From: an uncultured Oscillospiraceae bacterium
Lineage (GTDB): Bacteria > Bacillota > Clostridia > Oscillospirales > Oscillospiraceae
Direction: 5' to 3'
NCBI GenBank assembly: GCA_947632175.1
Contig: CANROC010000008.1
Span: forward strand, 1 to 64,000
DNA: 64,000 nucleotides
In this document: piece by piece, positions 1-64,000 of the stretch
Position numbering within the stretch: the first letter of the stretch is position 1
How the letters are laid out: the number at the start of each line of letters is the position of its first letter
The notes under the pieces: model-generated
What the model saw: the letters and a program-made list of their open reading frames with translations, nothing else
Told to the model about the DNA's origin: nothing
Databases searched by the model: none
Program-made: the position numbers and the translations under genes

Positions 1-1020
1 ATCGACCCCACCGTCTGGATCGAGACGGGGGACGACGGCGTGGAGCACCGGTATCTGTGCTGGGGCAACAACAAGCTCTACATATGCGAGCTCAACGAGG
101 ACATGGTCTCCGTCAAGGACTATAACGGGGACGGGCAGGTCACCTTCGGCGCCGACGTCAAGAGCCTGAAGACCCCCTCCGCCTACACCGAGGCCCCCTG
201 GCTCTACCGCCGGAGGGATGAGAACGGCCAATACACCGGCCCCTACTACCTCTTCTACGCCTACGGCTGGCGGGAGCAGATGGCCTACGCCACCTCCGTG
301 AGCCTCATGGAGGGGCAGTTCTACGTGGACGATGACTTCGACGAGGTGGAGGAGCTGGGCCTTCCCGGCGGCGAGCGGATCATGTTCGCCTCCGCCACCT
401 CCAACACCAACCACATGGCGGTCTTCGACTTTTTGGGCAAGACCTGGTTCATCTACCACAACGGTTCCCTGCCCAAGGGCTCCGGCTTCCGCAGGGTCGC
501 CTGCATCGTGGAGCTGAAATTCGACGGGGACGGCCGTGTAATGAAGCTGGAGGAGACAGCCGCCGGCCCCTTCGGCGCCGTCTCTACCCTCACCAATATG
601 AACGGCGACGTTCTCCAGCACGCCAACTACGTCAACTCCTCGCTCGACGCAGACTACCCCTATAAGAACGTGACCCTGGGCGCCGGCCTTGCCAACGCCT
701 CGGCCCTGGACGGCCAGTGGGTCATCAAACAGGGCAAGGCGGACAAGGACGACGTCTACGGCGTGTCCATCGAGTCTCAGAACAAGGCCGGCCTCTACAT
801 CACCGTCTCCGGCGACCGGGTGGTCCTCAGCCAGGACTGGGACGGCAATCAGGCCGAGGCCCAGACCTTCAAGACCTTGGAGGGCCTCTCCGGCGAGGGC
901 GTGAGCTTTGAGTCCGTGGCCCAGCCCGGCCAGTACCTGACGCTGAAGGACGGCCTCCTCACCCTCACCGACGGGCAGGACGCCGCGGCCGCCAGCTTCA
1001 ACATCGCCGCGGCGCAGTGA
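1..1020 (+). CDS. GH43 arabinan-active hydrolase with C-terminal AbfB/CBM42-type domain, 5' end missing
   Basis: The frame is open from base 1, so the N-terminus, signal peptide and catalytic base Asp are outside the window. The first visible residues, IDPTVW, hold the second Asp of the GH43 triad. The acid Glu lies in TEAPWLY at about codon 64, and the strand PYYLFYAYGWREQ matches the next propeller blade. From about residue 225 a separate beta-rich domain ends in a motif (ESVAQPGQYL) that resembles an AbfB (CBM42) arabinofuranose-binding repeat. GH43 enzymes cleave alpha-L-arabinosyl or beta-xylosyl linkages; the CBM and the neighbours point to an extracellular arabinan hydrolase (inference). 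It reads towards the endo-arabinanase gene, which has its own promoter in the gap. The exact GH43 subfamily cannot be set from the fragment. Confidence 0.85.
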   Translation: MDPTVWIETGDDGVEHRYLCWGNNKLYICELNEDMVSVKDYNGDGQVTFGADVKSLKTPSAYTEAPWLYRRRDENGQYTGPYYLFYAYGWREQMAYATSVSLMEGQFYVDDDFDEVEELGLPGGERIMFASATSNTNHMAVFDFLGKTWFIYHNGSLPKGSGFRRVACIVELKFDGDGRVMKLEETAAGPFGAVSTLTNMNGDVLQHANYVNSSLDADYPYKNVTLGAGLANASALDGQWVIKQGKADKDDVYGVSIESQNKAGLYITVSGDRVVLSQDWDGNQAEAQTFKTLEGLSGEGVSFESVAQPGQYLTLKDGLLTLTDGQDAAAASFNIAAAQ

Positions 1021-1035
1021 GAGACCGGGGCGTCC

Positions 1036-1064
1036 TTGACATTCCCGCAAAAGCCATGTATAAT
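1036..1064 (+). promoter_or_regulatory. Consensus housekeeping promoter of the endo-arabinanase gene
   Basis: TTGACA at 1036-1041 and TATAAT at 1059-1064 are separated by exactly 17 bp. Both hexamers match the SigA consensus perfectly. Transcription would start near 1071, giving a leader of about 42 nt with an AAAAGGAGA ribosome site before the ATG at 1113. Confidence 0.85.
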
Positions 1065-1112
1065 CCATGATAAGCTTTCCAAATTTTAACCGAAAAGAAA
1101 AGGAGAACCGTT

Positions 1113-2681
1113 ATGAAGAAAAGAGCGCTTTCCATGCTCCTGGCGCTGCTCCTGGTCGTCTCTCTGGCGGCCGCCTGCGGCGAAACGGAGGATCCCGAAC
1201 CCAATTATGACTTCACCGTGGATATGAGCGGCATCGCGACGGGCAACGTCTCCTCGGGCGTCGCCGTCCATGACCCGTCCATCCTCAAGGTAGACGGCAC
1301 CTACTACATATACGGCTCCCACATGGCCTCGGCCAAGAGCACGGACCTGCTGCACTGGGAGAAGATGTCCGACGGCTACGGCGCCCAGAACCCCATCTTC
1401 GGCGCCATCTACAACAAGGCCGCCGAGGCCTTTGCATATACCGGCAGCACCTCCAGCATCATCCCCGCCGGGGGTGACGCGGTCTGGGCCCCGGACGTGA
1501 AGTACAACGAGAAGCTGGGCAAATACGTGATGTACTACTGCACCAGCTCCACCTTCAACGCCTCCAACCTGTGCTACGCCTTCTCGGACACCCCGGACGG
1601 GAACTTCGACTGGCAGGGCGCGCTCATTTACTCCGGCTTTGACAAGGGGAACATCCAGTACACCGACGTGCTGGACTACGTCTCCGAGGAGTACGCCTAT
1701 GAGCACTACATCAACGGCAACAAGAACGGCGTAGGGGAGTATAACTTCAGGGACTGGCCCAACGCCATCGACCCCACCCTCTTCACCGACGCCGACGGCA
1801 ACGACTGGCTTGTCTACGGCTCCTGGTCCGGCGGCATCTTCCTTTTGGAGATCGATGAGAATACCGGTAAGGTCATCCACCCGGAGGCCGACCCGGACAA
1901 CGACGTGGACCCCTACTTCGGCAAGAAGCTGGTGGGCGGCGGCCATGAGTCCATGGAGGCCCCCTACATCCTCTACGACAAGGACAGCGGCTTCTACTAT
2001 CTGTTCGTGTCCTACGGCGCTCTTGAGCGGGACGGCGGCTATCAGATCCGCGTCTTCCGTTCCGACAAGCCCGACGGGAAGTACGTGGATATGAACGGCA
2101 TGAACCTGGGCTCCGGCGTCAACAACGCCCAGTACGCCCTGAAGCTCTCCGGCAACTACATGCTCCCCAGCCTCAACGTGGCCTACAAGGCCACGGGCCA
2201 CAACTCCGCCTTCATCGATGAGGACGGCAAGCGCTACATCGTCTATCACACCAGATTCAACACCGGCAGCGAGGCCCACTCTCCCCGGGTACACCAGTAC
2301 CTCCTCAATGAGGACGGCTGGCCCTGCATGCTTCCCTACCAGACCCAGGGCGAGACCGTCAGCGCCACGGGCTACACCGAGGACCAGGTGGTGGGACGCT
2401 ACTTCTACGTCAACCAGGGCACCTTCATCGGCTCCGAGGTCTCCCAGCCCATCATCATCTACCTCAACAAGGGCGGCAAGGCCAAGGACGTGGACACGGA
2501 GGGCACCTGGACCATGGAGGAGGGCACGCCCTACGTCACCATCACGCTGGGGAACAAGACCTACAAGGGCGTCTTCTGCGCCATGAAGGACGAGGCCGGC
2601 ACCGACTGCATGACCTTCTCCGCCGTGGGCCAGAACGAGAGCATCTGGGGAGTCAAATATGCCGAAACGAGCCAGGGGTGA
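1113..2681 (+). CDS. GH43 endo-1,5-alpha-L-arabinanase, lipoprotein
   Basis: Predicted to cut alpha-1,5-linked arabinan at the cell surface. The 522-residue protein starts with a lipoprotein signal (Lys-rich start, hydrophobic core, LAAAC lipobox with Cys at about residue 22). The GH43 triad is visible: base Asp54 in VHDPSI, Asp220 in AIDPTLF, and acid Glu282 in MEAPYI. From about residue 400 a C-terminal beta domain follows (GRYFYVNQ, ending in GTDCMTFSAVGQ), as in AbnB-type two-domain endo-arabinanases. The start has a strong AAGGAGA site and follows a perfect promoter. The gene overlaps the next small membrane gene by 23 bases. Lipid anchoring would keep products near the arabinose importers encoded downstream. 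Endo action is inferred from the two-domain architecture. Confidence 0.88.
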   Translation: MKKRALSMLLALLLVVSLAAACGETEDPEPNYDFTVDMSGIATGNVSSGVAVHDPSILKVDGTYYIYGSHMASAKSTDLLHWEKMSDGYGAQNPIFGAIYNKAAEAFAYTGSTSSIIPAGGDAVWAPDVKYNEKLGKYVMYYCTSSTFNASNLCYAFSDTPDGNFDWQGALIYSGFDKGNIQYTDVLDYVSEEYAYEHYINGNKNGVGEYNFRDWPNAIDPTLFTDADGNDWLVYGSWSGGIFLLEIDENTGKVIHPEADPDNDVDPYFGKKLVGGGHESMEAPYILYDKDSGFYYLFVSYGALERDGGYQIRVFRSDKPDGKYVDMNGMNLGSGVNNAQYALKLSGNYMLPSLNVAYKATGHNSAFIDEDGKRYIVYHTRFNTGSEAHSPRVHQYLLNEDGWPCMLPYQTQGETVSATGYTEDQVVGRYFYVNQGTFIGSEVSQPIIIYLNKGGKAKDVDTEGTWTMEEGTPYVTITLGNKTYKGVFCAMKDEAGTDCMTFSAVGQNESIWGVKYAETSQG

Positions 2682-2967
2682 GAAGCGGCCCCCCCGCCCC
2701 GGCTTCCGCCGCCGGCCCAACAGCTACTACGGCAATATGACCCGCAAGCAGATCGCCCTGGACACCGCCAAGACCGGCGCCCAGTGGGTGGTCTTCACCG
2801 CGCTCATCTTCGTCTACTGGATGGCCATGCTCCTCTTGGCCAGCCTCTTCCTCCTCCACGTCTGGGAGGTCAAGTTCATCCAGCTCGTCCTCTACGCCAT
2901 CATCCTCACCGTCGTGAGCTCCATCGTCTACGCCATCGTGCTGGTGCATCGGAAATTCTACTATTAA
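2659..2967 (+). CDS. Small membrane protein of unknown function
   Basis: A 102-residue protein with a strongly basic N-terminus (about 25 residues rich in Arg, Lys and Pro) and two predicted transmembrane helices at about residues 45-67 and 72-95, ending in a short basic tail. It overlaps the end of the endo-arabinanase gene by 23 bases, so it is probably translationally coupled and co-transcribed. A GGGGAG ribosome site precedes the ATG. The third-position GC bias matches its neighbours, which supports real coding. I do not recognise a family. The overlap with a surface arabinanase gene suggests a membrane role linked to it, but that is inference. Confidence 0.6.
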   Translation: MPKRARGEKRPPRPGFRRRPNSYYGNMTRKQIALDTAKTGAQWVVFTALIFVYWMAMLLLASLFLLHVWEVKFIQLVLYAIILTVVSSIVYAIVLVHRKFYY

Positions 2968-2969
2968 CT

Positions 2970-3004
2970 GGCATTGGAAGGCCGCGTTGCGGCCTTCCAA
3001 TGCC
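2970..3004. terminator. Perfect 16-bp stem-loop after the arabinanase operon
   Basis: Arms at 2970-2985 and 2989-3004 pair perfectly around a 3-nt loop, starting two bases after the stop codon. No U-tract follows, so it may protect or process the 3' end, with termination at the next hairpin. Confidence 0.6.
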
Positions 3005-3018
3005 AAGGGGAAACGTGC

Positions 3019-3066
3019 GAAAAGCCCCTCACGAAAGGTCTGCGGACCTTTCGTGAGGGGCTTTTC
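3019..3066. terminator. Bidirectional intrinsic terminator between convergent operons
   Basis: Arms at 3019-3040 and 3045-3066 form a perfect 22-bp stem with the 4-nt loop TGCG. The arms begin GAAAAG and end CTTTTC, so each strand has a short U-run at the base. It lies between the plus-strand arabinanase operon and the minus-strand GH27 gene and can serve both. A similar stem follows ppk1 at 39029-39068. Confidence 0.75.
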
Positions 3067-3168
3067 TGCTGTTTTGCTCCGCGCACTCGTAACGCTGCCC
3101 ACTCCGCAAAACAAAAAGGTATTTTTCCCGACGTACATGCCGCCGGGAAAAATGGCTCGATGAGGGGG

Positions 3169-4449
3169 TTATCGGATCTTGTAGAGCCTCACGCCGTGGG
3201 CGGGGGTGGGAGTGGTGGAGGGGGCGTTGGTGAGGAGGTCTTGGAGGGGGGTCATGAGGGGGGTAGAAGGGGGGTAGGAGGGGGGTAGGAAGGGGGTCGG
3301 GGAGAGGGTCAGAGGGGTGTCGGAGAGGTTGAAGAGGGCCAGGGTAAGGGCCTCTCCGTCGGTGGACTGCCAGACGGCGCACGTCTCGTCGCGGCTCAAT
3401 TGCCGGGGGACGGCGGTGGGGGACTGGAGGGCTAAAAGGGCGGGGTTGGTGATCAGCGCCAGCGTCTCCGGGTCCAGCTTCGTCAGCTCCGCGCCCAGCA
3501 TCAGGGGGGAGCGGAAGAGGCACCAGAGGGTCATCATCGCAGCCTGCTCGTCCCGGGTAAAGTTGGTGAGCCGCTCCTGTCCGAAGCCCCGGCCCACCGT
3601 GCCCAGGGGGAGCATATCGCAGTCGGGCCAGCAGCCGGGGCCGCCCACGTACTGCCAGCGCTCGCAAAAGTCGAACATGTGCTTTAAGGCCGGCCAGCTG
3701 TCCCAGAAGTCGTCGGTGATGCGCCACATGTTGGCGTACCGGCAGTAGTGCCACGCCATGTCCAGAAGCGCGGGGCCGGGGGAGAGGCTCAGGACCATGG
3801 GCCGGCCGGCCTTGTCGATGGCGCGGGCGAGCATCTCCACCTCGTGGCGGCCCATATAGGGCCTGTCCTTGAAGGCGTGGGTGTTGCAGATGTCGTCCAC
3901 CTTCAGAAAATCCACGCCCCAGGCGGCGTAGAGGGAGACGACGGAGTCGTAGTACGCCTGGCTCTCCGGCCTGTCCCGGAGGCCGTACATGTCCGGGTCC
4001 CAGTCGCACACGGACAGGGGGTCGGCGATCTCGTCGCAGGTGATGTCCGCGCCGTAGACCGGCAGGTGCCGGTGGGCGGCGTCCCGGGGAAGACCGCGCA
4101 TGATGTGGATCCCGAATTTCAGGCCCAGGGAGTGAATATACTCAGCCAAAGGGCCAAACCCCCGGCCGCCCGTGCTGGAGGGGAACCGGGCCGGGTCCGG
4201 CCAGAAGCGGCCGTATTCGTCCATCACCCGCCCGCCGAAGGGGATGTATTGGTACTCGTTCCGGCGGGTCCCGGCATCGGTGGCGTACCACTGGATGTCC
4301 ACCACCACGTACTCGTAGCCGGCGCTTTTCAGGTGCTTGGCCATAAAGTCCGCGTTTTTCCGCACGTCCGCCTCGGTGACGGCGGTGTCGTAGTAGTCGT
4401 AGCTGTTCCAGCCCCGGGGCGGGGTGGGAGCGAAGGTGTTCTTGTCCAT
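3169..4449 (-). CDS. GH27 glycosidase, probable beta-L-arabinopyranosidase
   Basis: A cytoplasmic 426-residue GH27 (clan GH-D) enzyme without a signal peptide. The fold starts with PRGWNSYDYY; the nucleophile is Asp185 in FLKVDD and the acid/base is Asp247 in WRITDDFWDSW. Alpha-galactosidases normally carry two adjacent Asp residues in the sugar-binding loop; here the loop reads VVVDIQW, with Ile in the second position. From memory, the Geobacillus beta-L-arabinopyranosidase Abp also has Ile there, which fits the arabinan context (inference). An AAGGAGGT site five bases before the ATG at 4449 sets this start; the in-frame start at 4494 lies inside the upstream gene. One base separates it from the stop of the GH43 gene. 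The C-terminal 45 residues are unusually rich in Pro, Ser and Thr. Confidence 0.85.
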   Translation of the reverse strand: MDKNTFAPTPPRGWNSYDYYDTAVTEADVRKNADFMAKHLKSAGYEYVVVDIQWYATDAGTRRNEYQYIPFGGRVMDEYGRFWPDPARFPSSTGGRGFGPLAEYIHSLGLKFGIHIMRGLPRDAAHRHLPVYGADITCDEIADPLSVCDWDPDMYGLRDRPESQAYYDSVVSLYAAWGVDFLKVDDICNTHAFKDRPYMGRHEVEMLARAIDKAGRPMVLSLSPGPALLDMAWHYCRYANMWRITDDFWDSWPALKHMFDFCERWQYVGGPGCWPDCDMLPLGTVGRGFGQERLTNFTRDEQAAMMTLWCLFRSPLMLGAELTKLDPETLALITNPALLALQSPTAVPRQLSRDETCAVWQSTDGEALTLALFNLSDTPLTLSPTPFLPPSYPPSTPLMTPLQDLLTNAPSTTPTPAHGVRLYKIR

Positions 4450-4450
4450 G

Positions 4451-5770
4451 TCAGACCTCCTTATATTTGCCCCAGACGGCGTTTCCGTGTCCATCCGTCG
4501 TCGTGAGGACCAGGCACGCGCCGCCGTTTTCCAGGTCCGGCGCCTCCAAAAGCCGCGCCCGTTGGAAGAGGGGGTCGTCTTCCCTGAGCGTGACGGTCTC
4601 CGAGCGCTTCATGCCGTTGTCCTCATCCTCAAACCGGATGAGCTCCCACCGGCCCGCCCGGGGCTTTTCCGGGGCCAGGGACTCCCCGCCGAAGGGCTCC
4701 GGGGAGAGGACAGGCCAGCCGTCCACAAAGAACATGGGCCGGACCATCATGTAAAACCGCCGGAAGCTGAGCCGCCCGTCTTTCTCTACCTTTTTATTGA
4801 CCGCCGCGCCGTCCCGGATGTGGTGGACGAAGAACCAGGCGTCGCGGCGAGGGTCATAGAAAGGCACGCCGTGGCCGGGGCCGCGCAGGCCGTCCCAGGC
4901 CCAGCCGTTCTCCAGCGCCCCGTGGGGCGGGGCGCTGGCCTCGAAGCGGTAGCTGCCCGCCAGCTTCTCGCCCAGGGAATGGCTGACAAGGTCCCGGCCC
5001 TGCCGGTCCACATAGGGGCCTGTGACGCTTTTGGACCGGCCTACCCGGATGTCGTAGGTGTCCCCCAGCCAGCCGTAGGAGAGGAAGAGGTAGAAATACC
5101 CGGTCTCCGGGACGAAGCACACCGCCGCGCCCTCGGGGCCGTCGGGCATGGGGGGCGGGGATTTCCGGGCGATGCAGGTCCCCAGCGTCCTGGGGTCGCC
5201 GTCCAGGGGCAGGCCGGTGGCCGGGTCCAGCTCCTTTATATAAATGCCGCCGAAGAAGGAGCCGTAGACCAGATACCGCCGGGCTCCGTCGTGGATGATG
5301 TGGGGGTCGATGGCGTTGGGAAAGGTGTCGTCCGTGCCCCAGGTGTCCGCCGCCACGCCCCGGTTCTCGTAGGGGCCCAGGGGATCTTTCGCCGCGGCCA
5401 GCCAGATGCGGGATTCCGAGCTTCCGAAAGCCCTGGTGGCGGCGTAGTAGAGGCGGTACTCGCCGCCGTCATACTCGCAGTAAGGCGCCCAGAAGGAGCG
5501 GGTGGCGGCGTGGCGCGGGCCGTTGTCCCGGCCCTGCCGGATGGCGGCGTCGGAGAGGACGCTCCCGCGATATGTAAAAGTTACCAGATCCTCGGAGACG
5601 CGCGCCGGGATGCCGATGCGGTCCTTGACCCCCAGCATCTCGCCAAAGGCGTCCGTGCAAAAACAGTAGTATTTTTTGCCCACCGGATCGTACATCATGC
5701 CGGGGTCGTGGGCGCCTGCCGGGGCATTCCGACGGACGCTGTACTCGTTCAAAATCAAGGGGATTTTCAT
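4451..5770 (-). CDS. GH43 hydrolase, cytoplasmic arabinan-oligosaccharide type
   Basis: A 439-residue GH43 protein. Base Asp22 lies in GAHDPGMM, the second Asp in AIDPHII at about residue 160, and the likely acid Glu in GPEGAAV, followed by FYLFLSYGW. The overall pattern is that of endo-arabinanase-like GH43 subfamilies, but there is no signal peptide, so it should act on imported arabino-oligosaccharides. A C-terminal beta domain (about residue 370 onwards, RWELIRFEDED) resembles that of the secreted endo-arabinanase at 1113. AAAGG nine bases before the ATG at 5770 supports this start over an in-frame TTG nine bases earlier. It is first in a two-gene minus-strand operon with GH27, transcribed from the divergent region at 5771-6096. 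Confidence 0.82.
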   Translation of the reverse strand: MKIPLILNEYSVRRNAPAGAHDPGMMYDPVGKKYYCFCTDAFGEMLGVKDRIGIPARVSEDLVTFTYRGSVLSDAAIRQGRDNGPRHAATRSFWAPYCEYDGGEYRLYYAATRAFGSSESRIWLAAAKDPLGPYENRGVAADTWGTDDTFPNAIDPHIIHDGARRYLVYGSFFGGIYIKELDPATGLPLDGDPRTLGTCIARKSPPPMPDGPEGAAVCFVPETGYFYLFLSYGWLGDTYDIRVGRSKSVTGPYVDRQGRDLVSHSLGEKLAGSYRFEASAPPHGALENGWAWDGLRGPGHGVPFYDPRRDAWFFVHHIRDGAAVNKKVEKDGRLSFRRFYMMVRPMFFVDGWPVLSPEPFGGESLAPEKPRAGRWELIRFEDEDNGMKRSETVTLREDDPLFQRARLLEAPDLENGGACLVLTTTDGHGNAVWGKYKEV

Positions 5771-5813
5771 GCCGGTCAACCTTTCGAAGAGAAAAATACG
5801 GTCATTCCGACGA

Positions 5814-5886
5814 ATTTAGAGAAATCTAAATCGCAAAGCTAGCCGAAGCTTTCCGGGATGAAAAATTTGGTGCAATTCGCCCAAAT
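5814..5886. promoter_or_regulatory. Three inverted repeats in the leader of the GH43-GH27 operon, operator candidates
   Basis: Within the divergent gap are perfect inverted repeats at 5814-5831 (7-bp arms ATTTAGA/TCTAAAT, 4-nt gap), 5835-5852 (AAAGCT/AGCTTT, 6-nt gap) and 5865-5886 (ATTTGG/CCAAAT, 10-nt gap). All lie downstream of the minus-strand promoter, in the untranslated leader. The third has the spacing of a dimeric regulator site. They could also be RNA hairpins. Confidence 0.45.
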
Positions 5887-5914
5887 CGCCCCGGCACAAA
5901 ATGCCGTCCACATA

Positions 5915-5942
5915 AAAATATCACAAATAAATTCGTTGTCAA
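5915..5942 (-). promoter_or_regulatory. Minus-strand promoter of the GH43-GH27 operon
   Basis: Read on the minus strand, TTGACA (5937-5942) is followed after 16 bp by TATTTT (5915-5920). It shares its upstream edge with the plus-strand promoter: the two -35 boxes are three bases apart in a 13-bp inverted repeat (GTCAA-GTG-TTGAC, 5938-5950). Confidence 0.6.
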
Positions 5943-5945
5943 GTG

Positions 5946-5974
5946 TTGACTTTTGTTGGTCGAGAGTGTAAAAT
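5946..5974 (+). promoter_or_regulatory. Plus-strand promoter of the large ABC-transport operon
   Basis: TTGACT (5946-5951) and TAAAAT (5969-5974) are 17 bp apart. Transcription would start near 5981, giving a leader of about 115 nt before the ATG at 6097. In the rest of the 326-bp divergent gap I see only the inverted repeats listed separately. Confidence 0.75.
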
Positions 5975-6096
5975 GTTTTTAAATTAGTTCATTGTCTTCA
6001 AAAGTATTCCTTCGACTTACGGGAGGTCGTAAAATTTCCCGTCAAAATAAGCGCGAGGCCTCCCCGTGGGCTTTCGCGCGGAACAAGGAGGACATC

Positions 6097-9054
6097 ATGA
6101 GGGACAGAAAAGTGATCAGGAAACTCAGGGGCGGTCTCTCTCTGGTGCTGGCGCTGTTGCTGCTGGTACCGGGTATGGGGCTGACCGCCTCAGCTGAGGA
6201 ACCGGCGGCCGCCACGGCTGCCACGGCCCAGACGGGCCAGTTCGTCAGCGAACGGATCTCCAACAACTACACGAAGGTGAGCAGCGCCTATTCTTCGCCG
6301 GTCTACAACGGCGAGGCGCTGCCGTTTGCCTTTGCCTCCGGCTCCGGCGCGGAGGTGACGGCGGACACCATGGGCTACAATGGCCCGGCTCTGGACGTCC
6401 ACGCGGGGGACACCGTAGAGCTGAAGGTCAACGTCCCCACCAAGGCCCTGTACGCTTTGTGCTTCGACTACCTCTCCTATGACGAGTCGATCCTGCCCAT
6501 TGAGTTCGGGATGATGGTGGACGGAGCCTACCCCTTCTACGAGGCCCGGAACGTGGAGCTCAACTCCGTCTGGGTACCCCAGGCCGAGAAGTCCTATGAC
6601 CGGTACAACGACCAGGTGGTCACCGTTCCGGACAAGGACCTGACCTGGCAGACGGGCGTCTATTTCCGGGACAGCTCCTACCGCCGTTCCACGCCGCTTC
6701 TGGTGGAGCTGGACGCCGGGGAGCACACCTTCACCTTTGAGGTGAAGAGCGGCAACTTCCTCTTCGGCGCGCTGACACTCATGGCCCCGGAGACGGTGCC
6801 CGCCTACGCTGCCGGCCAGAAGGCCGAGGGCAGCGAGCTCATCACCATCGAGGGCGAGGACTACGCCTGGACCAACGACTCCTCCGTCCACGCCCGGGCC
6901 GAGTTCGACACCGCCGTCAACCCCTATAAGATCAAGGACTCCGTCCTCAACACCGTGGACGTGGATTCCTTCGCCGACGCGGGGCAGTCCATCACCTACA
7001 AGTTCAACGTCTCCACCGCCGGCTGGTACTACATCGCCATGAACTACCGCCAGCCCAACAAGACGGACTTCCCGGTGTTCCTGGACGTGCGCGTGGACGG
7101 CGCGATCCCCAACGACGCCTTCCAGGACTATCAGCTTGCCTACACCAGCAGCTACGAGGTCCACACCCTCGCCGATGAAAACGGCGGGAAGCTGGCGGTG
7201 TATCTGGAGGCCGGCGAGCACACCGTCTCCTACACCATCTCCTTAGACTCCATCCGCTACGTGCTGGAGGGCGTGGAGGAGATCATGGCCGGCGTCAACG
7301 ACCTGGCCCTGGAGATCACCAAGGTCGCCGGCAACAACGCCGACAAGTACCGCGACCTGAAGCTCTCCCGGTACATCCCCGGCCTCGAGGACACCCTCAA
7401 CGGCTATGCCAACCAGCTCATCGAGCTTGAGAAGAGCGCCCGCCACTTCACCCCCAAGGGCAAGAACGTGGCCGTCATGTCCTCCATGCTGGTGGCCGCC
7501 AATCAGCTCAAGTCCCTGGCAGAGAGTCCCGATGAGATCCCCTACCGTATCGCCGAGCTCTCCTCCAGCACCAACTCCGTCAACCAGTACCTGGCCAACA
7601 CCATCGACTCCCTGCTGGAGAACGGCACGGCCATCGACCGGGTCTACATCTATCAGGAGGGCGCCAAGCTTCCGGAGGCTCCCGGGTTCTTCTCCTCCAT
7701 GTGGATGTCCATCAAGCGCTTCTTCGCCTCCTTCACCGACCAGTCCTACTCGGCCTCCAACACCGACAGGAACCACCTGCAGGTCTGGGTCAACCGCTCC
7801 AGCCAGTACGTCCAGGTCATGCAGAAGATGATCGACGCGGAGTTCACCCCGGCCACGGGCATCGATGTGGATATCTCCATCATGCCCGACCAGTACAAGC
7901 TGGTCCTGGCCAACTCCTCCGGCTCCGCCCCGGACGTGGCCACCGGTATCAACTACACCGTCCCCTATGAGCTGGCCGTCCGCGGCGCTCTGGTGGACAT
8001 GGCGCAGTTCGACGATTTCCAGGCCACCGCGGCCCCCTATGAGCCCGGCTTCTTCCTCACCGGCACCATCGGCAAGTCCGTCTACTCCATGCCGGAGACC
8101 ATGAACTTCTGGGTCCTGGTCTACCGCACCGACGTGCTCGACAAGCTGGGCCTGGAGGTGCCTGACACCATGGAGGATGTGCGGGATATGCTGCCGGAGC
8201 TGCAGATGCGCGGCCTGAACTTCTACTATCCCACCGCCGGCATGGCCGCCATGCGCAACTTCCACGGCACCACGCCTCTCATCGTCCAGAACGGCGGCGC
8301 CCTCTATTCCGGCACGGCCCAGGAGGGCACGACTCTCGGCAGCGAGGCCTCCGTCAACGGCTTCACACAGCTGACGGACCTCTTCACCGTCTACAATATC
8401 CCGGTGGATATCTCCAACTTCTATCAGCACTTCCGCAACGGCGATATCCCCATCGGCATCTGCGATTACGGCACCTATAACCTGATCTCCAACGCCGCCC
8501 CCGAGCTGGCCGGCTCCTGGGACATCTCCATCGTCCCCGGCACGGAGCAGCCTGACGGGACCATCAACCGCGCCACCTGCGGGTGCGCCGAGTCCACCGT
8601 CATCTTCAAGTCCGACGCCGAGCGCGAGGCCAAGGCTTGGGAGTTCATCAAGTGGTGGTCCTCCAGCGAGGTCCAGGCCGAGTTCGGTCAGACCATGCAG
8701 ATCACCTACGGCGATGAGTACATGTGGACCACCGCCAACACCGAGGCCTTTGCCCAGCTGCCTGTGGACAACGCCCACAAGCAGGTCATCCTGGAGTTCA
8801 TGAAGAACGTGGTGGACGTGGCCCGCGTTCCCGGCACCTACATGCTGGAGCGTGAGATGTCCAACGCTTTCAACGCCATCGTGGTAGACGGCGAGCCGGC
8901 CCAGAGCCGCATCGACGAGGCCGTCAAGACCATCGACCGCGAGATCATCCGCAAGCTCGAGGAGTTCGGCTACATCGACAGCGAAGGCAACACCATTGAG
9001 CCCTATGTGATCCCCAGCATCGACAGCATCAAGGGGATCCTGGGCAGAAACTGA
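6097..9054 (+). CDS. Giant ABC substrate-binding protein with N-terminal carbohydrate-binding-like domains
   Basis: A 985-residue secreted protein, about twice the usual length of a sugar-binding component. Residues 1-33 form a signal peptide ending in ASA; there is no lipobox Cys. Two beta-rich domains follow (about 60-255 and 255-390; the second begins ITIEGEDYAW), resembling CBM6/35-like jelly rolls. A helical linker spans about 390-550. The C-terminal 400 residues are a family 1 extracellular solute-binding domain (LQVWVNRSSQYVQVMQKM near 557; YPTAGMAAMRNF later). AAGGAGG at 6085-6091 sets the ATG; an in-frame start at 5992 would precede the signal peptide with an odd extension. It heads an operon with two permease genes. 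Likely role: capture of arabino-oligosaccharides. Without a lipid anchor it may be held by partner proteins (inference). Confidence 0.85.
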   Translation: MRDRKVIRKLRGGLSLVLALLLLVPGMGLTASAEEPAAATAATAQTGQFVSERISNNYTKVSSAYSSPVYNGEALPFAFASGSGAEVTADTMGYNGPALDVHAGDTVELKVNVPTKALYALCFDYLSYDESILPIEFGMMVDGAYPFYEARNVELNSVWVPQAEKSYDRYNDQVVTVPDKDLTWQTGVYFRDSSYRRSTPLLVELDAGEHTFTFEVKSGNFLFGALTLMAPETVPAYAAGQKAEGSELITIEGEDYAWTNDSSVHARAEFDTAVNPYKIKDSVLNTVDVDSFADAGQSITYKFNVSTAGWYYIAMNYRQPNKTDFPVFLDVRVDGAIPNDAFQDYQLAYTSSYEVHTLADENGGKLAVYLEAGEHTVSYTISLDSIRYVLEGVEEIMAGVNDLALEITKVAGNNADKYRDLKLSRYIPGLEDTLNGYANQLIELEKSARHFTPKGKNVAVMSSMLVAANQLKSLAESPDEIPYRIAELSSSTNSVNQYLANTIDSLLENGTAIDRVYIYQEGAKLPEAPGFFSSMWMSIKRFFASFTDQSYSASNTDRNHLQVWVNRSSQYVQVMQKMIDAEFTPATGIDVDISIMPDQYKLVLANSSGSAPDVATGINYTVPYELAVRGALVDMAQFDDFQATAAPYEPGFFLTGTIGKSVYSMPETMNFWVLVYRTDVLDKLGLEVPDTMEDVRDMLPELQMRGLNFYYPTAGMAAMRNFHGTTPLIVQNGGALYSGTAQEGTTLGSEASVNGFTQLTDLFTVYNIPVDISNFYQHFRNGDIPIGICDYGTYNLISNAAPELAGSWDISIVPGTEQPDGTINRATCGCAESTVIFKSDAEREAKAWEFIKWWSSSEVQAEFGQTMQITYGDEYMWTTANTEAFAQLPVDNAHKQVILEFMKNVVDVARVPGTYMLEREMSNAFNAIVVDGEPAQSRIDEAVKTIDREIIRKLEEFGYIDSEGNTIEPYVIPSIDSIKGILGRN

Positions 9055-9068
9055 GGAGGTGAACATCT

Positions 9069-10076
9069 GTGGCAACTGAAAGCTTAGCCAAGGAGGCCCC
9101 CATTACGCTGGCCCCTCCCAAGAAGAAAAAGAAGAACAAGATCTCCCGCCGGGAAAATAACTGGCACGGCTGGTTGTTCATCGGCCCTTACGCGCTCATC
9201 TTCGCCATCTTTATCCTGGTGCCCGTCATCCTGGCGGTCGTCCTCTCTTTCACGAACTTCAACGCCATCCAGTTCCCCAAGTTCGTTGGATTCCTGAATT
9301 ACATAACCATTCTCACCAACGACGCGGAGTTCATGAAGTACGTCCTGCCCAACACGGTGGTCTACGCCGTGGTGGTGGGCATCGGCGGCTACGCCCTGTC
9401 CTTCGTGCTGGCCTGGGCGCTGTGCAACCTGACAAAGCCTGTCCGCACCGTCTTCGCCCTGATCCTCTACTCGCCCTCCATGACCACGGGCGTGGCCATG
9501 ACGGTGCTCTGGAAGGTCATCTTCTCCGGTGACCAGGCGGGACTTCTCAACTCCTGGCTCATGGAGCTGGGCGTCATCACGGAGCCCATCATCTGGCTGA
9601 CGGACGCCAGGTTCCTCCTGCCCATCGTCATCATCATCGGACTTTGGTCCAGCATGGGCATCGGGTTCCTCTCCATGATCGCCGGTATCCTCAACACCGA
9701 CGAGTCCCTCTACGAGGCCGGCTCCATCGACGGCATCTCCAACCGTTTCCAGGAGATGTTCTACATCACCATCCCCCAGATGAAGCCCCAGATGCTCTTC
9801 GCCGCCGTCATGGCCATCGTGGGCGCCTTCCAGAACGGTATGGTGACCTCCATGCTCGTGGGCAACCCCTCCCCGGGCTACGCGTCCCAGCTCCTCGTCA
9901 ACCACATCGAGGACTACGGCTTCCAGCGGTATGAGATGGGCTACGCCGCCGCCATTTCCGTGGTGCTGCTGCTCATCGTACAGCTCTTCAGCAAGGGCGC
10001 CAACCTCTTGCTGACGGAAAAAGATCCCTATGGAAAGAAAGGAGGAGAAGAGGATGAACAAGGGGAAGAAAATTAA
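9069..10076 (+). CDS. ABC sugar transporter permease, MalF/LplB type (transporter 1)
   Basis: A 335-residue inner-membrane permease with a Lys-rich cytoplasmic N-terminus (residues 18-30) and six predicted helices. The EAA loop that docks the ATPase is visible in [13 protein letters not shown], followed by IPQMKPQ. It starts with GTG, with AGGAGGT overlapping the previous stop codon. The C-terminus is charged and overlaps the next permease gene by 23 bases. It pairs with the following gene and the giant binding protein; no ATPase is encoded here, so MsmX from 26648 presumably energises it. Confidence 0.92.
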
Positions 10077-10920
10077 CCCGAAAAAGTTTGAGCTGGGACA
10101 GCTCAAGATCATTCTGATCCTGCTGCCGCTGGTCATCTTCATGGGGATGCCCATCATCTTCATCATCAACCACGCCTTCAAGCCAATGGAGGAGCTCTTC
10201 GCCTTCCCGCCCACCTTCTTCGTGAAGAGCCCGGTCATGGACAACTTCTCCAAGCTCGGCGACTTCTTTGACACCAACGGTATCCCCCTGGCGCGGTACA
10301 TCTTCAACAGCATCCTGGTCACCGCCCTGACGGTGGGGCTGGCGCTCCTCCTCACCACCATGTCGGCCTTCGCTCTTTCCAAGATCAAGTTCAAGGGCCG
10401 CAACCTTCTGGGCCAGATCAACCAGATCGCCATCATGTTCGTCTCCACCGCCGTGCTGATCCCCCGGTATCTGGTGATCTGCCAGCTGCACCTCATCGAC
10501 AACATCCTGGCGCACATCCTGCCGCTGGTGGCTATGCCGGTGGCGCTGTTCCTGGTCAAGCAGTTCGTGGACCAGGTGCCCGACTCCCTCCTGGAGGCCG
10601 CCTATATGGACGGCGCCACGGACCTGGACGTGTACCTGAAGGTCATCCTGCCCATGATCAAGCCCGCCATCGCCACCGCCTCCATCCTGGTGTTCCAGCA
10701 GGTCTGGACCAACATGGAGACCTCCAGCTACTTCTTCAACGATGACAGTCAGAAGACCCTCACCTTCGCCATGAACACGCTGGTCAACGCCAACAACTCC
10801 GTGGCCGGCCAAGGTATGGGAGCCGCCGCCTCGCTGATCATGTTCCTTCCTAACCTTATCCTCTTCATTATCCTTCAGAATAAGGTTATGAACACCATGG
10901 CCAGCTCCGGTATTAAGTAA
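10054..10920 (+). CDS. ABC sugar transporter permease, MalG/YtcP type (transporter 1)
   Basis: The second membrane subunit, 288 residues, with six predicted helices and the EAA motif [23 protein letters not shown] eight bases before the ATG at 10054 fixes this start; an in-frame start 24 bases upstream lacks such a site. The coding start lies inside the end of the MalF-type gene, so the two subunits are probably coupled. It forms the import channel with the upstream permease. Confidence 0.92.
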
Positions 10921-10934
10921 GGGGGGAGGCAGAC

Positions 10935-13007
10935 ATGCGAAGAAAGCTTAAACGCACGGGAGCCATGCTGCTGCTGGTGCTGCTGCTCACAGCCATGGTC
11001 TTCTCCTTCACGGCCTCCGCCGAGACGCCTTACGTGACCTACACCATCAACGGTTACGGTCAGGTCCGGCAGACACAGACGGCGTATCTGGCCTACGCCA
11101 CCATCACCAAGTTCGGCGAGGAATCCCTGAGCGCCCCGGCGGATATATGCCTGGCGCCGGACGGGCTTTTGTACATCGCCGACTCCGGCAAGAACTCCGA
11201 GCAGGGCGTCCCCCGCATCGTCGTGGGCGACATCCAGGGCAACTTCATCAAGACGGTGGGCGAGGGGACCCTGGTCAACCCCAGGGGCGTCTTCGTCACC
11301 AAGGACGGCAGCATCTACGTGGCTGATAGGGACGCCGGGAAGGTGTTCATCTTCAACCAGGCCGGTGAGCTCATCCGGGAGTACGGCAAGCCCGACAGCC
11401 CCCTCTACGGCGACGGCCTGCCTTTCCAGCCCATCAAGCTCGTGGTCAATGACGCGGGGATCATGTTCATCATCTGCGAATCCAACACCAACGGTATCGT
11501 AGAGATATCCCCCACCGAGGGCGGCACGTTCCTGGGCTACTTCGGCACGAACTTCGCCACCACGGACATCATGACCATCATCTACCGGGCCATCCTCACC
11601 GACGCCCAGCGCGCCAAGATGGCCAGCAACATCCCGGCCACGCCCACGAACCTGGGCATCGACGCCAAGGGCCTTATCTACACCGTCACCCTGGGCAACG
11701 GTGTAGACACCCTGAAGCGCCTGAACATCGCCGGTACCAACATGATCCGCAACACCGATGAGACCTACGCCAGCAACCCCGTGGCGGTGGTGGCCGGCAA
11801 CCACGACAACGTCTACGTGGCCGACCAGCAGGGCTACATCTTCGAGTACAACACCGAGGGCGAGATGCTCTTCACTTTCGGCGGCCCCAACGATGATACC
11901 CAGCGCGTGGGACTTTCCAAGATGGTTACCGGCATCGCCATAGATACGGAAGACCGCATCTACGTGCTGGACTCCGACCTGGCCCAGGTGCAGATCTACG
12001 AGCCCACGGAGTTCACCAACCTCCTGCATAACGCCCTGTACCTCTACTCCAAGGGCCGCTACACCGAGGCCAAGGAGCCCCTGGCCCAGGTCCTCAAGAT
12101 GAACTCCATGTTCGACTACGCCAACAAGGCCATGGGCCGCAGCTACTTCCAGGAGGGCAACTACAAGCAGGCCCTCAAGTACGCCCGCCTTGCCAAGGAC
12201 TATGACGGCTACTCCGACGCCTACTGGGAGCTGCGCAACACGTGGCTGAAGAACAACATCATGACCGCCATCATCCTGTGCGTCCTCCTCTTTGTGGCGT
12301 ACAAGGTGATCAAGGCCCTGGACAAGAGGAGCCACATCCTCAATAAGCCCCGGAAATTCTTCCGGAAGCTCAAGAAGAACAAATTCATCAACAATCTCAA
12401 CTACGCCGGCTACTACATGAAGAAGCCGTCCGACGGCGCTTACGGCATCGCCGCGGAGGGAAGAGCCAACTGGCTGGTCTCCAGCTTCGTCCTGCTCCTC
12501 TTTATCGTGGAGTTCGTCATCGACAAGTACACCAAGGGCTTCCTCCTGAAGACCGTGATGGAGGGCCGGTATGAGATCGCCAGCGACATCGGCATGATCT
12601 TGGTCGTCGCCTTTGCGGTCACCGCCTGCACCTACCTTGTGTGTACCATCAACGAAGGCGAAGGCACGGTGAAGAAGATCTACACCTTCTTCTGCTACAG
12701 CCTGATGCCTTATGTGGTGCTCACGCCCCTGGCTTACGCCATCAGCCACATCGTCACCGTCAATGAGATGTTCCTGAGCCAGATGATCCAGATCCTCACC
12801 TACCTCTGGATCGCGGTGCTGCTGGTGGTGGGCCTGAAGGAGGTCAACAACTTCACGGCCAAGGAAACGGTGAAGGTCATCCTGCTCACGGCATTCACCG
12901 CCCTCATCCTGGCGCTCCTCATCTTCATCGTGTACGTGCTGTGGGCACAGGTATTCGACTTCTTGACCGCGATCATCGGGGAGGGGGTTTACAGACTTGG
13001 ATACTAA
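10935..13007 (+). CDS. NHL-propeller / TPR / Yip1-type membrane protein
   Basis: A 690-residue protein with a signal peptide (residues 1-30, ending SAE). NHL beta-propeller repeats follow from about 40 to 355 (ADICLAPDGLLYIADSGK, GVFVTKDGSIYVADRDAG, GIAIDTEDRIYVLDSD). Two TPR-like helical pairs occupy about 360-430 (YSKGRYTEAKEPLAQVLKM, YFQEGNYKQALKYARLAK). A transmembrane helix at about 440-462 is followed by a basic linker and a five-helix Yip1-like domain (about 510-690). The propeller and TPR should lie outside the cell. It sits between two permease pairs and overlaps the DUF5696 gene by 11 bases. From memory, YIP1-NHL genes next to DUF5696 and large binding-protein genes recur in Firmicutes, but I know of no assigned function. 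A scaffold or sensor for the transporter is a reasonable guess. Confidence 0.8.
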   Translation: MRRKLKRTGAMLLLVLLLTAMVFSFTASAETPYVTYTINGYGQVRQTQTAYLAYATITKFGEESLSAPADICLAPDGLLYIADSGKNSEQGVPRIVVGDIQGNFIKTVGEGTLVNPRGVFVTKDGSIYVADRDAGKVFIFNQAGELIREYGKPDSPLYGDGLPFQPIKLVVNDAGIMFIICESNTNGIVEISPTEGGTFLGYFGTNFATTDIMTIIYRAILTDAQRAKMASNIPATPTNLGIDAKGLIYTVTLGNGVDTLKRLNIAGTNMIRNTDETYASNPVAVVAGNHDNVYVADQQGYIFEYNTEGEMLFTFGGPNDDTQRVGLSKMVTGIAIDTEDRIYVLDSDLAQVQIYEPTEFTNLLHNALYLYSKGRYTEAKEPLAQVLKMNSMFDYANKAMGRSYFQEGNYKQALKYARLAKDYDGYSDAYWELRNTWLKNNIMTAIILCVLLFVAYKVIKALDKRSHILNKPRKFFRKLKKNKFINNLNYAGYYMKKPSDGAYGIAAEGRANWLVSSFVLLLFIVEFVIDKYTKGFLLKTVMEGRYEIASDIGMILVVAFAVTACTYLVCTINEGEGTVKKIYTFFCYSLMPYVVLTPLAYAISHIVTVNEMFLSQMIQILTYLWIAVLLVVGLKEVNNFTAKETVKVILLTAFTALILALLIFIVYVLWAQVFDFLTAIIGEGVYRLGY

Positions 13008-15273
13008 GACTAAGACTAAAAAGCGCAAGGTGATTATCTGGCTGAGCGTCATTCTGGCCCTGGTCATCATTGCTGCCGTCGTCGCCACGGTCCTCATCGT
13101 GCTGGGCAGCCGTTCGGACAAGATCGTCTCCGGCAATCACGTCCACCAGAGCGCCCTGCCTGTCACCAAGGGCCGGGTAGAGGCCAAGGATGACTACACC
13201 CTGGTGGCCGAGAGCGACAGCTACAGGCTCTACTACTGGGAGCCCCGGTTCTCCATCCTCATTGAGAACAAGGAGACCGGCGCGGTGCTGGAGTCCACCG
13301 TCTCCGACGAGAAGGACGACCACAAGAACAACGACGACTGGACCGGCACCATGAAGAGCGGCATTGCCATCGGCACCATCGAGAAGACCACCAAGTTTTC
13401 CGATAGGATCGACATGAACAATGCCAAGAACGAGATCGAGACCTATTACACCGACAACGGCATCTACGCCAAGATCTCTTTCCCCGATTACGGCATCAGC
13501 GTCGGCGTGGAGGTGAGCCTCCTGGACGACGAGCTGGTGGTCCGCATCCCTGAGGAATCCATCAAGGAGGAGAAGGAAGGCACCTACATCTACACCATCA
13601 GCCCCTTCCAGTTCCTCGGGTACACGTACCTGGGCGAGGAGAACGGCTACATGCTCATCCCCGACGGCAACGGCGCCCTCATCAACCTGGACGACAAGGA
13701 AGGGCGCTACGCCAGCGGCTTTGCCGGGCTCGTCTACGGCACGGACGTGGGCCTGACGGATATCGTCAAAACCTCCACCCTCTGGGAGCGGTATGAGACC
13801 GTCACCAGCGCCAACCCCGTGCTGGCCCCCGTCTTCGGCATGGCCCACACGGACGACCAGATCGCGTATCTGGGCATCGTGGAGAGCGGCGACCAGCGCG
13901 CCACCATCGAGGCCCATCCCAACGGCGCCCGCATCGACTACAACCGGTGCTTCGCCCGGTTCCTGCTGCGGGACGTCTACAACCAGCCCCTGTCCAACTC
14001 CGCCACCGCCAACACGGCGCTGACGGTGGAGGCCGACAGGCTCCACAGCGACCTGACGGTCCGCTACTGCCTCCTCTCCGGTGAGGACGCCAACTACATG
14101 GGCATGGCCAAGGCCTACCGCCAGTACCTGCTGGACACCGGCAAGATCGAGAAGCGCAACCTGAGCTACAACACCCGCGTGGACGTCCTGGGCGTGGAGC
14201 GCGAGGAGTTCCTTATGGGCACCACCTCGGTCCCCATGACCACCGCGGACCAGCTGGAGGACATCTACGCCGAGCTTCGCCGGGAGGGCGTGGCCAATGT
14301 GCTCACCGTCTACCACGGCTGGCAGAAGGGCGGCCTTTATGACCTGCCCATCACCAAGTACAAGGCGGACGGCTCCATCGGCGGCACCGGCGACCTCACG
14401 AAGCTCATCCTGGACGAGGCCGAGCAGGGCAACACCATCTACCTCTACAACGACGCCCTGCAGGTGAACGCCACCACCAACTCCAGCACTTACAGCGTCA
14501 TGAAGAAGGTCAACAAGCGCACCTTCGAGAACGACGTGAACGGCCAGGTCTACGACACGTTCTATTACCTGATGCCCAACAAGGCAGGGGAGAACCTGGC
14601 GGGGCTTTCCGAGAGCGCCGTCAAGGAGGGCGTGAAGAACATGGCCCTGACCGGCATCACCGGGCAGCTCTTCTCCTACAGCTACAAGGGCAATTACTAC
14701 TCCAGGACCGACACCATGGACATGTTCGTTGACGCGGTGGAGGCCGTGGACGAGGACATGAACCTGCTGCTGGAGACCCCCAACCAGTACCTGTGGAAGT
14801 ACGCCGACGCTATGCTGGATATGCCCCTGGGCTCCTCCGACTACCTCTACATCGATGAGGAGGTCCCGTTCCTCAGCCTGGTGCTGAAGGGCATCGTCCC
14901 CACCTATTCGGAGTTCGTGAACTTCGAGGCCAACAAGACCGAGAACTTCCTGAACATGGTGGAGGCCGGCATGTATCCCTCCTTCTACGTCACGGCGGAG
15001 GACTCCTCCAAGCTCATTTACACCAACTCCTCCAACCTCTACTCCCTGGAGTTCGACAGCTACCGTGACACCATCGCCCAGTATGACCGGGAGCTCCGGG
15101 CCCTGGCCGAGAAGGTGGGGACCTCCACCATCACGAATCACGAGATCCTTTCCAACGGCCTTGTGAAGGTCACATACGAAAACGGCGTCGTGATCTACGT
15201 CAACTACACCGAGTCGGCCCTGTCCGACGGAGGCGTGACGGTGGACGCGCTGTCCTATAAGGTAGGTGAGTGA
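12997..15273 (+). CDS. DUF5696 protein, membrane-tethered, possible extracytoplasmic glycosidase
   Basis: A 758-residue protein with a basic N-terminus and one transmembrane helix (about 12-36), so the bulk faces outwards. Residues about 60-340 look like a beta-sandwich of the mutarotase-like kind (YRLYYWEPRFSILIENKETG, GYMLIPDGNGALI). Residues about 390-700 alternate helices and strands with acidic residues after strands (NVLTVYHGWQKGGLYD, TIYLYNDALQVN, LYIDEEVPFLSLV), as in TIM-barrel hydrolases. The family name rests on recollection of similar proteins. TTG start, with a GGGAGGGGGT site; the start overlaps the upstream stop. Its place between two permease pairs suggests it processes or presents ligand. 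Hydrolase activity is inference. Confidence 0.72.
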   Translation: MDTKTKTKKRKVIIWLSVILALVIIAAVVATVLIVLGSRSDKIVSGNHVHQSALPVTKGRVEAKDDYTLVAESDSYRLYYWEPRFSILIENKETGAVLESTVSDEKDDHKNNDDWTGTMKSGIAIGTIEKTTKFSDRIDMNNAKNEIETYYTDNGIYAKISFPDYGISVGVEVSLLDDELVVRIPEESIKEEKEGTYIYTISPFQFLGYTYLGEENGYMLIPDGNGALINLDDKEGRYASGFAGLVYGTDVGLTDIVKTSTLWERYETVTSANPVLAPVFGMAHTDDQIAYLGIVESGDQRATIEAHPNGARIDYNRCFARFLLRDVYNQPLSNSATANTALTVEADRLHSDLTVRYCLLSGEDANYMGMAKAYRQYLLDTGKIEKRNLSYNTRVDVLGVEREEFLMGTTSVPMTTADQLEDIYAELRREGVANVLTVYHGWQKGGLYDLPITKYKADGSIGGTGDLTKLILDEAEQGNTIYLYNDALQVNATTNSSTYSVMKKVNKRTFENDVNGQVYDTFYYLMPNKAGENLAGLSESAVKEGVKNMALTGITGQLFSYSYKGNYYSRTDTMDMFVDAVEAVDEDMNLLLETPNQYLWKYADAMLDMPLGSSDYLYIDEEVPFLSLVLKGIVPTYSEFVNFEANKTENFLNMVEAGMYPSFYVTAEDSSKLIYTNSSNLYSLEFDSYRDTIAQYDRELRALAEKVGTSTITNHEILSNGLVKVTYENGVVIYVNYTESALSDGGVTVDALSYKVGE

Positions 15274-15275
15274 CC

Positions 15276-16358
15276 ATGGAAGAAACGAAAAAAATGACCC
15301 GCGCGGACAAAAAAGCACTGAAGGAGAAGATGAAGCACCTCAAGTCCGGCAAGCTTGAAAAACGCGACGGCCGGATGGGTTACTTCTTCATGATCCCCTG
15401 GTTCATCGGCGTGGCCGTGTTCCTGGCTTACCCCCTGGGCACCAGCATCTGGTACTCGGTGAACAACATCCGCTCCACGCCTCAGGGCCTTCTGACCACC
15501 TTCGTGGGGACGGGCAACTTCTCCAACATCCTCCTGCAGGACCCTGACTTCCTGGTCGAGCTGGTGGACTACGTAACAAGCACCATCCTGTCGGTGCCTA
15601 TCATCGTGGTCTTCGCCCTGATCATCGCCATGATGCTCAACATGAAGATCAAAGCCAAGGGCTTCTTCCGGCTGATCTTCTTCCTGCCGGTCATCATCGT
15701 CAGCGGCCCGATCCTGGGCATGCTCACCGAGGAGGGCGCCGGCTCCATCTCCGCCATCGACATGAACGCCCTCACCACCGCCATCAGCGGCGTCCTGCCG
15801 AAGATGCTGGCGGACCCCATCTCGGACCTCTTCAACAACATGATCACGACGCTGTGGTATTCCGGCGTGCAGATCCTGATCTTCCTCTCCGGTCTTCAAA
15901 AGATCGACAAGTCCATGTACGAGGCCGCCAAGATCGACGGCGGCTCCGGATGGGAGTGCTTCTGGAAGATCACCCTGCCGAATATCAAGCCCCTGATCCT
16001 CCTGAACGTGGTCTATACCGTCATCTTCATCTCCAGCAACTCGCAGAACCCCATCATCGGCCTCATCCAGAGCTCGATGCTCTCCGGCACCAAGGAGAGA
16101 GGCTACGGGTACGCCGCCGCCATGGCGTGGCTCTACACCGTTGTGGTGCTCCTCATCGTGGGCCTCTTCGCCCTCCTGCTCATGACCCGCAAGGGCGCCT
16201 ATGAGAAGCAGGTCAAGAAAGCCAAGAAGGCCAAGAAGCAGGAAGCCCGCAACCGTAAAAAGATCGAAAGGAGGAACGCGCGTAATGCAAAACGTATTGA
16301 GCGTCAGAGAGCGAAGGGCAAGATCACCTCGCGCACCACGAGCCGAGAGGATTACTAA
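15276..16358 (+). CDS. ABC sugar transporter permease, MalF/LplB type (transporter 2)
   Basis: A 360-residue permease with a basic N-terminus, six predicted helices and the EAA motif YEAAKIDGGSGWECFW. The C-terminal 55 residues are extremely Lys/Arg-rich, an unusual cytoplasmic tail that overlaps the next gene by 74 bases. The ATG at 15276 lies two bases past the DUF5696 stop; a GTG six bases earlier is an alternative. It pairs with the next permease and with the binding lipoprotein at 17487. Confidence 0.9.
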   Translation: MEETKKMTRADKKALKEKMKHLKSGKLEKRDGRMGYFFMIPWFIGVAVFLAYPLGTSIWYSVNNIRSTPQGLLTTFVGTGNFSNILLQDPDFLVELVDYVTSTILSVPIIVVFALIIAMMLNMKIKAKGFFRLIFFLPVIIVSGPILGMLTEEGAGSISAIDMNALTTAISGVLPKMLADPISDLFNNMITTLWYSGVQILIFLSGLQKIDKSMYEAAKIDGGSGWECFWKITLPNIKPLILLNVVYTVIFISSNSQNPIIGLIQSSMLSGTKERGYGYAAAMAWLYTVVVLLIVGLFALLLMTRKGAYEKQVKKAKKAKKQEARNRKKIERRNARNAKRIERQRAKGKITSRTTSREDY

Positions 16359-17316
16359 TTCTCCGAAGAAGCCCTGGTACAAGAACATCACCAAGGACAA
16401 GGTCCGGCGCTTCCTCATGGGCACCAAGGACCGCGAGGGCTTTTTGAAGCTCTTCCTGGTCTACGCGCTGCTCATCTGCATCGGCTTCATCTACCTCTAC
16501 CCGATCCTCCACATGGTCTCCGTCAGCTTCATGACCCTGGACGATCTGCTGGACTCCTCCATCAAGTGGCTGCCCAGCTCCCTGAACCTCGCCAACTATA
16601 AGCAGGCCGCCGCCAGTATGGACTTCTGGAGCTCCCTGGGCCAGAGCATCCTCCTGGCCGGGATCCCCACCATCTGCAACCTCATCTCCTGCTCCATCAT
16701 CGGCTACGGCCTGGCCCGGTTCAACTTCCCCGGCAAGAACGTCTGCATGGGTATCATCATCCTGAGCTTCGTGCTTCCCAGCCAGGTGACCATGATCCCC
16801 ACCTACGTGCTCTATTCCAATCTTGGCATCCTGAACACCATCTGGGCCTTCATCCTGCCCTCCATGGTGGGCCAGGGCATCAACGCCCCCATCTTCATCC
16901 TGATCTTCTGGCAGTTCTTCCGCCAGGTGCCCAAGGTGCTGAATGAGGCGGCCAAGATCGACGGCGCGGGCTACTTCGAGTCCTTCTACAAGATCGCCAT
17001 CCCCAGCGGCAAGCCCGCCTTCATCACCGTGGCGCTTTTCTCCTTCGTGTGGTACTGGAACGAGGCGTATCTCACCAGCCTCTATGTCCACGGCTTCACC
17101 GGCCAAGGCATGACGAGCCTGGTCATCCAGCTCCAGAACTTCGCCACCAACTACAACAGCTACGCCAGCACCGCCGTCAGCGGCGCGGCGAGCCTCAACG
17201 AATCCATCAACATGGCCGGCACCATGCTTTCCATCCTGCCGCTGATGCTCCTCTACTTCGTCCTGCAGAAGCAGTTCGTGGAGTCCATCGACAAGGCCGG
17301 CATCACAGGCGAATAA
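16285..17316 (+). CDS. ABC sugar transporter permease, MalG/YtcP type (transporter 2)
   Basis: A 343-residue permease with six predicted helices and the motif NEAAKIDGAGYFESFYK. AAAGGAGG at 16267-16274, ten bases before the ATG at 16285, decides the start; a longer in-frame reading from 16201 would only add the neighbour's Lys-rich sequence. The first 45 residues are basic and disordered. Last gene of the operon that begins at 6097. Confidence 0.9.
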   Translation: MQNVLSVRERRARSPRAPRAERITNSPKKPWYKNITKDKVRRFLMGTKDREGFLKLFLVYALLICIGFIYLYPILHMVSVSFMTLDDLLDSSIKWLPSSLNLANYKQAAASMDFWSSLGQSILLAGIPTICNLISCSIIGYGLARFNFPGKNVCMGIIILSFVLPSQVTMIPTYVLYSNLGILNTIWAFILPSMVGQGINAPIFILIFWQFFRQVPKVLNEAAKIDGAGYFESFYKIAIPSGKPAFITVALFSFVWYWNEAYLTSLYVHGFTGQGMTSLVIQLQNFATNYNSYASTAVSGAASLNESINMAGTMLSILPLMLLYFVLQKQFVESIDKAGITGE

Positions 17317-17329
17317 GTCCTTATCCCCA

Positions 17330-17360
17330 CGCCGGGAACGGCCTCCGGCCGCTCCCGGCG
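17330..17360 (+). other. GC-rich stem-loop downstream of the permease operon
   Basis: Outer arms CGCCGGGA/TCCCGGCG (17330-17337 and 17353-17360) and inner arms CGGCC/GGCCG form a strong hairpin 14 bases after the permease stop. No U-tract follows. It could be a weak terminator or a processing site before the binding-protein gene. Confidence 0.5.
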
Positions 17361-17402
17361 GGCGGAATGCTTGGGCATATCGCCAAAAAACAAGCTTACC
17401 AC

Positions 17403-17431
17403 TGTACATTTTGCCAAAAATGTGGTATAAC
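17403..17431 (+). promoter_or_regulatory. Promoter of the second binding-protein gene
   Basis: TGTACA (17403-17408), 17 bp, then TATAAC (17426-17431), preceded by TGTGG, which supplies an extended -10 (TGG directly before TATAAC). This would let the binding lipoprotein be made in excess over the permeases. Confidence 0.55.
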
Positions 17432-17486
17432 GAGAGTAATTGACAGGGCGCCGTGCCCGTCAAAATAAACGAAAATGGAGGCATTT

Positions 17487-19079
17487 ATGAAAAAGAAGAT
17501 ACTGGCACTTGTCCTGGCCGCTCTGATGCTCATGAGCGTCCTCGCCGCCTGCAACAATGGCGACGGCGGCGGAAGCGGCTCGGGCGCGACCACCGTTTCC
17601 AACGAGTACGAAGAGGTGGAGATCAATGGCTGGAAGTACAAGAAGGCCACGGATATGACCACCGAAAACATCACCCTGTCCGTCCACAGCTTCGACCAGC
17701 AGCAGGTGGATGAGCTCCTGGCCAAGCGCTTCATGGAGATCTACCCCAACATCAAGGTCACCGTCTCCTACGCCGCCGTGGGCGATGATTACACCAACGC
17801 CCTGGCCGCCATGGTCCAGAACAAGACCACCCCCGACGTCATCATGTATTCCGACGCCGACTACGCCCTGTCCAACGGCCTTCTCCTGGACATCTCCAGC
17901 TTCTACAACTCCGACAATGAGACCAAGAACCTGGCCGACACCGTCAACTCCGCCGGCCTCGGCACCTTCAACCTGGACGGCGGCCAGCGCTACGGCGTCC
18001 CGTTCAAGTTCTTCCCCGGCATCGTCTTCATTGACCGGAACGTGCTGAAGACCCTGAACATCTCCATCCCCAATCAGCAGTGGAGCTGGTCCGACATGAT
18101 CGACATCATCAAGCAGGCCACCGGCCACACCGACATCGACGGCATGAAGTACTATGGCCTCGGCTGGTACAACCGTCTTGACTCCTACTACGGCGTCGCC
18201 ACCGGCCAGGACGTCATCGGTGAGTTCGGCTTCAACGGCAAGACCTTCGACGTCACCAAGTGGGCCGTGGGCAAGCAGGAGTTTGCCGACCTTCTGGTGG
18301 GCGACTACGCCGCTCCCCAGCGTGAGACCGACGCCAACGAGGCGTGGACCGGCGACTGGGAGCTGTGGTTCGGCCAGACCGGCCACGTGGCCGTCTTCTC
18401 CGAGGCCTTCTGGACCTTCCAGAGCTCCTGGAACGCCCCCGCTTTCCTGGAGGCCAACCCCGGCCTTGACATCGTCCCCTACGTTATCCCCGCTGTCTCT
18501 GAGGCTGACGCCGGCGCCGCCCACCACTCCATCGCCACCATCGACTACGGCGGAGTTTCCTCCGGCACCAAGTATCCCCGCGAGGCCTATGAGCTTCTGA
18601 AGTTCATGTCCTTCGGTATCGACGGATGGCACACCCGCAACGAGATCTTCGCCGATCCCAATAACGTCAACGCCTCCGGCGTGCCCCTGAAGAACGACGT
18701 TATGCCCGTGCCCATCACCAAGGACCAGACCATCTGGGACGAGTACATCAAGCTCTACTGCGAGGGCATGGACGAGGAGCACACCCAGCTGTGGCGTGAC
18801 TACTTCGCCTCCTGCATGCAGCCCATCTCCTACGGCTGGACCAACATCGCCGGCTATTGGAACTTCTGCGATGAGTACTTCAACAAGGTGGACATCCACA
18901 CCCAGACCGAGACCGGCGCCGCCAAGGCCGCTGACTTCATCGACGAGATCAACCGCCAGGCCAACTACTACCACGCCAAGGCCATGATCGACTACTTCGG
19001 GCCCAACTCCATCTACAAAGTGCTCACCGAGGACGAGACCAAGTTCTATCAGGACATCGTCACCGCCTTCGAGAGCTGA
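17487..19079 (+). CDS. ABC sugar transporter substrate-binding lipoprotein (transporter 2)
   Basis: A 530-residue family 1 extracellular solute-binding protein. The signal peptide ends in the lipobox LAAC (Cys at about 22), followed by a Gly/Ser-rich linker. Typical features include LLAKRFMEIYPNIKVTVSYA near the mature start, PDVIMYSDADYALSNG, and a Trp- and Tyr-rich C-terminal half. TGGAGG before the ATG at 17487 sets the start; an in-frame ATG four codons upstream would bury the ribosome site. Its position after permease pair 2 marks it as their receptor. Ligand inferred as an arabino-oligosaccharide or related pentoside. Confidence 0.88.
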   Translation: MKKKILALVLAALMLMSVLAACNNGDGGGSGSGATTVSNEYEEVEINGWKYKKATDMTTENITLSVHSFDQQQVDELLAKRFMEIYPNIKVTVSYAAVGDDYTNALAAMVQNKTTPDVIMYSDADYALSNGLLLDISSFYNSDNETKNLADTVNSAGLGTFNLDGGQRYGVPFKFFPGIVFIDRNVLKTLNISIPNQQWSWSDMIDIIKQATGHTDIDGMKYYGLGWYNRLDSYYGVATGQDVIGEFGFNGKTFDVTKWAVGKQEFADLLVGDYAAPQRETDANEAWTGDWELWFGQTGHVAVFSEAFWTFQSSWNAPAFLEANPGLDIVPYVIPAVSEADAGAAHHSIATIDYGGVSSGTKYPREAYELLKFMSFGIDGWHTRNEIFADPNNVNASGVPLKNDVMPVPITKDQTIWDEYIKLYCEGMDEEHTQLWRDYFASCMQPISYGWTNIAGYWNFCDEYFNKVDIHTQTETGAAKAADFIDEINRQANYYHAKAMIDYFGPNSIYKVLTEDETKFYQDIVTAFES

Positions 19080-19104
19080 GCGGCGTAAGACCTGACACAG
19101 ACCG

Positions 19105-19133
19105 TATTTTACCCGCGTGAGCGGGTGAAAATA
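19105..19133 (+). other. Intergenic stem-loop between the two lipoprotein genes
   Basis: TATTTTACCCGC (19105-19116) pairs with the segment 19121-19133 around the loop GTGA, with one bulged base. It follows the binding-protein stop and lacks a U-tract. Such hairpins often stabilise binding-protein mRNA and lower expression of the next gene. Confidence 0.5.
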
Positions 19134-19169
19134 GAAATCATTTCCTGAAATTCAAGGAAGGAGAACAAC

Positions 19170-20759
19170 ATGAAAAAGCTTTTGGCAATTGTCCTGGCGC
19201 TTATGATGGTTCTCTCCCTGGCCGCCTGCGGCGGTGACGGAGATACCCAGAAGACCGATCCCCCGACTGATCCTCCCAAGACCGACGGCAGCACCGAGCC
19301 CCCTGTCACCGAGCCCCCCGCGGCTGAGGACCTGCCCGCCAACCCCCTCTACTACAACGGCTTTGAGACCACCGACGGCCTGACCGCCGTGCATCGTGTG
19401 GACAAGAGCGAGAGCCCCAAGGCCGACGCCGCCAACTACGGCATCGCCCCCTCCGTCCATGAGATCATGCAGGTCAACGGCGTTGACGGCAAGGCTGTCG
19501 CCGTGGACGGCAAGTACGGCATCAGCTTCGACAACTTCCCCACCACCTCCGACGACAGCTACACCATCGCCTTCTGGTACGCGGCTGACCGTTACGGCCT
19601 GTACATGCCCATCCTGCAGATGGGCCGCAACGTGGGCGGCAAAACCAATTCCACCTACATCAACTTCACCCGCACCAACTGGGGCGTCGGCGGCGTTGAC
19701 TGCGCTCCTGTCGCCTGGTCCCGCAACTCCGACACCAACCCCGTGAACCCCTGGATGGGCAACAACATCGACGAGAAGGGCAAGAAGGAGTGGATCCATG
19801 TTGTCCTGGTCGTGGACGGCGTTGAGTATATGGACGCCGATCCTACCAACGGCCCCTGCCCGCACGTGGGCGCCACCATGTACGTCAACGGCGTTGAGGT
19901 CATGAAGGCCGACGCCTCCGTCATCGGCACCAAGGATGAGGCCGGCGTGGACACCAGCGCCAACTGGATGGGCATCGCCCCCCACATGATCGACAGCGCC
20001 GGCGAGTACGGCCTGGAGTGCTACTTCGGCATCAACTACTGGGATTCCCTGTTCAAGGGCTACATGGACGAGTTCTACCTCTATGACGAGGCCCTGACCC
20101 CCGGCCAGGTCACCGCCCTGTACACCAAGAACACCGCTCCCGCCTATGAGAAGTTCCCCGACTACACCGGCCCCGTGGATGAGGAAGCTCCTGAGCCCGA
20201 GACTCCCACCCTGCCCGAGATCACGCCCGACGCCAGCGCCATCGACGTTCTCGGCACCACTGCCCGTGACAACGGCTTCTGGTCCGACACCACCGCCGGC
20301 TATGAGCTGAAGGACGGCACCCCCCTCACCATCAAGCTCCACAACTACTCTGACGGCGCCGCGGTATTTGACAACGTTGTGTTCGCGTTCTCCAACACCG
20401 CTGTCACCACCGACAAGGTTGCCTCCGCCGACAATTATCCCGGCTATGCCGAGTATGCCGTCTTCCGTCCCGACGGAGACATGACCGCGAACGCCGCTTG
20501 GGGCGCCGAGGGCTTCACGGTCAATTACGAGAAGACCTGGGACAACGCCGCCTATATCGAGGCCATGAAGGACGCTGAGCTCACCGTCGTGCTTACCCGC
20601 AACGGTACTGAGCTCACCGCCGACATCACCATCACCCCCGCTGCCGGCGACGCCCTGACTGAGAAGGTTACCCTTTCCTCCAACTTCACCGCCGAGTCTC
20701 CGATGTTCGTACATATGACGAACGAGAAGAGCTACGTTGAGATCCTCAGCGTTGAGTAA
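19170..20759 (+). CDS. LamG-domain surface lipoprotein, probable glycan-binding
   Basis: A 529-residue lipoprotein: signal peptide with LAAC lipobox (Cys at about 20), a Thr/Pro/Asp-rich spacer (25-55), then a LamG / concanavalin-like jelly roll from about 60 to 320 (YYNGFETTDGLTAV, YTIAFWYAADRYGLYMPIL, GYMDEFYLYDEALTPGQV). A Glu/Pro linker near 335-350 leads to a second beta domain (355-529) with no recognisable catalytic motif. GGAAGGAG precedes the ATG. It is co-transcribed with the binding lipoprotein and followed by a strong terminator. A role in holding polysaccharide near the importer, like a Gram-positive analogue of SusE/F, is inference. It could instead be a degenerate GH43/GH16-type lectin module. 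Confidence 0.7.
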   Translation: MKKLLAIVLALMMVLSLAACGGDGDTQKTDPPTDPPKTDGSTEPPVTEPPAAEDLPANPLYYNGFETTDGLTAVHRVDKSESPKADAANYGIAPSVHEIMQVNGVDGKAVAVDGKYGISFDNFPTTSDDSYTIAFWYAADRYGLYMPILQMGRNVGGKTNSTYINFTRTNWGVGGVDCAPVAWSRNSDTNPVNPWMGNNIDEKGKKEWIHVVLVVDGVEYMDADPTNGPCPHVGATMYVNGVEVMKADASVIGTKDEAGVDTSANWMGIAPHMIDSAGEYGLECYFGINYWDSLFKGYMDEFYLYDEALTPGQVTALYTKNTAPAYEKFPDYTGPVDEEAPEPETPTLPEITPDASAIDVLGTTARDNGFWSDTTAGYELKDGTPLTIKLHNYSDGAAVFDNVVFAFSNTAVTTDKVASADNYPGYAEYAVFRPDGDMTANAAWGAEGFTVNYEKTWDNAAYIEAMKDAELTVVLTRNGTELTADITITPAAGDALTEKVTLSSNFTAESPMFVHMTNEKSYVEILSVE

Positions 20760-20777
20760 TTTCACAGCATAAGCCTT

Positions 20778-20805
20778 GCGGGGCTTCTTCGGAAGCCCCG
20801 CTTTT
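20778..20805 (+). terminator. Intrinsic terminator after the LamG gene
   Basis: Perfect 10-bp stem GCGGGGCTTC/GAAGCCCCGC (20778-20787, 20792-20801) with a TTCG tetraloop, followed by TTTT. A second, looser inverted repeat (CTTTTCCAG/CTGGAAAAG) overlaps its 3' side at about 20801-20838. Confidence 0.88.
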
Positions 20806-20887
20806 CCAGAGGCACGAGCCATCGCGCCCCTGGAAAAGCGGACGCGGGGCGCCCGCCGATTTCTATGGAGTACAAAAAGGCAGGTTT

Positions 20888-21844
20888 ATGGACAAAAAGC
20901 TTGAATTCAACAAGGTGTGGATCCCCCAAAGGGCGGATCCCTTCGTCACCAGGGATGAGAAAGGGAACTACTACTTCACCGCCTCCATCCCCAGCTACGA
21001 CAAGATCGTTCTCCGCAGGGCCCCGTCCCTGGCGGAGCTTCCCGAGGCCGAGGAGCACGTCCTGTGGACGGCCCACGAGTCCGGCCCCCAGAGCTTACAT
21101 ATCTGGGCCCCCGAGCTCCACAAGGTCTTCGGCAAGTGGTACATCTACTACTCCGGCGGCATGAAGACCCACCCCTGGCACATCCGCCCCTACGTGCTGG
21201 AGTGCCAGAGCGACGACCCCATCGCCGGTCCCTGGGTTGAAAAGGGCAAGATGCGGGCGGCCAAGGACGACAAGTTCTCTTTCCGCGCTTTCTCCCTGGA
21301 CGCCACCGTCTTCCAGTGCAACGGCTCCTGGTACTACGTTTGGGCCGAAAAGGTGGGCGTAGGCAAGCAGGTCTCCAACCTCTACATCGCCCGGATGAAA
21401 AACGGCTATACGCTGGACACCGTCCAGGTGATGCTCACCACCCCCGACTACGATTGGGAGCGCCACGGCTTCTGGGTCAACGAGGGCCCGGCGGTCATCA
21501 AGCGCAACGGCAAGGTCTATCTCACCTACTCCGCCTCCGATACCGGCGTCAACTACTGCATGGGCATGCTCACCGCCGACGAGGACGCGGACCTCTTGGA
21601 CCCCTTAAGCTGGAAAAAGGAGCGCTGGCCCGTCCTGCGCACGGATCTCGAAAAGGGCGTCTACGGTCCCGGCCACAACTCCTTCACCAAGGACGAAAAC
21701 GGCAACGACATCCTCGTCTTCCACGCCCGCACCGAGCCGGAGATCGAGGGCAACCCCCTCTACAACCCCAACCGCCACGCCATGCTCCAGCCCATCGACT
21801 GGAACGACGAAAAGCCCATTTTCAGCTTCGACAACGAGCTGTAA
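20888..21844 (+). CDS. GH43 exo-acting alpha-L-arabinofuranosidase, cytoplasmic
   Basis: A 318-residue single-domain GH43 enzyme without a signal peptide. Triad: Asp17 in RADPFV, Asp138 in SLDATVF, Glu199 in NEGPAVI. The length and these motifs fit intracellular exo-1,5-alpha-L-arabinofuranosidases (GH43 subfamily 26-like; recollection). Product: L-arabinose from imported oligosaccharides. It follows a terminator, so it begins a new unit with GH51 26 bases downstream; I could not find a clear promoter in the 80-bp gap. The ribosome site is a modest AAAGGCAGG. Confidence 0.85.
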   Translation: MDKKLEFNKVWIPQRADPFVTRDEKGNYYFTASIPSYDKIVLRRAPSLAELPEAEEHVLWTAHESGPQSLHIWAPELHKVFGKWYIYYSGGMKTHPWHIRPYVLECQSDDPIAGPWVEKGKMRAAKDDKFSFRAFSLDATVFQCNGSWYYVWAEKVGVGKQVSNLYIARMKNGYTLDTVQVMLTTPDYDWERHGFWVNEGPAVIKRNGKVYLTYSASDTGVNYCMGMLTADEDADLLDPLSWKKERWPVLRTDLEKGVYGPGHNSFTKDENGNDILVFHARTEPEIEGNPLYNPNRHAMLQPIDWNDEKPIFSFDNEL

Positions 21845-21870
21845 TTCAATTTTAGTGAGGATTTTACCCT

Positions 21871-23379
21871 ATGGCAACTCTGAAGATCAACGAAAACGAA
21901 AAGCTCAGCCACATCGCCCCCGAAATTTACGGCCATTTTTCCGAGCACCTTGGCCGGTGCATTTACGAGGGGCTCTATGTGGGCGAAAATTCCGATATCC
22001 CCAACGAGAACGGGATGCGCAAGGACGTGGTGGAGGCTCTGCGGGAGCTGAAGGTCCCCGTTCTGCGCTGGCCGGGCGGCTGCTTTGCCGACGAGTACCA
22101 CTGGAAGGACGGCATCGGCCCCAAGGCGACCCGGAAAAAGATGATCAACACCAACTGGGGCGGGGTCATGGAGGACAATTCCTTCGGCACCCACGAGTTC
22201 TTTGAGCTCTGCCGCCAGATCGGCTGCAAGACCTACATCAACGGCAACGTGGGCTCCGGCTCCGTGCAGGAGATGAGCGAGTGGATCGAGTACATGACCT
22301 TCCCCGGCGTCTCCCCCATGGCCGATGAGCGCGCCAAAAACGGCCACCCCGGCCCCTGGAAGGTGGATTTCTTCGGCGTGGGTAACGAAAACTGGGGCTG
22401 CGGCGGCAACATGACGCCGGAGTATTACGGCAACCTCTACCGCCGTTACCAGACCTTCGTCCGCCACTACGACAAGGCCGCCCCCATCAAAAAGGTCTGC
22501 TGCGGGGCCAACGTGGACGACGCCTTCTGGACCGAGGGGGTCCTGAAGACCTGCTTCGCCCAGCCCCAGCCGGACTTCGCCCACGGGTTCATGGATTTCC
22601 TGAGCCTCCACTACTACGTCCATCCCGGCGGATGGAAGCACAAGGGCAGCGCCACGCAGTTTGACGAGGAGATGTTCTATACCACCATGGCCAAGGCCCT
22701 CTATATGGAGGACCTCATCAACCTCCACGGGTCCATCATGGACAAATACGACCCCGCCAAGAAGATCGGCATGAGCGTGGACGAGTGGGGCGGCTGGTAC
22801 GACGTGGAGCCCGGCACCAACCCCGGCTTCCTCTATCAGCAGAACACCGTCCGGGACGCGCTGATCGCCGGCATTACCCTCAACATCTTCAACAAGCACT
22901 CCGACCGTGTGCGCATGGCCTGCCTTGCCCAGATGGTCAACGTCCTCCAGTCCGTGGTTCTCACCGAGGGCCCGGAGATGGTCCTGACGCCCACCTATCA
23001 CGTGATGCACATGTACCGCCACCACCAGGACGGCGACCTTGTGAGAAGCGCCCTCTCCGGCGTCAAGACCGTGGGCGCGGGCAGCGCCGCCGTGCCGCAG
23101 ATCACCGAGTCCGTCTCCGTCAAGGACGGCGTCCTCACCGTGACGCTGTGCAACCTGTCCGCCACGGATGCCGAGACGGTGGATGTGGAGCTGGAGAACG
23201 GCCCCTACAGCACGCTGCTGGAGTCCAGGATCGTCGCCTCCGGCGATATCCACGACTACAACACCTTCGAGGATAAGAACAAGGTCATTGAAAAGGACTG
23301 GAACGTCACCGGCACCGACAGCGGCGTCCGCGTGGAGCTCCCCGCCGCCAGCGTGGTGGAGATCAGGCTTCAGAAATGA
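21871..23379 (+). CDS. abfA: GH51 alpha-L-arabinofuranosidase
   Basis: A 502-residue cytoplasmic GH51 enzyme of normal length. Landmarks: [15 protein letters not shown] at the start, [13 protein letters not shown], acid/base Glu173 in GNENWG and nucleophile Glu305 in SVDEWG. A C-terminal beta-sandwich runs from about 385. It releases terminal alpha-L-arabinofuranose from arabinan and arabinoxylan fragments. It is coupled to the DUF6171 gene by an ATGA overlap and co-transcribed with the GH43 gene. Confidence 0.95.
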
Positions 23380-23621
23380 CCTCCGTCATCTGCAAAAAAT
23401 GCCTCATCGGCATGGACGCGGAAAATTATCTCGAGCTCATTGAAAAGAATCGCTCGGCGGTCCGGGAACGTGACCGGACCGCCGAGGAGGACTATCGAAA
23501 CCGGATCGCCGTCTGCGAGGCGTGCGAGCATCTCAGCGGCCCCACGTGCCTCGCCTGCGGGTGCTATGTGGAGCTGCGGGCCATCCGCAAGGTCAGCCAC
23601 TGCCCGTATAAGAAGTGGTAG
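23376..23621 (+). CDS. DUF6171-type Cys-rich small protein
   Basis: An 81-residue protein with an N-terminal CKKC pair, a central helical stretch, and a second Cys set ([29 protein letters not shown]). This pattern matches small metal-binding DUF6171 proteins of Clostridia (from memory). The ATG overlaps the GH51 stop by four bases (ATGA), so it is translationally coupled. The Cys pairs suggest a zinc ribbon. Function unknown; the link to arabinofuranosidase may be incidental. Confidence 0.75.
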
Positions 23622-23622
23622 A

Positions 23623-24540
23623 TCATTCCATGTTCTCGTGGTAGAAGGAGAACCGGATGTCCTGCCGGTAGTTGCCGAAGCTCTTGCCGAAGAGCGTCAG
23701 GCCCCCCACGTTGGGGGAATCCTCCGTGACGGCCAGGCGGAAGGTCATGGGCTGGCCCGGTGCCAGGTCCAGCGCCTCCACGGTGACGTCGGAGATTTTC
23801 AGCCCGTCGATGAACGTCCCCTGATCGGTGACGGTCAGGAGCTTCAGAATGCCGTACTGGTTCCAATTCACCGGCCACCAGTCCGGGGTCAGGAGCCCCT
23901 TAGCGTCCCCGAAATCCCCCGGCGAGGTCCAGACGCCCACCTCCACGCCGTTGACGGAGAAGTGGATGTCCGAGGGCCAGTGGCTGTTGATGCCCGGCGC
24001 TTCGGAGCTGAGCTCGCAGGAGACGCCGATGCCGGCGATGCGCTGGCTGCGGGTAAGGAAATTGGGCACCGTGTACTCCACGAACCCTTTGGCGAACCAC
24101 AGGATGTCCGCGTTGAACCGGTCCGGATGGTCGAAATACCGGGGGTCGTCGGTCTCGCCGATGAGCGCCTCCGGCGTGGCGATGCCGCAGGTGGGGAGGA
24201 TGGACTTCCGGGAATAGTGGCCCACCTTCATCTCCGTGGTCTGCACGTTGGGCTCCTTGCGGTTGCGCTGGACGTCGATGAGCACCCGGTCCGTGGCCAG
24301 AGAGCAGATCTTCCCGTTCCCGTGGCCGGTGGTGCTGGCCGTGACGGTGATGAGCCCGCAGGCCTCCAGCTTCCGGACATGCGCCGTCAGCGCCCCGCCG
24401 GTGAGGTCCAGGCGCGCGGCGATCTGGTTCATGCTCATGCGTTTCTCCTCCAGGAGGAGCTTCAGGATCTCCACCCGCGTCTCCGACCCCAGGGCCTTGA
24501 AGAGCTCCAGCCCGTCATCCAGCGATTTGATGTGCAGCAT
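23623..24540 (-). CDS. ArsR-family regulator with fused C-terminal domain
   Basis: A 305-residue protein. Residues about 10-75 form an ArsR-type winged helix (ALGSETRVEILKLLLEE, then MNQIAARLDLTGGALTAHV). A separate beta-rich domain of about 200 residues follows (HFSVNGVEVGVWTSPGDFG, GLKISDVTVEALDL), resembling a carbohydrate-binding sandwich. The ATG at 24540 is chosen because the upstream in-frame ATG at 24573 lies inside the -10 box of its promoter. It converges with DUF6171 (one base between stops) and diverges from GH127. Probably senses an arabinose-related sugar and controls this locus (inference). Confidence 0.8.
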   Translation of the reverse strand: MLHIKSLDDGLELFKALGSETRVEILKLLLEEKRMSMNQIAARLDLTGGALTAHVRKLEACGLITVTASTTGHGNGKICSLATDRVLIDVQRNRKEPNVQTTEMKVGHYSRKSILPTCGIATPEALIGETDDPRYFDHPDRFNADILWFAKGFVEYTVPNFLTRSQRIAGIGVSCELSSEAPGINSHWPSDIHFSVNGVEVGVWTSPGDFGDAKGLLTPDWWPVNWNQYGILKLLTVTDQGTFIDGLKISDVTVEALDLAPGQPMTFRLAVTEDSPNVGGLTLFGKSFGNYRQDIRFSFYHENME

Positions 24541-24571
24541 AGGAATACCCCCAACAGTTTCTTTTGACACC

Positions 24572-24601
24572 ATTATAAGCCATGGAAGCGCGGTCAGTCA
24601 A
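24572..24601 (-). promoter_or_regulatory. Promoter of the ArsR-type regulator
   Basis: On the minus strand, TTGACT (24596-24601) and TATAAT (24572-24577) are 18 bp apart. Transcription would begin near 24565, giving a 25-nt leader. The -10 covers the alternative ATG at 24573. Confidence 0.78.
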
Positions 24602-24606
24602 TGCGA

Positions 24607-24649
24607 TTTCTTTAGAAAGTTGTAAACAGTCCGCCGAAATTTCCGGCGG
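24607..24649. promoter_or_regulatory. Candidate operator and stem-loop in the ArsR/GH127 divergent gap
   Basis: TTTCT-TT-AGAAA (24607-24618) is a perfect inverted repeat just upstream of the regulator's -35 and is a candidate autoregulatory site. Downstream, CCGCCG/CGGCGG (24631-24649) forms a hairpin ahead of GH127. I see no clear plus-strand promoter in this 138-bp gap. Confidence 0.4.
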
Positions 24650-24678
24650 CAGGACATGATTTTGTGGGGAAAACGTCG

Positions 24679-26613
24679 ATGGCAAATACGGAATTTGAAA
24701 AAAATTTAAAATATTTGCCGCTCCGGGACACCCGGATCGACGACCCGTTCTGGAACGGGTGCGTGCGTCTCGTCACCGGCGAGATCCTGCCCTACCAGTA
24801 TGACTCCCTGTGGGACCGCATCCCCGGCGCGCCCCCCAGCCGCTGTATCCGCAATCTGCGGGTGGCGGCGGGTCTGGAGGAGGGCGAGTTCGAGGGCTGG
24901 GTCTTCCAGGACACGGACCTTGCCAAGTGGCTGGAGGCGGCGGCCTACTCCCTGGCGGCCCTGCCGGACAGGAAGCTCCGGGACACCGCCGAGGACATGA
25001 TCGACCTTGTCCTCCAGGCCCAACAGCCCAACGGCTACCTCAACAGCTACTTCACCGTCAAGTACCCCGGACACCAGTTCTGCAACCTGAAGGAGGGCCA
25101 CGAGCTCTACACCGCCGGCCACTTCATCGAGGCCGCCGTGGCCTGGTACCAGGTGACGGGGGAGGACCGGTTCCTCAACGCCATGCGGCGCTTCGCCGAC
25201 CTCATCTGCGAGGTCTTCCACACCCCCGACTACGCCGACGCGGTGCCGGGGCACGAGGAGATCGAGCTGGCGCTCTACCGTCTCTATGAGGTCACCGGCG
25301 AGGAGAAATACCGCGCCATGGCCTACGATTTCATCAACCGCCGGGGCACCACGGACTACTTAAGCCGCGAGCACACCCTGCCCCGGTTCATCGACGTCTG
25401 GCACGACCGGGGGCCCTACATCCCGGAGTACGCCCAGGCGCACCTCCCGGTCCGGGAGCAGACCACCGCCGAGGGCCACGCCGTCCGGGCGCTCTACCTC
25501 TACTCCGCCATGGCGGACCTGGCCGGGAGCTACCATGACGAGGCGTTGCTGGCGGCCTGCGAGCGGCTTTACGACAACATTGTGGAGCGGCGCATGTACC
25601 TCACCGGCGGCATCGGCAGCTCCGGCACGCTGGAGCGCTTCACCGTGGACTACGACCTGCCCAACGACACGGCCTACGCCGAAAGCTGTGCCTCCATCGC
25701 CCTCGCCATGTTCTGCAAGCGCATGGCCCGCGTCACCGGCGACGCCAAGTACATGGACACCGCCGAGCTGGCCATTTACAACACGGTCCTCGCCGGCATC
25801 GCCATGGACGGCAGGAGCTTCTTCTACGTCAACCCCCTGGAGGTCATCCCCGACCAGTGCATCCCCGCCACCGACCGGGCCCACGTCAAGCCCGTCCGGC
25901 AAAAGTGGTTCGGTTGCGCCTGCTGCCCGCCGAATATCGCCAGGACCCTGGCGTCCCTGGGCGAATACGTCCTCCTGGAGGGCGAGGACAGCGTCCGGGT
26001 GAACCTCCTCATCAGCGGCGCCTACAAGACCCATCTCCACGGCGTGCCCGTGGAGCTCACGGTGGATTCCTCCCTCCCGTGGGAGGGCCGGGCGGTCCTG
26101 CGCCTCCGGGCGGAGAGACCCGTCACCGGCAGGCTCCTCATCCGCGTGCCCGAGTACGCCGAGGACCCGGCGTTCGCCGCCGCCGGCGGCCCCTTTGTCC
26201 CCGCCACGGACCGCGGCTACGCCGTCATCGACGTGAGCGGCACGGAGACGAGAGTGACCTTCACCTTCGGCATGACGGCCCGCCTTATCTACGCCAATCC
26301 CCGCGTCAGTGCCGACGCCGGCAAGGTCGCGGTGAAAAAAGGTCCCCTCGTTTACTGCCTGGAGGAGATGGACAACGGCGCGGGCCTCGCCTCCCTGCGC
26401 ATCGACACCACCAAGGCCCTCAAGGAGGTCCCCGGCGGCGACCTGCGCGACTGCGTCACCATCGAGGCGGAGGGGGAGAGGCTCACCTGGAGCGGGAGGC
26501 TTTACAGCACCCGGGCCCCGGACGCCGTCCCCGCCAAGCTCACCTTCGTCCCCTACTGCTTCTGGGGCAACCGGACGCCGGGGGAAATGACCGTCTGGGT
26601 CAACAAAAAATAA
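24679..26613 (+). CDS. GH127 beta-L-arabinofuranosidase
   Basis: A 644-residue cytoplasmic (alpha/alpha)6-barrel enzyme of the former DUF1680 family. Catalytic landmarks align with HypBA1: Glu319 (TLERF), Glu335 and Cys337 (AESCAS), and Cys413, Cys415, Cys416 (GCACCPPN). These form the zinc-thiolate site in which Cys415 would be the nucleophile. The family removes beta-1,2-linked L-arabinofuranose, for example from hydroxyproline-linked extensin oligosaccharides, so the locus probably handles plant glycoproteins as well as alpha-arabinan. ATG at 24679 preferred over GTG at 24664, which overlaps the GGGGA ribosome site. It heads the operon that continues with msmX and ara genes. Confidence 0.93.
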   Translation: MANTEFEKNLKYLPLRDTRIDDPFWNGCVRLVTGEILPYQYDSLWDRIPGAPPSRCIRNLRVAAGLEEGEFEGWVFQDTDLAKWLEAAAYSLAALPDRKLRDTAEDMIDLVLQAQQPNGYLNSYFTVKYPGHQFCNLKEGHELYTAGHFIEAAVAWYQVTGEDRFLNAMRRFADLICEVFHTPDYADAVPGHEEIELALYRLYEVTGEEKYRAMAYDFINRRGTTDYLSREHTLPRFIDVWHDRGPYIPEYAQAHLPVREQTTAEGHAVRALYLYSAMADLAGSYHDEALLAACERLYDNIVERRMYLTGGIGSSGTLERFTVDYDLPNDTAYAESCASIALAMFCKRMARVTGDAKYMDTAELAIYNTVLAGIAMDGRSFFYVNPLEVIPDQCIPATDRAHVKPVRQKWFGCACCPPNIARTLASLGEYVLLEGEDSVRVNLLISGAYKTHLHGVPVELTVDSSLPWEGRAVLRLRAERPVTGRLLIRVPEYAEDPAFAAAGGPFVPATDRGYAVIDVSGTETRVTFTFGMTARLIYANPRVSADAGKVAVKKGPLVYCLEEMDNGAGLASLRIDTTKALKEVPGGDLRDCVTIEAEGERLTWSGRLYSTRAPDAVPAKLTFVPYCFWGNRTPGEMTVWVNKK

Positions 26614-26647
26614 AAAACTTAAATTTACATAATTTGGAGGGTTCATT

Positions 26648-27820
<1,173 letters not shown>

Positions 27821-27837
27821 TCCTGACTATACCAGTT

Positions 27838-27908
27838 GCGCGAGCCGGCGGTAACGTCGGCTCGTGCCTACATACACACGAATGATCTGTGGCTACGCCA
27901 CTTAAGTG
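27838..27908 (+). other. Structured spacer between msmX and araA
   Basis: A 10-bp stem with one G-U pair (27838-27847 with 27858-27867), a small hairpin GTGGC/GCCAC at about 27890-27900, and the palindrome CACTTAAGTG (27899-27908). No U-tract. This is likely an mRNA processing or attenuation element, since the operon appears to continue. Confidence 0.45.
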
Positions 27909-27928
27909 ACTATAAAGGAGCACAGCGT

Positions 27929-29410
27929 ATGGAGTTGAAAACAAAGGAATTTTGGTTCCTGGTGGGAAGCCAGTTCCTCTATGGGCCCGAGGTGCTGGAC
28001 ACCGTGGCCGCCCGCGCCGCCGAGATGGCGGCCTGGTGGAACGAGAGCGGCAAGCTCCCCTGCAAGGTGGTCTACAAGGGCACCGTCAAGACCGACGGGG
28101 AGATCACAAAGGCCATGAAGGACGCCAACGCCGACGATGCCTGCGCCGGCATCATCACCTGGTGCCACACCTTTTCCCCCAGCAAGATGTGGATCCACGG
28201 CTTTGACCTCCTCCAAAAGCCCTACTGCCACCTGGCGACCCAATATAACCGCAACATCCCCAACCTCGAGATCGACATGGACTTCATGAACCTGAACCAG
28301 GCCGCCCACGGCGACCGGGAGCACGGCTTCATCGGCGCGCGGATGCGCCTTCCCCGGAAGATCATCGCCGGCTACTGGCAGGACGAGCCCGTTCTCAATG
28401 AGCTGGCCGCCTGGATGCGCTCCGCCGTGGGCGTGGCCTTCTCCCGGGAGCTGAAGGTCATCCGCTTCGGCGACAACATGCGCGAGGTCGCCGTCACCGA
28501 GGGCGACAAGGTGGAGACGCACATCAAACTGGGCTGGCAGGTGGACTACTGGCCCGTGGGGCACCTTGTGGAGACCATGGACGCCGTCACGGACGGGGAA
28601 ATCGACGCCAAAATGGCCGAGTACCGCGCCCGCTATGACTTTGACACCGACGACATCGCCACCGTCCGCTATCAGGCGCGGGAGGAGGTCGCCATGCGGA
28701 AGATCCTGGCGCGGGAGGGCGCCTGCGCGTTCTCCAATAACTTCCAGGACCTCTACGGCATGGAGCAGCTGCCCGGCCTGGCCACCCAGAACATGATGGC
28801 CGACGGCTGCGGCTACGGCGGCGAGGGCGACTGGAAGACCGCCGCCATGACCGCCATCATGAAGAAGATGGCCGAGGGCCTTGAGGGCGGCACCCTCTTC
28901 ATGGAGGACTACACCTACGATCTGGAACCCGGCAAGGAGGTCTCCCTGGGGGCCCACATGCTGGAGGTCTGCCCCTCCATTGCGGCCCAGAGGCCGAAGA
29001 TCCAGGTCCACCATCTGGGCATCGGCGACCGCCAGCCTCCCGCGCGCCTGGTGTTCGAGGGCAAGGCCGGCCCCGGCATCGTCGCCACGCTCATCGACAT
29101 GGGCGGGCGTCTCAGGCTCCTCGTCCAGGATATCGAGGTCATCAAGCCCATCCTGGAGATGCCCAACCTCCCTGTGGCCCGGGTCATGTGGAAGGCCCAG
29201 CCCGATCTTCTCACCGGCGTGAAGTGCTGGATCCTGGCCGGCGGGGCGCACCATACGGTGCTCTCCACCGCCGTCACCGCCCAGATGATGATCGACTGGG
29301 CGCGGATGATGGAGATCGAGTGCGTCCACATCAGCGCCGACACCACCCCCGAGGCGCTGGAGAAGGAGCTTTTCTATAACGACATCGCCTGGAAGCTCAA
29401 GAACATCTGA
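27929..29410 (+). CDS. araA: L-arabinose isomerase
   Basis: Converts L-arabinose to L-ribulose using Mn2+. The 493-residue protein matches the family length. Metal and catalytic residues correspond to the E. coli enzyme: Glu299 (GGEGDW), Glu326 (FMEDYTY), His343 (GAHMLEV) and His442 (GAHHTV). Start at 27929 is set by AAAGGAG eight bases upstream; longer in-frame readings run into the hairpin spacer. First committed step of arabinose use in this operon. Confidence 0.97.
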   Translation: MELKTKEFWFLVGSQFLYGPEVLDTVAARAAEMAAWWNESGKLPCKVVYKGTVKTDGEITKAMKDANADDACAGIITWCHTFSPSKMWIHGFDLLQKPYCHLATQYNRNIPNLEIDMDFMNLNQAAHGDREHGFIGARMRLPRKIIAGYWQDEPVLNELAAWMRSAVGVAFSRELKVIRFGDNMREVAVTEGDKVETHIKLGWQVDYWPVGHLVETMDAVTDGEIDAKMAEYRARYDFDTDDIATVRYQAREEVAMRKILAREGACAFSNNFQDLYGMEQLPGLATQNMMADGCGYGGEGDWKTAAMTAIMKKMAEGLEGGTLFMEDYTYDLEPGKEVSLGAHMLEVCPSIAAQRPKIQVHHLGIGDRQPPARLVFEGKAGPGIVATLIDMGGRLRLLVQDIEVIKPILEMPNLPVARVMWKAQPDLLTGVKCWILAGGAHHTVLSTAVTAQMMIDWARMMEIECVHISADTTPEALEKELFYNDIAWKLKNI

Positions 29411-29430
29411 TCGGCAGGGGAGGAACACAT

Positions 29431-30588
29431 ATGCCCATCAAACTGCACAAGGACTTCGCCGGCGTGGTCTACTCGCCCCGCCGGGAGGAGGTCTACGGCA
29501 ACGGCGGCGGCGTCCTCTACCCCCGCCCCATCGAGCTCCACCACGCCGGGGAGGACAACGGCCTCATTCTCGCCGCCTTCGACCACTACACCGTCAAGGA
29601 GCCCCCCGTCACCCCCATCTACGCCAGCCGGGACGGCGGCAAGACCTGGGAATTTTACTCCCAGGTGGAGGACACGAAAAACGGCTACGGCCTCCGGTTC
29701 CAGCCGGTGCTCCTGGAGCTGGACCGGGACTGCGGCGACCTGCCCGCCGGCACCATCGTCTTCTCCGCCAACTCCATCCCCCTCACCTTTGAGGTGACGG
29801 AGCTCCTCTTCTTCGTAAGCCGCGACCACGGCAGGACCTGGGAGTACCGCTCCACGATCTGCGCCGGCGGCCCCCCGGTGGAGCAGAACTGGGACCATCT
29901 CGGCCCCGTCTGGGAGCCCTTCATCTACCTCAACGCCCGGGGGGACATCACCGTCATCTACACCGACGAGCGGCCCCACACCAACCGCCTCCTCAACCAG
30001 ACCCTGGCCCTCCAGGTGTCCCAGGACGGCGGGAAGACCTGGGGCGAGGAGAAATTCGTCACCGCCGTCCCCGACGGCTTCCAGCGCCCCGGCATGGCCA
30101 TCGTCACCCGCCTGCCCAACGGGAAGTTTTTCGTCTGCTACGAGGTGGTGAACTTCAAGGAGTCCATGTTCCCGCCCTGCGAGGTGCGCTTCAAGCTCTC
30201 CGACGACGGCGTGGACTGGGGCGACCCCGCCGAGCTCGGTACCGTGGCCGAGACCGCCGACGGCTTCTTCCTGGGGAGCATGCCCTACTGCCTCTGGATC
30301 CCCCAGGGCGGTCCCAACGGCACCATCATCCTCTCCAGCAAGAAGGACTCCGGCCCCGTGGGCCTGCGGGATCCCGGCTGGTTCCTGGTCAACTATAACC
30401 TGGCCGAGGGCCCCTGGGAGAAGCTCCCCATGCTGGTCACCTACGACTCCCGGATGCACCAGGCCGGCTGGAGCATGGGCATGTGTACCGTGGAAAACGG
30501 CACGAAGCTCCTCCAGCTTTGCCCCTCCCAGATGGACACCAGAATGCTCCAGATCTCTTATGGCCTGGGGGACATTCTGGAAGACTGA
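29431..30588 (+). CDS. Sialidase-superfamily propeller protein, candidate GH93-like exo-arabinanase
   Basis: A 385-residue cytoplasmic protein with Asp-box repeats typical of six-bladed sialidase propellers: SRDGGKTW (about residue 67), SRDHGRTW (about 130), SQDGGKTW (about 192) and the weaker SDDGVDWG (about 253). Annotation pipelines would probably call it exo-alpha-sialidase. It lies inside the araA-araB-araD operon, 20 bases after araA, with no other sialic acid gene present. GH93 exo-1,5-arabinanases share this fold, so an arabino-oligosaccharide hydrolase is more plausible (inference). An RBS GGGGAGGA precedes the ATG. Confidence 0.72.
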   Translation: MPIKLHKDFAGVVYSPRREEVYGNGGGVLYPRPIELHHAGEDNGLILAAFDHYTVKEPPVTPIYASRDGGKTWEFYSQVEDTKNGYGLRFQPVLLELDRDCGDLPAGTIVFSANSIPLTFEVTELLFFVSRDHGRTWEYRSTICAGGPPVEQNWDHLGPVWEPFIYLNARGDITVIYTDERPHTNRLLNQTLALQVSQDGGKTWGEEKFVTAVPDGFQRPGMAIVTRLPNGKFFVCYEVVNFKESMFPPCEVRFKLSDDGVDWGDPAELGTVAETADGFFLGSMPYCLWIPQGGPNGTIILSSKKDSGPVGLRDPGWFLVNYNLAEGPWEKLPMLVTYDSRMHQAGWSMGMCTVENGTKLLQLCPSQMDTRMLQISYGLGDILED

Positions 30589-30612
30589 AATCGAAAAAGG
30601 AGACATTTCATC

Positions 30613-32181
30613 ATGGATCTTTCCAAGACAGCCTTGGGCCTGGAGCTGGGCTCCACCCGCATCAAGGCCGTACTGATCGACGAAAACCACATCCCCATCG
30701 CCTCCGGCGACCACGAGTGGGAGAACCGCCTGGTGGACGGCGTGTGGACCTACTCCATGGAGGACATCCACACCGGCATCCGCCACTGCTACGCCAACCT
30801 CAAGAAGGACGTGCGGGAGAAATTCGGCCAGGACCTCACCACCGTGGGGGCCATCGGCGTCTCCGCCATGATGCACGGCTACCTGCCTTTCGATAAGGAC
30901 ATGAACCAACTGGCGGAGTTTCGCACCTGGCGCAACACCATCACCGGCCAGGCGGCGGCGGAGCTTACGAAGCTCTTCGGCTTCAACATCCCCCAGCGCT
31001 GGTCCATCGCTCACCTCTATCAGGCCATCTTAAACGGCGAGGAGCACCTGCCGCGCCTGGCGCACCTGACGACTCTGGCCGGCTACATCCACTATGAGCT
31101 GACGGGCAAGCACGTCATGGGCATCGGCGAGGCCTCCGGCATGTTCCCCATCGACAGCGCGGAGCTCGACTACGACCAGCGGATGGTGGACCTCTTCGAC
31201 GCCCTCACCGAGTTCAAGGGCTACGACTGGAAGCTGCGGGACGTGCTGCCCCGCGTCCTCGTGGCCGGCGAGCACGCCGGCGTGCTGACCGAGGCCGGCG
31301 CCAAATTCCTGGACCCCGAGGGAACGCTCCAGCCCGGCATCCCCGTCTGCCCGCCGGAGGGCGACGCCGGCACCGGCATGGCCGCCACCAACTCCGTGAA
31401 GGTGGGCACCGGCAACGTCTCCGCCGGCACCTCGGATTTCGCCATGGTGGTGGTGGACAAGGCTTTAGGCGTCCACCGGGAGATCGACATGGTCACCACC
31501 CCCGCCGGGGCCCCCGTGGCCATGGTCCACTGCAACAACTGCACCAGCGACATCAACGCCTGGGTGGGCCTCTTCGCGGACTTTGCCGAGGCGGCGGGGC
31601 TTCAAATCGACCGTGGCGCGCTTTTCACTCTCCTCTTCAAAAAGGCCATGGAGGGCGACCCGGACTGCGGCGGGCTTCTGAGCTTCAACTACTTCTCCGG
31701 CGAGGGCGTCACCGACATGGACGAGGGCCGGCCCCTTTTCATGCGCACGCCGGATTCCCACGTGACGCTGGCCAACTTCATGCGCACGCATCTGCTGTCC
31801 GCCCTCGCGACCTTGAAGATCGGCCTTGACATCCTCACCGGCGAGGAGCAGGTCAAAATCGACAAGCTCTACGGCCACGGCGGCTTCTTCAAGACCCCCA
31901 CCGTGGGCCAGACCATGCTCTCCGCCGCCGCCGGCGTGCCGGTGAGCGTCATGGAGACCGCCGGCGAGGGCGGCCCCTACGGCATGGCGCTCCTGGCGGC
32001 CTACATGATCCGCAAGGTGGGCACCGAGACGCTGGACGAGTACCTGGAAAATCGCGTTTTCAATACCGCCGGCTCCACCACGCTCATGGCGGAAAAGGCC
32101 GATGTGGACGGCTTCAACGCTTTCCTCAAAAAGTACGTCGCCGCTCTGCCGGTGGAAAAAATGGCTGCGGAGGTTTTATAA
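30613..32181 (+). CDS. araB: FGGY-family carbohydrate kinase, probable L-ribulokinase
   Basis: A 522-residue FGGY kinase: ATP-binding start [16 protein letters not shown], a central linker, and the second domain with [10 protein letters not shown] and a Gly-rich adenosine motif ([17 protein letters not shown]). It is not a close match to classical AraB, but it lies between the isomerase and epimerase genes where L-ribulose must be phosphorylated, so L-ribulokinase is the best call. Sequence alone could also fit a xylulokinase-like enzyme. AAAAGGAG precedes the ATG; the stop is one base before araD. Confidence 0.82.
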
Positions 32182-32182
32182 T

Positions 32183-32878
32183 ATGCTGGAAGAACTGAAA
32201 GAACTGGTCTGCAAGGCCAATCTGGAGCTGCCCAAGCACGGCCTTGTCACCTTCACCTGGGGCAACGTCTCCGGCATCGACCGGGAGCGGGGCCTTGTGG
32301 TCATCAAGCCCTCCGGGGTGGACTACGACGGCATGACCGCCGAGGACATGGTGGTCGTGGACCTCAACGGCAACCGAGTGGAGGGCAAATGGAAGCCCTC
32401 GTCGGACACCGCCACCCATGTGGCGCTCTATAAGGCGTTCCCCGCCCTCGGCGGCGTGGTACACACCCACTCCCGCTGGGCCACGTCCTTTGCCCAGGCC
32501 GGGCGGGGCATCCCTCCTTTCGGCACTACCCAGGGCGACTACTTCTACGGGGAGATCCCCTGCACCAGGAAGATGACCCCCGCCGAGATCGCCGGCGAGT
32601 ATGAGCTGGAGACGGGCAACGTCATCATCGAGACGTTCATCAAAAACGACATCGCCCCGGCGGACATCCCGGCGGTGCTGGTCCACTCCCACGGCCCCTT
32701 CGCCTGGGGCACGGACCCCATGAACGCCGTCCACAACGCCGTGGTGCTGGAGGAGGTGGCCTTCATGGCTTTCCACGCCATGGCCCTCACCCCCGGCCTG
32801 CCCCCCATGCAGCAGGAGCTGCTGGACAAACATTACCTCCGTAAGCACGGCGCCAACGCCTATTACGGCCAGAATTAA
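32183..32878 (+). CDS. araD: L-ribulose-5-phosphate 4-epimerase
   Basis: A 231-residue class II aldolase-family enzyme, exactly the E. coli AraD length. Zinc ligands His94 and His96 lie in HTHSRWAT and a third His in [10 protein letters not shown]. It yields D-xylulose-5-phosphate, which feeds the transketolase and transaldolase encoded next. GGAGG nine bases before the ATG at 32183 sets the start; an in-frame reading 27 codons longer would overlap the kinase. Confidence 0.96.
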
Positions 32879-32894
32879 GGAGGAGATCGACCAC

Positions 32895-33737
32895 ATGACA
32901 GACGCTGAAAGAAAGGACCTTCAGATCAAAGCCACAAAGGTCCGCATGGGCGTGGTGGAGAGCACCCACGCCGCCAAGGCGGGACACCCCGGCGGCTCCC
33001 TGTCCGCCGCGGACATGTTCACCTACCTCTACTTCAAGGAGCTGCGGGTAGACCCCGCCGATCCCAAGAACCCCGACCGTGACCGCTTCGTCCTCAGTAA
33101 GGGCCACACCGCCCCGGGCCTTTACTCGGCCCTGGCCCTCCGGGGCTTCTTCCCCTGGGAGGACCTTAAGACCCTGCGCCAGATCGGCAGCCACCTCCAG
33201 GGCCACCCCAACATGAACTACACCCCCGGCGTGGATATGTCCACCGGCTCTTTGGGCCAGGGCGTCAGCTGCGCCGCCGGCATGGCCAAGGCCGCCAAAT
33301 ACCTGGGCAAGGAATGCCGCGTCTATACGCTTCTCGGCGACGGCGAGATCGAGGAGGGCGAGGTCTGGGAGGCCTTCATGTTCGCCGCCAACTATAAGCT
33401 GGACAACTTCTGCGCCATCATCGACAAGAACGGCCTCCAGATCGACGGCCCCACCAAGGACGTTATGGACTCCGGCGACATCGCCGCGAAGCTCCGGGCC
33501 TTCGGCTTCGAGGTGGTGGAGATCAACGGCCACTGCTTTGACGAGATCGAGGCGGCTTTCCAAAAGGCCAGGGAGACGAAGGGCAAGCCCTTCGGCATCG
33601 TGATGCACACCGTCAAGGGCCTGGGCGTCAGCTACATGACCAACAGCGTGGATTGGCACGGCAAGGCGCCTAACGACGCCGAGTACGAGATCGCCATGAA
33701 CGAGCTTAACGCAAAGCTTAAGGAATTGGAGGCGTAA
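32895..33737 (+). CDS. Transketolase, N-terminal subunit
   Basis: A 280-residue thiamine-diphosphate-binding half of a split transketolase: GHPGGSLSAADMF, the His-containing SKGHTAPGLYSAL, and the TPP motif GDGEIEEGEVWEAF followed by NKLDN-like residues. Three bases separate it from the C-terminal half. It works on xylulose-5-phosphate made by AraD. Split transketolases are common in Clostridia. Confidence 0.95.
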   Translation: MTDAERKDLQIKATKVRMGVVESTHAAKAGHPGGSLSAADMFTYLYFKELRVDPADPKNPDRDRFVLSKGHTAPGLYSALALRGFFPWEDLKTLRQIGSHLQGHPNMNYTPGVDMSTGSLGQGVSCAAGMAKAAKYLGKECRVYTLLGDGEIEEGEVWEAFMFAANYKLDNFCAIIDKNGLQIDGPTKDVMDSGDIAAKLRAFGFEVVEINGHCFDEIEAAFQKARETKGKPFGIVMHTVKGLGVSYMTNSVDWHGKAPNDAEYEIAMNELNAKLKELEA

Positions 33738-33740
33738 ACA

Positions 33741-34679
33741 ATGGCAGACGTGAAAAAAATGGCGACCCGCGACGCCTACGGCGCGGCCCTGGCCGAGCTG
33801 GGCGAGGAAAAATCCGACCTCGTGGTCTTTGAGGCCGACCTGGCCGCCGCCACCAAGACCGGCGTCTTCCGCAAGAAATTCCCCGACCGCCACTTTGAGT
33901 GCGGCATCGCCGAGGGCAACATGATGGCCGTGGCCGCCGGCGCGGCGTCCATGGGGCTCGTGCCCTTCGCCAGCTCCTTCGCCATGTTCGCCGCCGGCCG
34001 CGCCTTTGAGCAGGTGCGCAACTCCATCGGCTACCCCCACCTCAACGTGAAGATCGGCGCCACCCACGGCGGCATCAGCGTGGGCGAGGACGGCGCGTCC
34101 CACCAGTGCTGTGAGGACTTCGCCCTCATGCGCTCCATCCCCGGCATGGTCGTCCTGTGCCCCTCCGACGCGGTGGAGGCCCGTGCCGCCGTCCGCGCCG
34201 CCTACGAGCACCAGGGCCCCGTGTACCTCCGCTTCGGCCGCCTCGCCATCCCCGTTTTCCACGACGAGAACGATTTCCACTTCGAGATCGGCAAGGGCGA
34301 GACGCTTGCCGAGGGCAATGACGTCGCCATCATCGCCACGGGCCTCATGGTCTACGAGGCGCTGGAGGCCGCCAAGGCCCTGGAGGCCGAGGGCATCCAC
34401 GCCCGGGTCATCAACCTGTGCACCGTCAAGCCCCTGGACACCGAGCTCGTCCTGAATGCCGCCCGCGAGTGCGGCAAGATCGTCACCGCCGAGGAGCACA
34501 GCGTCATCGGCGGCCTCGGCGAGGCCGTCTGCGCCGCCGTGGCCGAGTCCGGCATCCCCTGCAAGGTCAAGCGCGTGGGCGTCAACGACGTGTTCGGTCA
34601 CTCCGGCCCCGCCGTGCCCCTGCTCAAGGAGTTCGGCCTCTCCGCCGAGAACATCGCCAAAGTGGCGAAGGAGCTTTAA
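33741..34679 (+). CDS. Transketolase, C-terminal subunit
   Basis: A 312-residue partner containing the pyrimidine-binding and C-terminal domains: DAYGAALAELGEE, the catalytic Glu region FECGIAEGNMMAVAAG, FAMFAAGRAFEQVRNSI, and a Rossmann-like C-terminus (VITAEEHSVIGGLGEAV-type, here IVTAEEHSVIGGLGEAV). Directly downstream of the N-terminal subunit; together they complete the active site. Confidence 0.95.
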   Translation: MADVKKMATRDAYGAALAELGEEKSDLVVFEADLAAATKTGVFRKKFPDRHFECGIAEGNMMAVAAGAASMGLVPFASSFAMFAAGRAFEQVRNSIGYPHLNVKIGATHGGISVGEDGASHQCCEDFALMRSIPGMVVLCPSDAVEARAAVRAAYEHQGPVYLRFGRLAIPVFHDENDFHFEIGKGETLAEGNDVAIIATGLMVYEALEAAKALEAEGIHARVINLCTVKPLDTELVLNAARECGKIVTAEEHSVIGGLGEAVCAAVAESGIPCKVKRVGVNDVFGHSGPAVPLLKEFGLSAENIAKVAKEL

Positions 34680-34713
34680 AAATCACATCAAATCAACATA
34701 GGAGGAATAACCC

Positions 34714-35367
34714 ATGAAACTCTTCATCGACACCGCCAACGTGGAGGACATCCGCAAGGCCAACGACCTGGGCGTCATCTGCGGCGTCACCACCAACCCC
34801 AGCCTCATCGCCAAGGAGGGCCGCGACTTCAACGAGGTCATCCGTGAGATCACCTCCATCGTGGACGGCCCCATCTCCGGCGAGGTCAAGGCCACCACCA
34901 CCAAGGCCGAGGATATGATCAAAGAAGGCCGCGAGATCGCCGCCATCCACCCCAACATGGTGGTCAAGATTCCCATGACCGCCGAGGGCCTCAAGGCCGT
35001 CAAGGTCCTCCATGCCGAGGGCATCAAGACCAACGTCACCCTGGTCTTCACCGCCAACCAGGCCCTCCTGGCCGCCCGCGCCGGCGCCACCTACGTCAGC
35101 CCGTTCCTGGGCCGCCTCGACGACATCTCCACCGTCGGCGTGGACCTCATCGAGGACATCGTCACCATCTTCGATAACTACGGCTTCGACACGGAGATCA
35201 TCTGCGCCTCCGTCCGTAACCCCATCCACGTCACCCAGTGCGCCCTGGCCGGCGCCCACATCGCCACCGTCCCTTACAGCGTCATCGAGCAAATGCTCCA
35301 CCACCCCCTCACCGACGCCGGCATCGAGAAGTTCAAAAAGGACTACATCGCCGTCTTCGGCGAGTAA
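34714..35367 (+). CDS. tal: Transaldolase, small TalC/FSA-type
   Basis: A 217-residue TIM-barrel of the short transaldolase / fructose-6-phosphate aldolase group. Schiff-base Lys85 lies in VVKIPMT, the position known in E. coli FSA. Start motif [20 protein letters not shown] follows. It closes the arabinose operon by linking its product to glycolysis. GGAGGAAT precedes the ATG, and an intrinsic terminator follows. Confidence 0.95.
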
Positions 35368-35377
35368 TCGCCCCCTC

Positions 35378-35409
35378 AACTCCCCGCCCAAAAGCGGGGA
35401 GTTCTTTTC
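35378..35409 (+). terminator. Intrinsic terminator of the arabinose operon
   Basis: Perfect 10-bp stem AACTCCCCGC/GCGGGGAGTT (35378-35387, 35394-35403) with a 6-nt loop, followed by CTTTTCTT. Confidence 0.88.
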
Positions 35410-35427
35410 TTCCCCCTCCCGGACAAT

Positions 35428-35475
35428 GCGTATTATACCACAAATTAAGCAGTTTGTCAAGTATTTTTTAGTAAA
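35428..35475 (-). promoter_or_regulatory. Outward-facing consensus promoter at the left edge of island A (48-bp repeat, copy 1)
   Basis: On the minus strand, TTGACA (35455-35460) and TATAAT (35432-35437) are 17 bp apart with TGTGG before the -10. It fires away from the island, into the 3' end of the transaldolase gene in antisense. The 48 bases are nearly identical to 46464-46511 at the right edge of island C. Confidence 0.7.
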
Positions 35476-36660
35476 TAAGAAATATTTTAACCTCCCCCGT
35501 GGGGGAGGTGCCGAGCGCAGCGAGGCGGAAGGGTCCGTGTGGCGGCGGGAAAAGGTTTGCGGCTTCGCCGCATTCTTATATTCCCCACCCGCCCTAGCCT
35601 CCCCCTTGGGGGAGGTGGCGCAAAGCGCCGGAAGGGTCCGCCGCCGCGCCACCACCCCTGCCGCTTCGCGGCTGTCCCCTCCACTGGAGGGGCTAACGTA
35701 TCGGGAACAGGTGCGTTCATTTTGCCGGCTTCGTTATCCGCCGTAGGGGTCACCGTCCCCGGCGACCCGCCCATCGTCAATCGACCCGTCCCGAACACCG
35801 CCGTAGGGGTCGCCCTCCCGGGCGACCCGCCCATCGTCCATTGACCCGTCCCAATCAACGCCGTACGGGCCGCCGCCCACGGCGGCCCTTTCCGACTCGA
35901 TAACCACCAATTTCCGTTTTATCGAAACCGCCCCCGTCACGCAACGTAGCCGCGGGCGGACACATGGGTCCGCCCCTACGGGGAATATGGAATGTTATCC
36001 CATTCAACCAATATTGGAAATCATCGCAACGCGGGTCGCCGAGACGGCGACCCCTACGGCGTTCATCGGGGGCAATCCGAACCCTGCAACGCGGGCCGCC
36101 AGGAGTGGCGGCCCCTACGGCGTAATTGGAACGGGTTCGATTTGCCGGAATCGCTCTGTTATCCAACGCTCGCTGCCCCCCTGCCCCCCTCCTACGAGGA
36201 GGGGGTACTGAGACGGAGGCGGGCGCGAATTTTCGAAACGTTTCCCATAACTTACCCTGTAGGGGCCGCCACTCTTGGCGGCCCGCACGCAGTAAGTCTC
36301 GTTCATCGGAAGCCCCAATTACGTCCCACGGGCTCGAATACCCCGGCCCTGCGGGGCCACACCTTTTTCCGAAAAAGGGGTAGGGGAATAAGGATGCGGC
36401 GCTTTGCGCCGCCTTTTTACAAAAATTGCGCCGCAAAGCGGCGCAAAACCTTTTTGCCCCCTTTGGGGCAAAGGGGGCAGGGGGGATTCGAGCCCCCGTC
36501 CTTCGTCTCCCGTCCCCGCCGCGCGGACAAATTTAAAGAATGCGCCGCAGGCGCAACCTTTTTCGCCCCCTCCTCGTAGGAGGGGGGCAGGGGGGAAGCG
36601 AAGGTGGGATGACAGAGCGGTCCTGACAAACCGCACCGTCCCCCGACAAAGAGCCTCCCC
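35476..36660. repeat. Intergenic repeat island A
   Basis: No credible gene: the short open frames here are products of repeats and lack ribosome sites. The island contains CCTCCCCC-type palindromes at 35491-35508, 35598-35615 and 35676-35692. Hairpins with an 8-bp stem lie at 35747-35768 (one mismatch), 35807-35828, 35867-35888, 35954-35975, 36033-36053, 36093-36114 and 36263-36284. A conserved GGAATG box occurs near 35988, and a 477-bp inverted-repeat-bounded element at 36147-36623. The same modules in the same order recur in islands B and C, and in reverse in D. Confidence 0.85.
36147..36623. mobile_element. MITE-like element, copy A (477 bp)
   Basis: Terminal inverted repeats of about 59 bp lie at 36147-36205 and 36566-36623, each carrying an inner CCCCCTCCT/AGGAGGGGG hairpin. 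Between them are a GGGCCGCC/GGCGGCCC hairpin, a CCTTTTTCC/GAAAAAGG hairpin, GCGGCGC/GCGCCGC stems and a tRNA-T-arm-like ATTCGAGCCCCC stretch. No open frame resembles a transposase. Mobility is inferred from architecture and copy number only. Confidence 0.6.
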
Positions 36661-36681
36661 GCCGGGCCATCAAGCCCGCTC

Positions 36682-36710
36682 TTGAATCTTCTCCCGACCC
36701 GTGCTATAAT
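36682..36710 (+). promoter_or_regulatory. Promoter of ppk1
   Basis: TTGAAT (36682-36687), 17 bp, TATAAT (36705-36710). Start near 36717, 38 nt before the ATG at 36755. Confidence 0.75.
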
Positions 36711-36754
36711 ACCGGTAGTCAACCAAAAAAAACCTGACAGGGGATGGGATCAAG

Positions 36755-39019
36755 ATGGACGAGAAGGTTTATGACGGCGCGGGGGCCGGGGTATTTGCCA
36801 ACCGGGAGCTGAGCTGGCTGCAATTTAACGAGCGCGTGCTGGAGGAGGCGGCGGACGAGGGAAATCCGTTGGGGGAGAGGCTCAACTTCCTCTCCATCTT
36901 CCAGTCGAACCTGGACGAGTTCTACATGGTCCGGGTAGGCACGCTGCTGGACACTCTCAAAAAGGGCGTCACCGACGACAAGACGGGCCTCACCTCCGCC
37001 CAGCAGATCCGCGCGATTTTGAACCGCACCGGGGAGCTGCTGGAGCGCCGGGACGCCATTTTCCGGGACCTCTTCGTGGCGCTCCACGACTACGGCGTGG
37101 AGCTGACGCGCTTTGTGAGCCTCCAGGACAAGGCCCGGGCGTACCTGGAGAAGTACTTCCTCTCCGACGTCCTGCCGGTGCTGTCGCCCCAGGTCATCGG
37201 CCGCAAGCAGCCCTTTCCTTTCCTGAAAAACAAGGCCACCTACGCCGTGGCCAAGCTCACCTCCCGCAAGGACGGGGAGGTGAGCTTGGGCGTGGTGCCC
37301 TGCGGCGACGGGGGACTCAGGCGTCTCGTGCCCCTGCCGGGGGAGGGGCTTCGGTTCGTGCTGATGGAGGACCTCATCCGCCACTTCCTGCCCAAGGTCT
37401 TTGAGCGCTACCGGGTGGAGGGCACGGTCCTCATCCGCCTTGTGCGCAACGCGGACATCGACGTGGACGAGCCCGGCACCGACGCGGATTTCCAGTCCGC
37501 CGAGGACTACCGCAAATCCATGGAGAAGCTGGTCCGGTCCCGCACACGCCGGGAGCCGGTGCGCCTGGACTTCAGCGGCCGCCTGGACGACGACATCCGT
37601 TCCGTCCTCCGCCGGTATCTGGGCCTTTCCAAGCGCCACATGTTCCAGAGCTCCATCCCCCTGGACCTGAGCTTCGTGGGCTTCCTCCGGGACGTTCTCC
37701 GGGACAAGACGGAGCTCTTCTACCCCCGCCGCGTCCCCCAGCCCAGCCCCCAGGTGGACGTCCACAAGCCTATCATCCCCCAGATCCGCGACCACGATAT
37801 TCTGCTCAGCTACCCCTACGAGTCCATCCGCCCTTTCCAGCACCTCCTCAACGAGGCCGGCCAGGACCCGCAGGTGGTCTCCGTGAAGATGACCCTCTAC
37901 CGCGTGGCCCACAACAGCAAGATCGTGGAGGCCCTGTGCGACGCCGCCGAGAACGGCAAGGAGGTCACCGTCCTCGTGGAGCTGCGGGCCCGCTTTGACG
38001 AGGAGAACAACATCGGCTGGTCCCGCGTGCTGGAGCAGGCGGGCTGTCGGGTCATCTACGGCCTCGACAGGATGAAGGTCCACTCCAAGCTCCTGCTCAT
38101 TACCCGCCGGAGCCCGGAGGGCATCGAGTACATCACTCAGGTGGGCACCGGCAACTACAACGAGGACACCGTCCGCCTCTACACCGACTACGCCCTCATG
38201 ACCGCCAGCCCCGCCATCGGCGCCGAGGCCGCCCGGGTCTTCAACTGCCTGAGCATGGGCGAGGTCATCGAGGATACCCACCACCTCCTGGTGGCGCCGG
38301 CGTGCCTCCGGACGCGGATCTTCGAGATGATCGACGGCCAGATCGCCGAGGCCCGGGCCGGCCGGGAGGCGTATCTGGGCTTCAAGCTCAACGGCCTCAC
38401 CGACAAGGGCCTCATCGAAAAGCTGGTGGAGGCCAGCCAGGCAGGCGTGCGGATCGACCTTCTCGTCCGGGGCATCTGCTGCCTCGTCTCCGGCATCCCC
38501 GGCGTCACGGACAACATCAGCGTCTACTCCATCGTGGGCCGCTTTTTGGAGCACGCCCGGGTCTACATCATCGGCGCGGGGGAGCGCCGGAGGGTCTACA
38601 TCTCCTCGGCGGACTTCATGACCCGCAATACCCAGCGCCGCGTGGAGGTGGCCGCCCCCGTCTACGACCCCGCCATCCGCCGGCGCATCACGGACATGTT
38701 CTTTACCCAGCTTCAGGACACCGTCAAGCTCCGCCGCCAGACCCCGGACGGCGTGTACCTCCACGTGGAGCCAGAGGGCGAGCCCCTCAACTCCCAGGAG
38801 CTCTTCTACGCCCAGGCCTACGAGTCCGCCCAGCGCCCCGCCGCCGAGCCCAAACCCGCCCCGTCCCCCGAACCGGAACCCGTCCCGGCCCCGGAGCCGT
38901 CCCCCGCGCCGGTCCCCGCCCCCCCGAAAGCCCCCGCCAAGCTCACCGTCCGCCTTCCCCAACCCCGCAAAAAATCCGTAAGGTCCCTGCTGGCAAGAGT
39001 GATGGGGAGAAAAAAATAA
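36755..39019 (+). CDS. ppk1: Polyphosphate kinase 1
   Basis: Makes polyphosphate from ATP (reversible). The 754-residue protein has the four PPK1 regions: helical N-terminus (NRELSWLQFNERVLEEA), head domain, and two phospholipase-D-like catalytic domains. His443 in KVHSKLLLI is the autophosphorylated residue and His600 in FLEHARVY the second catalytic His, matching E. coli His435 and His592. An added C-terminal tail is Pro/Glu-rich (about residues 700-728) and then strongly basic, which is unusual. Monocistronic, between islands A and B, with its own promoter and terminator; the ribosome site is GGGG-like. Confidence 0.96.
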   Translation: MDEKVYDGAGAGVFANRELSWLQFNERVLEEAADEGNPLGERLNFLSIFQSNLDEFYMVRVGTLLDTLKKGVTDDKTGLTSAQQIRAILNRTGELLERRDAIFRDLFVALHDYGVELTRFVSLQDKARAYLEKYFLSDVLPVLSPQVIGRKQPFPFLKNKATYAVAKLTSRKDGEVSLGVVPCGDGGLRRLVPLPGEGLRFVLMEDLIRHFLPKVFERYRVEGTVLIRLVRNADIDVDEPGTDADFQSAEDYRKSMEKLVRSRTRREPVRLDFSGRLDDDIRSVLRRYLGLSKRHMFQSSIPLDLSFVGFLRDVLRDKTELFYPRRVPQPSPQVDVHKPIIPQIRDHDILLSYPYESIRPFQHLLNEAGQDPQVVSVKMTLYRVAHNSKIVEALCDAAENGKEVTVLVELRARFDEENNIGWSRVLEQAGCRVIYGLDRMKVHSKLLLITRRSPEGIEYITQVGTGNYNEDTVRLYTDYALMTASPAIGAEAARVFNCLSMGEVIEDTHHLLVAPACLRTRIFEMIDGQIAEARAGREAYLGFKLNGLTDKGLIEKLVEASQAGVRIDLLVRGICCLVSGIPGVTDNISVYSIVGRFLEHARVYIIGAGERRRVYISSADFMTRNTQRRVEVAAPVYDPAIRRRITDMFFTQLQDTVKLRRQTPDGVYLHVEPEGEPLNSQELFYAQAYESAQRPAAEPKPAPSPEPEPVPAPEPSPAPVPAPPKAPAKLTVRLPQPRKKSVRSLLARVMGRKK

Positions 39020-39028
39020 ACATGGAAC

Positions 39029-39068
39029 AAAGCCCCCGCGAAAGGTCCAACGACCTCGCGGGGGCTTT
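39029..39068 (+). terminator. Terminator of ppk1
   Basis: AAAGCCCCCGCG pairs with CGCGGGGGCTTT, extended by GGTC/GACC around a CAAC loop with a small bulge, then a short T-run. The loop-side sequence resembles that of the terminator at 3019-3066. Confidence 0.8.
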
Positions 39069-39069
39069 T

Positions 39070-40190
39070 GCCGCGTCACGCGGCGGCGGGGAAAAGGTTG
39101 CGGCTTCGCCGCATTCTTTATATTCCCCACCCGCCCGCCCCCACCGCCGCAGAAACGGCTTTCGATCTTCGCCGTAGGGGTCGCCGTCCCCGGCGACCCG
39201 CCTATCGTCTATTGACCCGCCCCAATCACCGCCGTACGGGCCGCCGCCCACAGCGGCCCGCCCCCCGATAACCGCCATGTACCGTTTTATCGGAACCGTT
39301 CCCGTCCCGTAACGTTGGCACGGGCGGACACATGGGTCCGCCCCTACGGGGAATATGGAATGTTATCCCATTCAACCGACATGGAAGGTTATCGGAACGC
39401 GGGTCGCCGGGGACGGCGACCCCTACGGCGTCTATCGGGGGCAATCCGAACCCTGCAACGCGGGCGGCCAAGAGAGGCCGCCCCTACGGCATTTATCGGG
39501 GGCAATCCGAAACCTGCAACGAGGGCCGCCGTGGGCGGCGGCCCGTACGGCGTAATTTGGGCGGATTCGTTTTATCGGGACCGGTCTGTTATCCCACGTT
39601 CGCTTCCCCCCTGCCCCCCTCCTACGAGGAGGGGGCTCCGAGACGGGGACGGGTTCGATTTTCCGGAACCGTTGCGACAACGTACCCTGTAGGGGCCGCC
39701 GCTCTTGGCGGCCCGCACGCAGTAAGTTTCGTCTACCGGAAACATCCGTTACGCTCCACGGGCTCGAATACCCCGCCGCTGCGGCGGCACCCCTTTTTCC
39801 GAAAAAGGGGTCAGGGGAATAAGGTTGCGGCGCTTTGCGCCGCCTTTAAAAAAATTGCGCCGCAAAGGGGCGCAAAACCTTTTTGCCCCCTTTCCGGGAA
39901 AGGGGGGCAGGGGGATTCGAGCCCCCGTCCTTCGTCCCCCGTCCCCGCCGCGCGGGAAAATCAAAGAATGCGGCGAAGCCGCAACCATTTCAAAAGCCCC
40001 CTCCTCGTAGGAGGGGGGCAGGGGGGAAGCGAGCGTGGGACGACAGAGCGGTCCCAATGACCCGCACCTGCCAAAGCCCCTCCCTCCGGGAGGGGTGGCC
40101 GCGCGCAGCGCCGGCCAGGGTGGGTGCGTCTATATAACACCGGTGGTCATCGAAAGGACGGGCCGCCAAGAGAGGCGGCCCCTACGGGTT
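39070..40190. repeat. Intergenic repeat island B
   Basis: About 1.1 kb without a credible gene. Hairpins with 8-bp stem and 6-nt loop lie at 39178-39199, 39238-39259 (one mismatch), 39322-39343, 39401-39422, 39462-39483, 39523-39544, 39693-39714 and 40160-40181. The stem at 39462 is GGGCGGCC/GGCCGCCC, a swapped version that still pairs perfectly. The GGAATG box is near 39357. A complete inverted-repeat-bounded element occupies 39577-40055. The last hairpin lies just beyond the 3' end of the minus-strand tautomerase gene and could terminate that operon. Confidence 0.85.
39577..40055. mobile_element. MITE-like element, copy B (479 bp)
   Basis: The 60-bp ends at 39577-39636 and 39996-40055 are inverted copies with about four mismatches, starting GGGACCG and ending in CCCCCTCCTACGAGGAGGGG on the inner side. 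Internal modules match copy A in order and length (479 versus 477 bp). No coding capacity. I could not identify a clear target-site duplication. Confidence 0.65.
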
Positions 40191-40201
40191 TTTACGCCCC
40201 C

Positions 40202-40543
40202 TCAGAACAACCCCCCGTCCCAGGCCCAGTTCTCCACCGGGTGGAAGCTGACGTAGACCTTGTCGCCGGGGATGTCCAGCTCGTCGGAGAGGAGCTGGGT
40301 GACGGCGGCGGCCATTTTGGCGCAGTCGGGGCGGGCGGGGGAGCCGAAGGCGCTGACGGAGACGTAGGCGCCCTTTTCAAGCTTCTCTCCGGCAAACCAC
40401 AGGTCCTTTTTGTCCTCAATGTTCACCATCAGCCACCGCTCCGGCTTGCGGATGCAGCTCACCGCCCTGCCGAACCCGGCCTTGAGGGCCTCCTTCTTCT
40501 CGGCCCCCACCGGGACTGTGACCTTCGCTTCAATATAGGGCAT
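40202..40543 (-). CDS. MIF/phenylpyruvate tautomerase-like protein
   Basis: A 113-residue tautomerase-superfamily protein. Pro follows the initiator Met (MPYIEAKVTV), giving the catalytic N-terminal Pro after Met removal. The C-terminal region (PGDKVYVSFHPVENWAWDGGLF) resembles the MIF segment ending in the Trp-containing last strand. MIF-type trimers tautomerise keto-enol substrates; the bacterial role is unclear. GGAGGT precedes the ATG. It is last in the minus-strand run rimM-trmD-peptidase-amidohydrolase-tautomerase, 21 bases after the amidohydrolase. Confidence 0.85.
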   Translation of the reverse strand: MPYIEAKVTVPVGAEKKEALKAGFGRAVSCIRKPERWLMVNIEDKKDLWFAGEKLEKGAYVSVSAFGSPARPDCAKMAAAVTQLLSDELDIPGDKVYVSFHPVENWAWDGGLF

Positions 40544-40564
40544 CGTCTTTACCTCCTAAAAAAG

Positions 40565-41404
40565 TCAAATTTGAAGTCCCAGAAGCCTCGCGGCGTTCCC
40601 ATAGAGCACCGCGTCCAGCTCCTCCTCCGAAAGCCCGGAGGACCGCACCGCCGTCAGGGACTCGCCTATGTCGTTCCACGGGCTGTCGGTGCCGAAGAGT
40701 ACCCGGTCCGCCCCGTGGGCCCGCACGAAGCGGACAAACCGCTCCCGGCCCAGCGCCTCGTATTCCGGATGGGGCGTGAGCTCGCCCGCCCGGTTGCGCC
40801 AGGGGCTCAGGGCGCAGGCGGTGTCCAGATAGACCGGCGCGCCCAGAAACGCCTCCGGCCACTGGCCCAGCCCGCCCATGTGCGCCAAAATCACCGTGGC
40901 GCCGGGGGCCGCTTTCAGGAGCCGCTCGAGCCGCGCGGGGCTTGCCAGGTCCTCGCCGGGGAAATTGGGGTCCAACCCCGCGTGGACCAGCACCGCCAGC
41001 CCCAGCTCCGCCGCCGCGTTCACGATGCGCGCATACCGCCCGTCGTCCGCCGGCGTGCGCTGGAAGAGGGGATGGAGCTTCACGCCGGGGACATTTTGGG
41101 CGGCCAGCTCCCGCAGGATGCCCTCCGGGTCCGGGCAGTCCGGATGGATGCCGCCGAAAGACCGCAAACGCCCGCCCGAGGCGTTGAGCGCGGCGGCCTC
41201 GCCGTTGATGTCCGCCGCCTGCCGGGGCTTCGTCACCACCGGCTGGAGGACGGCCATGTCCACTCCGGCGGCGTCCATGGCCTGGAGAAGCCCCGCCTTC
41301 GTCCCGTCGGCGTAAGCCCGCATGTCCGCCCCGGCGGACATCCCATCCACAGCCCTCCGGGCGATGGCGTCGGGGAAGGTGTGGGCGTGAAAATCGATGA
41401 TCAT
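40565..41404 (-). CDS. Amidohydrolase-2 family TIM-barrel hydrolase
   Basis: A 279-residue metal-dependent hydrolase of the ACMSD-like amidohydrolase family: His6 and His8 in DFHAHTF, GVKLHPLFQ with its His, VLVHAGLDP, HMGGLG, and metal-binding Asp in FGTDSPW. Such enzymes hydrolyse or decarboxylate small carboxylates; the substrate cannot be told. The start is one base after the peptidase stop, so the genes are co-transcribed. Confidence 0.85.
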   Translation of the reverse strand: MIIDFHAHTFPDAIARRAVDGMSAGADMRAYADGTKAGLLQAMDAAGVDMAVLQPVVTKPRQAADINGEAAALNASGGRLRSFGGIHPDCPDPEGILRELAAQNVPGVKLHPLFQRTPADDGRYARIVNAAAELGLAVLVHAGLDPNFPGEDLASPARLERLLKAAPGATVILAHMGGLGQWPEAFLGAPVYLDTACALSPWRNRAGELTPHPEYEALGRERFVRFVRAHGADRVLFGTDSPWNDIGESLTAVRSSGLSEEELDAVLYGNAARLLGLQI

Positions 41405-41405
41405 C

Positions 41406-42638
41406 TCAGAACGCGAAATTCCCGTCCACGAAGACGGGGATCTCCCGCCCGTCGTGGGTGGCTCCTACGATGGACAGGTCCCTGGAGCCCACCATGAAGT
41501 CCTCGTGGGTGATGGACTGGTTGAGGCCGGCGGCCTTTCGCTGGTCCTCGGTCATATCCGCGCCGCCCCGGACGTTGGGGTAGCTGGCGCCGAAGGCCAG
41601 GTGACAGCTGGCGTTCTCATCGAAGAGCGTGTCGTAAAAGAGCACGTCCATCTTGGAGATGGGGGAGTCGTAGGGCACCAACGCCACCTCGCCCAGGTAG
41701 CTCGCGCCCTCGTCCAGCGCGATCTCCGCCTCCAGAAGCTCCCGGTGATGGGGGTCCTCCGCCTCCACGCCCACGATCTTGCCGTCTTGGAAGGTGAAGG
41801 CGAAGCGGGGGATGATCACGCCGCCCACGTCAAAGGGCTTGGTGGACACCACACGCCCGTTGACGCCGTCGCGCTTGGGCGCGGTGAAGATCTCCTCCGT
41901 GGGCATGTTGGCGTTGAAGGGGACCCCCTTGGCCGACACGGAGTTGCCCCCGTCCCAGTAGTGGTTCTCCGGCAGCTCGATGACAAGGTCGGTGCCCAGG
42001 GAGTTTACATAATGCAACGATTTAAAGTTGAACGCGGTGAGCTTGGCCTTGCGCTCGTTGAGGGCCGCGTTGTGGACCCGCCACGCCTCCGCCGGGTCGT
42101 TGTCGGCGGTGATGCGCATGGTGGCGCAGATGGCGTCCATGAGCTTCGCCATGGCCTCCTCCTCGGGGACGCCGGGGAACATCTTTTTGGCCCAGTTTGT
42201 CTCCGGCAGGGCGGCGATGCACCACTGGACCTTGTCGGCCATCTGCATCTCCCGGTATTCCCGCACCGCCGGCCCGAAGGCGCGGCTTTGCCGGACCATG
42301 CGGGTGTGGTCGATGCCGGCCATGCCGTCGGGGTCGGAGCTGTCGATGGACAGGAACGCAGCGCCCTCCCGGGCCAGCGTGTTGAGCATGTCCGCCTTCC
42401 AGGGGCGCACCTCGTCGAAGATCTCGTCGGCGGCGTGAAGGACCGTCTCCCGGCTGATGACCTGGTCGCTCCAGCGCATGACCACCTCCCGGACGCCCAC
42501 GCGGTAGGCCTCCCGCGTCAGCATCCTGGCAAACGCCGCCTTGTCCACGGGGCAGTTGATTACCAGCGTCTGCCCCGGCTGGGCGTTGATGCCGGTGCTG
42601 ATGAGGAGCTTTGCGTATTTCTCAAGTCTCGGATCCAT
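41406..42638 (-). CDS. M29-family aminopeptidase
   Basis: A 410-residue metallo-aminopeptidase of the AmpS/PepS type. Family motifs: PTEEIFTAPKRDGVNG, GEVALVPYDSPI, LFDENASCHLAFG, HEDFMVGS, ending in the IPVFVDGNF region. It removes N-terminal residues from peptides in the cytoplasm. Its start overlaps the end of trmD by 17 bases. Confidence 0.93.
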   Translation of the reverse strand: MDPRLEKYAKLLISTGINAQPGQTLVINCPVDKAAFARMLTREAYRVGVREVVMRWSDQVISRETVLHAADEIFDEVRPWKADMLNTLAREGAAFLSIDSSDPDGMAGIDHTRMVRQSRAFGPAVREYREMQMADKVQWCIAALPETNWAKKMFPGVPEEEAMAKLMDAICATMRITADNDPAEAWRVHNAALNERKAKLTAFNFKSLHYVNSLGTDLVIELPENHYWDGGNSVSAKGVPFNANMPTEEIFTAPKRDGVNGRVVSTKPFDVGGVIIPRFAFTFQDGKIVGVEAEDPHHRELLEAEIALDEGASYLGEVALVPYDSPISKMDVLFYDTLFDENASCHLAFGASYPNVRGGADMTEDQRKAAGLNQSITHEDFMVGSRDLSIVGATHDGREIPVFVDGNFAF

Positions 42639-43398
42639 GGTTCATTTCCTCCCATTCTTCTTCTATCTCGGCAAGGAGCTTCCGCTCCTGCTTCGTGTCC
42701 TCAAAAGTGAGCTTTTCGTACATATCCGGCCGCCGGAGGCGCGTGCGGATAATGGACTGCTTGCGCCGCCACCGGGCGATGCGGGCGTGGTCGCCGGAAA
42801 GCAGCACCTCTGGCACCCGCCGGCCCCGCCACACCTCCGGGCGGGAGTATTGGGGGTACTCCAGGAGCCCCGCCCAGTGGGACTCGTTTTCAAAGCACTC
42901 CGGGTCCGGCAGGACCCCGGGGATGAGCCGGCAAACCGCGTCCGCCACCGCCATGGCGGGGATCTCCCCGCCGGTGAGGACGAAGTCGCCGAGGCTTATT
43001 TCCTCGTCCACGCACGCGTCGATGAACCGCTGGTCCACCCCCTCGTAGTGCCCGCAGACGAGGATGAGCTTGTCATACTCCGTGGCCAGCCTCTTGGCGT
43101 CGGCCTGGGTAAAGGTCCTCCCGCAGGGGGAGAGGAAGACGGTGTGGACACGCTCCCGGTGGGCCTTACAGAGGTAGGCCCAGCAATCCCGAAGCGGCTG
43201 GGCCTGCATCACGCATCCGCGCCCGCCGCCGTAAGGGTAGTCGTCCACCTGACACTGCTTGTTCGTCGTGAAGTCCCGGATCTGGTGGGTTTCGATGCGG
43301 ATGATGCCCCGGTCCTGGGCGCGGCCTAAGATGGATTCGTTCATCAGGTCCCCCACCGTGTCGGGAAAAAGCGTCATAATGTCGATCCAGTATCTCAT
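42622..43398 (-). CDS. trmD: tRNA (guanine37-N1)-methyltransferase
   Basis: A 258-residue SPOUT methyltransferase making m1G37. Visible are MRYWIDIMTLFPDTV, the knot region LILVCGHYEGVDQRFID, SLGDFVLTGGE and YPQYSRPEVWRG. Start at 43398 overlaps the rimM stop (TGATG). A longer in-frame reading to 43809 is a shadow of rimM and was dropped. rplS, often next to trmD, is absent; a peptidase gene follows instead. Confidence 0.97.
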   Translation of the reverse strand: MRYWIDIMTLFPDTVGDLMNESILGRAQDRGIIRIETHQIRDFTTNKQCQVDDYPYGGGRGCVMQAQPLRDCWAYLCKAHRERVHTVFLSPCGRTFTQADAKRLATEYDKLILVCGHYEGVDQRFIDACVDEEISLGDFVLTGGEIPAMAVADAVCRLIPGVLPDPECFENESHWAGLLEYPQYSRPEVWRGRRVPEVLLSGDHARIARWRRKQSIIRTRLRRPDMYEKLTFEDTKQERKLLAEIEEEWEEMNHGSET

Positions 43399-43877
43399 CA
43401 CATGCCCTCGATAAGCCGCACCGTCACGGTCCCGGCCTTTGTGTCCGCGTCCAGCAAAAATTCCTCCACCAGCGGCACGAGAATTTCCCGCTCGCCGTGA
43501 ATCTCCAGCACCTCCCCGCCGGGGAGGGACAGCACGTCCGTCACCGTCCCCAGCGCCCCGCCGTTCTCGTCTACGGCGCGGCACCCCACGAGGTCGGCCA
43601 GCAGATACCCGCCCTCTTTGAGGGGGATGTCCTCCCGGGGCACGTACACCACACGGTTTTTCACCTTTTCGGCCTCGTCGATGGAGTCGATGCCGGCGAG
43701 CTTCACGATGGCGAACCCCTTCTGCGCCCGCCCGCGCTCCACCCGCCGCTCCACGCCGTCCACAAAAAGCCGCCGGAAAGAGCACAGCGCTTCCGCCGAA
43801 TCGGCCCACACCTCGATCTTCACCTCGCCCCGGAGCCCATGGGTATTCACGATCCGCCCCGTCTCAATAAGGTCCAT
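43398..43877 (-). CDS. rimM: 16S rRNA processing protein RimM
   Basis: A 159-residue two-domain ribosome maturation factor: N-terminal beta-barrel (GRIVNTHGLRGEVKI) and PRC-barrel C-terminus (LADLVGCRAVDENGGALG, EILVPLVEEFL). It helps mature the 30S head with S19. Coupled to trmD. It is normally downstream of rpsP and khpA, but here they are 2.7 kb away beyond a cassette and island C, and it has its own promoter. Confidence 0.96.
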   Translation of the reverse strand: MDLIETGRIVNTHGLRGEVKIEVWADSAEALCSFRRLFVDGVERRVERGRAQKGFAIVKLAGIDSIDEAEKVKNRVVYVPREDIPLKEGGYLLADLVGCRAVDENGGALGTVTDVLSLPGGEVLEIHGEREILVPLVEEFLLDADTKAGTVTVRLIEGM

Positions 43878-43906
43878 AAAATCACTTCCAAGCCGCGTTT
43901 TCCCCT

Positions 43907-43935
43907 ATTGTACCACACCCGCCCCGGTAAATCAA
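43907..43935 (-). promoter_or_regulatory. Promoter of rimM-trmD
   Basis: Minus strand: TTGATT (43930-43935), 17 bp, TACAAT (43907-43912), with TGTGG directly before the -10. It overlaps the 3' end of the XRE gene and would restore expression of the separated half-operon. Confidence 0.68.
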
Positions 43936-44162
43936 TCCCGTCCCCGGATTCGGCCGCGGCGCCTTTGCAGGCCGAGGACATAGTCCGCCGAGACGCCGTA
44001 AAACCGGCACAGGGTCACCAGATGCCGTATGGGCAGCTCGTTCGCCCCGCGCTCGTACCGGGCCACCATCGTCTGACTGGTCCCCAGCAGCTCCGCGATC
44101 TGCTGCTGCGTCAGGTCCCTGTCCTCCCGCAGCCCCCGAAGCACTACCACGTATCGCTCCAC
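43932..44162 (-). CDS. XRE-family transcriptional regulator
   Basis: A 76-residue single-domain helix-turn-helix repressor: LREDRDLTQQQIAELLGTSQ then MVARYERGANELPIRHLV, ending in a basic tail. AGGAGG lies immediately before the ATG at 44168 but six bases before the GTG at 44162, so the GTG start is preferred; the difference is two residues. It diverges from the Cys-repeat lipoprotein, and two matching palindromes lie between them, so it probably represses both itself and the lipoprotein gene. Confidence 0.85.
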   Translation of the reverse strand: MERYVVVLRGLREDRDLTQQQIAELLGTSQTMVARYERGANELPIRHLVTLCRFYGVSADYVLGLQRRRGRIRGRD

Positions 44163-44180
44163 AGTCATCCTCCTCAAAAG

Positions 44181-44209
44181 ATAGTATGACTACAGAGTAC
44201 CAGAGTAAA
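44181..44209 (-). promoter_or_regulatory. Promoter of the XRE regulator
   Basis: Minus strand: TTTACT (44204-44209), 17 bp, TACTAT (44181-44186). Its -35 is one arm of the operator at 44204-44219. Confidence 0.6.
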
Positions 44210-44244
44210 GATATTTACTATTGACTTTAGTAAATATCTTTACT
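44204..44244. promoter_or_regulatory. Paired operators AGTAAA-N4-TTTACT between XRE and lipoprotein genes
   Basis: Two 16-bp palindromes, 44204-44219 and 44229-44244, share arms AGTAAA/TTTACT; their centres GATA and TATC make them exact reverse complements of each other. Centres are 25 bp apart. The first covers the regulator's -35; the second fills the spacer of the lipoprotein promoter and touches its -10. Confidence 0.8.
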
Positions 44245-44249
44245 ATAAT
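44221..44249 (+). promoter_or_regulatory. Promoter of the Cys-repeat lipoprotein
   Basis: TTGACT (44221-44226), 17 bp, TATAAT (44244-44249). Start near 44256, leader of about 87 nt. Confidence 0.82.
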
Positions 44250-44342
44250 AATGCCGTGGCGCTCCTTTGCGACAAAACGGTCGAAGTCAAATGGAAAGAA
44301 CCGTAATCCAAGGAAAAATGAAAAAAGGGGAGGAACATATCC

Positions 44343-45389
44343 ATGAAAAAATGCTTTATTTTGATCCTTTGCGCGCTGGCGCTGATCGCGGCGCTGGCGG
44401 GGTGCGGGCATAAGCATACGTGGCTGGACGCCACGTGCGAGAGCCCCAGGACGTGCTCGGAGTGCGGAGAGACCGAGGGCGAGGCGCTGGGGCATACGTG
44501 GCTGGACGCCACGTGCGCGGCGCCGAAGACGTGCTCGGTGTGCGGCGCGACGCAGGGCGAGGCGCTCGCGCATACGTGGGTGGAGGCCACGTGCGCGGCG
44601 CCGAAGACGTGCTCGGTGTGCGGCGCGACGGAAGGCGAGGCGCTGGGGCATTTGTGGATTGAGGCCACCTACCAGAGCCCAAAGTGGTGCCTTAATTGCG
44701 GGGCGACGGAAGGCGAAAAGCTGGCAGCTTCATCGTGGCTGGAAGAAAATGAGTTGGAAACAGAGCCCTCAAATACTGTTGAGCTCAACATGTGCCAGGT
44801 CGATCCCGATACGTACAGTGTTTTCTGCAGTTTATACCTCGGGACGGATTTTGACTATGGTCCTGTGGCAGGAAATTTTATGAAGCTCGTTCCATACACA
44901 AAGACCTTTCATTTCTCGGTGACCACCGAGGGCGTTGAGGAGGGGTACAAGCTCATCACGGTGGAGGAGCTGACAGACACCTCGAATATACCGAAATATA
45001 ATACCGTGTGGGCGTATTCCACCACATGGTTTGACAAGTACACCGGGTACAATTCTTTCCTGGAAAGGGAGGATTGGAGCGGTGAGAGCTCATCTTCAGG
45101 CGGCTCCGATTCGGAGATCGACCTTGGGGACCGCGTTATCACGATCCACAGCGAATTTGAAAAGTTGAGTGATAACAAGGCAATATGGAAATTCACGGTT
45201 CCCGAGGACTATGACGGGCTGGGAATGACAGTGGTGGACTACTACAGAAATCTTAGTTCCGGCGCCATAGCGCTTCGCGAGCTGCAAAACGGCAGACCCT
45301 ACCGGGAAAAGTCGCTCTATAAGGGGCCATGGTACAATTATTACTATAATATGATCCACTACTTACTGGCCGAGGATTTTCTCCAGTAA
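44343..45389 (+). CDS. Lipoprotein with Cys-pair tandem repeats
   Basis: A 348-residue lipoprotein: signal peptide with LAGC lipobox, then four tandem repeats of about 26 residues (about 25-128) with the pattern HTW-x2-ATC-x4-TC-x2-CG-x-T-x-GE-x-LGH. The fourth has lost one Cys (ATYQSPKWCLNCG). The repeat DNA is about 78 bp per unit and nearly identical in units 2 and 3, indicating recent expansion. The rest (130-348) is a unique domain without a recognised fold; its codons are more AT-rich than elsewhere, which suggests acquisition. The repeats resemble metal-binding ribbons seen in Firmicutes surface proteins. Regulated by the divergent XRE protein. Function unknown. Confidence 0.75.
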   Translation: MKKCFILILCALALIAALAGCGHKHTWLDATCESPRTCSECGETEGEALGHTWLDATCAAPKTCSVCGATQGEALAHTWVEATCAAPKTCSVCGATEGEALGHLWIEATYQSPKWCLNCGATEGEKLAASSWLEENELETEPSNTVELNMCQVDPDTYSVFCSLYLGTDFDYGPVAGNFMKLVPYTKTFHFSVTTEGVEEGYKLITVEELTDTSNIPKYNTVWAYSTTWFDKYTGYNSFLEREDWSGESSSSGGSDSEIDLGDRVITIHSEFEKLSDNKAIWKFTVPEDYDGLGMTVVDYYRNLSSGAIALRELQNGRPYREKSLYKGPWYNYYYNMIHYLLAEDFLQ

Positions 45390-45416
45390 GCGCCGAAAGA
45401 CATAACACATGATTCT

Positions 45417-45473
45417 GGGGCTGTGAAATAAGAGCAGTTATCTGCTCCGCCTTTCACAGCCCCCGCATTTTTG
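45417..45473 (+). terminator. Terminator of the Cys-repeat lipoprotein
   Basis: Outer arms GGGGCTGTGAAA/TTTCACAGCCCC (45417-45428, 45452-45463) enclose an inner hairpin GAGCAG/CTGCTC (45432-45447); a T5 run follows at 45469-45473. Confidence 0.82.
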
Positions 45474-45968
45474 TGAGGAATACCCCCGCCGTAGGGGCGG
45501 ACACAGTTTGTCGGAACCGTTCAGAAACCTTAACGCTCGCTGCCCCCCTGCCCCCCTCCTACGAGGAGGGGGCTCCGAGACGGGGACGATGCGCGAATTT
45601 TCGGAACGTTTCCCATAACTTACCTTGTAGGGGCCGCCACTCTTGGCGGCCCGCCTTTCGTCTATTGACCCGCCCCGAACAACGCCGTAGGGGTCGCCGT
45701 CCTCGGCGACCCGTCCCTCGTCTATTGACACGTCCCGAACACCGCCGTACGGGCCGCCGCCCACGGCGGCCCTTGCCCCCGATACCCACCATTTCCCGTT
45801 TAATCGGACCCGTTCCCGTTCCGCAACGTGGTCACGGGCGGACACATGGGTCCGCCCCTACGGGGGATGTGGAATGTTATCCCATTCAACCGACATGGGA
45901 GGTTATCGGAACGCGGGTCGCCGGGGACGGCGACCCCTACGGCGTAAATGGAACGGATTCGATTTACC

Positions 45969-46422
45969 GGAACCGCTCTGTCATCCAACGTTCGCTTCCC
46001 CCCTGCCCCCCTCCTACGAGGAGGGGGCACCGAGACGGGGGCGGGCGCGAATTATCGGAACCGTTTTGACAACGCACCTTGTAGGGGCCGCCACTCCTGG
46101 CGGCCCGCACGCAGTAGGTTTCGTTTACCGGAAGCATCCGTTACGCTCCACGGGCTCGAATACCCCGCCGCCGCGGCGGCACCCCTTTTTCCGAAAAAGG
46201 GGTCGGGGGAATAAGGTTGCGGCGCTTCGCGCCGCCTTTATAAAAAATTGCGCCGCAAAGCGGCGCAAAACCTTTTTGGTAGGGGCGGGTTCTAAACCCG
46301 CCCGTCCCCCGGCCCCGCCGCGCGGGCAAATCAAAACCGCGGCGAAGCCGCAACCTTTTTAAAGCCCCCTCCTCGCAGGGCGGGGCAGGGGGGAAGCGAG
46401 CGTGGGTTGACAGGGCGGTATC
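45969..46422. mobile_element. MITE-like element, copy C (454 bp)
   Basis: Ends at 45969-46028 and 46364-46422 are inverted repeats with more mismatches in the right end than in copies A and B. The T-arm-like module is replaced by a GGGCGGGT/ACCCGCCC hairpin (46283-46303). Otherwise the order of internal modules matches copies A and B. No coding capacity. Confidence 0.6.
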
Positions 46423-46423
46423 G

Positions 46424-46456
46424 AAAAAAACAAGGGCGGGTTCCAAACCCGCCCTT
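46424..46456 (-). terminator. Terminator of the ylxM-ffh-rpsP-khpA operon
   Basis: On the minus strand a 10-bp stem AAGGGCGGGT/ACCCGCCCTT (46432-46441, 46447-46456) is followed by G and seven T residues (46424-46430 on the plus strand are A). It lies 80 bases past the khpA stop, inside island C. Confidence 0.8.
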
Positions 46457-46463
46457 ACGTTGT

Positions 46464-46511
46464 TTTACTAAAAAATACTTGACAAATTGCTTATTTTGTG
46501 GTATAATACGC
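46464..46511 (+). promoter_or_regulatory. Outward-facing consensus promoter at the right edge of island C (48-bp repeat, copy 2)
   Basis: TTGACA (46479-46484), 17 bp, TATAAT (46502-46507) with TGTGG before the -10. It points into the 3' ends of khpA and rpsP in antisense; no plus-strand gene follows for over 2 kb. It is about 46/48 identical to the complement of 35428-35475. Confidence 0.72.
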
Positions 46512-46537
46512 TTAGCTGGAAAACCGGGGGCGCGGGG

Positions 46538-46768
46538 TCACTCAACGATGTCCACGCTGATGTGCAGTCCCTGCCGTTGCGCGACGGAGCGCATGAGGGC
46601 GCGGATCTCCTTGGCGATCTTCCCGTGGCGGCCGATGACCTTGCCCATATCGGCGGGGGCGACCCGCAGCTCAAAGACGGTCTTGTCCCCGTCCTCGCGC
46701 TCGGTGACCGTCACGTCGTCGGGCGAATCCACGAGATTTCGCGCGATATAGAGCAGAAGTTCCTTCAT
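46538..46768 (-). CDS. khpA: KH-domain RNA-binding protein KhpA
   Basis: A 76-residue single KH domain with the RNA-binding loop GRHG (VIGRHGKIAKEIRALM). KhpA works with KhpB in cell-division and sRNA-related control in Firmicutes. Directly downstream of rpsP with 12 bases between them, as in most Firmicutes. Confidence 0.9.
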   Translation of the reverse strand: MKELLLYIARNLVDSPDDVTVTEREDGDKTVFELRVAPADMGKVIGRHGKIAKEIRALMRSVAQRQGLHISVDIVE

Positions 46769-46780
46769 GGGCCGTCACCC

Positions 46781-47020
46781 TCAAAGAACGCCGGCGTTCT
46801 TGAGAAGCTTCTTTACCGTATCGGTGGGCTGGGCGCCGTTGCGGATCCACTCCTTGGCTTTGTCGCTGTCCACCGTGACGGTGTTGGGCTCGGTGCGGGG
46901 ATCGTAGGTGCCCAGCTCCTCGATGAACCGGCCGTCCCGGGGATACCGGGAGTCCGCCACCACGATACGGTAATAGGGAGCCTTCTTGGCGCCCATCCTG
47001 CGAAGTCTGATCTTGACCAT
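46781..47020 (-). CDS. rpsP: 30S ribosomal protein bS16
   Basis: A 79-residue protein with the family start [26 protein letters not shown] seven bases before the ATG at 47020 sets the start; a reading five codons longer would include the ribosome site. Confidence 0.97.
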
Positions 47021-47088
47021 TGTGTTTACCTCCAAAATGTTGTGAAAAAATTTTTATCTCAAATATCTCAAAGGATAAATGATGGACT

Positions 47089-48429
47089 TTAAAACATGCC
47101 GCGCCGTTTTCCGCCGCCGAGAAATCCCGGCAGACGCCCCTTGGACATCTTGCGCGTCAGGTCCCGCATCATGTCGTACTGCTTCAAAAGCCGGTTAACG
47201 TCCACCACCTCGGTGCCGGAGCCGGCGGCGATCCGCTTTTTCCGGGAGGAGTTGATGATGGAGGGGTCGTTTCGCTCGCGCTTCGTCATGGAGAGGATGA
47301 TGGCCTCGGTGCGGACCATCTGCCGCTCGTCGATCTTCGCCCCGGCCATGGCCTTGCCCAGATTGCCGGGGAGCATCCCGGCGATGTCGCCAAGGCCCCC
47401 CATCTCCTTGAGCTGCTGGAGCTGGTCGTAGTAGTCCTGGAGAGTGAAGGCGTTTTTCCGCATCTTCTCCGCCAGCTCCCGGGCCTTTTTCTCGTCAAAG
47501 CTCTGCTCGGCTTTCTCGATGAGCGTCAGCATGTCGCCCATGCCCAAAATGCGGCTGGCCATGCGGTCGGGGTGGAAGGGCTCGATGGCGTCCAGCTTCT
47601 CGCCGGTGCCGCAGAATTTGATGGGCTTGCCCGTCACCGCCCGGACCGAGAGGGCCGCGCCGCCCCGGGCGTCGCCGTCCAGCTTCGTGAGCATGACGCC
47701 GGTGATGCCCAGCGCCCCGTCGAAGGCCGTGGCGGCGTTGACGGCGTCCTGGCCGGTCATGGCGTCCACCACCAGCAAAATTTCGTCGGGCTCCACGGCG
47801 CGCTTGATGTTCTTGAGCTCGTCCATCAGCGCCTCGTCAATGTGGAGACGTCCGGCGGTGTCCAAAATCACCAGATCGTTGCCGTTTTTCTTGGCGTGGT
47901 CCACGGCGGCCCTGGCGATCTTCACCGGGTCCTCCGTGCCCATCTGGAAGACGGGTATGCCGAGCTGCGCGCCCACCGTCTCCAGCTGCTTGATGGCGGC
48001 GGGGCGGTAGATGTCGCAGGCCACGAGAAGCGGCCGGCGGCCGTTCTGCTTGCGGATGAGGGCCGCGAGCTTGGCGCCGTTCGTGGTCTTGCCCGCGCCC
48101 TGAAGACCCACCAGCATCACGACGGTGAGGCCCTTGGAGGACACGTTGAGCTTAGCCGTGGTGGTGCCCATGAGCTTTATGAGCTCTTCGTTGACGATCT
48201 TGATGACCATCTGGGCCGGGGTGAGGGATTCCAGCACCTCCACGCCCACGCACCGGTCGGAGCAGGTCCGCACGAACTCCCGGACCACCTTGTAGCTCAC
48301 GTCGGCCTCCAGAAGCGCCAGACGCACCTCGCGCATGGCCTCCTTGATGTCCTCCTCGGAGAGCCGCCCCTTGCCCCGGAGCTTTTTAAAGACGTTGCCC
48401 AGTCTGTCGGACAGGGATTCAAAAGCCAT
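47089..48429 (-). CDS. ffh: Signal recognition particle protein Ffh
   Basis: A 446-residue SRP54 GTPase: helical N domain, G domain with GLQGAGKTTNGAKLA, DTAGRL and TKLDGDARGG, and a Met-rich M domain ending in a basic tail (LPGFLGGGKRRGMF). Targets membrane proteins co-translationally with SRP RNA. Follows ylxM by two bases. Confidence 0.98.
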   Translation of the reverse strand: MAFESLSDRLGNVFKKLRGKGRLSEEDIKEAMREVRLALLEADVSYKVVREFVRTCSDRCVGVEVLESLTPAQMVIKIVNEELIKLMGTTTAKLNVSSKGLTVVMLVGLQGAGKTTNGAKLAALIRKQNGRRPLLVACDIYRPAAIKQLETVGAQLGIPVFQMGTEDPVKIARAAVDHAKKNGNDLVILDTAGRLHIDEALMDELKNIKRAVEPDEILLVVDAMTGQDAVNAATAFDGALGITGVMLTKLDGDARGGAALSVRAVTGKPIKFCGTGEKLDAIEPFHPDRMASRILGMGDMLTLIEKAEQSFDEKKARELAEKMRKNAFTLQDYYDQLQQLKEMGGLGDIAGMLPGNLGKAMAGAKIDERQMVRTEAIILSMTKRERNDPSIINSSRKKRIAAGSGTEVVDVNRLLKQYDMMRDLTRKMSKGRLPGFLGGGKRRGMF

Positions 48430-48431
48430 AG

Positions 48432-48785
48432 TCAGTCTCCGTTCAGCCGCCCAAGTCCGGCGAAGAGCTCCTCCGCCAGCGCCCGGGCCTCGCCCTCAGA
48501 CAGCTCCACGAGCTTTCCGGCTGTTTCCCGGAGAGCCGCCACGGTCTCCCGCCGCTCCCGGAACCGCCGGACGACGCCGGTCTTCTCCTCATACTCGCGC
48601 AAAAGCGCCTCGCACCGCACCAGCACGGCCCGCACGCCCTGGGGGGAGATGCCCTTGAGGTCCGCGATCTCCCGGAGGCTCAGGTCGTCGGAGTAGTAGA
48701 GCTCAAAATACTCCCGCTGGGTGGCGGTCAGCAGCTCGCCGTAAAAGTCATAGAGGAGCGTCAGCTCGTAGGTCTTGTCTTCCAT
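48432..48785 (-). CDS. ylxM: YlxM/p13 family DNA-binding protein
   Basis: A 117-residue sigma-70-region-4-like helix-turn-helix protein: LLYDFYGELLTATQREYFEL, then DDLSLREIADLKGISPQGVR. It is the usual upstream partner of ffh and has been linked to SRP function. First gene of the operon, with a perfect promoter and a structured leader. Confidence 0.93.
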   Translation of the reverse strand: MEDKTYELTLLYDFYGELLTATQREYFELYYSDDLSLREIADLKGISPQGVRAVLVRCEALLREYEEKTGVVRRFRERRETVAALRETAGKLVELSEGEARALAEELFAGLGRLNGD

Positions 48786-48789
48786 CGTA

Positions 48790-48828
48790 TCACCTGTAAA
48801 GTCACCTATAAAGCGTTTTCGCTTTATA
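48790..48828 (-). promoter_or_regulatory. Leader hairpin and tandem ribosome-site repeat of ylxM
   Basis: A perfect 9-bp hairpin, TATAAAGCG/CGCTTTATA with a TTTT loop (48807-48828), starts about four bases after the predicted transcription start. Overlapping it are two tandem 12-bp units (48790-48801 and 48802-48813, one mismatch), each giving AGGTGA on the mRNA strand; the nearer serves the ATG at 48785. Confidence 0.6.
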
Positions 48829-48838
48829 ATGCGGGTTT

Positions 48839-48867
48839 ATTATACACACCCCCGTCCCCTTTGTCAA
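48839..48867 (-). promoter_or_regulatory. Promoter of ylxM-ffh-rpsP-khpA
   Basis: Minus strand: TTGACA (48862-48867), 17 bp, TATAAT (48839-48844); perfect consensus. Confidence 0.88.
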
Positions 48868-48942
48868 GGAATATTTTTTCCTCTTTGGGCAGATAATAGA
48901 GGGAACGGAAGAACCAACCATTTTACCCAAGGAGGAACACGT

Positions 48943-51900
48943 ATGCACGACGCCGATACCGGCCTTTATATGGAAAGCTCCACCCTCGGCAACTTCGCCC
49001 GGAACACCGCCGCGGCGCTGGAGCCGGAGGGGACGGTCCGCGCCGAACCCGAGGCCGCCGGGATCTACGCCACGCTTCGCGCCCTGCGCGCCCGCCTCAC
49101 GCCCCGGACGGAGGGGGGAGAGACAAGCGAGGCGGCGGAGTGGTTTTCGGACAACTGGTACATCGCCGAGCGGGAGGGGAAGGCCGCCGCCCGGGCCCTC
49201 CGGGCCGCCGGACGCCTTCCCCGGGCCGCCGGGACGAAGCGCGCCTGCGTCACGCTGGCCGCCGGGGCGCTGGTGCGCTCGGGGCGGGGCGAGGTGACGG
49301 GGGAGCGCCTGGAGCTCTTTTTGACCGAGTACCAGAAGACCCGGCCCCTCACGCAGCGGGAGCTGTCCGTCTTCCTCCCCGCCGTCATGGCGGAGGAGTG
49401 CGCCTTTCTCGCCGGCATCCCCCAGGAGGGCGCGGACGCGGCCATGCTCATGAAGAACATTTTCACGACCCTCCGGACCTTCTCTACCCAGGACCTCTCG
49501 GACATTCTGGAGCGTGTGGACCTGACGGAGGCGGCGCTGAGGACCGACCCCGCCGGCGTCTACCCCCGGATGGACGAGGAGTCCCGCCGGGACTACCGCC
49601 GGGAGCTTTCGCGTCTGGCCCACAGGCGGCACATCACGGAGTCCGAGGCCGCGAAGCTGGTGCTGGAGCTTGCCCAAAAGGGCCCGGAGCGCCACGTGGG
49701 CTTCTACCTCTTCGAGCGCCCCCTGGGGGAGCCCAAAAGCGCGCGCACCGGCGAGGGGTACATCGCGGCCCTCGCCCTCACGACCCTCTTCTTCGCCCTC
49801 CTCACCGGCGTGCTGACGAACGCCTGGTGGGCGGCGCTGTTGGCGCTCCTGCCGGTTTCTGAGCTTGTGAAGGCGTCGCTGGACGCCCTTTTACTCCACC
49901 TCGTCAAACCCCGCCGGCTGCCCCGGCTGGAGCTGGAGGGCGGCATCCCCAAGTCCGCCGGGACGCTGTGCGTCATCTCGGCGCTCCTCACCAAGGAGCG
50001 GGACGGGGAGAAGTACGCCCGGCTTTTGGAGGAGTACCGCCTTGCCAACCGGGACGCCGGGGCGTACCTCACTTTCGGCATCCTGGCGGACCTTCCCGAG
50101 GCCAAGACATGCCGCACCGGGGCGGACGGGCCGGTCCTTTCCAAGGCCAAGGCCGCCGTGGAGGAGCTCAACCGCCGCTATGGCGGCGGCTTTTATCTTT
50201 TCTGCCGGGAGCGGGAGCAAAGCGTCTCCGACGGCGTCTACCGGGGCCGGGAGCGCAAGCGCGGGGCCATCGAGGCGCTGACAAAGCTCCTCTCCGGCGA
50301 GGAAAGCGAGCTCAAGGTCCTCACCGGCGACCGGGACGCCCTCCGGGGCCTTCCGTTCCTCCTTACCCTGGACGCGGACACGCGCCTGGCGGCGGGGTCG
50401 GCCCGGGAGCTGGTGGGCGCGGCCCTGCATCCCCTCAATACCCCGAAAATCGACGAAAGGCTGGGCCGCGTGGTGTCCGGCTACGGCATCCTGGAGCCCC
50501 GGGTAGGAGTGGACCTCCGGAGCGCCAACCGCAGCGATTTTGCCCGCCTCTTCGCCGGAGTGGGGGGCGTGGACCCCTACGGCTCGGCGGTGTCCGACCT
50601 CTACCAGGACCTCTTTTCCCAGGGCACTTTCATGGGCAAGGGCCTCATCAACGTCCCCGTCTACCGCCGGGTACTGGAGGGCGTCTTCCCGGAGGACGCC
50701 GTCCTCTCCCACGACATCCTGGAGGGGGCGTATCTGGGCTGCGGCTTTCTCTCCGATGTGGAGCTCACCGACGGCTGGCCCTACAAGGTCACCAGTTACT
50801 TTGCCCGCCAGGAGCGCTGGACCCGGGGCGACTGGCAGAATTTAGGCTGGTGTACCCGCTGGGTCCGGGCCGGGGACGGCTCCCGGCGGCGCAACCCGCT
50901 GTCGGCGCTGTCGCGCTTTAAGCTCTTCGACAACCTGCGCCGGAGCATGACGGCCCCGGCGGCGCTCATAAATCTCCTCCTCTGGGCGGCGTTCCCCTCC
51001 GCCGGGACAGCCGCCGCCGGAGTGCTGGGGCTGGCCTCTGTACTGGCCGGGGCGATACTTGAGTGGGCGGAGGGGCTTTTGCGCCACGACGGGTCCGCCC
51101 GCGCCCGCTACCAGTCCGCCGTCCTGCCGGGACCCGGCGGGACCGTCCTGCGCTCCCTCACCCGCCTCATGCTCCTGCCGGCGGAGGGCTGGAATGAGCT
51201 GCGCGCCGCCGCCACGGCGCTGTGGCGGATGTACGTGACGCGCCGGCGCCGCCTTGCCTGGGTCACCTCCGGGGACGCCGAGCGAAAACACGGCAACACG
51301 GTCCCCGTCAATTACCGGGAGCTTCTGGCATGCCCCGCCGCGGCGGTTTTTCTGGTCCTCTTCGCCAAGAGCCCCGTCTTCTGGGCGGCGGCGCTGGTGT
51401 GGGCCTTCACGCCCCTCTACGCCTGGGCGCTGAGCCGGGAGCTTGCGGGACGCCGCCGGGTACGCCCGGAGGATCGGGCGTATCTCCTGTCCCGCGCCGG
51501 GGAGATCTGGAAATTCTTTGCCGACCACCTCACCGCCGGGGACAATTACCTGCCCCCGGACAATGTCCAGCTCTCGCCCCATTTAGGCCCCGCCCACCGC
51601 ACCAGCCCCACCAACATCGGGCTCGCGCTTCTCTCGTGTCTCGCGGCGGCGGACCTGGGCCTCATCGACGACCGGGAGGCGTCGGAGCGCGTGAAGCGCA
51701 CCCTCGCAAGCGTGGAAAAGGCGGAAAAATGGCGGGGACACCTCTATAACTGGATGGATACCCGCACTCTCGCCCCGCTGGAGCCCCGTTACGTCTCCGC
51801 CGTGGACAGCGGGAACCTCACCGGCGCGCTCATCGTCCTCAAAACGTGGTTCGAGGCCCACAACGATGTCGAAGCCGCCGAAAGGTGCGAAAAACTTGTG

Positions 51901-54900
51901 GAAAATGTGGACTTCGCGTGCCTTTTCGACAAAAAACGTAAGCTTTTCCACATCGGCTGGGACTTTTTGAAGGACGCCCCCTCGGAGGGCTGGTACGACC
52001 TGCTGGCCAGCGAGGCGCGGGAGACCAGCTTCATCGCCGTGGCGCTGGGCCAGGTCCCCCGCCGCCACTGGCGGCGTCTGGGGCGGGCGCGTGTGGCGCT
52101 GGACCGCTACTCCGGCATGGCCAGCTGGACGGGGACCATGTTCGAGTACCTGATGCCCAACCTCCTCCTGCCCTGCGAGCCCGCCAGCCTCCTCTATGAG
52201 AGCGCCCGCTTTTGCCTCTACGCCCAAAAGCGCGCCCATCCCGGCAAGCCCTGGGGCATCTCGGAGAGCTGCTTCTACGCCTTCGACCCCGGCCTTGCCT
52301 ACCGCTACAAGGCCCACGGCGTCCAGACTCTCGCCCTCAAGCGGGGCATGGGCGCGGAGACGGTCGTCTCGCCCTACTCGACCTACCTGGCCCTCCCCCT
52401 GGACCCCGCCCGCGCCTCGGATAACCTCCGCAGGCTGGGGGCCCTGGGCGCGCTGGGGCCTTACGGCCACATCGAGGCGCTGGACTTCACCCCCATGAGG
52501 ACCCGGACGGGCAAGCCGGAGGCGGTGCGCACCTATATGGCCCACCACCTGGGCATGAGCTTAGTTGCCATCGCCAACACCCTGTGCGACGACGTGTTCC
52601 CCCGGCGCTTTATGGCCGACCGGCGCATGGCGGCCTTCCGGGAGCTTCTGGAGGAGCGCCTGCCCACGGGCCGCCTCACCCTCCGCCAGCCGCCCAGGGA
52701 CATCCCGGCGGCCCCCGGCCGGCGGGAGGCCCAGGGCGTCAGCCGCGCCTTCACCACTCTCTGCGAATCGGCCCCGGCCTGCCTGCCCCTGGCCGCCGGG
52801 GAGTACGCCCTGCTCTTTGCCGAGACGGGGAAGACCCGCTCCCGCTGGCGGGGCCTGGAGCTCACCGCCTTCGATCCGGACCCGGAGGGGGAGGCGGGGA
52901 TGGAGATCGCCTTGCGCACCCCGGCGGGGACCCTCCCCGTGGCCCCGGCCCGGCCGGGGGCGGCCAAATACGCCTGTGAGCTCACGGACCTCTACGGCCG
53001 CCTCCGGGCCAAGGCGTTGGGTTATACCGCCGCCCTCACCGTCACCGTCCCGCCCAGCGGCATGGGCGAGGTGCGTACCCTGGAGATTACCGCCCCGGCG
53101 GGGGTCTCCGAGGTGACGGCGGTGGTGTCCTTCGAGCCGCTTTTGCGCCGCCGCGCCGATTACGAGGCCCATCCGGCCTTCAACCGCCTGACGCTGGAGG
53201 CGCGCATGGAGGACGGGGCCCTCACCGTCGCCCGCCGTACTCGCGCCGGGGAAATGCCGGCGGCCCTTGCCCTGGCCGCCGACCGGGAGCTCACCGCCGC
53301 CACCCACCGGGGCAGGGGAGAGCCCCCGGAGTCCGGGGAGCTGCTGCCCTATTCCCCGGACATGCGCGTGGGCGCGGCCGTGACCGTCCCCCTCCGCCAG
53401 GGCCGGGGCCGGGTCACCTTCGCCCTGGCCGCCGGGGGGACGGCGGCGGAGGCGGCCCGCGCCGCCCGCCGGATGGTCCGCGCCCCGGAGCCGGAGCCCC
53501 TGAGCCGCCTGGCCGCCGCGGCGCTGATGCTGGGCATGAAGCCCTCCGACACCCGCGCCGCCCTGGACCTCATCACGCCCCTGCTCTTTGGCACCGGCGA
53601 CCGCCAACGGCCCGACCTGGGCCGGGAGGAGCTGTGGCGCGTGGGCCTCTCCGGCGACCTGCCCATCCTCGGCGCGCGCCTGCCTGACGCCGATGCCATC
53701 CCGGCGGCGCTGGACCTTGTGCGCCGCCACGCGCTCTTAGCGGAAAACGGCGTGGAATCAGACCTCCTCCTGGTCCTCACCGACCACGGCGACTACGCCG
53801 CCGTCCAGCGCACCGCCGTTACCGACCTTCTCCGCCGCCTTGGCCGGGAATCGACCCTGGACGCCCCCGGCGGGGTGCATCTCGTCTCAGACCCGGCCCC
53901 GGCGTTGGAGCTGGCGGAGGTGAAGGTGGACCTCACGGCCCCCTGGAACCCCCCTGAAAGACCCCTCTCGGACCCCCGTCCGAGACCCCTCTATACCCCC
54001 TCCGGGACCCCTGCGGCATGCCGCCGAGGGGCCTCCGATGAGGTCCTGACCGCCCTCCAAAACGCCCTTCCGCCGGCGGCGTGGTCCCATATCCTGACAA
54101 ATCCCGCCTACGGCTTCCTGGCCACCGAGTGCGGCGCGGGGTTCCAGTGGTCCCAAAATTCCCGCCTCTATAAAATTAGCCCCTGGGTCAACGACGCGCG
54201 GAAAACCGAGGGCCCCGAAACGCTGAAACTCCTAGGGCCCCAAGGGGAGGAGAGCCTCTTTGCCGACGGCGGCCCCGCCCCCACGCTCATCGAGTACGGC
54301 TTCGGCTGGGCCCGCTGGGAGCGGGACCTGGGCCCCGTCAAATCCCACCTCACCGCCTTCGTCCCCTGGGAGGTCAACGCCCGGGTCATGGTGCTGGAGC
54401 TTAACGGGGAATTGGAAGATACTACCGTCTCCTACGCCTGTAAGCTCCTTTTGGGGGAGAGCGGGAAAGACACCAAATTTGTGCGCATTTCCTTTGAAAA
54501 CGGGGCGTTTACCGCCAAAACCACCACCGGAGCGTTCAGAAATTCCCCCTATACCCTCCTGACCTCCGCCCCGGTTCAAAACGCCTCCGCCGGCAATACC
54601 CTGGCTTTCACTCTTCCAGCCTCGCCGCGCCTGGTGCTGGTTTCCGGCTGTGACAGGCGCCAAAAGCTGGAAGCTGCCCTCCGGGACGCCGACCGGCTTC
54701 TGGGGGAGACGAAGACCCGCTGGAAAACGCTGACCTCCGCCCTGCGGGTGGAGACGCCGGAGCCGAAATTGGACGCCTACCTCAACGGCTGGGCGCTCTA
54801 CCAGACCCGCGCCGCGCGGCTTCTGGCCCGCACGGGCCTTTACCAGAACGGCGGGGCGGTGGGGTTCCGGGACCAGCTCCAGGACGCCGCCGCCATGACC

Positions 54901-56187
54901 CTGGTGGACCGGGAGCCGGCGGTCTGGCAGCTGCGGCAGGCCGCCGCCCACCAGTACGCCGAGGGGGACGTGATGCACTGGTGGCATCCCACGCCGGAGG
55001 GGGACCGGGGCGTGCGGACCCGGTGCTCCGACGACCTTCTGTGGCTTGTCTGGGCGCTCCACGACTACGTGACGCGCACCGGGGACACGGACATTTTGAG
55101 GGCCCGGGAGCCCTACCGCCTCTCCAAGCCCCTGGAGGCGGGGGAGCGGGACCGCTACGAGCGGCCGGAGATCGGCGGCGAGACGGATACGCTCCTTAAC
55201 CACGCCCTCCGGGCCGCGGCGTGCTTCCTGCGCCGGGGGACCGGGGCCCACGGTCTGGCGCTGATGCTGGGCGGGGATTGGAACGACGGCATGGACCGGG
55301 TGGGGGCCGACGGCCGGGGCGAGAGCGTCTGGCTCACCTTCTTCGGCGCCATGGCCCTCCGGGATATGGCGGAGCTTTGCGAAAAGGCAGGAGAGGCCGG
55401 GAGAGCCGGGGAGCTGCGCGCCGCCTCCGCCCGGTATCTCCGGGCCGCCGAGGGGGCCTTCGCCGGGGAGTGGTACCTGCGCGGCTTTTACGGAGACGGC
55501 GCGCCCCTGGGAGCGCCGGGGGACAATGCGTGTGAGCTCGACAGCGTGGCCCAGAGCTTCGCCTTCTTCGCCGGGGCCGACCGGGTGCGGGTCAAACGGG
55601 CCCTCCGGGCCGCCGCCGCGCGGCTTTTCGACCCCGAGAGCGGCACCGCGACCCTCTTCGACCCGCCCTTTGACAAGGGGGAGCGGGACCCGGGGTATAT
55701 CGCCTCCTACGCCCCCGGTACCCGGGAGAACGGCGGCCAGTATACCCACGCCGCCGTGTGGCTGGCCATGGCGCTTCTGGAGTGCGGCGAGCGGGAGCTG
55801 GGCGCGCGCATCCTCGCCGCCCTCTCCCCCTGGGGGCGGGACACGGACACCTACGCCGCCGAGCCCTACGTCCTGGCCGCCGACGTCTACCGCGCCCCAG
55901 GCCTTACGGGCCGCGGCGGCTGGAGCTGGTACACCGGCTCCGCCGGCTGGTATTTCCGCGCCGTCACCGAGTCCCTCTTCGGCCTGCGCCTTCGGGACGG
56001 CGTCCTCACCGTAAAGCCCAACCTGCCGGATTCCATGCTTCCCGCCAGCCTTACCCTGCGCCTTGAGAGCGGCGAGATCGCCGTCAACTGCTACCCGGAG
56101 GGCGTCCTCGTCAACGGCGAGCCCTACCGGGGGGAGGGGATCCGGGTGTTTGGGGAGAAGGAGACGGCGGGAGGGGGGAAAGGGTGA
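48943..56187 (+). CDS. Cyclic beta-1,2-glucan synthase-like protein (GT84-GH94)
   Basis: A 2414-residue membrane protein, the largest gene here. The N-terminal region holds helical segments, membrane helices at about 272-308, and a GT84 glycosyltransferase with the acidic motif TLDADTRL near 475. Two more membrane blocks lie at about 670-706 and 797-830. The middle domain (about 850-1400; SPTNIGLALLSCLAAADLG) resembles the transglycosylating glycoamylase-like domain of these synthases. The C-terminal GH94 domain (about 1700-2400) carries GFQWSQNSRLYKISPW, RCSDDLLWL and GGDWNDGMDRVG with the catalytic Asp. These enzymes build and cyclise beta-1,2-glucan. AAGGAGG seven bases before the ATG sets the start. 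The linker at 53940-54050 is Pro-rich and built from palindromes. A simpler beta-glucan phosphorylase role is possible. Confidence 0.87.
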   Translation: MHDADTGLYMESSTLGNFARNTAAALEPEGTVRAEPEAAGIYATLRALRARLTPRTEGGETSEAAEWFSDNWYIAEREGKAAARALRAAGRLPRAAGTKRACVTLAAGALVRSGRGEVTGERLELFLTEYQKTRPLTQRELSVFLPAVMAEECAFLAGIPQEGADAAMLMKNIFTTLRTFSTQDLSDILERVDLTEAALRTDPAGVYPRMDEESRRDYRRELSRLAHRRHITESEAAKLVLELAQKGPERHVGFYLFERPLGEPKSARTGEGYIAALALTTLFFALLTGVLTNAWWAALLALLPVSELVKASLDALLLHLVKPRRLPRLELEGGIPKSAGTLCVISALLTKERDGEKYARLLEEYRLANRDAGAYLTFGILADLPEAKTCRTGADGPVLSKAKAAVEELNRRYGGGFYLFCREREQSVSDGVYRGRERKRGAIEALTKLLSGEESELKVLTGDRDALRGLPFLLTLDADTRLAAGSARELVGAALHPLNTPKIDERLGRVVSGYGILEPRVGVDLRSANRSDFARLFAGVGGVDPYGSAVSDLYQDLFSQGTFMGKGLINVPVYRRVLEGVFPEDAVLSHDILEGAYLGCGFLSDVELTDGWPYKVTSYFARQERWTRGDWQNLGWCTRWVRAGDGSRRRNPLSALSRFKLFDNLRRSMTAPAALINLLLWAAFPSAGTAAAGVLGLASVLAGAILEWAEGLLRHDGSARARYQSAVLPGPGGTVLRSLTRLMLLPAEGWNELRAAATALWRMYVTRRRRLAWVTSGDAERKHGNTVPVNYRELLACPAAAVFLVLFAKSPVFWAAALVWAFTPLYAWALSRELAGRRRVRPEDRAYLLSRAGEIWKFFADHLTAGDNYLPPDNVQLSPHLGPAHRTSPTNIGLALLSCLAAADLGLIDDREASERVKRTLASVEKAEKWRGHLYNWMDTRTLAPLEPRYVSAVDSGNLTGALIVLKTWFEAHNDVEAAERCEKLVENVDFACLFDKKRKLFHIGWDFLKDAPSEGWYDLLASEARETSFIAVALGQVPRRHWRRLGRARVALDRYSGMASWTGTMFEYLMPNLLLPCEPASLLYESARFCLYAQKRAHPGKPWGISESCFYAFDPGLAYRYKAHGVQTLALKRGMGAETVVSPYSTYLALPLDPARASDNLRRLGALGALGPYGHIEALDFTPMRTRTGKPEAVRTYMAHHLGMSLVAIANTLCDDVFPRRFMADRRMAAFRELLEERLPTGRLTLRQPPRDIPAAPGRREAQGVSRAFTTLCESAPACLPLAAGEYALLFAETGKTRSRWRGLELTAFDPDPEGEAGMEIALRTPAGTLPVAPARPGAAKYACELTDLYGRLRAKALGYTAALTVTVPPSGMGEVRTLEITAPAGVSEVTAVVSFEPLLRRRADYEAHPAFNRLTLEARMEDGALTVARRTRAGEMPAALALAADRELTAATHRGRGEPPESGELLPYSPDMRVGAAVTVPLRQGRGRVTFALAAGGTAAEAARAARRMVRAPEPEPLSRLAAAALMLGMKPSDTRAALDLITPLLFGTGDRQRPDLGREELWRVGLSGDLPILGARLPDADAIPAALDLVRRHALLAENGVESDLLLVLTDHGDYAAVQRTAVTDLLRRLGRESTLDAPGGVHLVSDPAPALELAEVKVDLTAPWNPPERPLSDPRPRPLYTPSGTPAACRRGASDEVLTALQNALPPAAWSHILTNPAYGFLATECGAGFQWSQNSRLYKISPWVNDARKTEGPETLKLLGPQGEESLFADGGPAPTLIEYGFGWARWERDLGPVKSHLTAFVPWEVNARVMVLELNGELEDTTVSYACKLLLGESGKDTKFVRISFENGAFTAKTTTGAFRNSPYTLLTSAPVQNASAGNTLAFTLPASPRLVLVSGCDRRQKLEAALRDADRLLGETKTRWKTLTSALRVETPEPKLDAYLNGWALYQTRAARLLARTGLYQNGGAVGFRDQLQDAAAMTLVDREPAVWQLRQAAAHQYAEGDVMHWWHPTPEGDRGVRTRCSDDLLWLVWALHDYVTRTGDTDILRAREPYRLSKPLEAGERDRYERPEIGGETDTLLNHALRAAACFLRRGTGAHGLALMLGGDWNDGMDRVGADGRGESVWLTFFGAMALRDMAELCEKAGEAGRAGELRAASARYLRAAEGAFAGEWYLRGFYGDGAPLGAPGDNACELDSVAQSFAFFAGADRVRVKRALRAAAARLFDPESGTATLFDPPFDKGERDPGYIASYAPGTRENGGQYTHAAVWLAMALLECGERELGARILAALSPWGRDTDTYAAEPYVLAADVYRAPGLTGRGGWSWYTGSAGWYFRAVTESLFGLRLRDGVLTVKPNLPDSMLPASLTLRLESGEIAVNCYPEGVLVNGEPYRGEGIRVFGEKETAGGGKG

Positions 56188-56985
56188 GATGTTCCCGTAA
56201 GGGCCGCCGTGGGCGGCCCTTACGGCGTGTCGGGGGCGGGTCAATGATCGATGGGCGGGTCGCCCGGGAGGGCGACCCCTACGGCGGCGCTTATAGCCTC
56301 CGGGTCATCGGGGCCGGTGTGTCCTCCCCCGCTCGCTGCCCCCCTGCCCCCCTCCTACGAGGAGGGGGCGAAAAAGGTTTGCGCCTGCGGCGCATTCTCG
56401 ATTTTATTGCGCCGGAGGCGCAATTAATCCAAACGCGGCGAAGCCGCAACCTTTTTCCCCCGACCCCTTTTTCGGAAAAAGGGGTGGCCCCGCAGGGCCG
56501 GGGTATTCGAGCCCGTGGGGCGTAACGGATGTTTCCGGTAAACGAAACTTACTGCGTGCGGGCCGCCAAGAGTGGCGGCCCCTACAAGGTACGTTGTCGC
56601 AACGGTTCCGATAAAACGAATCCGCCCCAATATTGCCGTAGGGGCCGCCACTCCTGGCGGCCCGCGTTACAGGGCTCGGATTGTTTTCGATAGACGCCGT
56701 AGGGGTCGCCGTCCCCGGCGACCCGCGTTTCGATGACCTCCGGTGTTGGTTGAATGGGATAACATTCCACTTTTTCCGTAGGGGCGGACCCATGTGTCCG
56801 CCCGTGGCACGTTGCGGGACGTGGGCGGTTCCGATAAAACGGTACATGGCGGTCAACGAAAAGGGCCGCCGTGGGCGGGGGGGCGGGAAATATAAGAATG
56901 CGGCGAAGCCGCAAACCTTTTTTCAGCCGCGACCCTTCCGGCGCTGCGCGCCACCTCCCCCAGGGGGGAGGTTATGAGACGGGTT
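56188..56985. repeat. Intergenic repeat island D, inverted order
   Basis: About 800 bp without a credible gene. The module order is that of islands A-C read backwards. Hairpins: 56197-56223 (12-bp stem, 3-nt loop, just after the glucan synthase stop and a possible terminator), 56257-56278, 56560-56581, 56642-56663, 56703-56724 and 56782-56803. The GGAATG box is near 56760. At 56953-56972 is the CCTCCCC palindrome matching the left end of island A. Only one end of the MITE-like element is present. Confidence 0.82.
56311..56620. mobile_element. MITE-like element, truncated copy D
   Basis: One terminal repeat is present at 56311-56369 (with the CCCCCTCCT/AGGAGGGGG hairpin), followed by the internal modules in reverse order up to the hairpin at 56560-56581 and the CGTTGTCGCAACGG stretch. 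The opposite terminal repeat is missing. The boundary at 56620 is approximate. Confidence 0.5.
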
Positions 56986-56995
56986 TAAAAGGGGA

Positions 56996-57024
56996 TTGCA
57001 TGGGGGTGAAAAATGTGGTATAAT
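56996..57024 (+). promoter_or_regulatory. Promoter of yfmF-yfmH-lgt
   Basis: TTGCAT (56996-57001), 17 bp, TATAAT (57019-57024) with TGTGG before the -10. It lies directly outside island D and faces outwards. Confidence 0.75.
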
Positions 57025-57083
57025 AACGGAAATTTACACCAAAGGGGGTGGTCGGGCTGGATGAGGTGATGAGGAGGGAGCTC

Positions 57084-58355
57084 ATGCGGGGCGTGTGGCT
57101 TACGGCGGTGCGGGCGGAGAGGTTCAAGACCGGGTGCCTGTCCGTGACGGCGCTGGCCGAGCACGGGAAGCGGACGGCGGCGATGAACGCCGTGCTGCCC
57201 TACGTCCTGCGGCGGGGGACCTCGCGGCTTCCGGATATGGAGTCCATCGCCGGGGCGCTGGACGACATGTACGGGGCGCGCATCGAGCCGGCCATCCGCA
57301 AGCGGGGGGAAATCGCGGCGCTGGGGTTCTGCGCCGATTTCCCCGACGGGGCGTTTCTGCCGGGGCGGCCCGACACGCTGGGGGCCGTGGCGGCGCTGAT
57401 GGGGGAGCTGCTGCTCTCGCCGGCCACCAAGGGCGGGCGGCTTCGCGCCGACTATGTGGAGTCCGAGCGCCGCAACCTCCTGGACGACATCGCCGCCGAG
57501 ATCAACGACAAGCGCTCCTACGCCTCCCTGCGCCTCACCGGGACCATGTTCCGGGGGGAGCGCTACGGCGTGCCGAAGCTGGGGACGGCGGCGGACGCGG
57601 AGAGGATCTCCGTGGCCACGCTGACGAAATATTATAAGGAACTCATGGCCTCCGCGCCCATCGAGGTCTTCTACTGCGGCGCGGAACCTACGGAGCGGGT
57701 GGCGGCGCTGGTGCGGGAGGCCCTGTCGCCCCTGCCCAGGTCCGCCCAGATCCGGATGCCCGTCACCGAGAACGCCTGGGTCGTGCCCGAGGGGCAGGTC
57801 CGGCGGGTCACGGAGACGATGGACGTGACCCAGGGGCGGCTTTGCATGGGCTGGCGGCTTTCCGAGGCCGTCCCGGACCCGGACCGGGCGGTGCTGGCGG
57901 TGTTCAACGCCGCCTTCGGCGGGTCCGTGACCTCCAAGCTCTTTACCCACGTGCGGGAGGAGCTGGGGCTTTGCTACTACGCCGAGTCGGTGACGGACCG
58001 GTGGAAGGGGGCGCTTTTCGCCTCCGCCGGCATCGACTTTGACATGGCCGGGACGGCGGAGCGTGAGATCGCCGCTCAGCTCGACGCCCTTGCCCGGGGG
58101 GAGCTGGAGGACTGGGAGCTGGAGGGCGCCCGCCGGGCCGTGGTGAACGCCGTCACCTCCGTCCTGGACGAGCAGTCGGGGCTGGAGGGGTACTATCTGG
58201 ACAGGAGCATTGCCGGGACCGGCCTGCGGCCGGAGGAGCTGGCCGCCAGGGCGTCCCTGGTGACGCGGGAGGAGATCGCCGCCGTGGCGGCCTGCGCGCG
58301 GCTCAAATGTGTGACGTTCCTGACCGCGGAGGATGAAGATGCTGACGAAACGTGA
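57084..58355 (+). CDS. yfmF: M16-like inactive peptidase homologue, YfmF type
   Basis: A 423-residue M16-fold protein that lacks the HxxEH zinc motif and starts MRGVWLTAVRAERFKTG, matching YfmF. Features include LGFCADFPDGAFLPG, GTMFRGERYGVPKLGTA and FNAAFGGSVTSKLFTHVREE. It forms a pair with the active-site-bearing YfmH gene downstream; the pair is linked to EF-P 5-aminopentanol modification in Bacillus. AGGAGG six bases before the ATG at 57084 sets the start; a GTG at 57048 and an ATG at 57069 are in frame with weaker sites. Confidence 0.85.
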   Translation: MRGVWLTAVRAERFKTGCLSVTALAEHGKRTAAMNAVLPYVLRRGTSRLPDMESIAGALDDMYGARIEPAIRKRGEIAALGFCADFPDGAFLPGRPDTLGAVAALMGELLLSPATKGGRLRADYVESERRNLLDDIAAEINDKRSYASLRLTGTMFRGERYGVPKLGTAADAERISVATLTKYYKELMASAPIEVFYCGAEPTERVAALVREALSPLPRSAQIRMPVTENAWVVPEGQVRRVTETMDVTQGRLCMGWRLSEAVPDPDRAVLAVFNAAFGGSVTSKLFTHVREELGLCYYAESVTDRWKGALFASAGIDFDMAGTAEREIAAQLDALARGELEDWELEGARRAVVNAVTSVLDEQSGLEGYYLDRSIAGTGLRPEELAARASLVTREEIAAVAACARLKCVTFLTAEDEDADET

Positions 58356-59619
58356 TTATCCCCGCCTGGGCGAGACGGCCTGCGTGGGGGAGCTGGAAAA
58401 CGGCCTGCGCCTTACAGTGGCGCCGAAGCCGGGGTACCGAAAGTCCCTGGCGTTTTTGGCGGTGAACTACGGCGGCGCGGACAGGTTCTATGAAAAGGAC
58501 GGGGAGAGGCTCGAAAGCCCCGCCGGGGCGGCGCATTTTCTGGAGCACAAGACCTTTGAGCTGGAGGACGGGCAGGACGCCATGTCTTTGCTTGCCCAGC
58601 GGGGGGCCAACGCCAACGCCTTTACCTCCCCGGACATGACGGCCTTCCACTTCGACTGCGCCGACGGGCTGGAGGACAGCCTGCGGCTGCTGCTGCGCTT
58701 CGTTTCCGCGCCCTCCTTTACCCCGGAGAGCGTGGAGCGGGAGAAGCCCATCATCACACAGGAGATCCGCATGAGCGAGGACGACCCGGAGGACGTGATG
58801 TACTACGGGCTCCTCAGGGCCCTCTACGAGTACGCGCCCCTCCGGGAGAACGTGGCGGGGGATATCGACAGCGTGGAGGCCATGGACGCGGAGACCTTAT
58901 ACCGCCTCCACCGGGATTTTTACGTCCCGGCCAACATGGCGCTGGTGGTGACGGGACGGGCGGACCCGGCTGAAATCGAGGACATCTGTCTGGAGTCCCT
59001 GCCCCCAAGCTCCCGCCCCCGGCCCGTGGCGGTGAGCCCCGGACAGGAGAAGCCGGGACCCGTCTCGGTGAGAACCAAGCGGGCCATGGACGTGGGCGCG
59101 CCCATGTTCCTGGCCGGGGCCAAGGCGAAGAGCGGCCTTCTGGGCCGGGAGAGCGTGAAGTTCGAGCTCACCGCCACTCTGGCGCTCAGCGCCGTGCTGG
59201 GCACGTCCTCGCCGCTCTACCGGCGGCTTTACGACGAGGGGCTCATCAACGAGACCTTCGGATGCGCCTTTGAGAACGTGGCCGGCGTGTCGCACCTGAG
59301 CTTCGGCGGGGAGACGAGGGACCCGCGGCTTGTGTGCCTGCGGGTGCTGGAGGAGGCCGCGGCTTTGGCGGCCAGGGGCCTGGACGAGGCGTTTTTTGAG
59401 CGTCAGAAGAAGACCGCCTACGGCGGGGCCATCCGGTCGCTGGGGTCCCTGGAGAACATCGCCTACAACCTGGCCGCCGGGACCTTCGCGGGGTACGACT
59501 ACTTTGAGACGCTGGGGGTGCTGGATACCGTCACGGCGGAGGACTGCCGGGGGTTCCTGGCCGCCTATCTGACGGCGCAAAGCTGCGCCATTTCCGAAAT
59601 TTTGACAAAGGAGCGATGA
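58339..59619 (+). CDS. yfmH: M16-family zinc peptidase, YfmH type
   Basis: A 426-residue peptidase with the inverted zinc motif His66-x2-Glu69-His70 (AHFLEHKTF) and a downstream Glu in IITQEIRMSEDD. It probably works as a heterodimer with YfmF. ATG at 58339 is chosen because GGAGG abuts the alternative ATG at 58333. It overlaps yfmF by 17 bases. Confidence 0.9.
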   Translation: MLTKRDYPRLGETACVGELENGLRLTVAPKPGYRKSLAFLAVNYGGADRFYEKDGERLESPAGAAHFLEHKTFELEDGQDAMSLLAQRGANANAFTSPDMTAFHFDCADGLEDSLRLLLRFVSAPSFTPESVEREKPIITQEIRMSEDDPEDVMYYGLLRALYEYAPLRENVAGDIDSVEAMDAETLYRLHRDFYVPANMALVVTGRADPAEIEDICLESLPPSSRPRPVAVSPGQEKPGPVSVRTKRAMDVGAPMFLAGAKAKSGLLGRESVKFELTATLALSAVLGTSSPLYRRLYDEGLINETFGCAFENVAGVSHLSFGGETRDPRLVCLRVLEEAAALAARGLDEAFFERQKKTAYGGAIRSLGSLENIAYNLAAGTFAGYDYFETLGVLDTVTAEDCRGFLAAYLTAQSCAISEILTKER

Positions 59620-59622
59620 TCT

Positions 59623-60627
59623 ATGCCGAAAAGCTTACCGGGCGCGTCTATCTCTTTCCCCATGCTGGGGGGCTTTACCATCAACCCGCCGTCGTCCTTC
59701 TCCCTGGGGCCGTTGACCATCCACTGGTACGGTGTCATCATCGCCACGGGCTTTCTGCTGGCGGTGCTCTACTGCGCCAAAAGGGCCCCGGAGTTCGGCA
59801 TGACGGCGGACGACGTCTTCAACGTGATCCTCCTGGGCGTGCCTCTGGCCATCGTCTGCGCCAGGGTCTACTACGTGGCCTTCGAGTGGGATTCCTACAA
59901 GGACGATCTGCTCTCCATCCTCTACATCTGGCAGGGGGGCCTGGGGATGTACGGCGTCATCTTCGGCGCGGTGCTGGCGACGGTCCTCTACTGCGCCAAG
60001 AAGAAGCTGAACCTCCTGGCGTTTCTGGACATGGTCTGCTTCGGCTTCCTCATCGGCCAGTTCGTGGGCCGGTGGGGGAACTTCATGAACCGGGAGGCTT
60101 TCGGCTACGAGACGGACGTCTTCTGCCGGATGGTGCTCACCACGCCGTCGGGGGTGCAGTACGCCGTCCATCCCACGTTCCTCTACGAGTCGCTGTGGAA
60201 CTTCACGGGGTTCATCCTCATGCACCTGTGGTCCAAAAAGCACCGGACCTTCGACGGGGAGATGATCCTCACCTACTTTGCCTGGTACGGCTGCGGGCGG
60301 ATGTTCATCGAGGGACTGCGGACCGACAGCCTGATGATCGGGAATACCGGCATCCGCGTGTCCCAGCTGGTTTCCTTTATTCTTCTGCTTGCATCCCTGA
60401 GCATAATCCTGTATAATAAGCTCAAGAGGCATCCGGACCCGGCTGATATGTTCGTCAACCGCCGCCGCGCCGCCATGGCCGGGGCCGTGGAGATCGTGGG
60501 GACCGGGGACGGGGACGCCGGGGAGCCGGAAGCCCCTGATGTACCGGAAGAGTCCGGGGAGCCGGAAGAGCCTGAGGCGGAGGAAAAGGACCCCGGGGAC
60601 CGGCGCGGAGGTGAGGGCCGTGAATGA
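59623..60627 (+). CDS. lgt: Prolipoprotein diacylglyceryl transferase
   Basis: A 334-residue membrane enzyme that lipidates the lipobox Cys of prolipoproteins, such as the several encoded here. Signature GRWGNFMNREAFG, substrate-site YGVIIATG and HPTFLYESLWN are present, with about seven membrane helices. An extra C-terminal tail of about 55 residues is acidic and Pro-rich, beyond the normal family end. Follows yfmH by three bases. Confidence 0.96.
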   Translation: MPKSLPGASISFPMLGGFTINPPSSFSLGPLTIHWYGVIIATGFLLAVLYCAKRAPEFGMTADDVFNVILLGVPLAIVCARVYYVAFEWDSYKDDLLSILYIWQGGLGMYGVIFGAVLATVLYCAKKKLNLLAFLDMVCFGFLIGQFVGRWGNFMNREAFGYETDVFCRMVLTTPSGVQYAVHPTFLYESLWNFTGFILMHLWSKKHRTFDGEMILTYFAWYGCGRMFIEGLRTDSLMIGNTGIRVSQLVSFILLLASLSIILYNKLKRHPDPADMFVNRRRAAMAGAVEIVGTGDGDAGEPEAPDVPEESGEPEEPEAEEKDPGDRRGGEGRE

Positions 60628-60748
60628 CGAGGAGCTGGAGGAGGCCCTGGAGCCCCTGCGCAAGCTTTTGGGCGGGCGGGGCACCGCCGCCTTTGAGCGG
60701 GAGATCGAATTTGAAACGAAAAATCATCATCAAACGGAGGTAAAGCTC

Positions 60749-61285
60749 ATGGCAAGCATCGACTTTGAGGACGTGAAGAAGAAGATCGTGGAGACGGCGG
60801 ACACCGTTGTGGAGAAGACCACCACCTTCGTCAAGAACGTGGCGGGCAAGTCCTCCGACGCGGCGAAGAGCGTGGCCGGGAAGGCCTCCGGCGCCGCCAA
60901 GAAGGCCAAGCTCAACGCCCAGATCGCCGCCGAGCGGGAGGGGATGAAGAAGAGGTACATAGAGCTGGGTAAGCTGTACTTCGAGAAGTATTCCTCCAAC
61001 CCCGACCCGGATCTGGAGGAGCCCATGACCGCCATCCGCGAGGCGCTGGACCGGGTCGCCGCCCGCCAGGCGGAGATCGACGCCCTCCGGGAGACCCCGG
61101 AGCCCGAGGAGGAGCCCGAGACCGCCGAAAAACCCGCCGCCGAGGAGCCCGACCACATCGTGGACGAGGTGGAGGACACCGTCGAGGCCGCCGCCGACCA
61201 GGCCGCCGACATGGCCGAGGAGGCCGCCGAGGAGGCCAGGAAGACCTACGAGAACGTGGTGGAGAGCGTCGATAAGGAGCTGTAA
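60749..61285 (+). CDS. Coiled-coil / zinc-ribbon-like cytoplasmic protein of unknown function
   Basis: A 178-residue protein: an amphipathic, Ala/Lys-rich segment (about 10-60; repeated KSVAGKASGAAKKAK), a conserved-looking GMKKRYIELGKLYFEKYSSNP, a short helical region, and a very acidic Glu/Ala-rich tail. No membrane helix. An ACGGAGG site precedes the ATG at 60749. The same frame stays open upstream to a GTG at 60620 with GGAGGTGA, overlapping lgt; that 43-residue extension has coding-like codons at first and cannot be excluded. A terminator follows. Confidence 0.65.
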   Translation: MASIDFEDVKKKIVETADTVVEKTTTFVKNVAGKSSDAAKSVAGKASGAAKKAKLNAQIAAEREGMKKRYIELGKLYFEKYSSNPDPDLEEPMTAIREALDRVAARQAEIDALRETPEPEEEPETAEKPAAEEPDHIVDEVEDTVEAAADQAADMAEEAAEEARKTYENVVESVDKEL

Positions 61286-61308
61286 ACGTTTTCAAAAGGG
61301 AATACGAG

Positions 61309-61344
61309 TCCCCGCGTGAGCTGAGGCTTGCGCGGGGATTTTTT
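61309..61344 (+). terminator. Intrinsic terminator after the yfmF-lgt operon
   Basis: TCCCCGCG/CGCGGGGA (61309-61316, 61331-61338) with a 14-nt loop, followed by six T residues. Confidence 0.85.
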
Positions 61345-61433
61345 GCGCCGCGCTCCTCTCTTTCTCTCTTTCCCCTGAAAAGGCCACGGGTTTTCCAACG
61401 GGTAAAATTCCTGTGAAAAATTCCATTTTTGAC

Positions 61434-61462
61434 TTGAAAACGGGCAGGGAAAGTTATAGAAT
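61434..61462 (+). promoter_or_regulatory. Promoter of trmL
   Basis: TTGAAA (61434-61439), 17 bp, TAGAAT (61457-61462). A leader of about 15 nt would result. Confidence 0.55.
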
Positions 61463-61484
61463 AGATTCCGGACTTTTTGGGGGG

Positions 61485-61973
61485 ATGGGTACGGTCAACA
61501 TTGTGCTTGTGGAGCCGGAGATCCCGCAAAACTGCGGGAACATCGCCAGGACCTGCGCCGCCACGGGGAGCAGGCTCCATCTGGTGCGGCCGCTGGGGTT
61601 CGATATCTCCGACAGGGCCGTGAAGCGGGCGGGGCTGGACTACTGGCATCTGGTGGACATCACCGTCTACGAAAACCTTACGGAGTTCCTCCAAAAGCAC
61701 GGGTCGGAGGACCTGTGGCTGGCCACCACCAAGGCCCCGCGGCGGTATACCGAGGCCGCGTTCCGGGACGGGTGCTGGCTGGTGTTCGGCAAGGAGACGG
61801 CGGGGCTTCCGGAGCCGTTCCGGGAGGCGTACCGGGACAAGTGTATCCGTCTTCCCATGATCAGCGAGGCGCGGAGCCTCAATCTTTCCAACTCCGTGGC
61901 GGTCCTGTGCTACGAGGCCCTGCGGCAGCTGGGGTTCCCGGGCCTTTTGGGCGCCGGGTCCATGGCGCGTTGA
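61485..61973 (+). CDS. trmL: tRNA (cytidine34-2'-O)-methyltransferase
   Basis: A 162-residue SPOUT methyltransferase that methylates the wobble base of tRNA-Leu. Motifs: NIVLVEPEIPQNCGNIART, VFGKETAGLP, IRLPMISEARSLNLSNSVAV. Length matches the family from the ATG at 61485. A G-run abuts this ATG with poor spacing, and an in-frame reading to 61413 is possible, but the protein motifs begin right after this Met. Confidence 0.93.
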   Translation: MGTVNIVLVEPEIPQNCGNIARTCAATGSRLHLVRPLGFDISDRAVKRAGLDYWHLVDITVYENLTEFLQKHGSEDLWLATTKAPRRYTEAAFRDGCWLVFGKETAGLPEPFREAYRDKCIRLPMISEARSLNLSNSVAVLCYEALRQLGFPGLLGAGSMAR

Positions 61974-62024
61974 AACTCCCTTTGAAAAGGGTTTCTCTAA
62001 AAAACTTTGGATAGGAGAAGAAGC

Positions 62025-63308
62025 ATGAACTACAACAAGAAATCTGTCCGTGACATCGACCTTCAGGGCAAGAAGGTCCTTCTGCGCTGTGACTTCAACG
62101 TCCCCCTCAAGGGCGGCGAGATCACCAGCGACAAGCGCATCGTGGCGGCTCTGCCCACCATCCGGTACCTGCTGGACCAGGGCTGCGCCGTCATCGCCTG
62201 CTCCCATCTGGGCAAGCCCGAGCCCAGCTTCGACAAGTGGTCCAAGAAGCAGGCCGAGAAGGGCAAGGCCCCCGAGGAGCTCACCGAGGCCAAGTGGCAA
62301 AAGTCCCTGGACGCCCTGAAGATGGAGCCCGTGGCGGCCCGCCTTTCCGAGCTTCTTGGCAAGCCCGTGATCCTCGCCGGCGACGTGGTCGGCCCGGACG
62401 CCCAGGCCAAGGCCGCCGCCCTGAAGGGCGGGGAGATCATGCTTCTCCAGAATACCCGTTTTGAAAAGGGCGAGACGAAGAACGACCCCGAGTTCACCAA
62501 GAAGCTGGCGGCTCTCGCCGGCGACAACGGCGTCTATGTCTCCGACGCCTTCGGCGCCGTCCATCGCGCCCACGCCTCCACCGCCGGTGTGGCCGCCTAT
62601 CTGCCCGCCGTCTCCGGCTTCCTCATCGAGAAGGAGCTGGGCATCATGGGCAAGGCCCTGGCCGATCCCGACCGTCCCTTCGTGGCTATTTTGGGCGGCG
62701 CCAAGGTCACCGACAAGCTCAACGTCATTAACAACCTCCTGGAGAAGGTGGACACACTCATCATCGGCGGCGGCATGGCCTACACCTTCCTGGCCGCCAA
62801 GGGCTATTCCATCGGCACCTCGCTTCTCGACGGCGACAAGCTCGATTACTGCAAGGACATGATGGCCAAGGCCGAGGAAAAGGGCGTCAAGCTCCTCCTG
62901 CCCGTGGACACCGTGGTGGCCGCCGCTTTCCCGAATCCCATCGACGGGCCTGTGGACGTGAAGACCGTCCCCTCCGACGCCATTCCCGCCGACATGATGG
63001 GCCTCGATATCGGCGAGGAGACCCGCAAGCTCTTTGCCGCCGCCGTCATGGAGGCCAAGACCGTTGTCTGGAACGGCCCCATGGGCGTCTTTGAGAATCC
63101 CACTCTGGCCGCCGGCACCATCGCCGTGGCCAAGGCCCTGGCGGAGAGCGACTGCGTCTCCATCGTGGGCGGCGGAGACAGCGCGGCGGCCTGCGAGCAG
63201 CTTGGCTTTGCCGACAAGATCACCCACATCTCCACCGGCGGCGGCGCGTCCCTCGAGTTCCTGGAGGGCAAGGAGCTGCCGGGCGTTGCGTGCCTTTTAG
63301 ACAGGTAA
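62025..63308 (+). CDS. pgk: Phosphoglycerate kinase
   Basis: A 427-residue glycolytic kinase. Motifs: [69 protein letters not shown] and the nucleotide loop [13 protein letters not shown]. It is about 30 residues longer than usual because of an insertion after HLGKP (about residues 66-90). AGGAGA precedes the ATG. tpiA follows by 13 bases; gap is not in the window. Confidence 0.97.
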
Positions 63309-63321
63309 GGGGTGCGGTCCG

Positions 63322-64000
63322 ATGAACAGGAAATACCGCACCACCGTCATCGCGGGCAACTGGAAAATGAACAAGACCCCCTCCGAGGTGAAGGGGTACG
63401 CCGAGGAGCTCAGATCCATCCTGGGAAGCCGCGTCAAGTGGTGCGACATCGTCGTCTGCGCGCCCTTTGTGGACCTGCCCATGGCCGTCCGGTCCTTCCG
63501 GGACCTTAAGGTGGGCGTGGGCGCCCAGAACGTAAGCCAATTCCCCTCCGGCGCGTACACCGGCGAGGTGTCCGTGGGGATGCTCAAGGACACCGGCGTC
63601 AAGTACGTCATCATCGGCCACTCCGAGCGCCGGCAGTATTTCGCCGAGACGGACGAGTCCGTCAACGCCAAGGTCCTGGCCGCTCTGGAGGCGGGGCTCC
63701 AGCCCATCGTCTGCGTGGGCGAGAGCCTGGACCAGCGCGACCGCGGCCTGACGCTGGACTTCGTGTCCTGCCAGGTCAAGGCGGCCCTGTGCGGCGTGGC
63801 GCCGGAGAAGGTGCGGAAGGTCATCTTCGCCTATGAGCCCATCTGGGCCATCGGCACCGGCCGCACCGCCACCAGCGAGCAGGCCGAGGAGGTCTGCCGC
63901 CACATCCGGACCATCGTCCGGGGCCTCTACGGCGCCAGGGCGGCCCGGGCCATCTCCGTCCTCTACGGCGGGTCCATGAACGACCAGAACGCTTACGAGC
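63322..64000 (+). CDS. tpiA: Triosephosphate isomerase, 3' end missing
   Basis: The first 226 residues of a TIM-barrel isomerase, cut by the window edge. GNWKMNKTP carries the catalytic Lys, VIIGHSERRQYF the His, and FAYEPIWAIGTG the Glu; LYGGSMNDQNA is the phosphate loop near the end. Co-transcribed with pgk. Confidence 0.97.
   Translation, partial: MNRKYRTTVIAGNWKMNKTPSEVKGYAEELRSILGSRVKWCDIVVCAPFVDLPMAVRSFRDLKVGVGAQNVSQFPSGAYTGEVSVGMLKDTGVKYVIIGHSERRQYFAETDESVNAKVLAALEAGLQPIVCVGESLDQRDRGLTLDFVSCQVKAALCGVAPEKVRKVIFAYEPIWAIGTGRTATSEQAEEVCRHIRTIVRGLYGARAARAISVLYGGSMNDQNAYE

Follow-up and report, generated by a model that had tools for sequence, protein, structure and literature searches.

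Carbohydrate importers of Gram-positive fibre degraders are usually drawn with one solute-binding protein (SBP), two permeases and a shared ATPase. In the window, a stretch of 64,000 nucleotides from an uncultured Oscillospiraceae bacterium, eight forward-strand genes form a tight array that encodes, in this order, a big SBP, MalF1, MalG1, an NHL-TPR-Yip1 protein, a DUF5696 protein, MalF2, MalG2 and a second SBP (SBP2; Table 1). This raises the question of what the two extra membrane proteins and the second permease pair contribute to such an importer. DUF5696 is named in no paper that we found in the open-licence PMC literature (subscription papers and locus-tag descriptions fall outside this scope), and search listings for Yip1, NHL repeat and ABC transporter papers in the same collection gave nothing on the operon. 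Its function seems to be undescribed.

The operon and its recurrence across genomes

The genes named in a preliminary description of this DNA are open frames that match the stated families in Pfam, and two SBPs and four BPD_transp_1-type permeases in the window score over their Pfam cut-offs. The gene overlaps given there were borne out as well: the NHL and DUF5696 genes overlap by 11 nt, and the position of MalF2 relative to the DUF5696 stop depends on its start codon, with a 4-nt overlap for GTG 15270 and a start 2 nt behind the stop for ATG 15276. In the big SBP, the CBM_35 match scores 26.7 bits, slightly below the Pfam cut-off of 28. The NHL-TPR-Yip1 protein matches NHL at 55 bits and Yip1 (PF04893) at 51 bits, above the cut-off of 28.6, with TPR_16 remaining sub-threshold, and the DUF5696 protein matches PF18952 at 580.3 bits against a curated cut-off of 25.6. 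Outside the operon, the window starts with two GH43-type ORFs on the forward strand, after which the reverse strand carries one ORF of GH27 type (Melibiase_2) and one of GH43 type, and the window ORF scan places two transketolase parts after the class II aldolase.

Table 1. Features of the operon and of the surrounding locus (window coordinates)
Feature	Position	Strand	Remarks
Big SBP, 985 aa	6097..9054	+	N-terminal region with CBM35-like part, then helical linker, then C-terminal SBP_bac_1/8 match; longest ORF starts at 5992
MalF1 permease	9069..10076	+	EAA-type loop EAGSIDG at residue 216
MalG1 permease	10030..10920	+	longest ORF, start may be later; EAA loop EAAYMDG
NHL-TPR-Yip1 protein	10935..13007	+	NHL propeller ~48-357, TPR-like helices 359-420, long helix with TM segment, C-terminal helical Yip1
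DUF5696 protein	12997..15273	+	N-terminal helix 6-42 with one TM segment; predicted GH129-like ectodomain ~64-758
MalF2 permease	15270..16358	+	start GTG 15270 or ATG 15276; EAA loop EAAKIDG
MalG2 permease	16201..17316	+	longest ORF, start probably later; EAA loop EAAKIDG
SBP2, lipoprotein SBP	17475..19079	+	SBP domain and lipobox
Laminin_G_3 domain protein	19170..20759	+	Pfam match; lipobox-like start
GH43	20888..21844	+	Pfam match
Alpha-L-arabinofuranosidase	21871..23379	+	Alpha-L-AF_C match; presumably GH51-type
375-aa ORF	23440..24567	+	no Pfam match; overlapped by a 316-aa opposite-strand ORF
GH127 beta-L-arabinofuranosidase	24664..26613	+	Pfam match
MalK/MsmX-type ABC ATPase, candidate motor	26648..27820	+	ABC_tran, OB_MalK, TOBE_2
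L-arabinose isomerase, araA	27836..29410	+	Pfam scan
FGGY carbohydrate kinase, ribulokinase-like	30613..32181	+	Pfam scan
Class II aldolase, araD-like	32102..32878	+	Pfam scan
2470-aa ORF	48775..56187	+	outside the operon

DUF5696 and NHL-Yip1 profiles were searched in the same 196 genomes of the class. Linkage was counted for 61 DUF5696 matches of at least 300 bits and for 16 weaker ones, the omitted rows being second pieces of the same genes and matches below 63 bits. For 58 of the 61 long matches, NHL or Yip1 was matched on the same strand at a distance of 0.36-3.6 kb upstream, and at least 54 of the 61 are preceded by a big SBP, which forms a conserved family in alignment A6. These counts uphold the earlier view that the NHL-Yip1 and DUF5696 genes are an integral part of the operon, a view against which rare linkage to such transporters would speak. 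The three unlinked matches comprise one at the very start of its contig (G451, from base 7), a partial match (G351) and one that is without explanation (G391). Fifteen of the 16 weaker matches are proteins of about 570 to 680 residues, and one of the 16, a contig-edge piece (G392), is linked. Of the seven long matches without an upstream big SBP, four (G309, G324, G391 and G451) come from genomes that carry a big SBP on a different contig, and another (G475) lies near the edge of contig C1, with its NHL match starting at base 80. Counted by genome, a long DUF5696 is present in 46, a big SBP in at least 45 and both in at least 44, the big-SBP counts in the class being lower bounds with at most four candidates scored per genome; the two DUF5696 genomes without a big SBP are 73% and 75% complete. 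In the phylum, 33 of 299 genomes gave some DUF5696 match and 26 of 299 a match over the cut-off, and no match over the cut-off was found in 14 control genomes, two of which gave weak matches.

Gene order was mapped in 121 neighbourhoods, namely the window, 40 that we chose from the genome-scan hits, and the best 80 of at least 575 confirmed stretches, which are close relatives; genes were called as longest ORFs, with approximate starts and overlaps. In this set, which includes those best 80, the run big SBP-MalF-MalG-NHL-DUF5696-MalF-MalG (hereafter the module) is complete in 90 of 121. By map reading, the other 31 consist of 18 cut by contig ends, eight with a broken or uncalled ORF and five true variants, of which four (L125-L127 and L129) have neither the big SBP nor MalF1 and MalG1 and one (L124) has both behind MalG2. 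NHL-TPR and Yip1 are encoded by one gene in 95 of 118 neighbourhoods, by two adjacent genes in 16 and in truncated form in seven, and the gap to the next gene is at most 100 nt both from NHL to DUF5696 (117 of 118) and from DUF5696 to MalF2 (117 of 117). Since the gene order recurs, a chance arrangement is excluded, and an oddity specific to the window was rejected on the same ground. Many bacteria share this eight-gene operon, and a sizeable portion of them come from animal guts.

Three copies deserve separate mention. The window's own genome holds a second module (L090, G000:C12:8001-28000), in which two ORFs (536 and 310 aa) together make up DUF5696 and MalG1 is uncalled; this copy may be decayed or misassembled. 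At L099 (G331:C1:500001-520000), DUF5696 is split at about 7331-10545 into ORFs of 150 and 727 aa, separated by two ORFs on the other strand (263 and 498 aa), a layout that an insertion into the gene might leave. Finally, L206 lies in a MAG labelled Anaerolineaceae and encodes a DUF5696 protein 44% identical to that of the window, through either transfer or a binning error.

Permease lineages, anchors and substrates

In the permease tree, all 98 MalF1 fall on one side of a split with a support of 0.997 and all 117 MalF2 on the other, and MalG1 (101) and MalG2 (115) separate likewise. The MalF2 clade otherwise holds just two MalF, from modules that the parser missed. On the MalG1 side of the split there are nine further MalG, part of them from outside modules, which keeps the tree from establishing an exclusive MalG1 clade. 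Because the tree separates the pairs, the second permease pair is an old, separately inherited importer. A recent tandem duplication of one MalFG pair was rejected given the perfect split across loci, and a dead second pair was rejected since EAA-type loops, through which such permeases dock the ATPase, occur in all four window permeases.

The two pairs are also found apart. In 12 phylum genomes, picked partly for having no big SBP beside DUF5696, we counted 60 DUF5696 (at least 371 bits) and 34 big SBPs (at least 754 bits) after dropping shorter pieces; a big SBP lies upstream of at least 20 of the 60, a number that is no frequency estimate. What we call half B, NHL-DUF5696-MalF2-MalG2 with a small SBP nearby, stands alone at L125-L127 and L129, and half A, big SBP-MalF-MalG, stands alone at L225, L229 and L234-L236. 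We read NHL-Yip1 and DUF5696 as partners of pair 2, and the big SBP as the partner of pair 1. As to the idea that the two channels work together, the halves mostly share one operon in the class, but since they are apart in some lineages, joint action is not obligatory. DUF5696 is strongly expanded in five genomes (G082, G062, G135, G040 and G165), which carry 8 to 15 DUF5696 matches of at least 371 bits each, more than the 4 to 7 big SBPs counted there.

The SBPs differ in their anchors. In simple pattern counts over the mapped neighbourhoods, a lipobox is present in 78 of 88 SBP2 and in one of 94 big SBPs; DUF5696 has one hydrophobic segment in 113 of 121 and a lipobox-like pattern in eight of 121. 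The window's big SBP has a hydrophobic N-terminus, in which no lipobox was found. As it has no lipid anchor, the big SBP needs another hold. We infer that it docks to the NHL or the DUF5696 protein, and an uncleaved signal anchor is as possible as such docking.

The window holds an L-arabinan locus, and its GH43, presumed GH51-type and GH127 enzymes, together with araA, the FGGY kinase and the class II aldolase, agree with the arabinoside setting proposed in the preliminary description. The module itself is not arabinoside-specific, because other copies adjoin GH26, GH9, GH94, GH35, GH3, GH10 or GH16 genes, and with neighbours this varied an arabinan-only function was rejected. Among 94 scanned neighbour proteins (of 144 listed) at other loci, GH10 and GH26 occur three times each and GH43, GH5, GH3 and GH16 twice each, all tied to the module by position alone; the count covers neighbours of at least 270 aa on either strand and the leading 25 of 124 families. 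Eighteen neighbours viewed singly comprise six glycoside hydrolases (GH43, GH94, GH3, GH9, GH35, and GH26 with CBM27) and 12 that are regulators, lectin- or CBM-like proteins, unrelated enzymes or unmatched. ABC_tran was found in two of the 94; therefore, modules usually have no dedicated ATPase nearby and are likely to share one. In the window, by contrast with the distant MsmX ATPase assumed earlier, a MalK/MsmX-type gene with ABC_tran and OB_MalK lies in the same locus (Table 1), and a necessarily distant ATPase was rejected. This local ATPase presumably powers these permeases; two further OB_MalK matches over the cut-off are present elsewhere in the genome.

Catalytic positions of the DUF5696 protein

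The predicted model of the DUF5696 protein consists of an N-terminal beta domain, a TIM barrel and a C-terminal beta domain, which is the GH129 fold. PF11308 had no match in the window protein, where PF18952 alone was found at E up to 0.001, and none in its own genome; for GH101, no residue numbers were found in the open-licence PMC literature. In the excerpt available of PMC5698469, Asp435 of NagBb is catalytic and corresponds to Asp486 of DagB, an enzyme that is active though it shares one of the two NagBb catalytic residues. By phmmer, Asp517 and Glu561 of the GH129 protein L238, both invariant in four of four GH129 proteins, fall on NagBb Asp435 and Glu478, in a stretch that alone scores 2.3 bits. 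We take the Glu aligned to Glu478 to be the acid/base.

In the window protein, the nucleophile position at the end of beta4 is Gly553 by hhalign and Thr552 by MAFFT, the alignments lying one column apart, and Glu593 occupies the GH129 beta5 Glu position in both. One of the two residues of the GH129 pair (Asp at the end of beta4, Glu in beta5) is kept. Of 40 diverse module-linked proteins, 23 have an acid within 551-554, 13 have one within 592-594 and nine have acids in both ranges; the exact pair Asp553 and Glu593 occurs in one, and the beta5 column holds 14 residue types. Within the window's own group of 77, Gly553 is present in 73, any acid within 551-554 in six and Glu593 in 76, and Asp486, at the end of beta3 of the window protein, is Asp in 63. 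In the standalone relatives, represented by nine of the 15 short DUF5696 matches (L130-L138), positions 553 and 593 are Asp and Glu in every one of the nine; a tenth locus (L139, 21.7 bits), with Ala at the Glu593 position by MAFFT, was dropped from these counts.

An unrooted tree sets the 40 module-linked proteins against the nine standalone and four GH129 proteins with a support of 0.973. In profile comparison with GH129, the window's own group aligns over 75 columns at the C-terminus, and the diverse set gives a longer alignment. Altogether, dyad loss and the tree split make the module form look, at the level of sequence, like one lineage generally without the GH129 dyad, whose sisters have it. 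PF18952 mixes two kinds of protein, standalone ones of about 570 aa with the GH129 Asp and Glu, and the long module-linked form mostly without them; the former may, judging from these residues, be uncharacterised active enzymes. As to whether DUF5696 is an enzyme or a presenter, which the preliminary description offered as alternatives, the variable GH129 catalytic positions favour the presenter, with one of the two residues still kept in the window's group. Since DagB is active with one shared residue, the loss of one residue does not prove lost activity, and this, together with the Glu593 kept in the arabinan group, weighs against a plain dead-enzyme reading.

A model of the operon, its rivals and known systems

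Our main explanation, to which we assign a probability of about 0.45, is a two-MalFG import machine with DUF5696 as a glycan-orienting former glycosidase and NHL-TPR-Yip1 as a scaffold; it combines observed genes, gene order and co-inheritance with predicted folds and inferred roles. Under this explanation, two MalFG-type importers encoded by the operon would together form a machine for ABC import of carbohydrates, with half A being the big CBM35-like SBP with MalF1/MalG1 and half B being MalF2/MalG2 with the lipoprotein SBP2, NHL-TPR-Yip1 and DUF5696. DUF5696 would be a type II membrane protein whose extracellular domain, probably kin to GH129-type alpha-glycosidases, would mainly bind and orient a glycan chain beside the channel rather than cleave it. 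With Yip1 holding them, the NHL propeller and TPR would scaffold DUF5696 to MalFG2, and may help to hold the big SBP in place of a lipid anchor. Enzymes encoded nearby would trim arabinan, and the SBPs would deliver oligosaccharides to the channels. Import would be driven, via the permease EAA loops, by a MalK-type ATPase, in this locus probably the product of the local gene.

Alternatively, DUF5696 could be an active extracellular glycosidase, tethered to the membrane, which would trim oligosaccharides at the importer mouth with a changed catalytic pair in the arabinan group (e.g., Glu593 and Asp486). This is consistent with the GH129 fold of the predicted model, with the retention of Glu593 (76/77) and Asp486 (63/77) in the window's group, with acids near both positions in 9/40 diverse members, and with the activity of DagB, which has one of the two NagBb residues (PMC5698469, in the excerpt cited above). 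However, the nucleophile column is Gly in 73/77 of the same group, both residues are exact in 1/40 diverse members, the beta5 column is highly variable (14 types), and it is the standalone relatives that keep both residues (9/9). We consider an active enzyme possible and, on balance, somewhat unlikely.

Compatible with other readings of DUF5696 is an arrangement in which two independent importers and accessory proteins merely share a promoter and form no joint complex. The loci with half B alone or half A alone fit this arrangement, yet the halves mostly form one operon in the class (at least 54/61), co-occur by genome (at least 44/46) and have permease pairs inherited as distinct lineages, which leaves it a rather doubtful proposition. 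NHL-TPR-Yip1 and DUF5696 might also act as a glycan sensor, or as a unit for permease assembly or quality control, rather than in substrate delivery; neither protein matched a kinase or any other signalling domain, and we regard this role as unlikely. Returning to the import machine with a glycan-orienting DUF5696, its parts can be set against known systems.

We file the operon as a variant of the CUT1-type importer, CUT1 being the class name for the MalFGK2 and MsmEFGK carbohydrate ABC importers. Like these, the window locus has an SBP, MalF and MalG with EAA loops and a MalK/MsmX-type ATPase gene; it differs in its two permease lineages, its 985-aa CBM35-like SBP without a lipobox and its two extra membrane proteins. 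This widespread operon adds two conserved proteins and a second importer to the usual scheme. Surface glycan capture coupled to import, as proposed here, is also known from SusC/SusD in Bacteroidota; among 30 window ORFs scanned (E up to 0.001) there is no TonB-dependent porin or SusD. That the operon encodes a membrane-bound Gram-positive counterpart of SusCD seems to us unlikely; on this reading, DUF5696 as a retired glycosidase and NHL-TPR-Yip1 as a scaffold would thread chains of many plant glycans from the big CBM35-like SBP into two cooperating ABC channels.

Unlike the GH129 enzyme NagBb (an alpha-N-acetylgalactosaminidase) and the GH129-like DagB (an anhydrogalactosidase), DUF5696 has an N-terminal TM segment and is fixed in a transporter operon, and most module-linked members do not conserve the catalytic positions. 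Should DUF5696 prove to be a former glycosidase bound to a transporter, a domain family with no assigned function would gain one. This would also be a caution against annotating module-linked DUF5696 as glycosidases and against handling PF18952 as a single functional group. Such a protein would also be a bacterial parallel to the heavy chains 4F2hc and rBAT, in which one TM helix and a glycosidase-fold ectodomain similarly serve a transporter. According to an excerpt of PMC8537225, 4F2hc has no catalytic residues, rBAT has them with activity not shown, and both serve mainly stability and trafficking. These heavy chains differ from DUF5696 in their alpha-amylase (GH13) fold, their SLC7 partner and their occurrence in vertebrates, and the GH13-type ectodomain that as best match marks an SLC3 heavy chain is not what DUF5696 has. 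We offer the likeness as an analogy for the possible workings of DUF5696 and imply no kinship.
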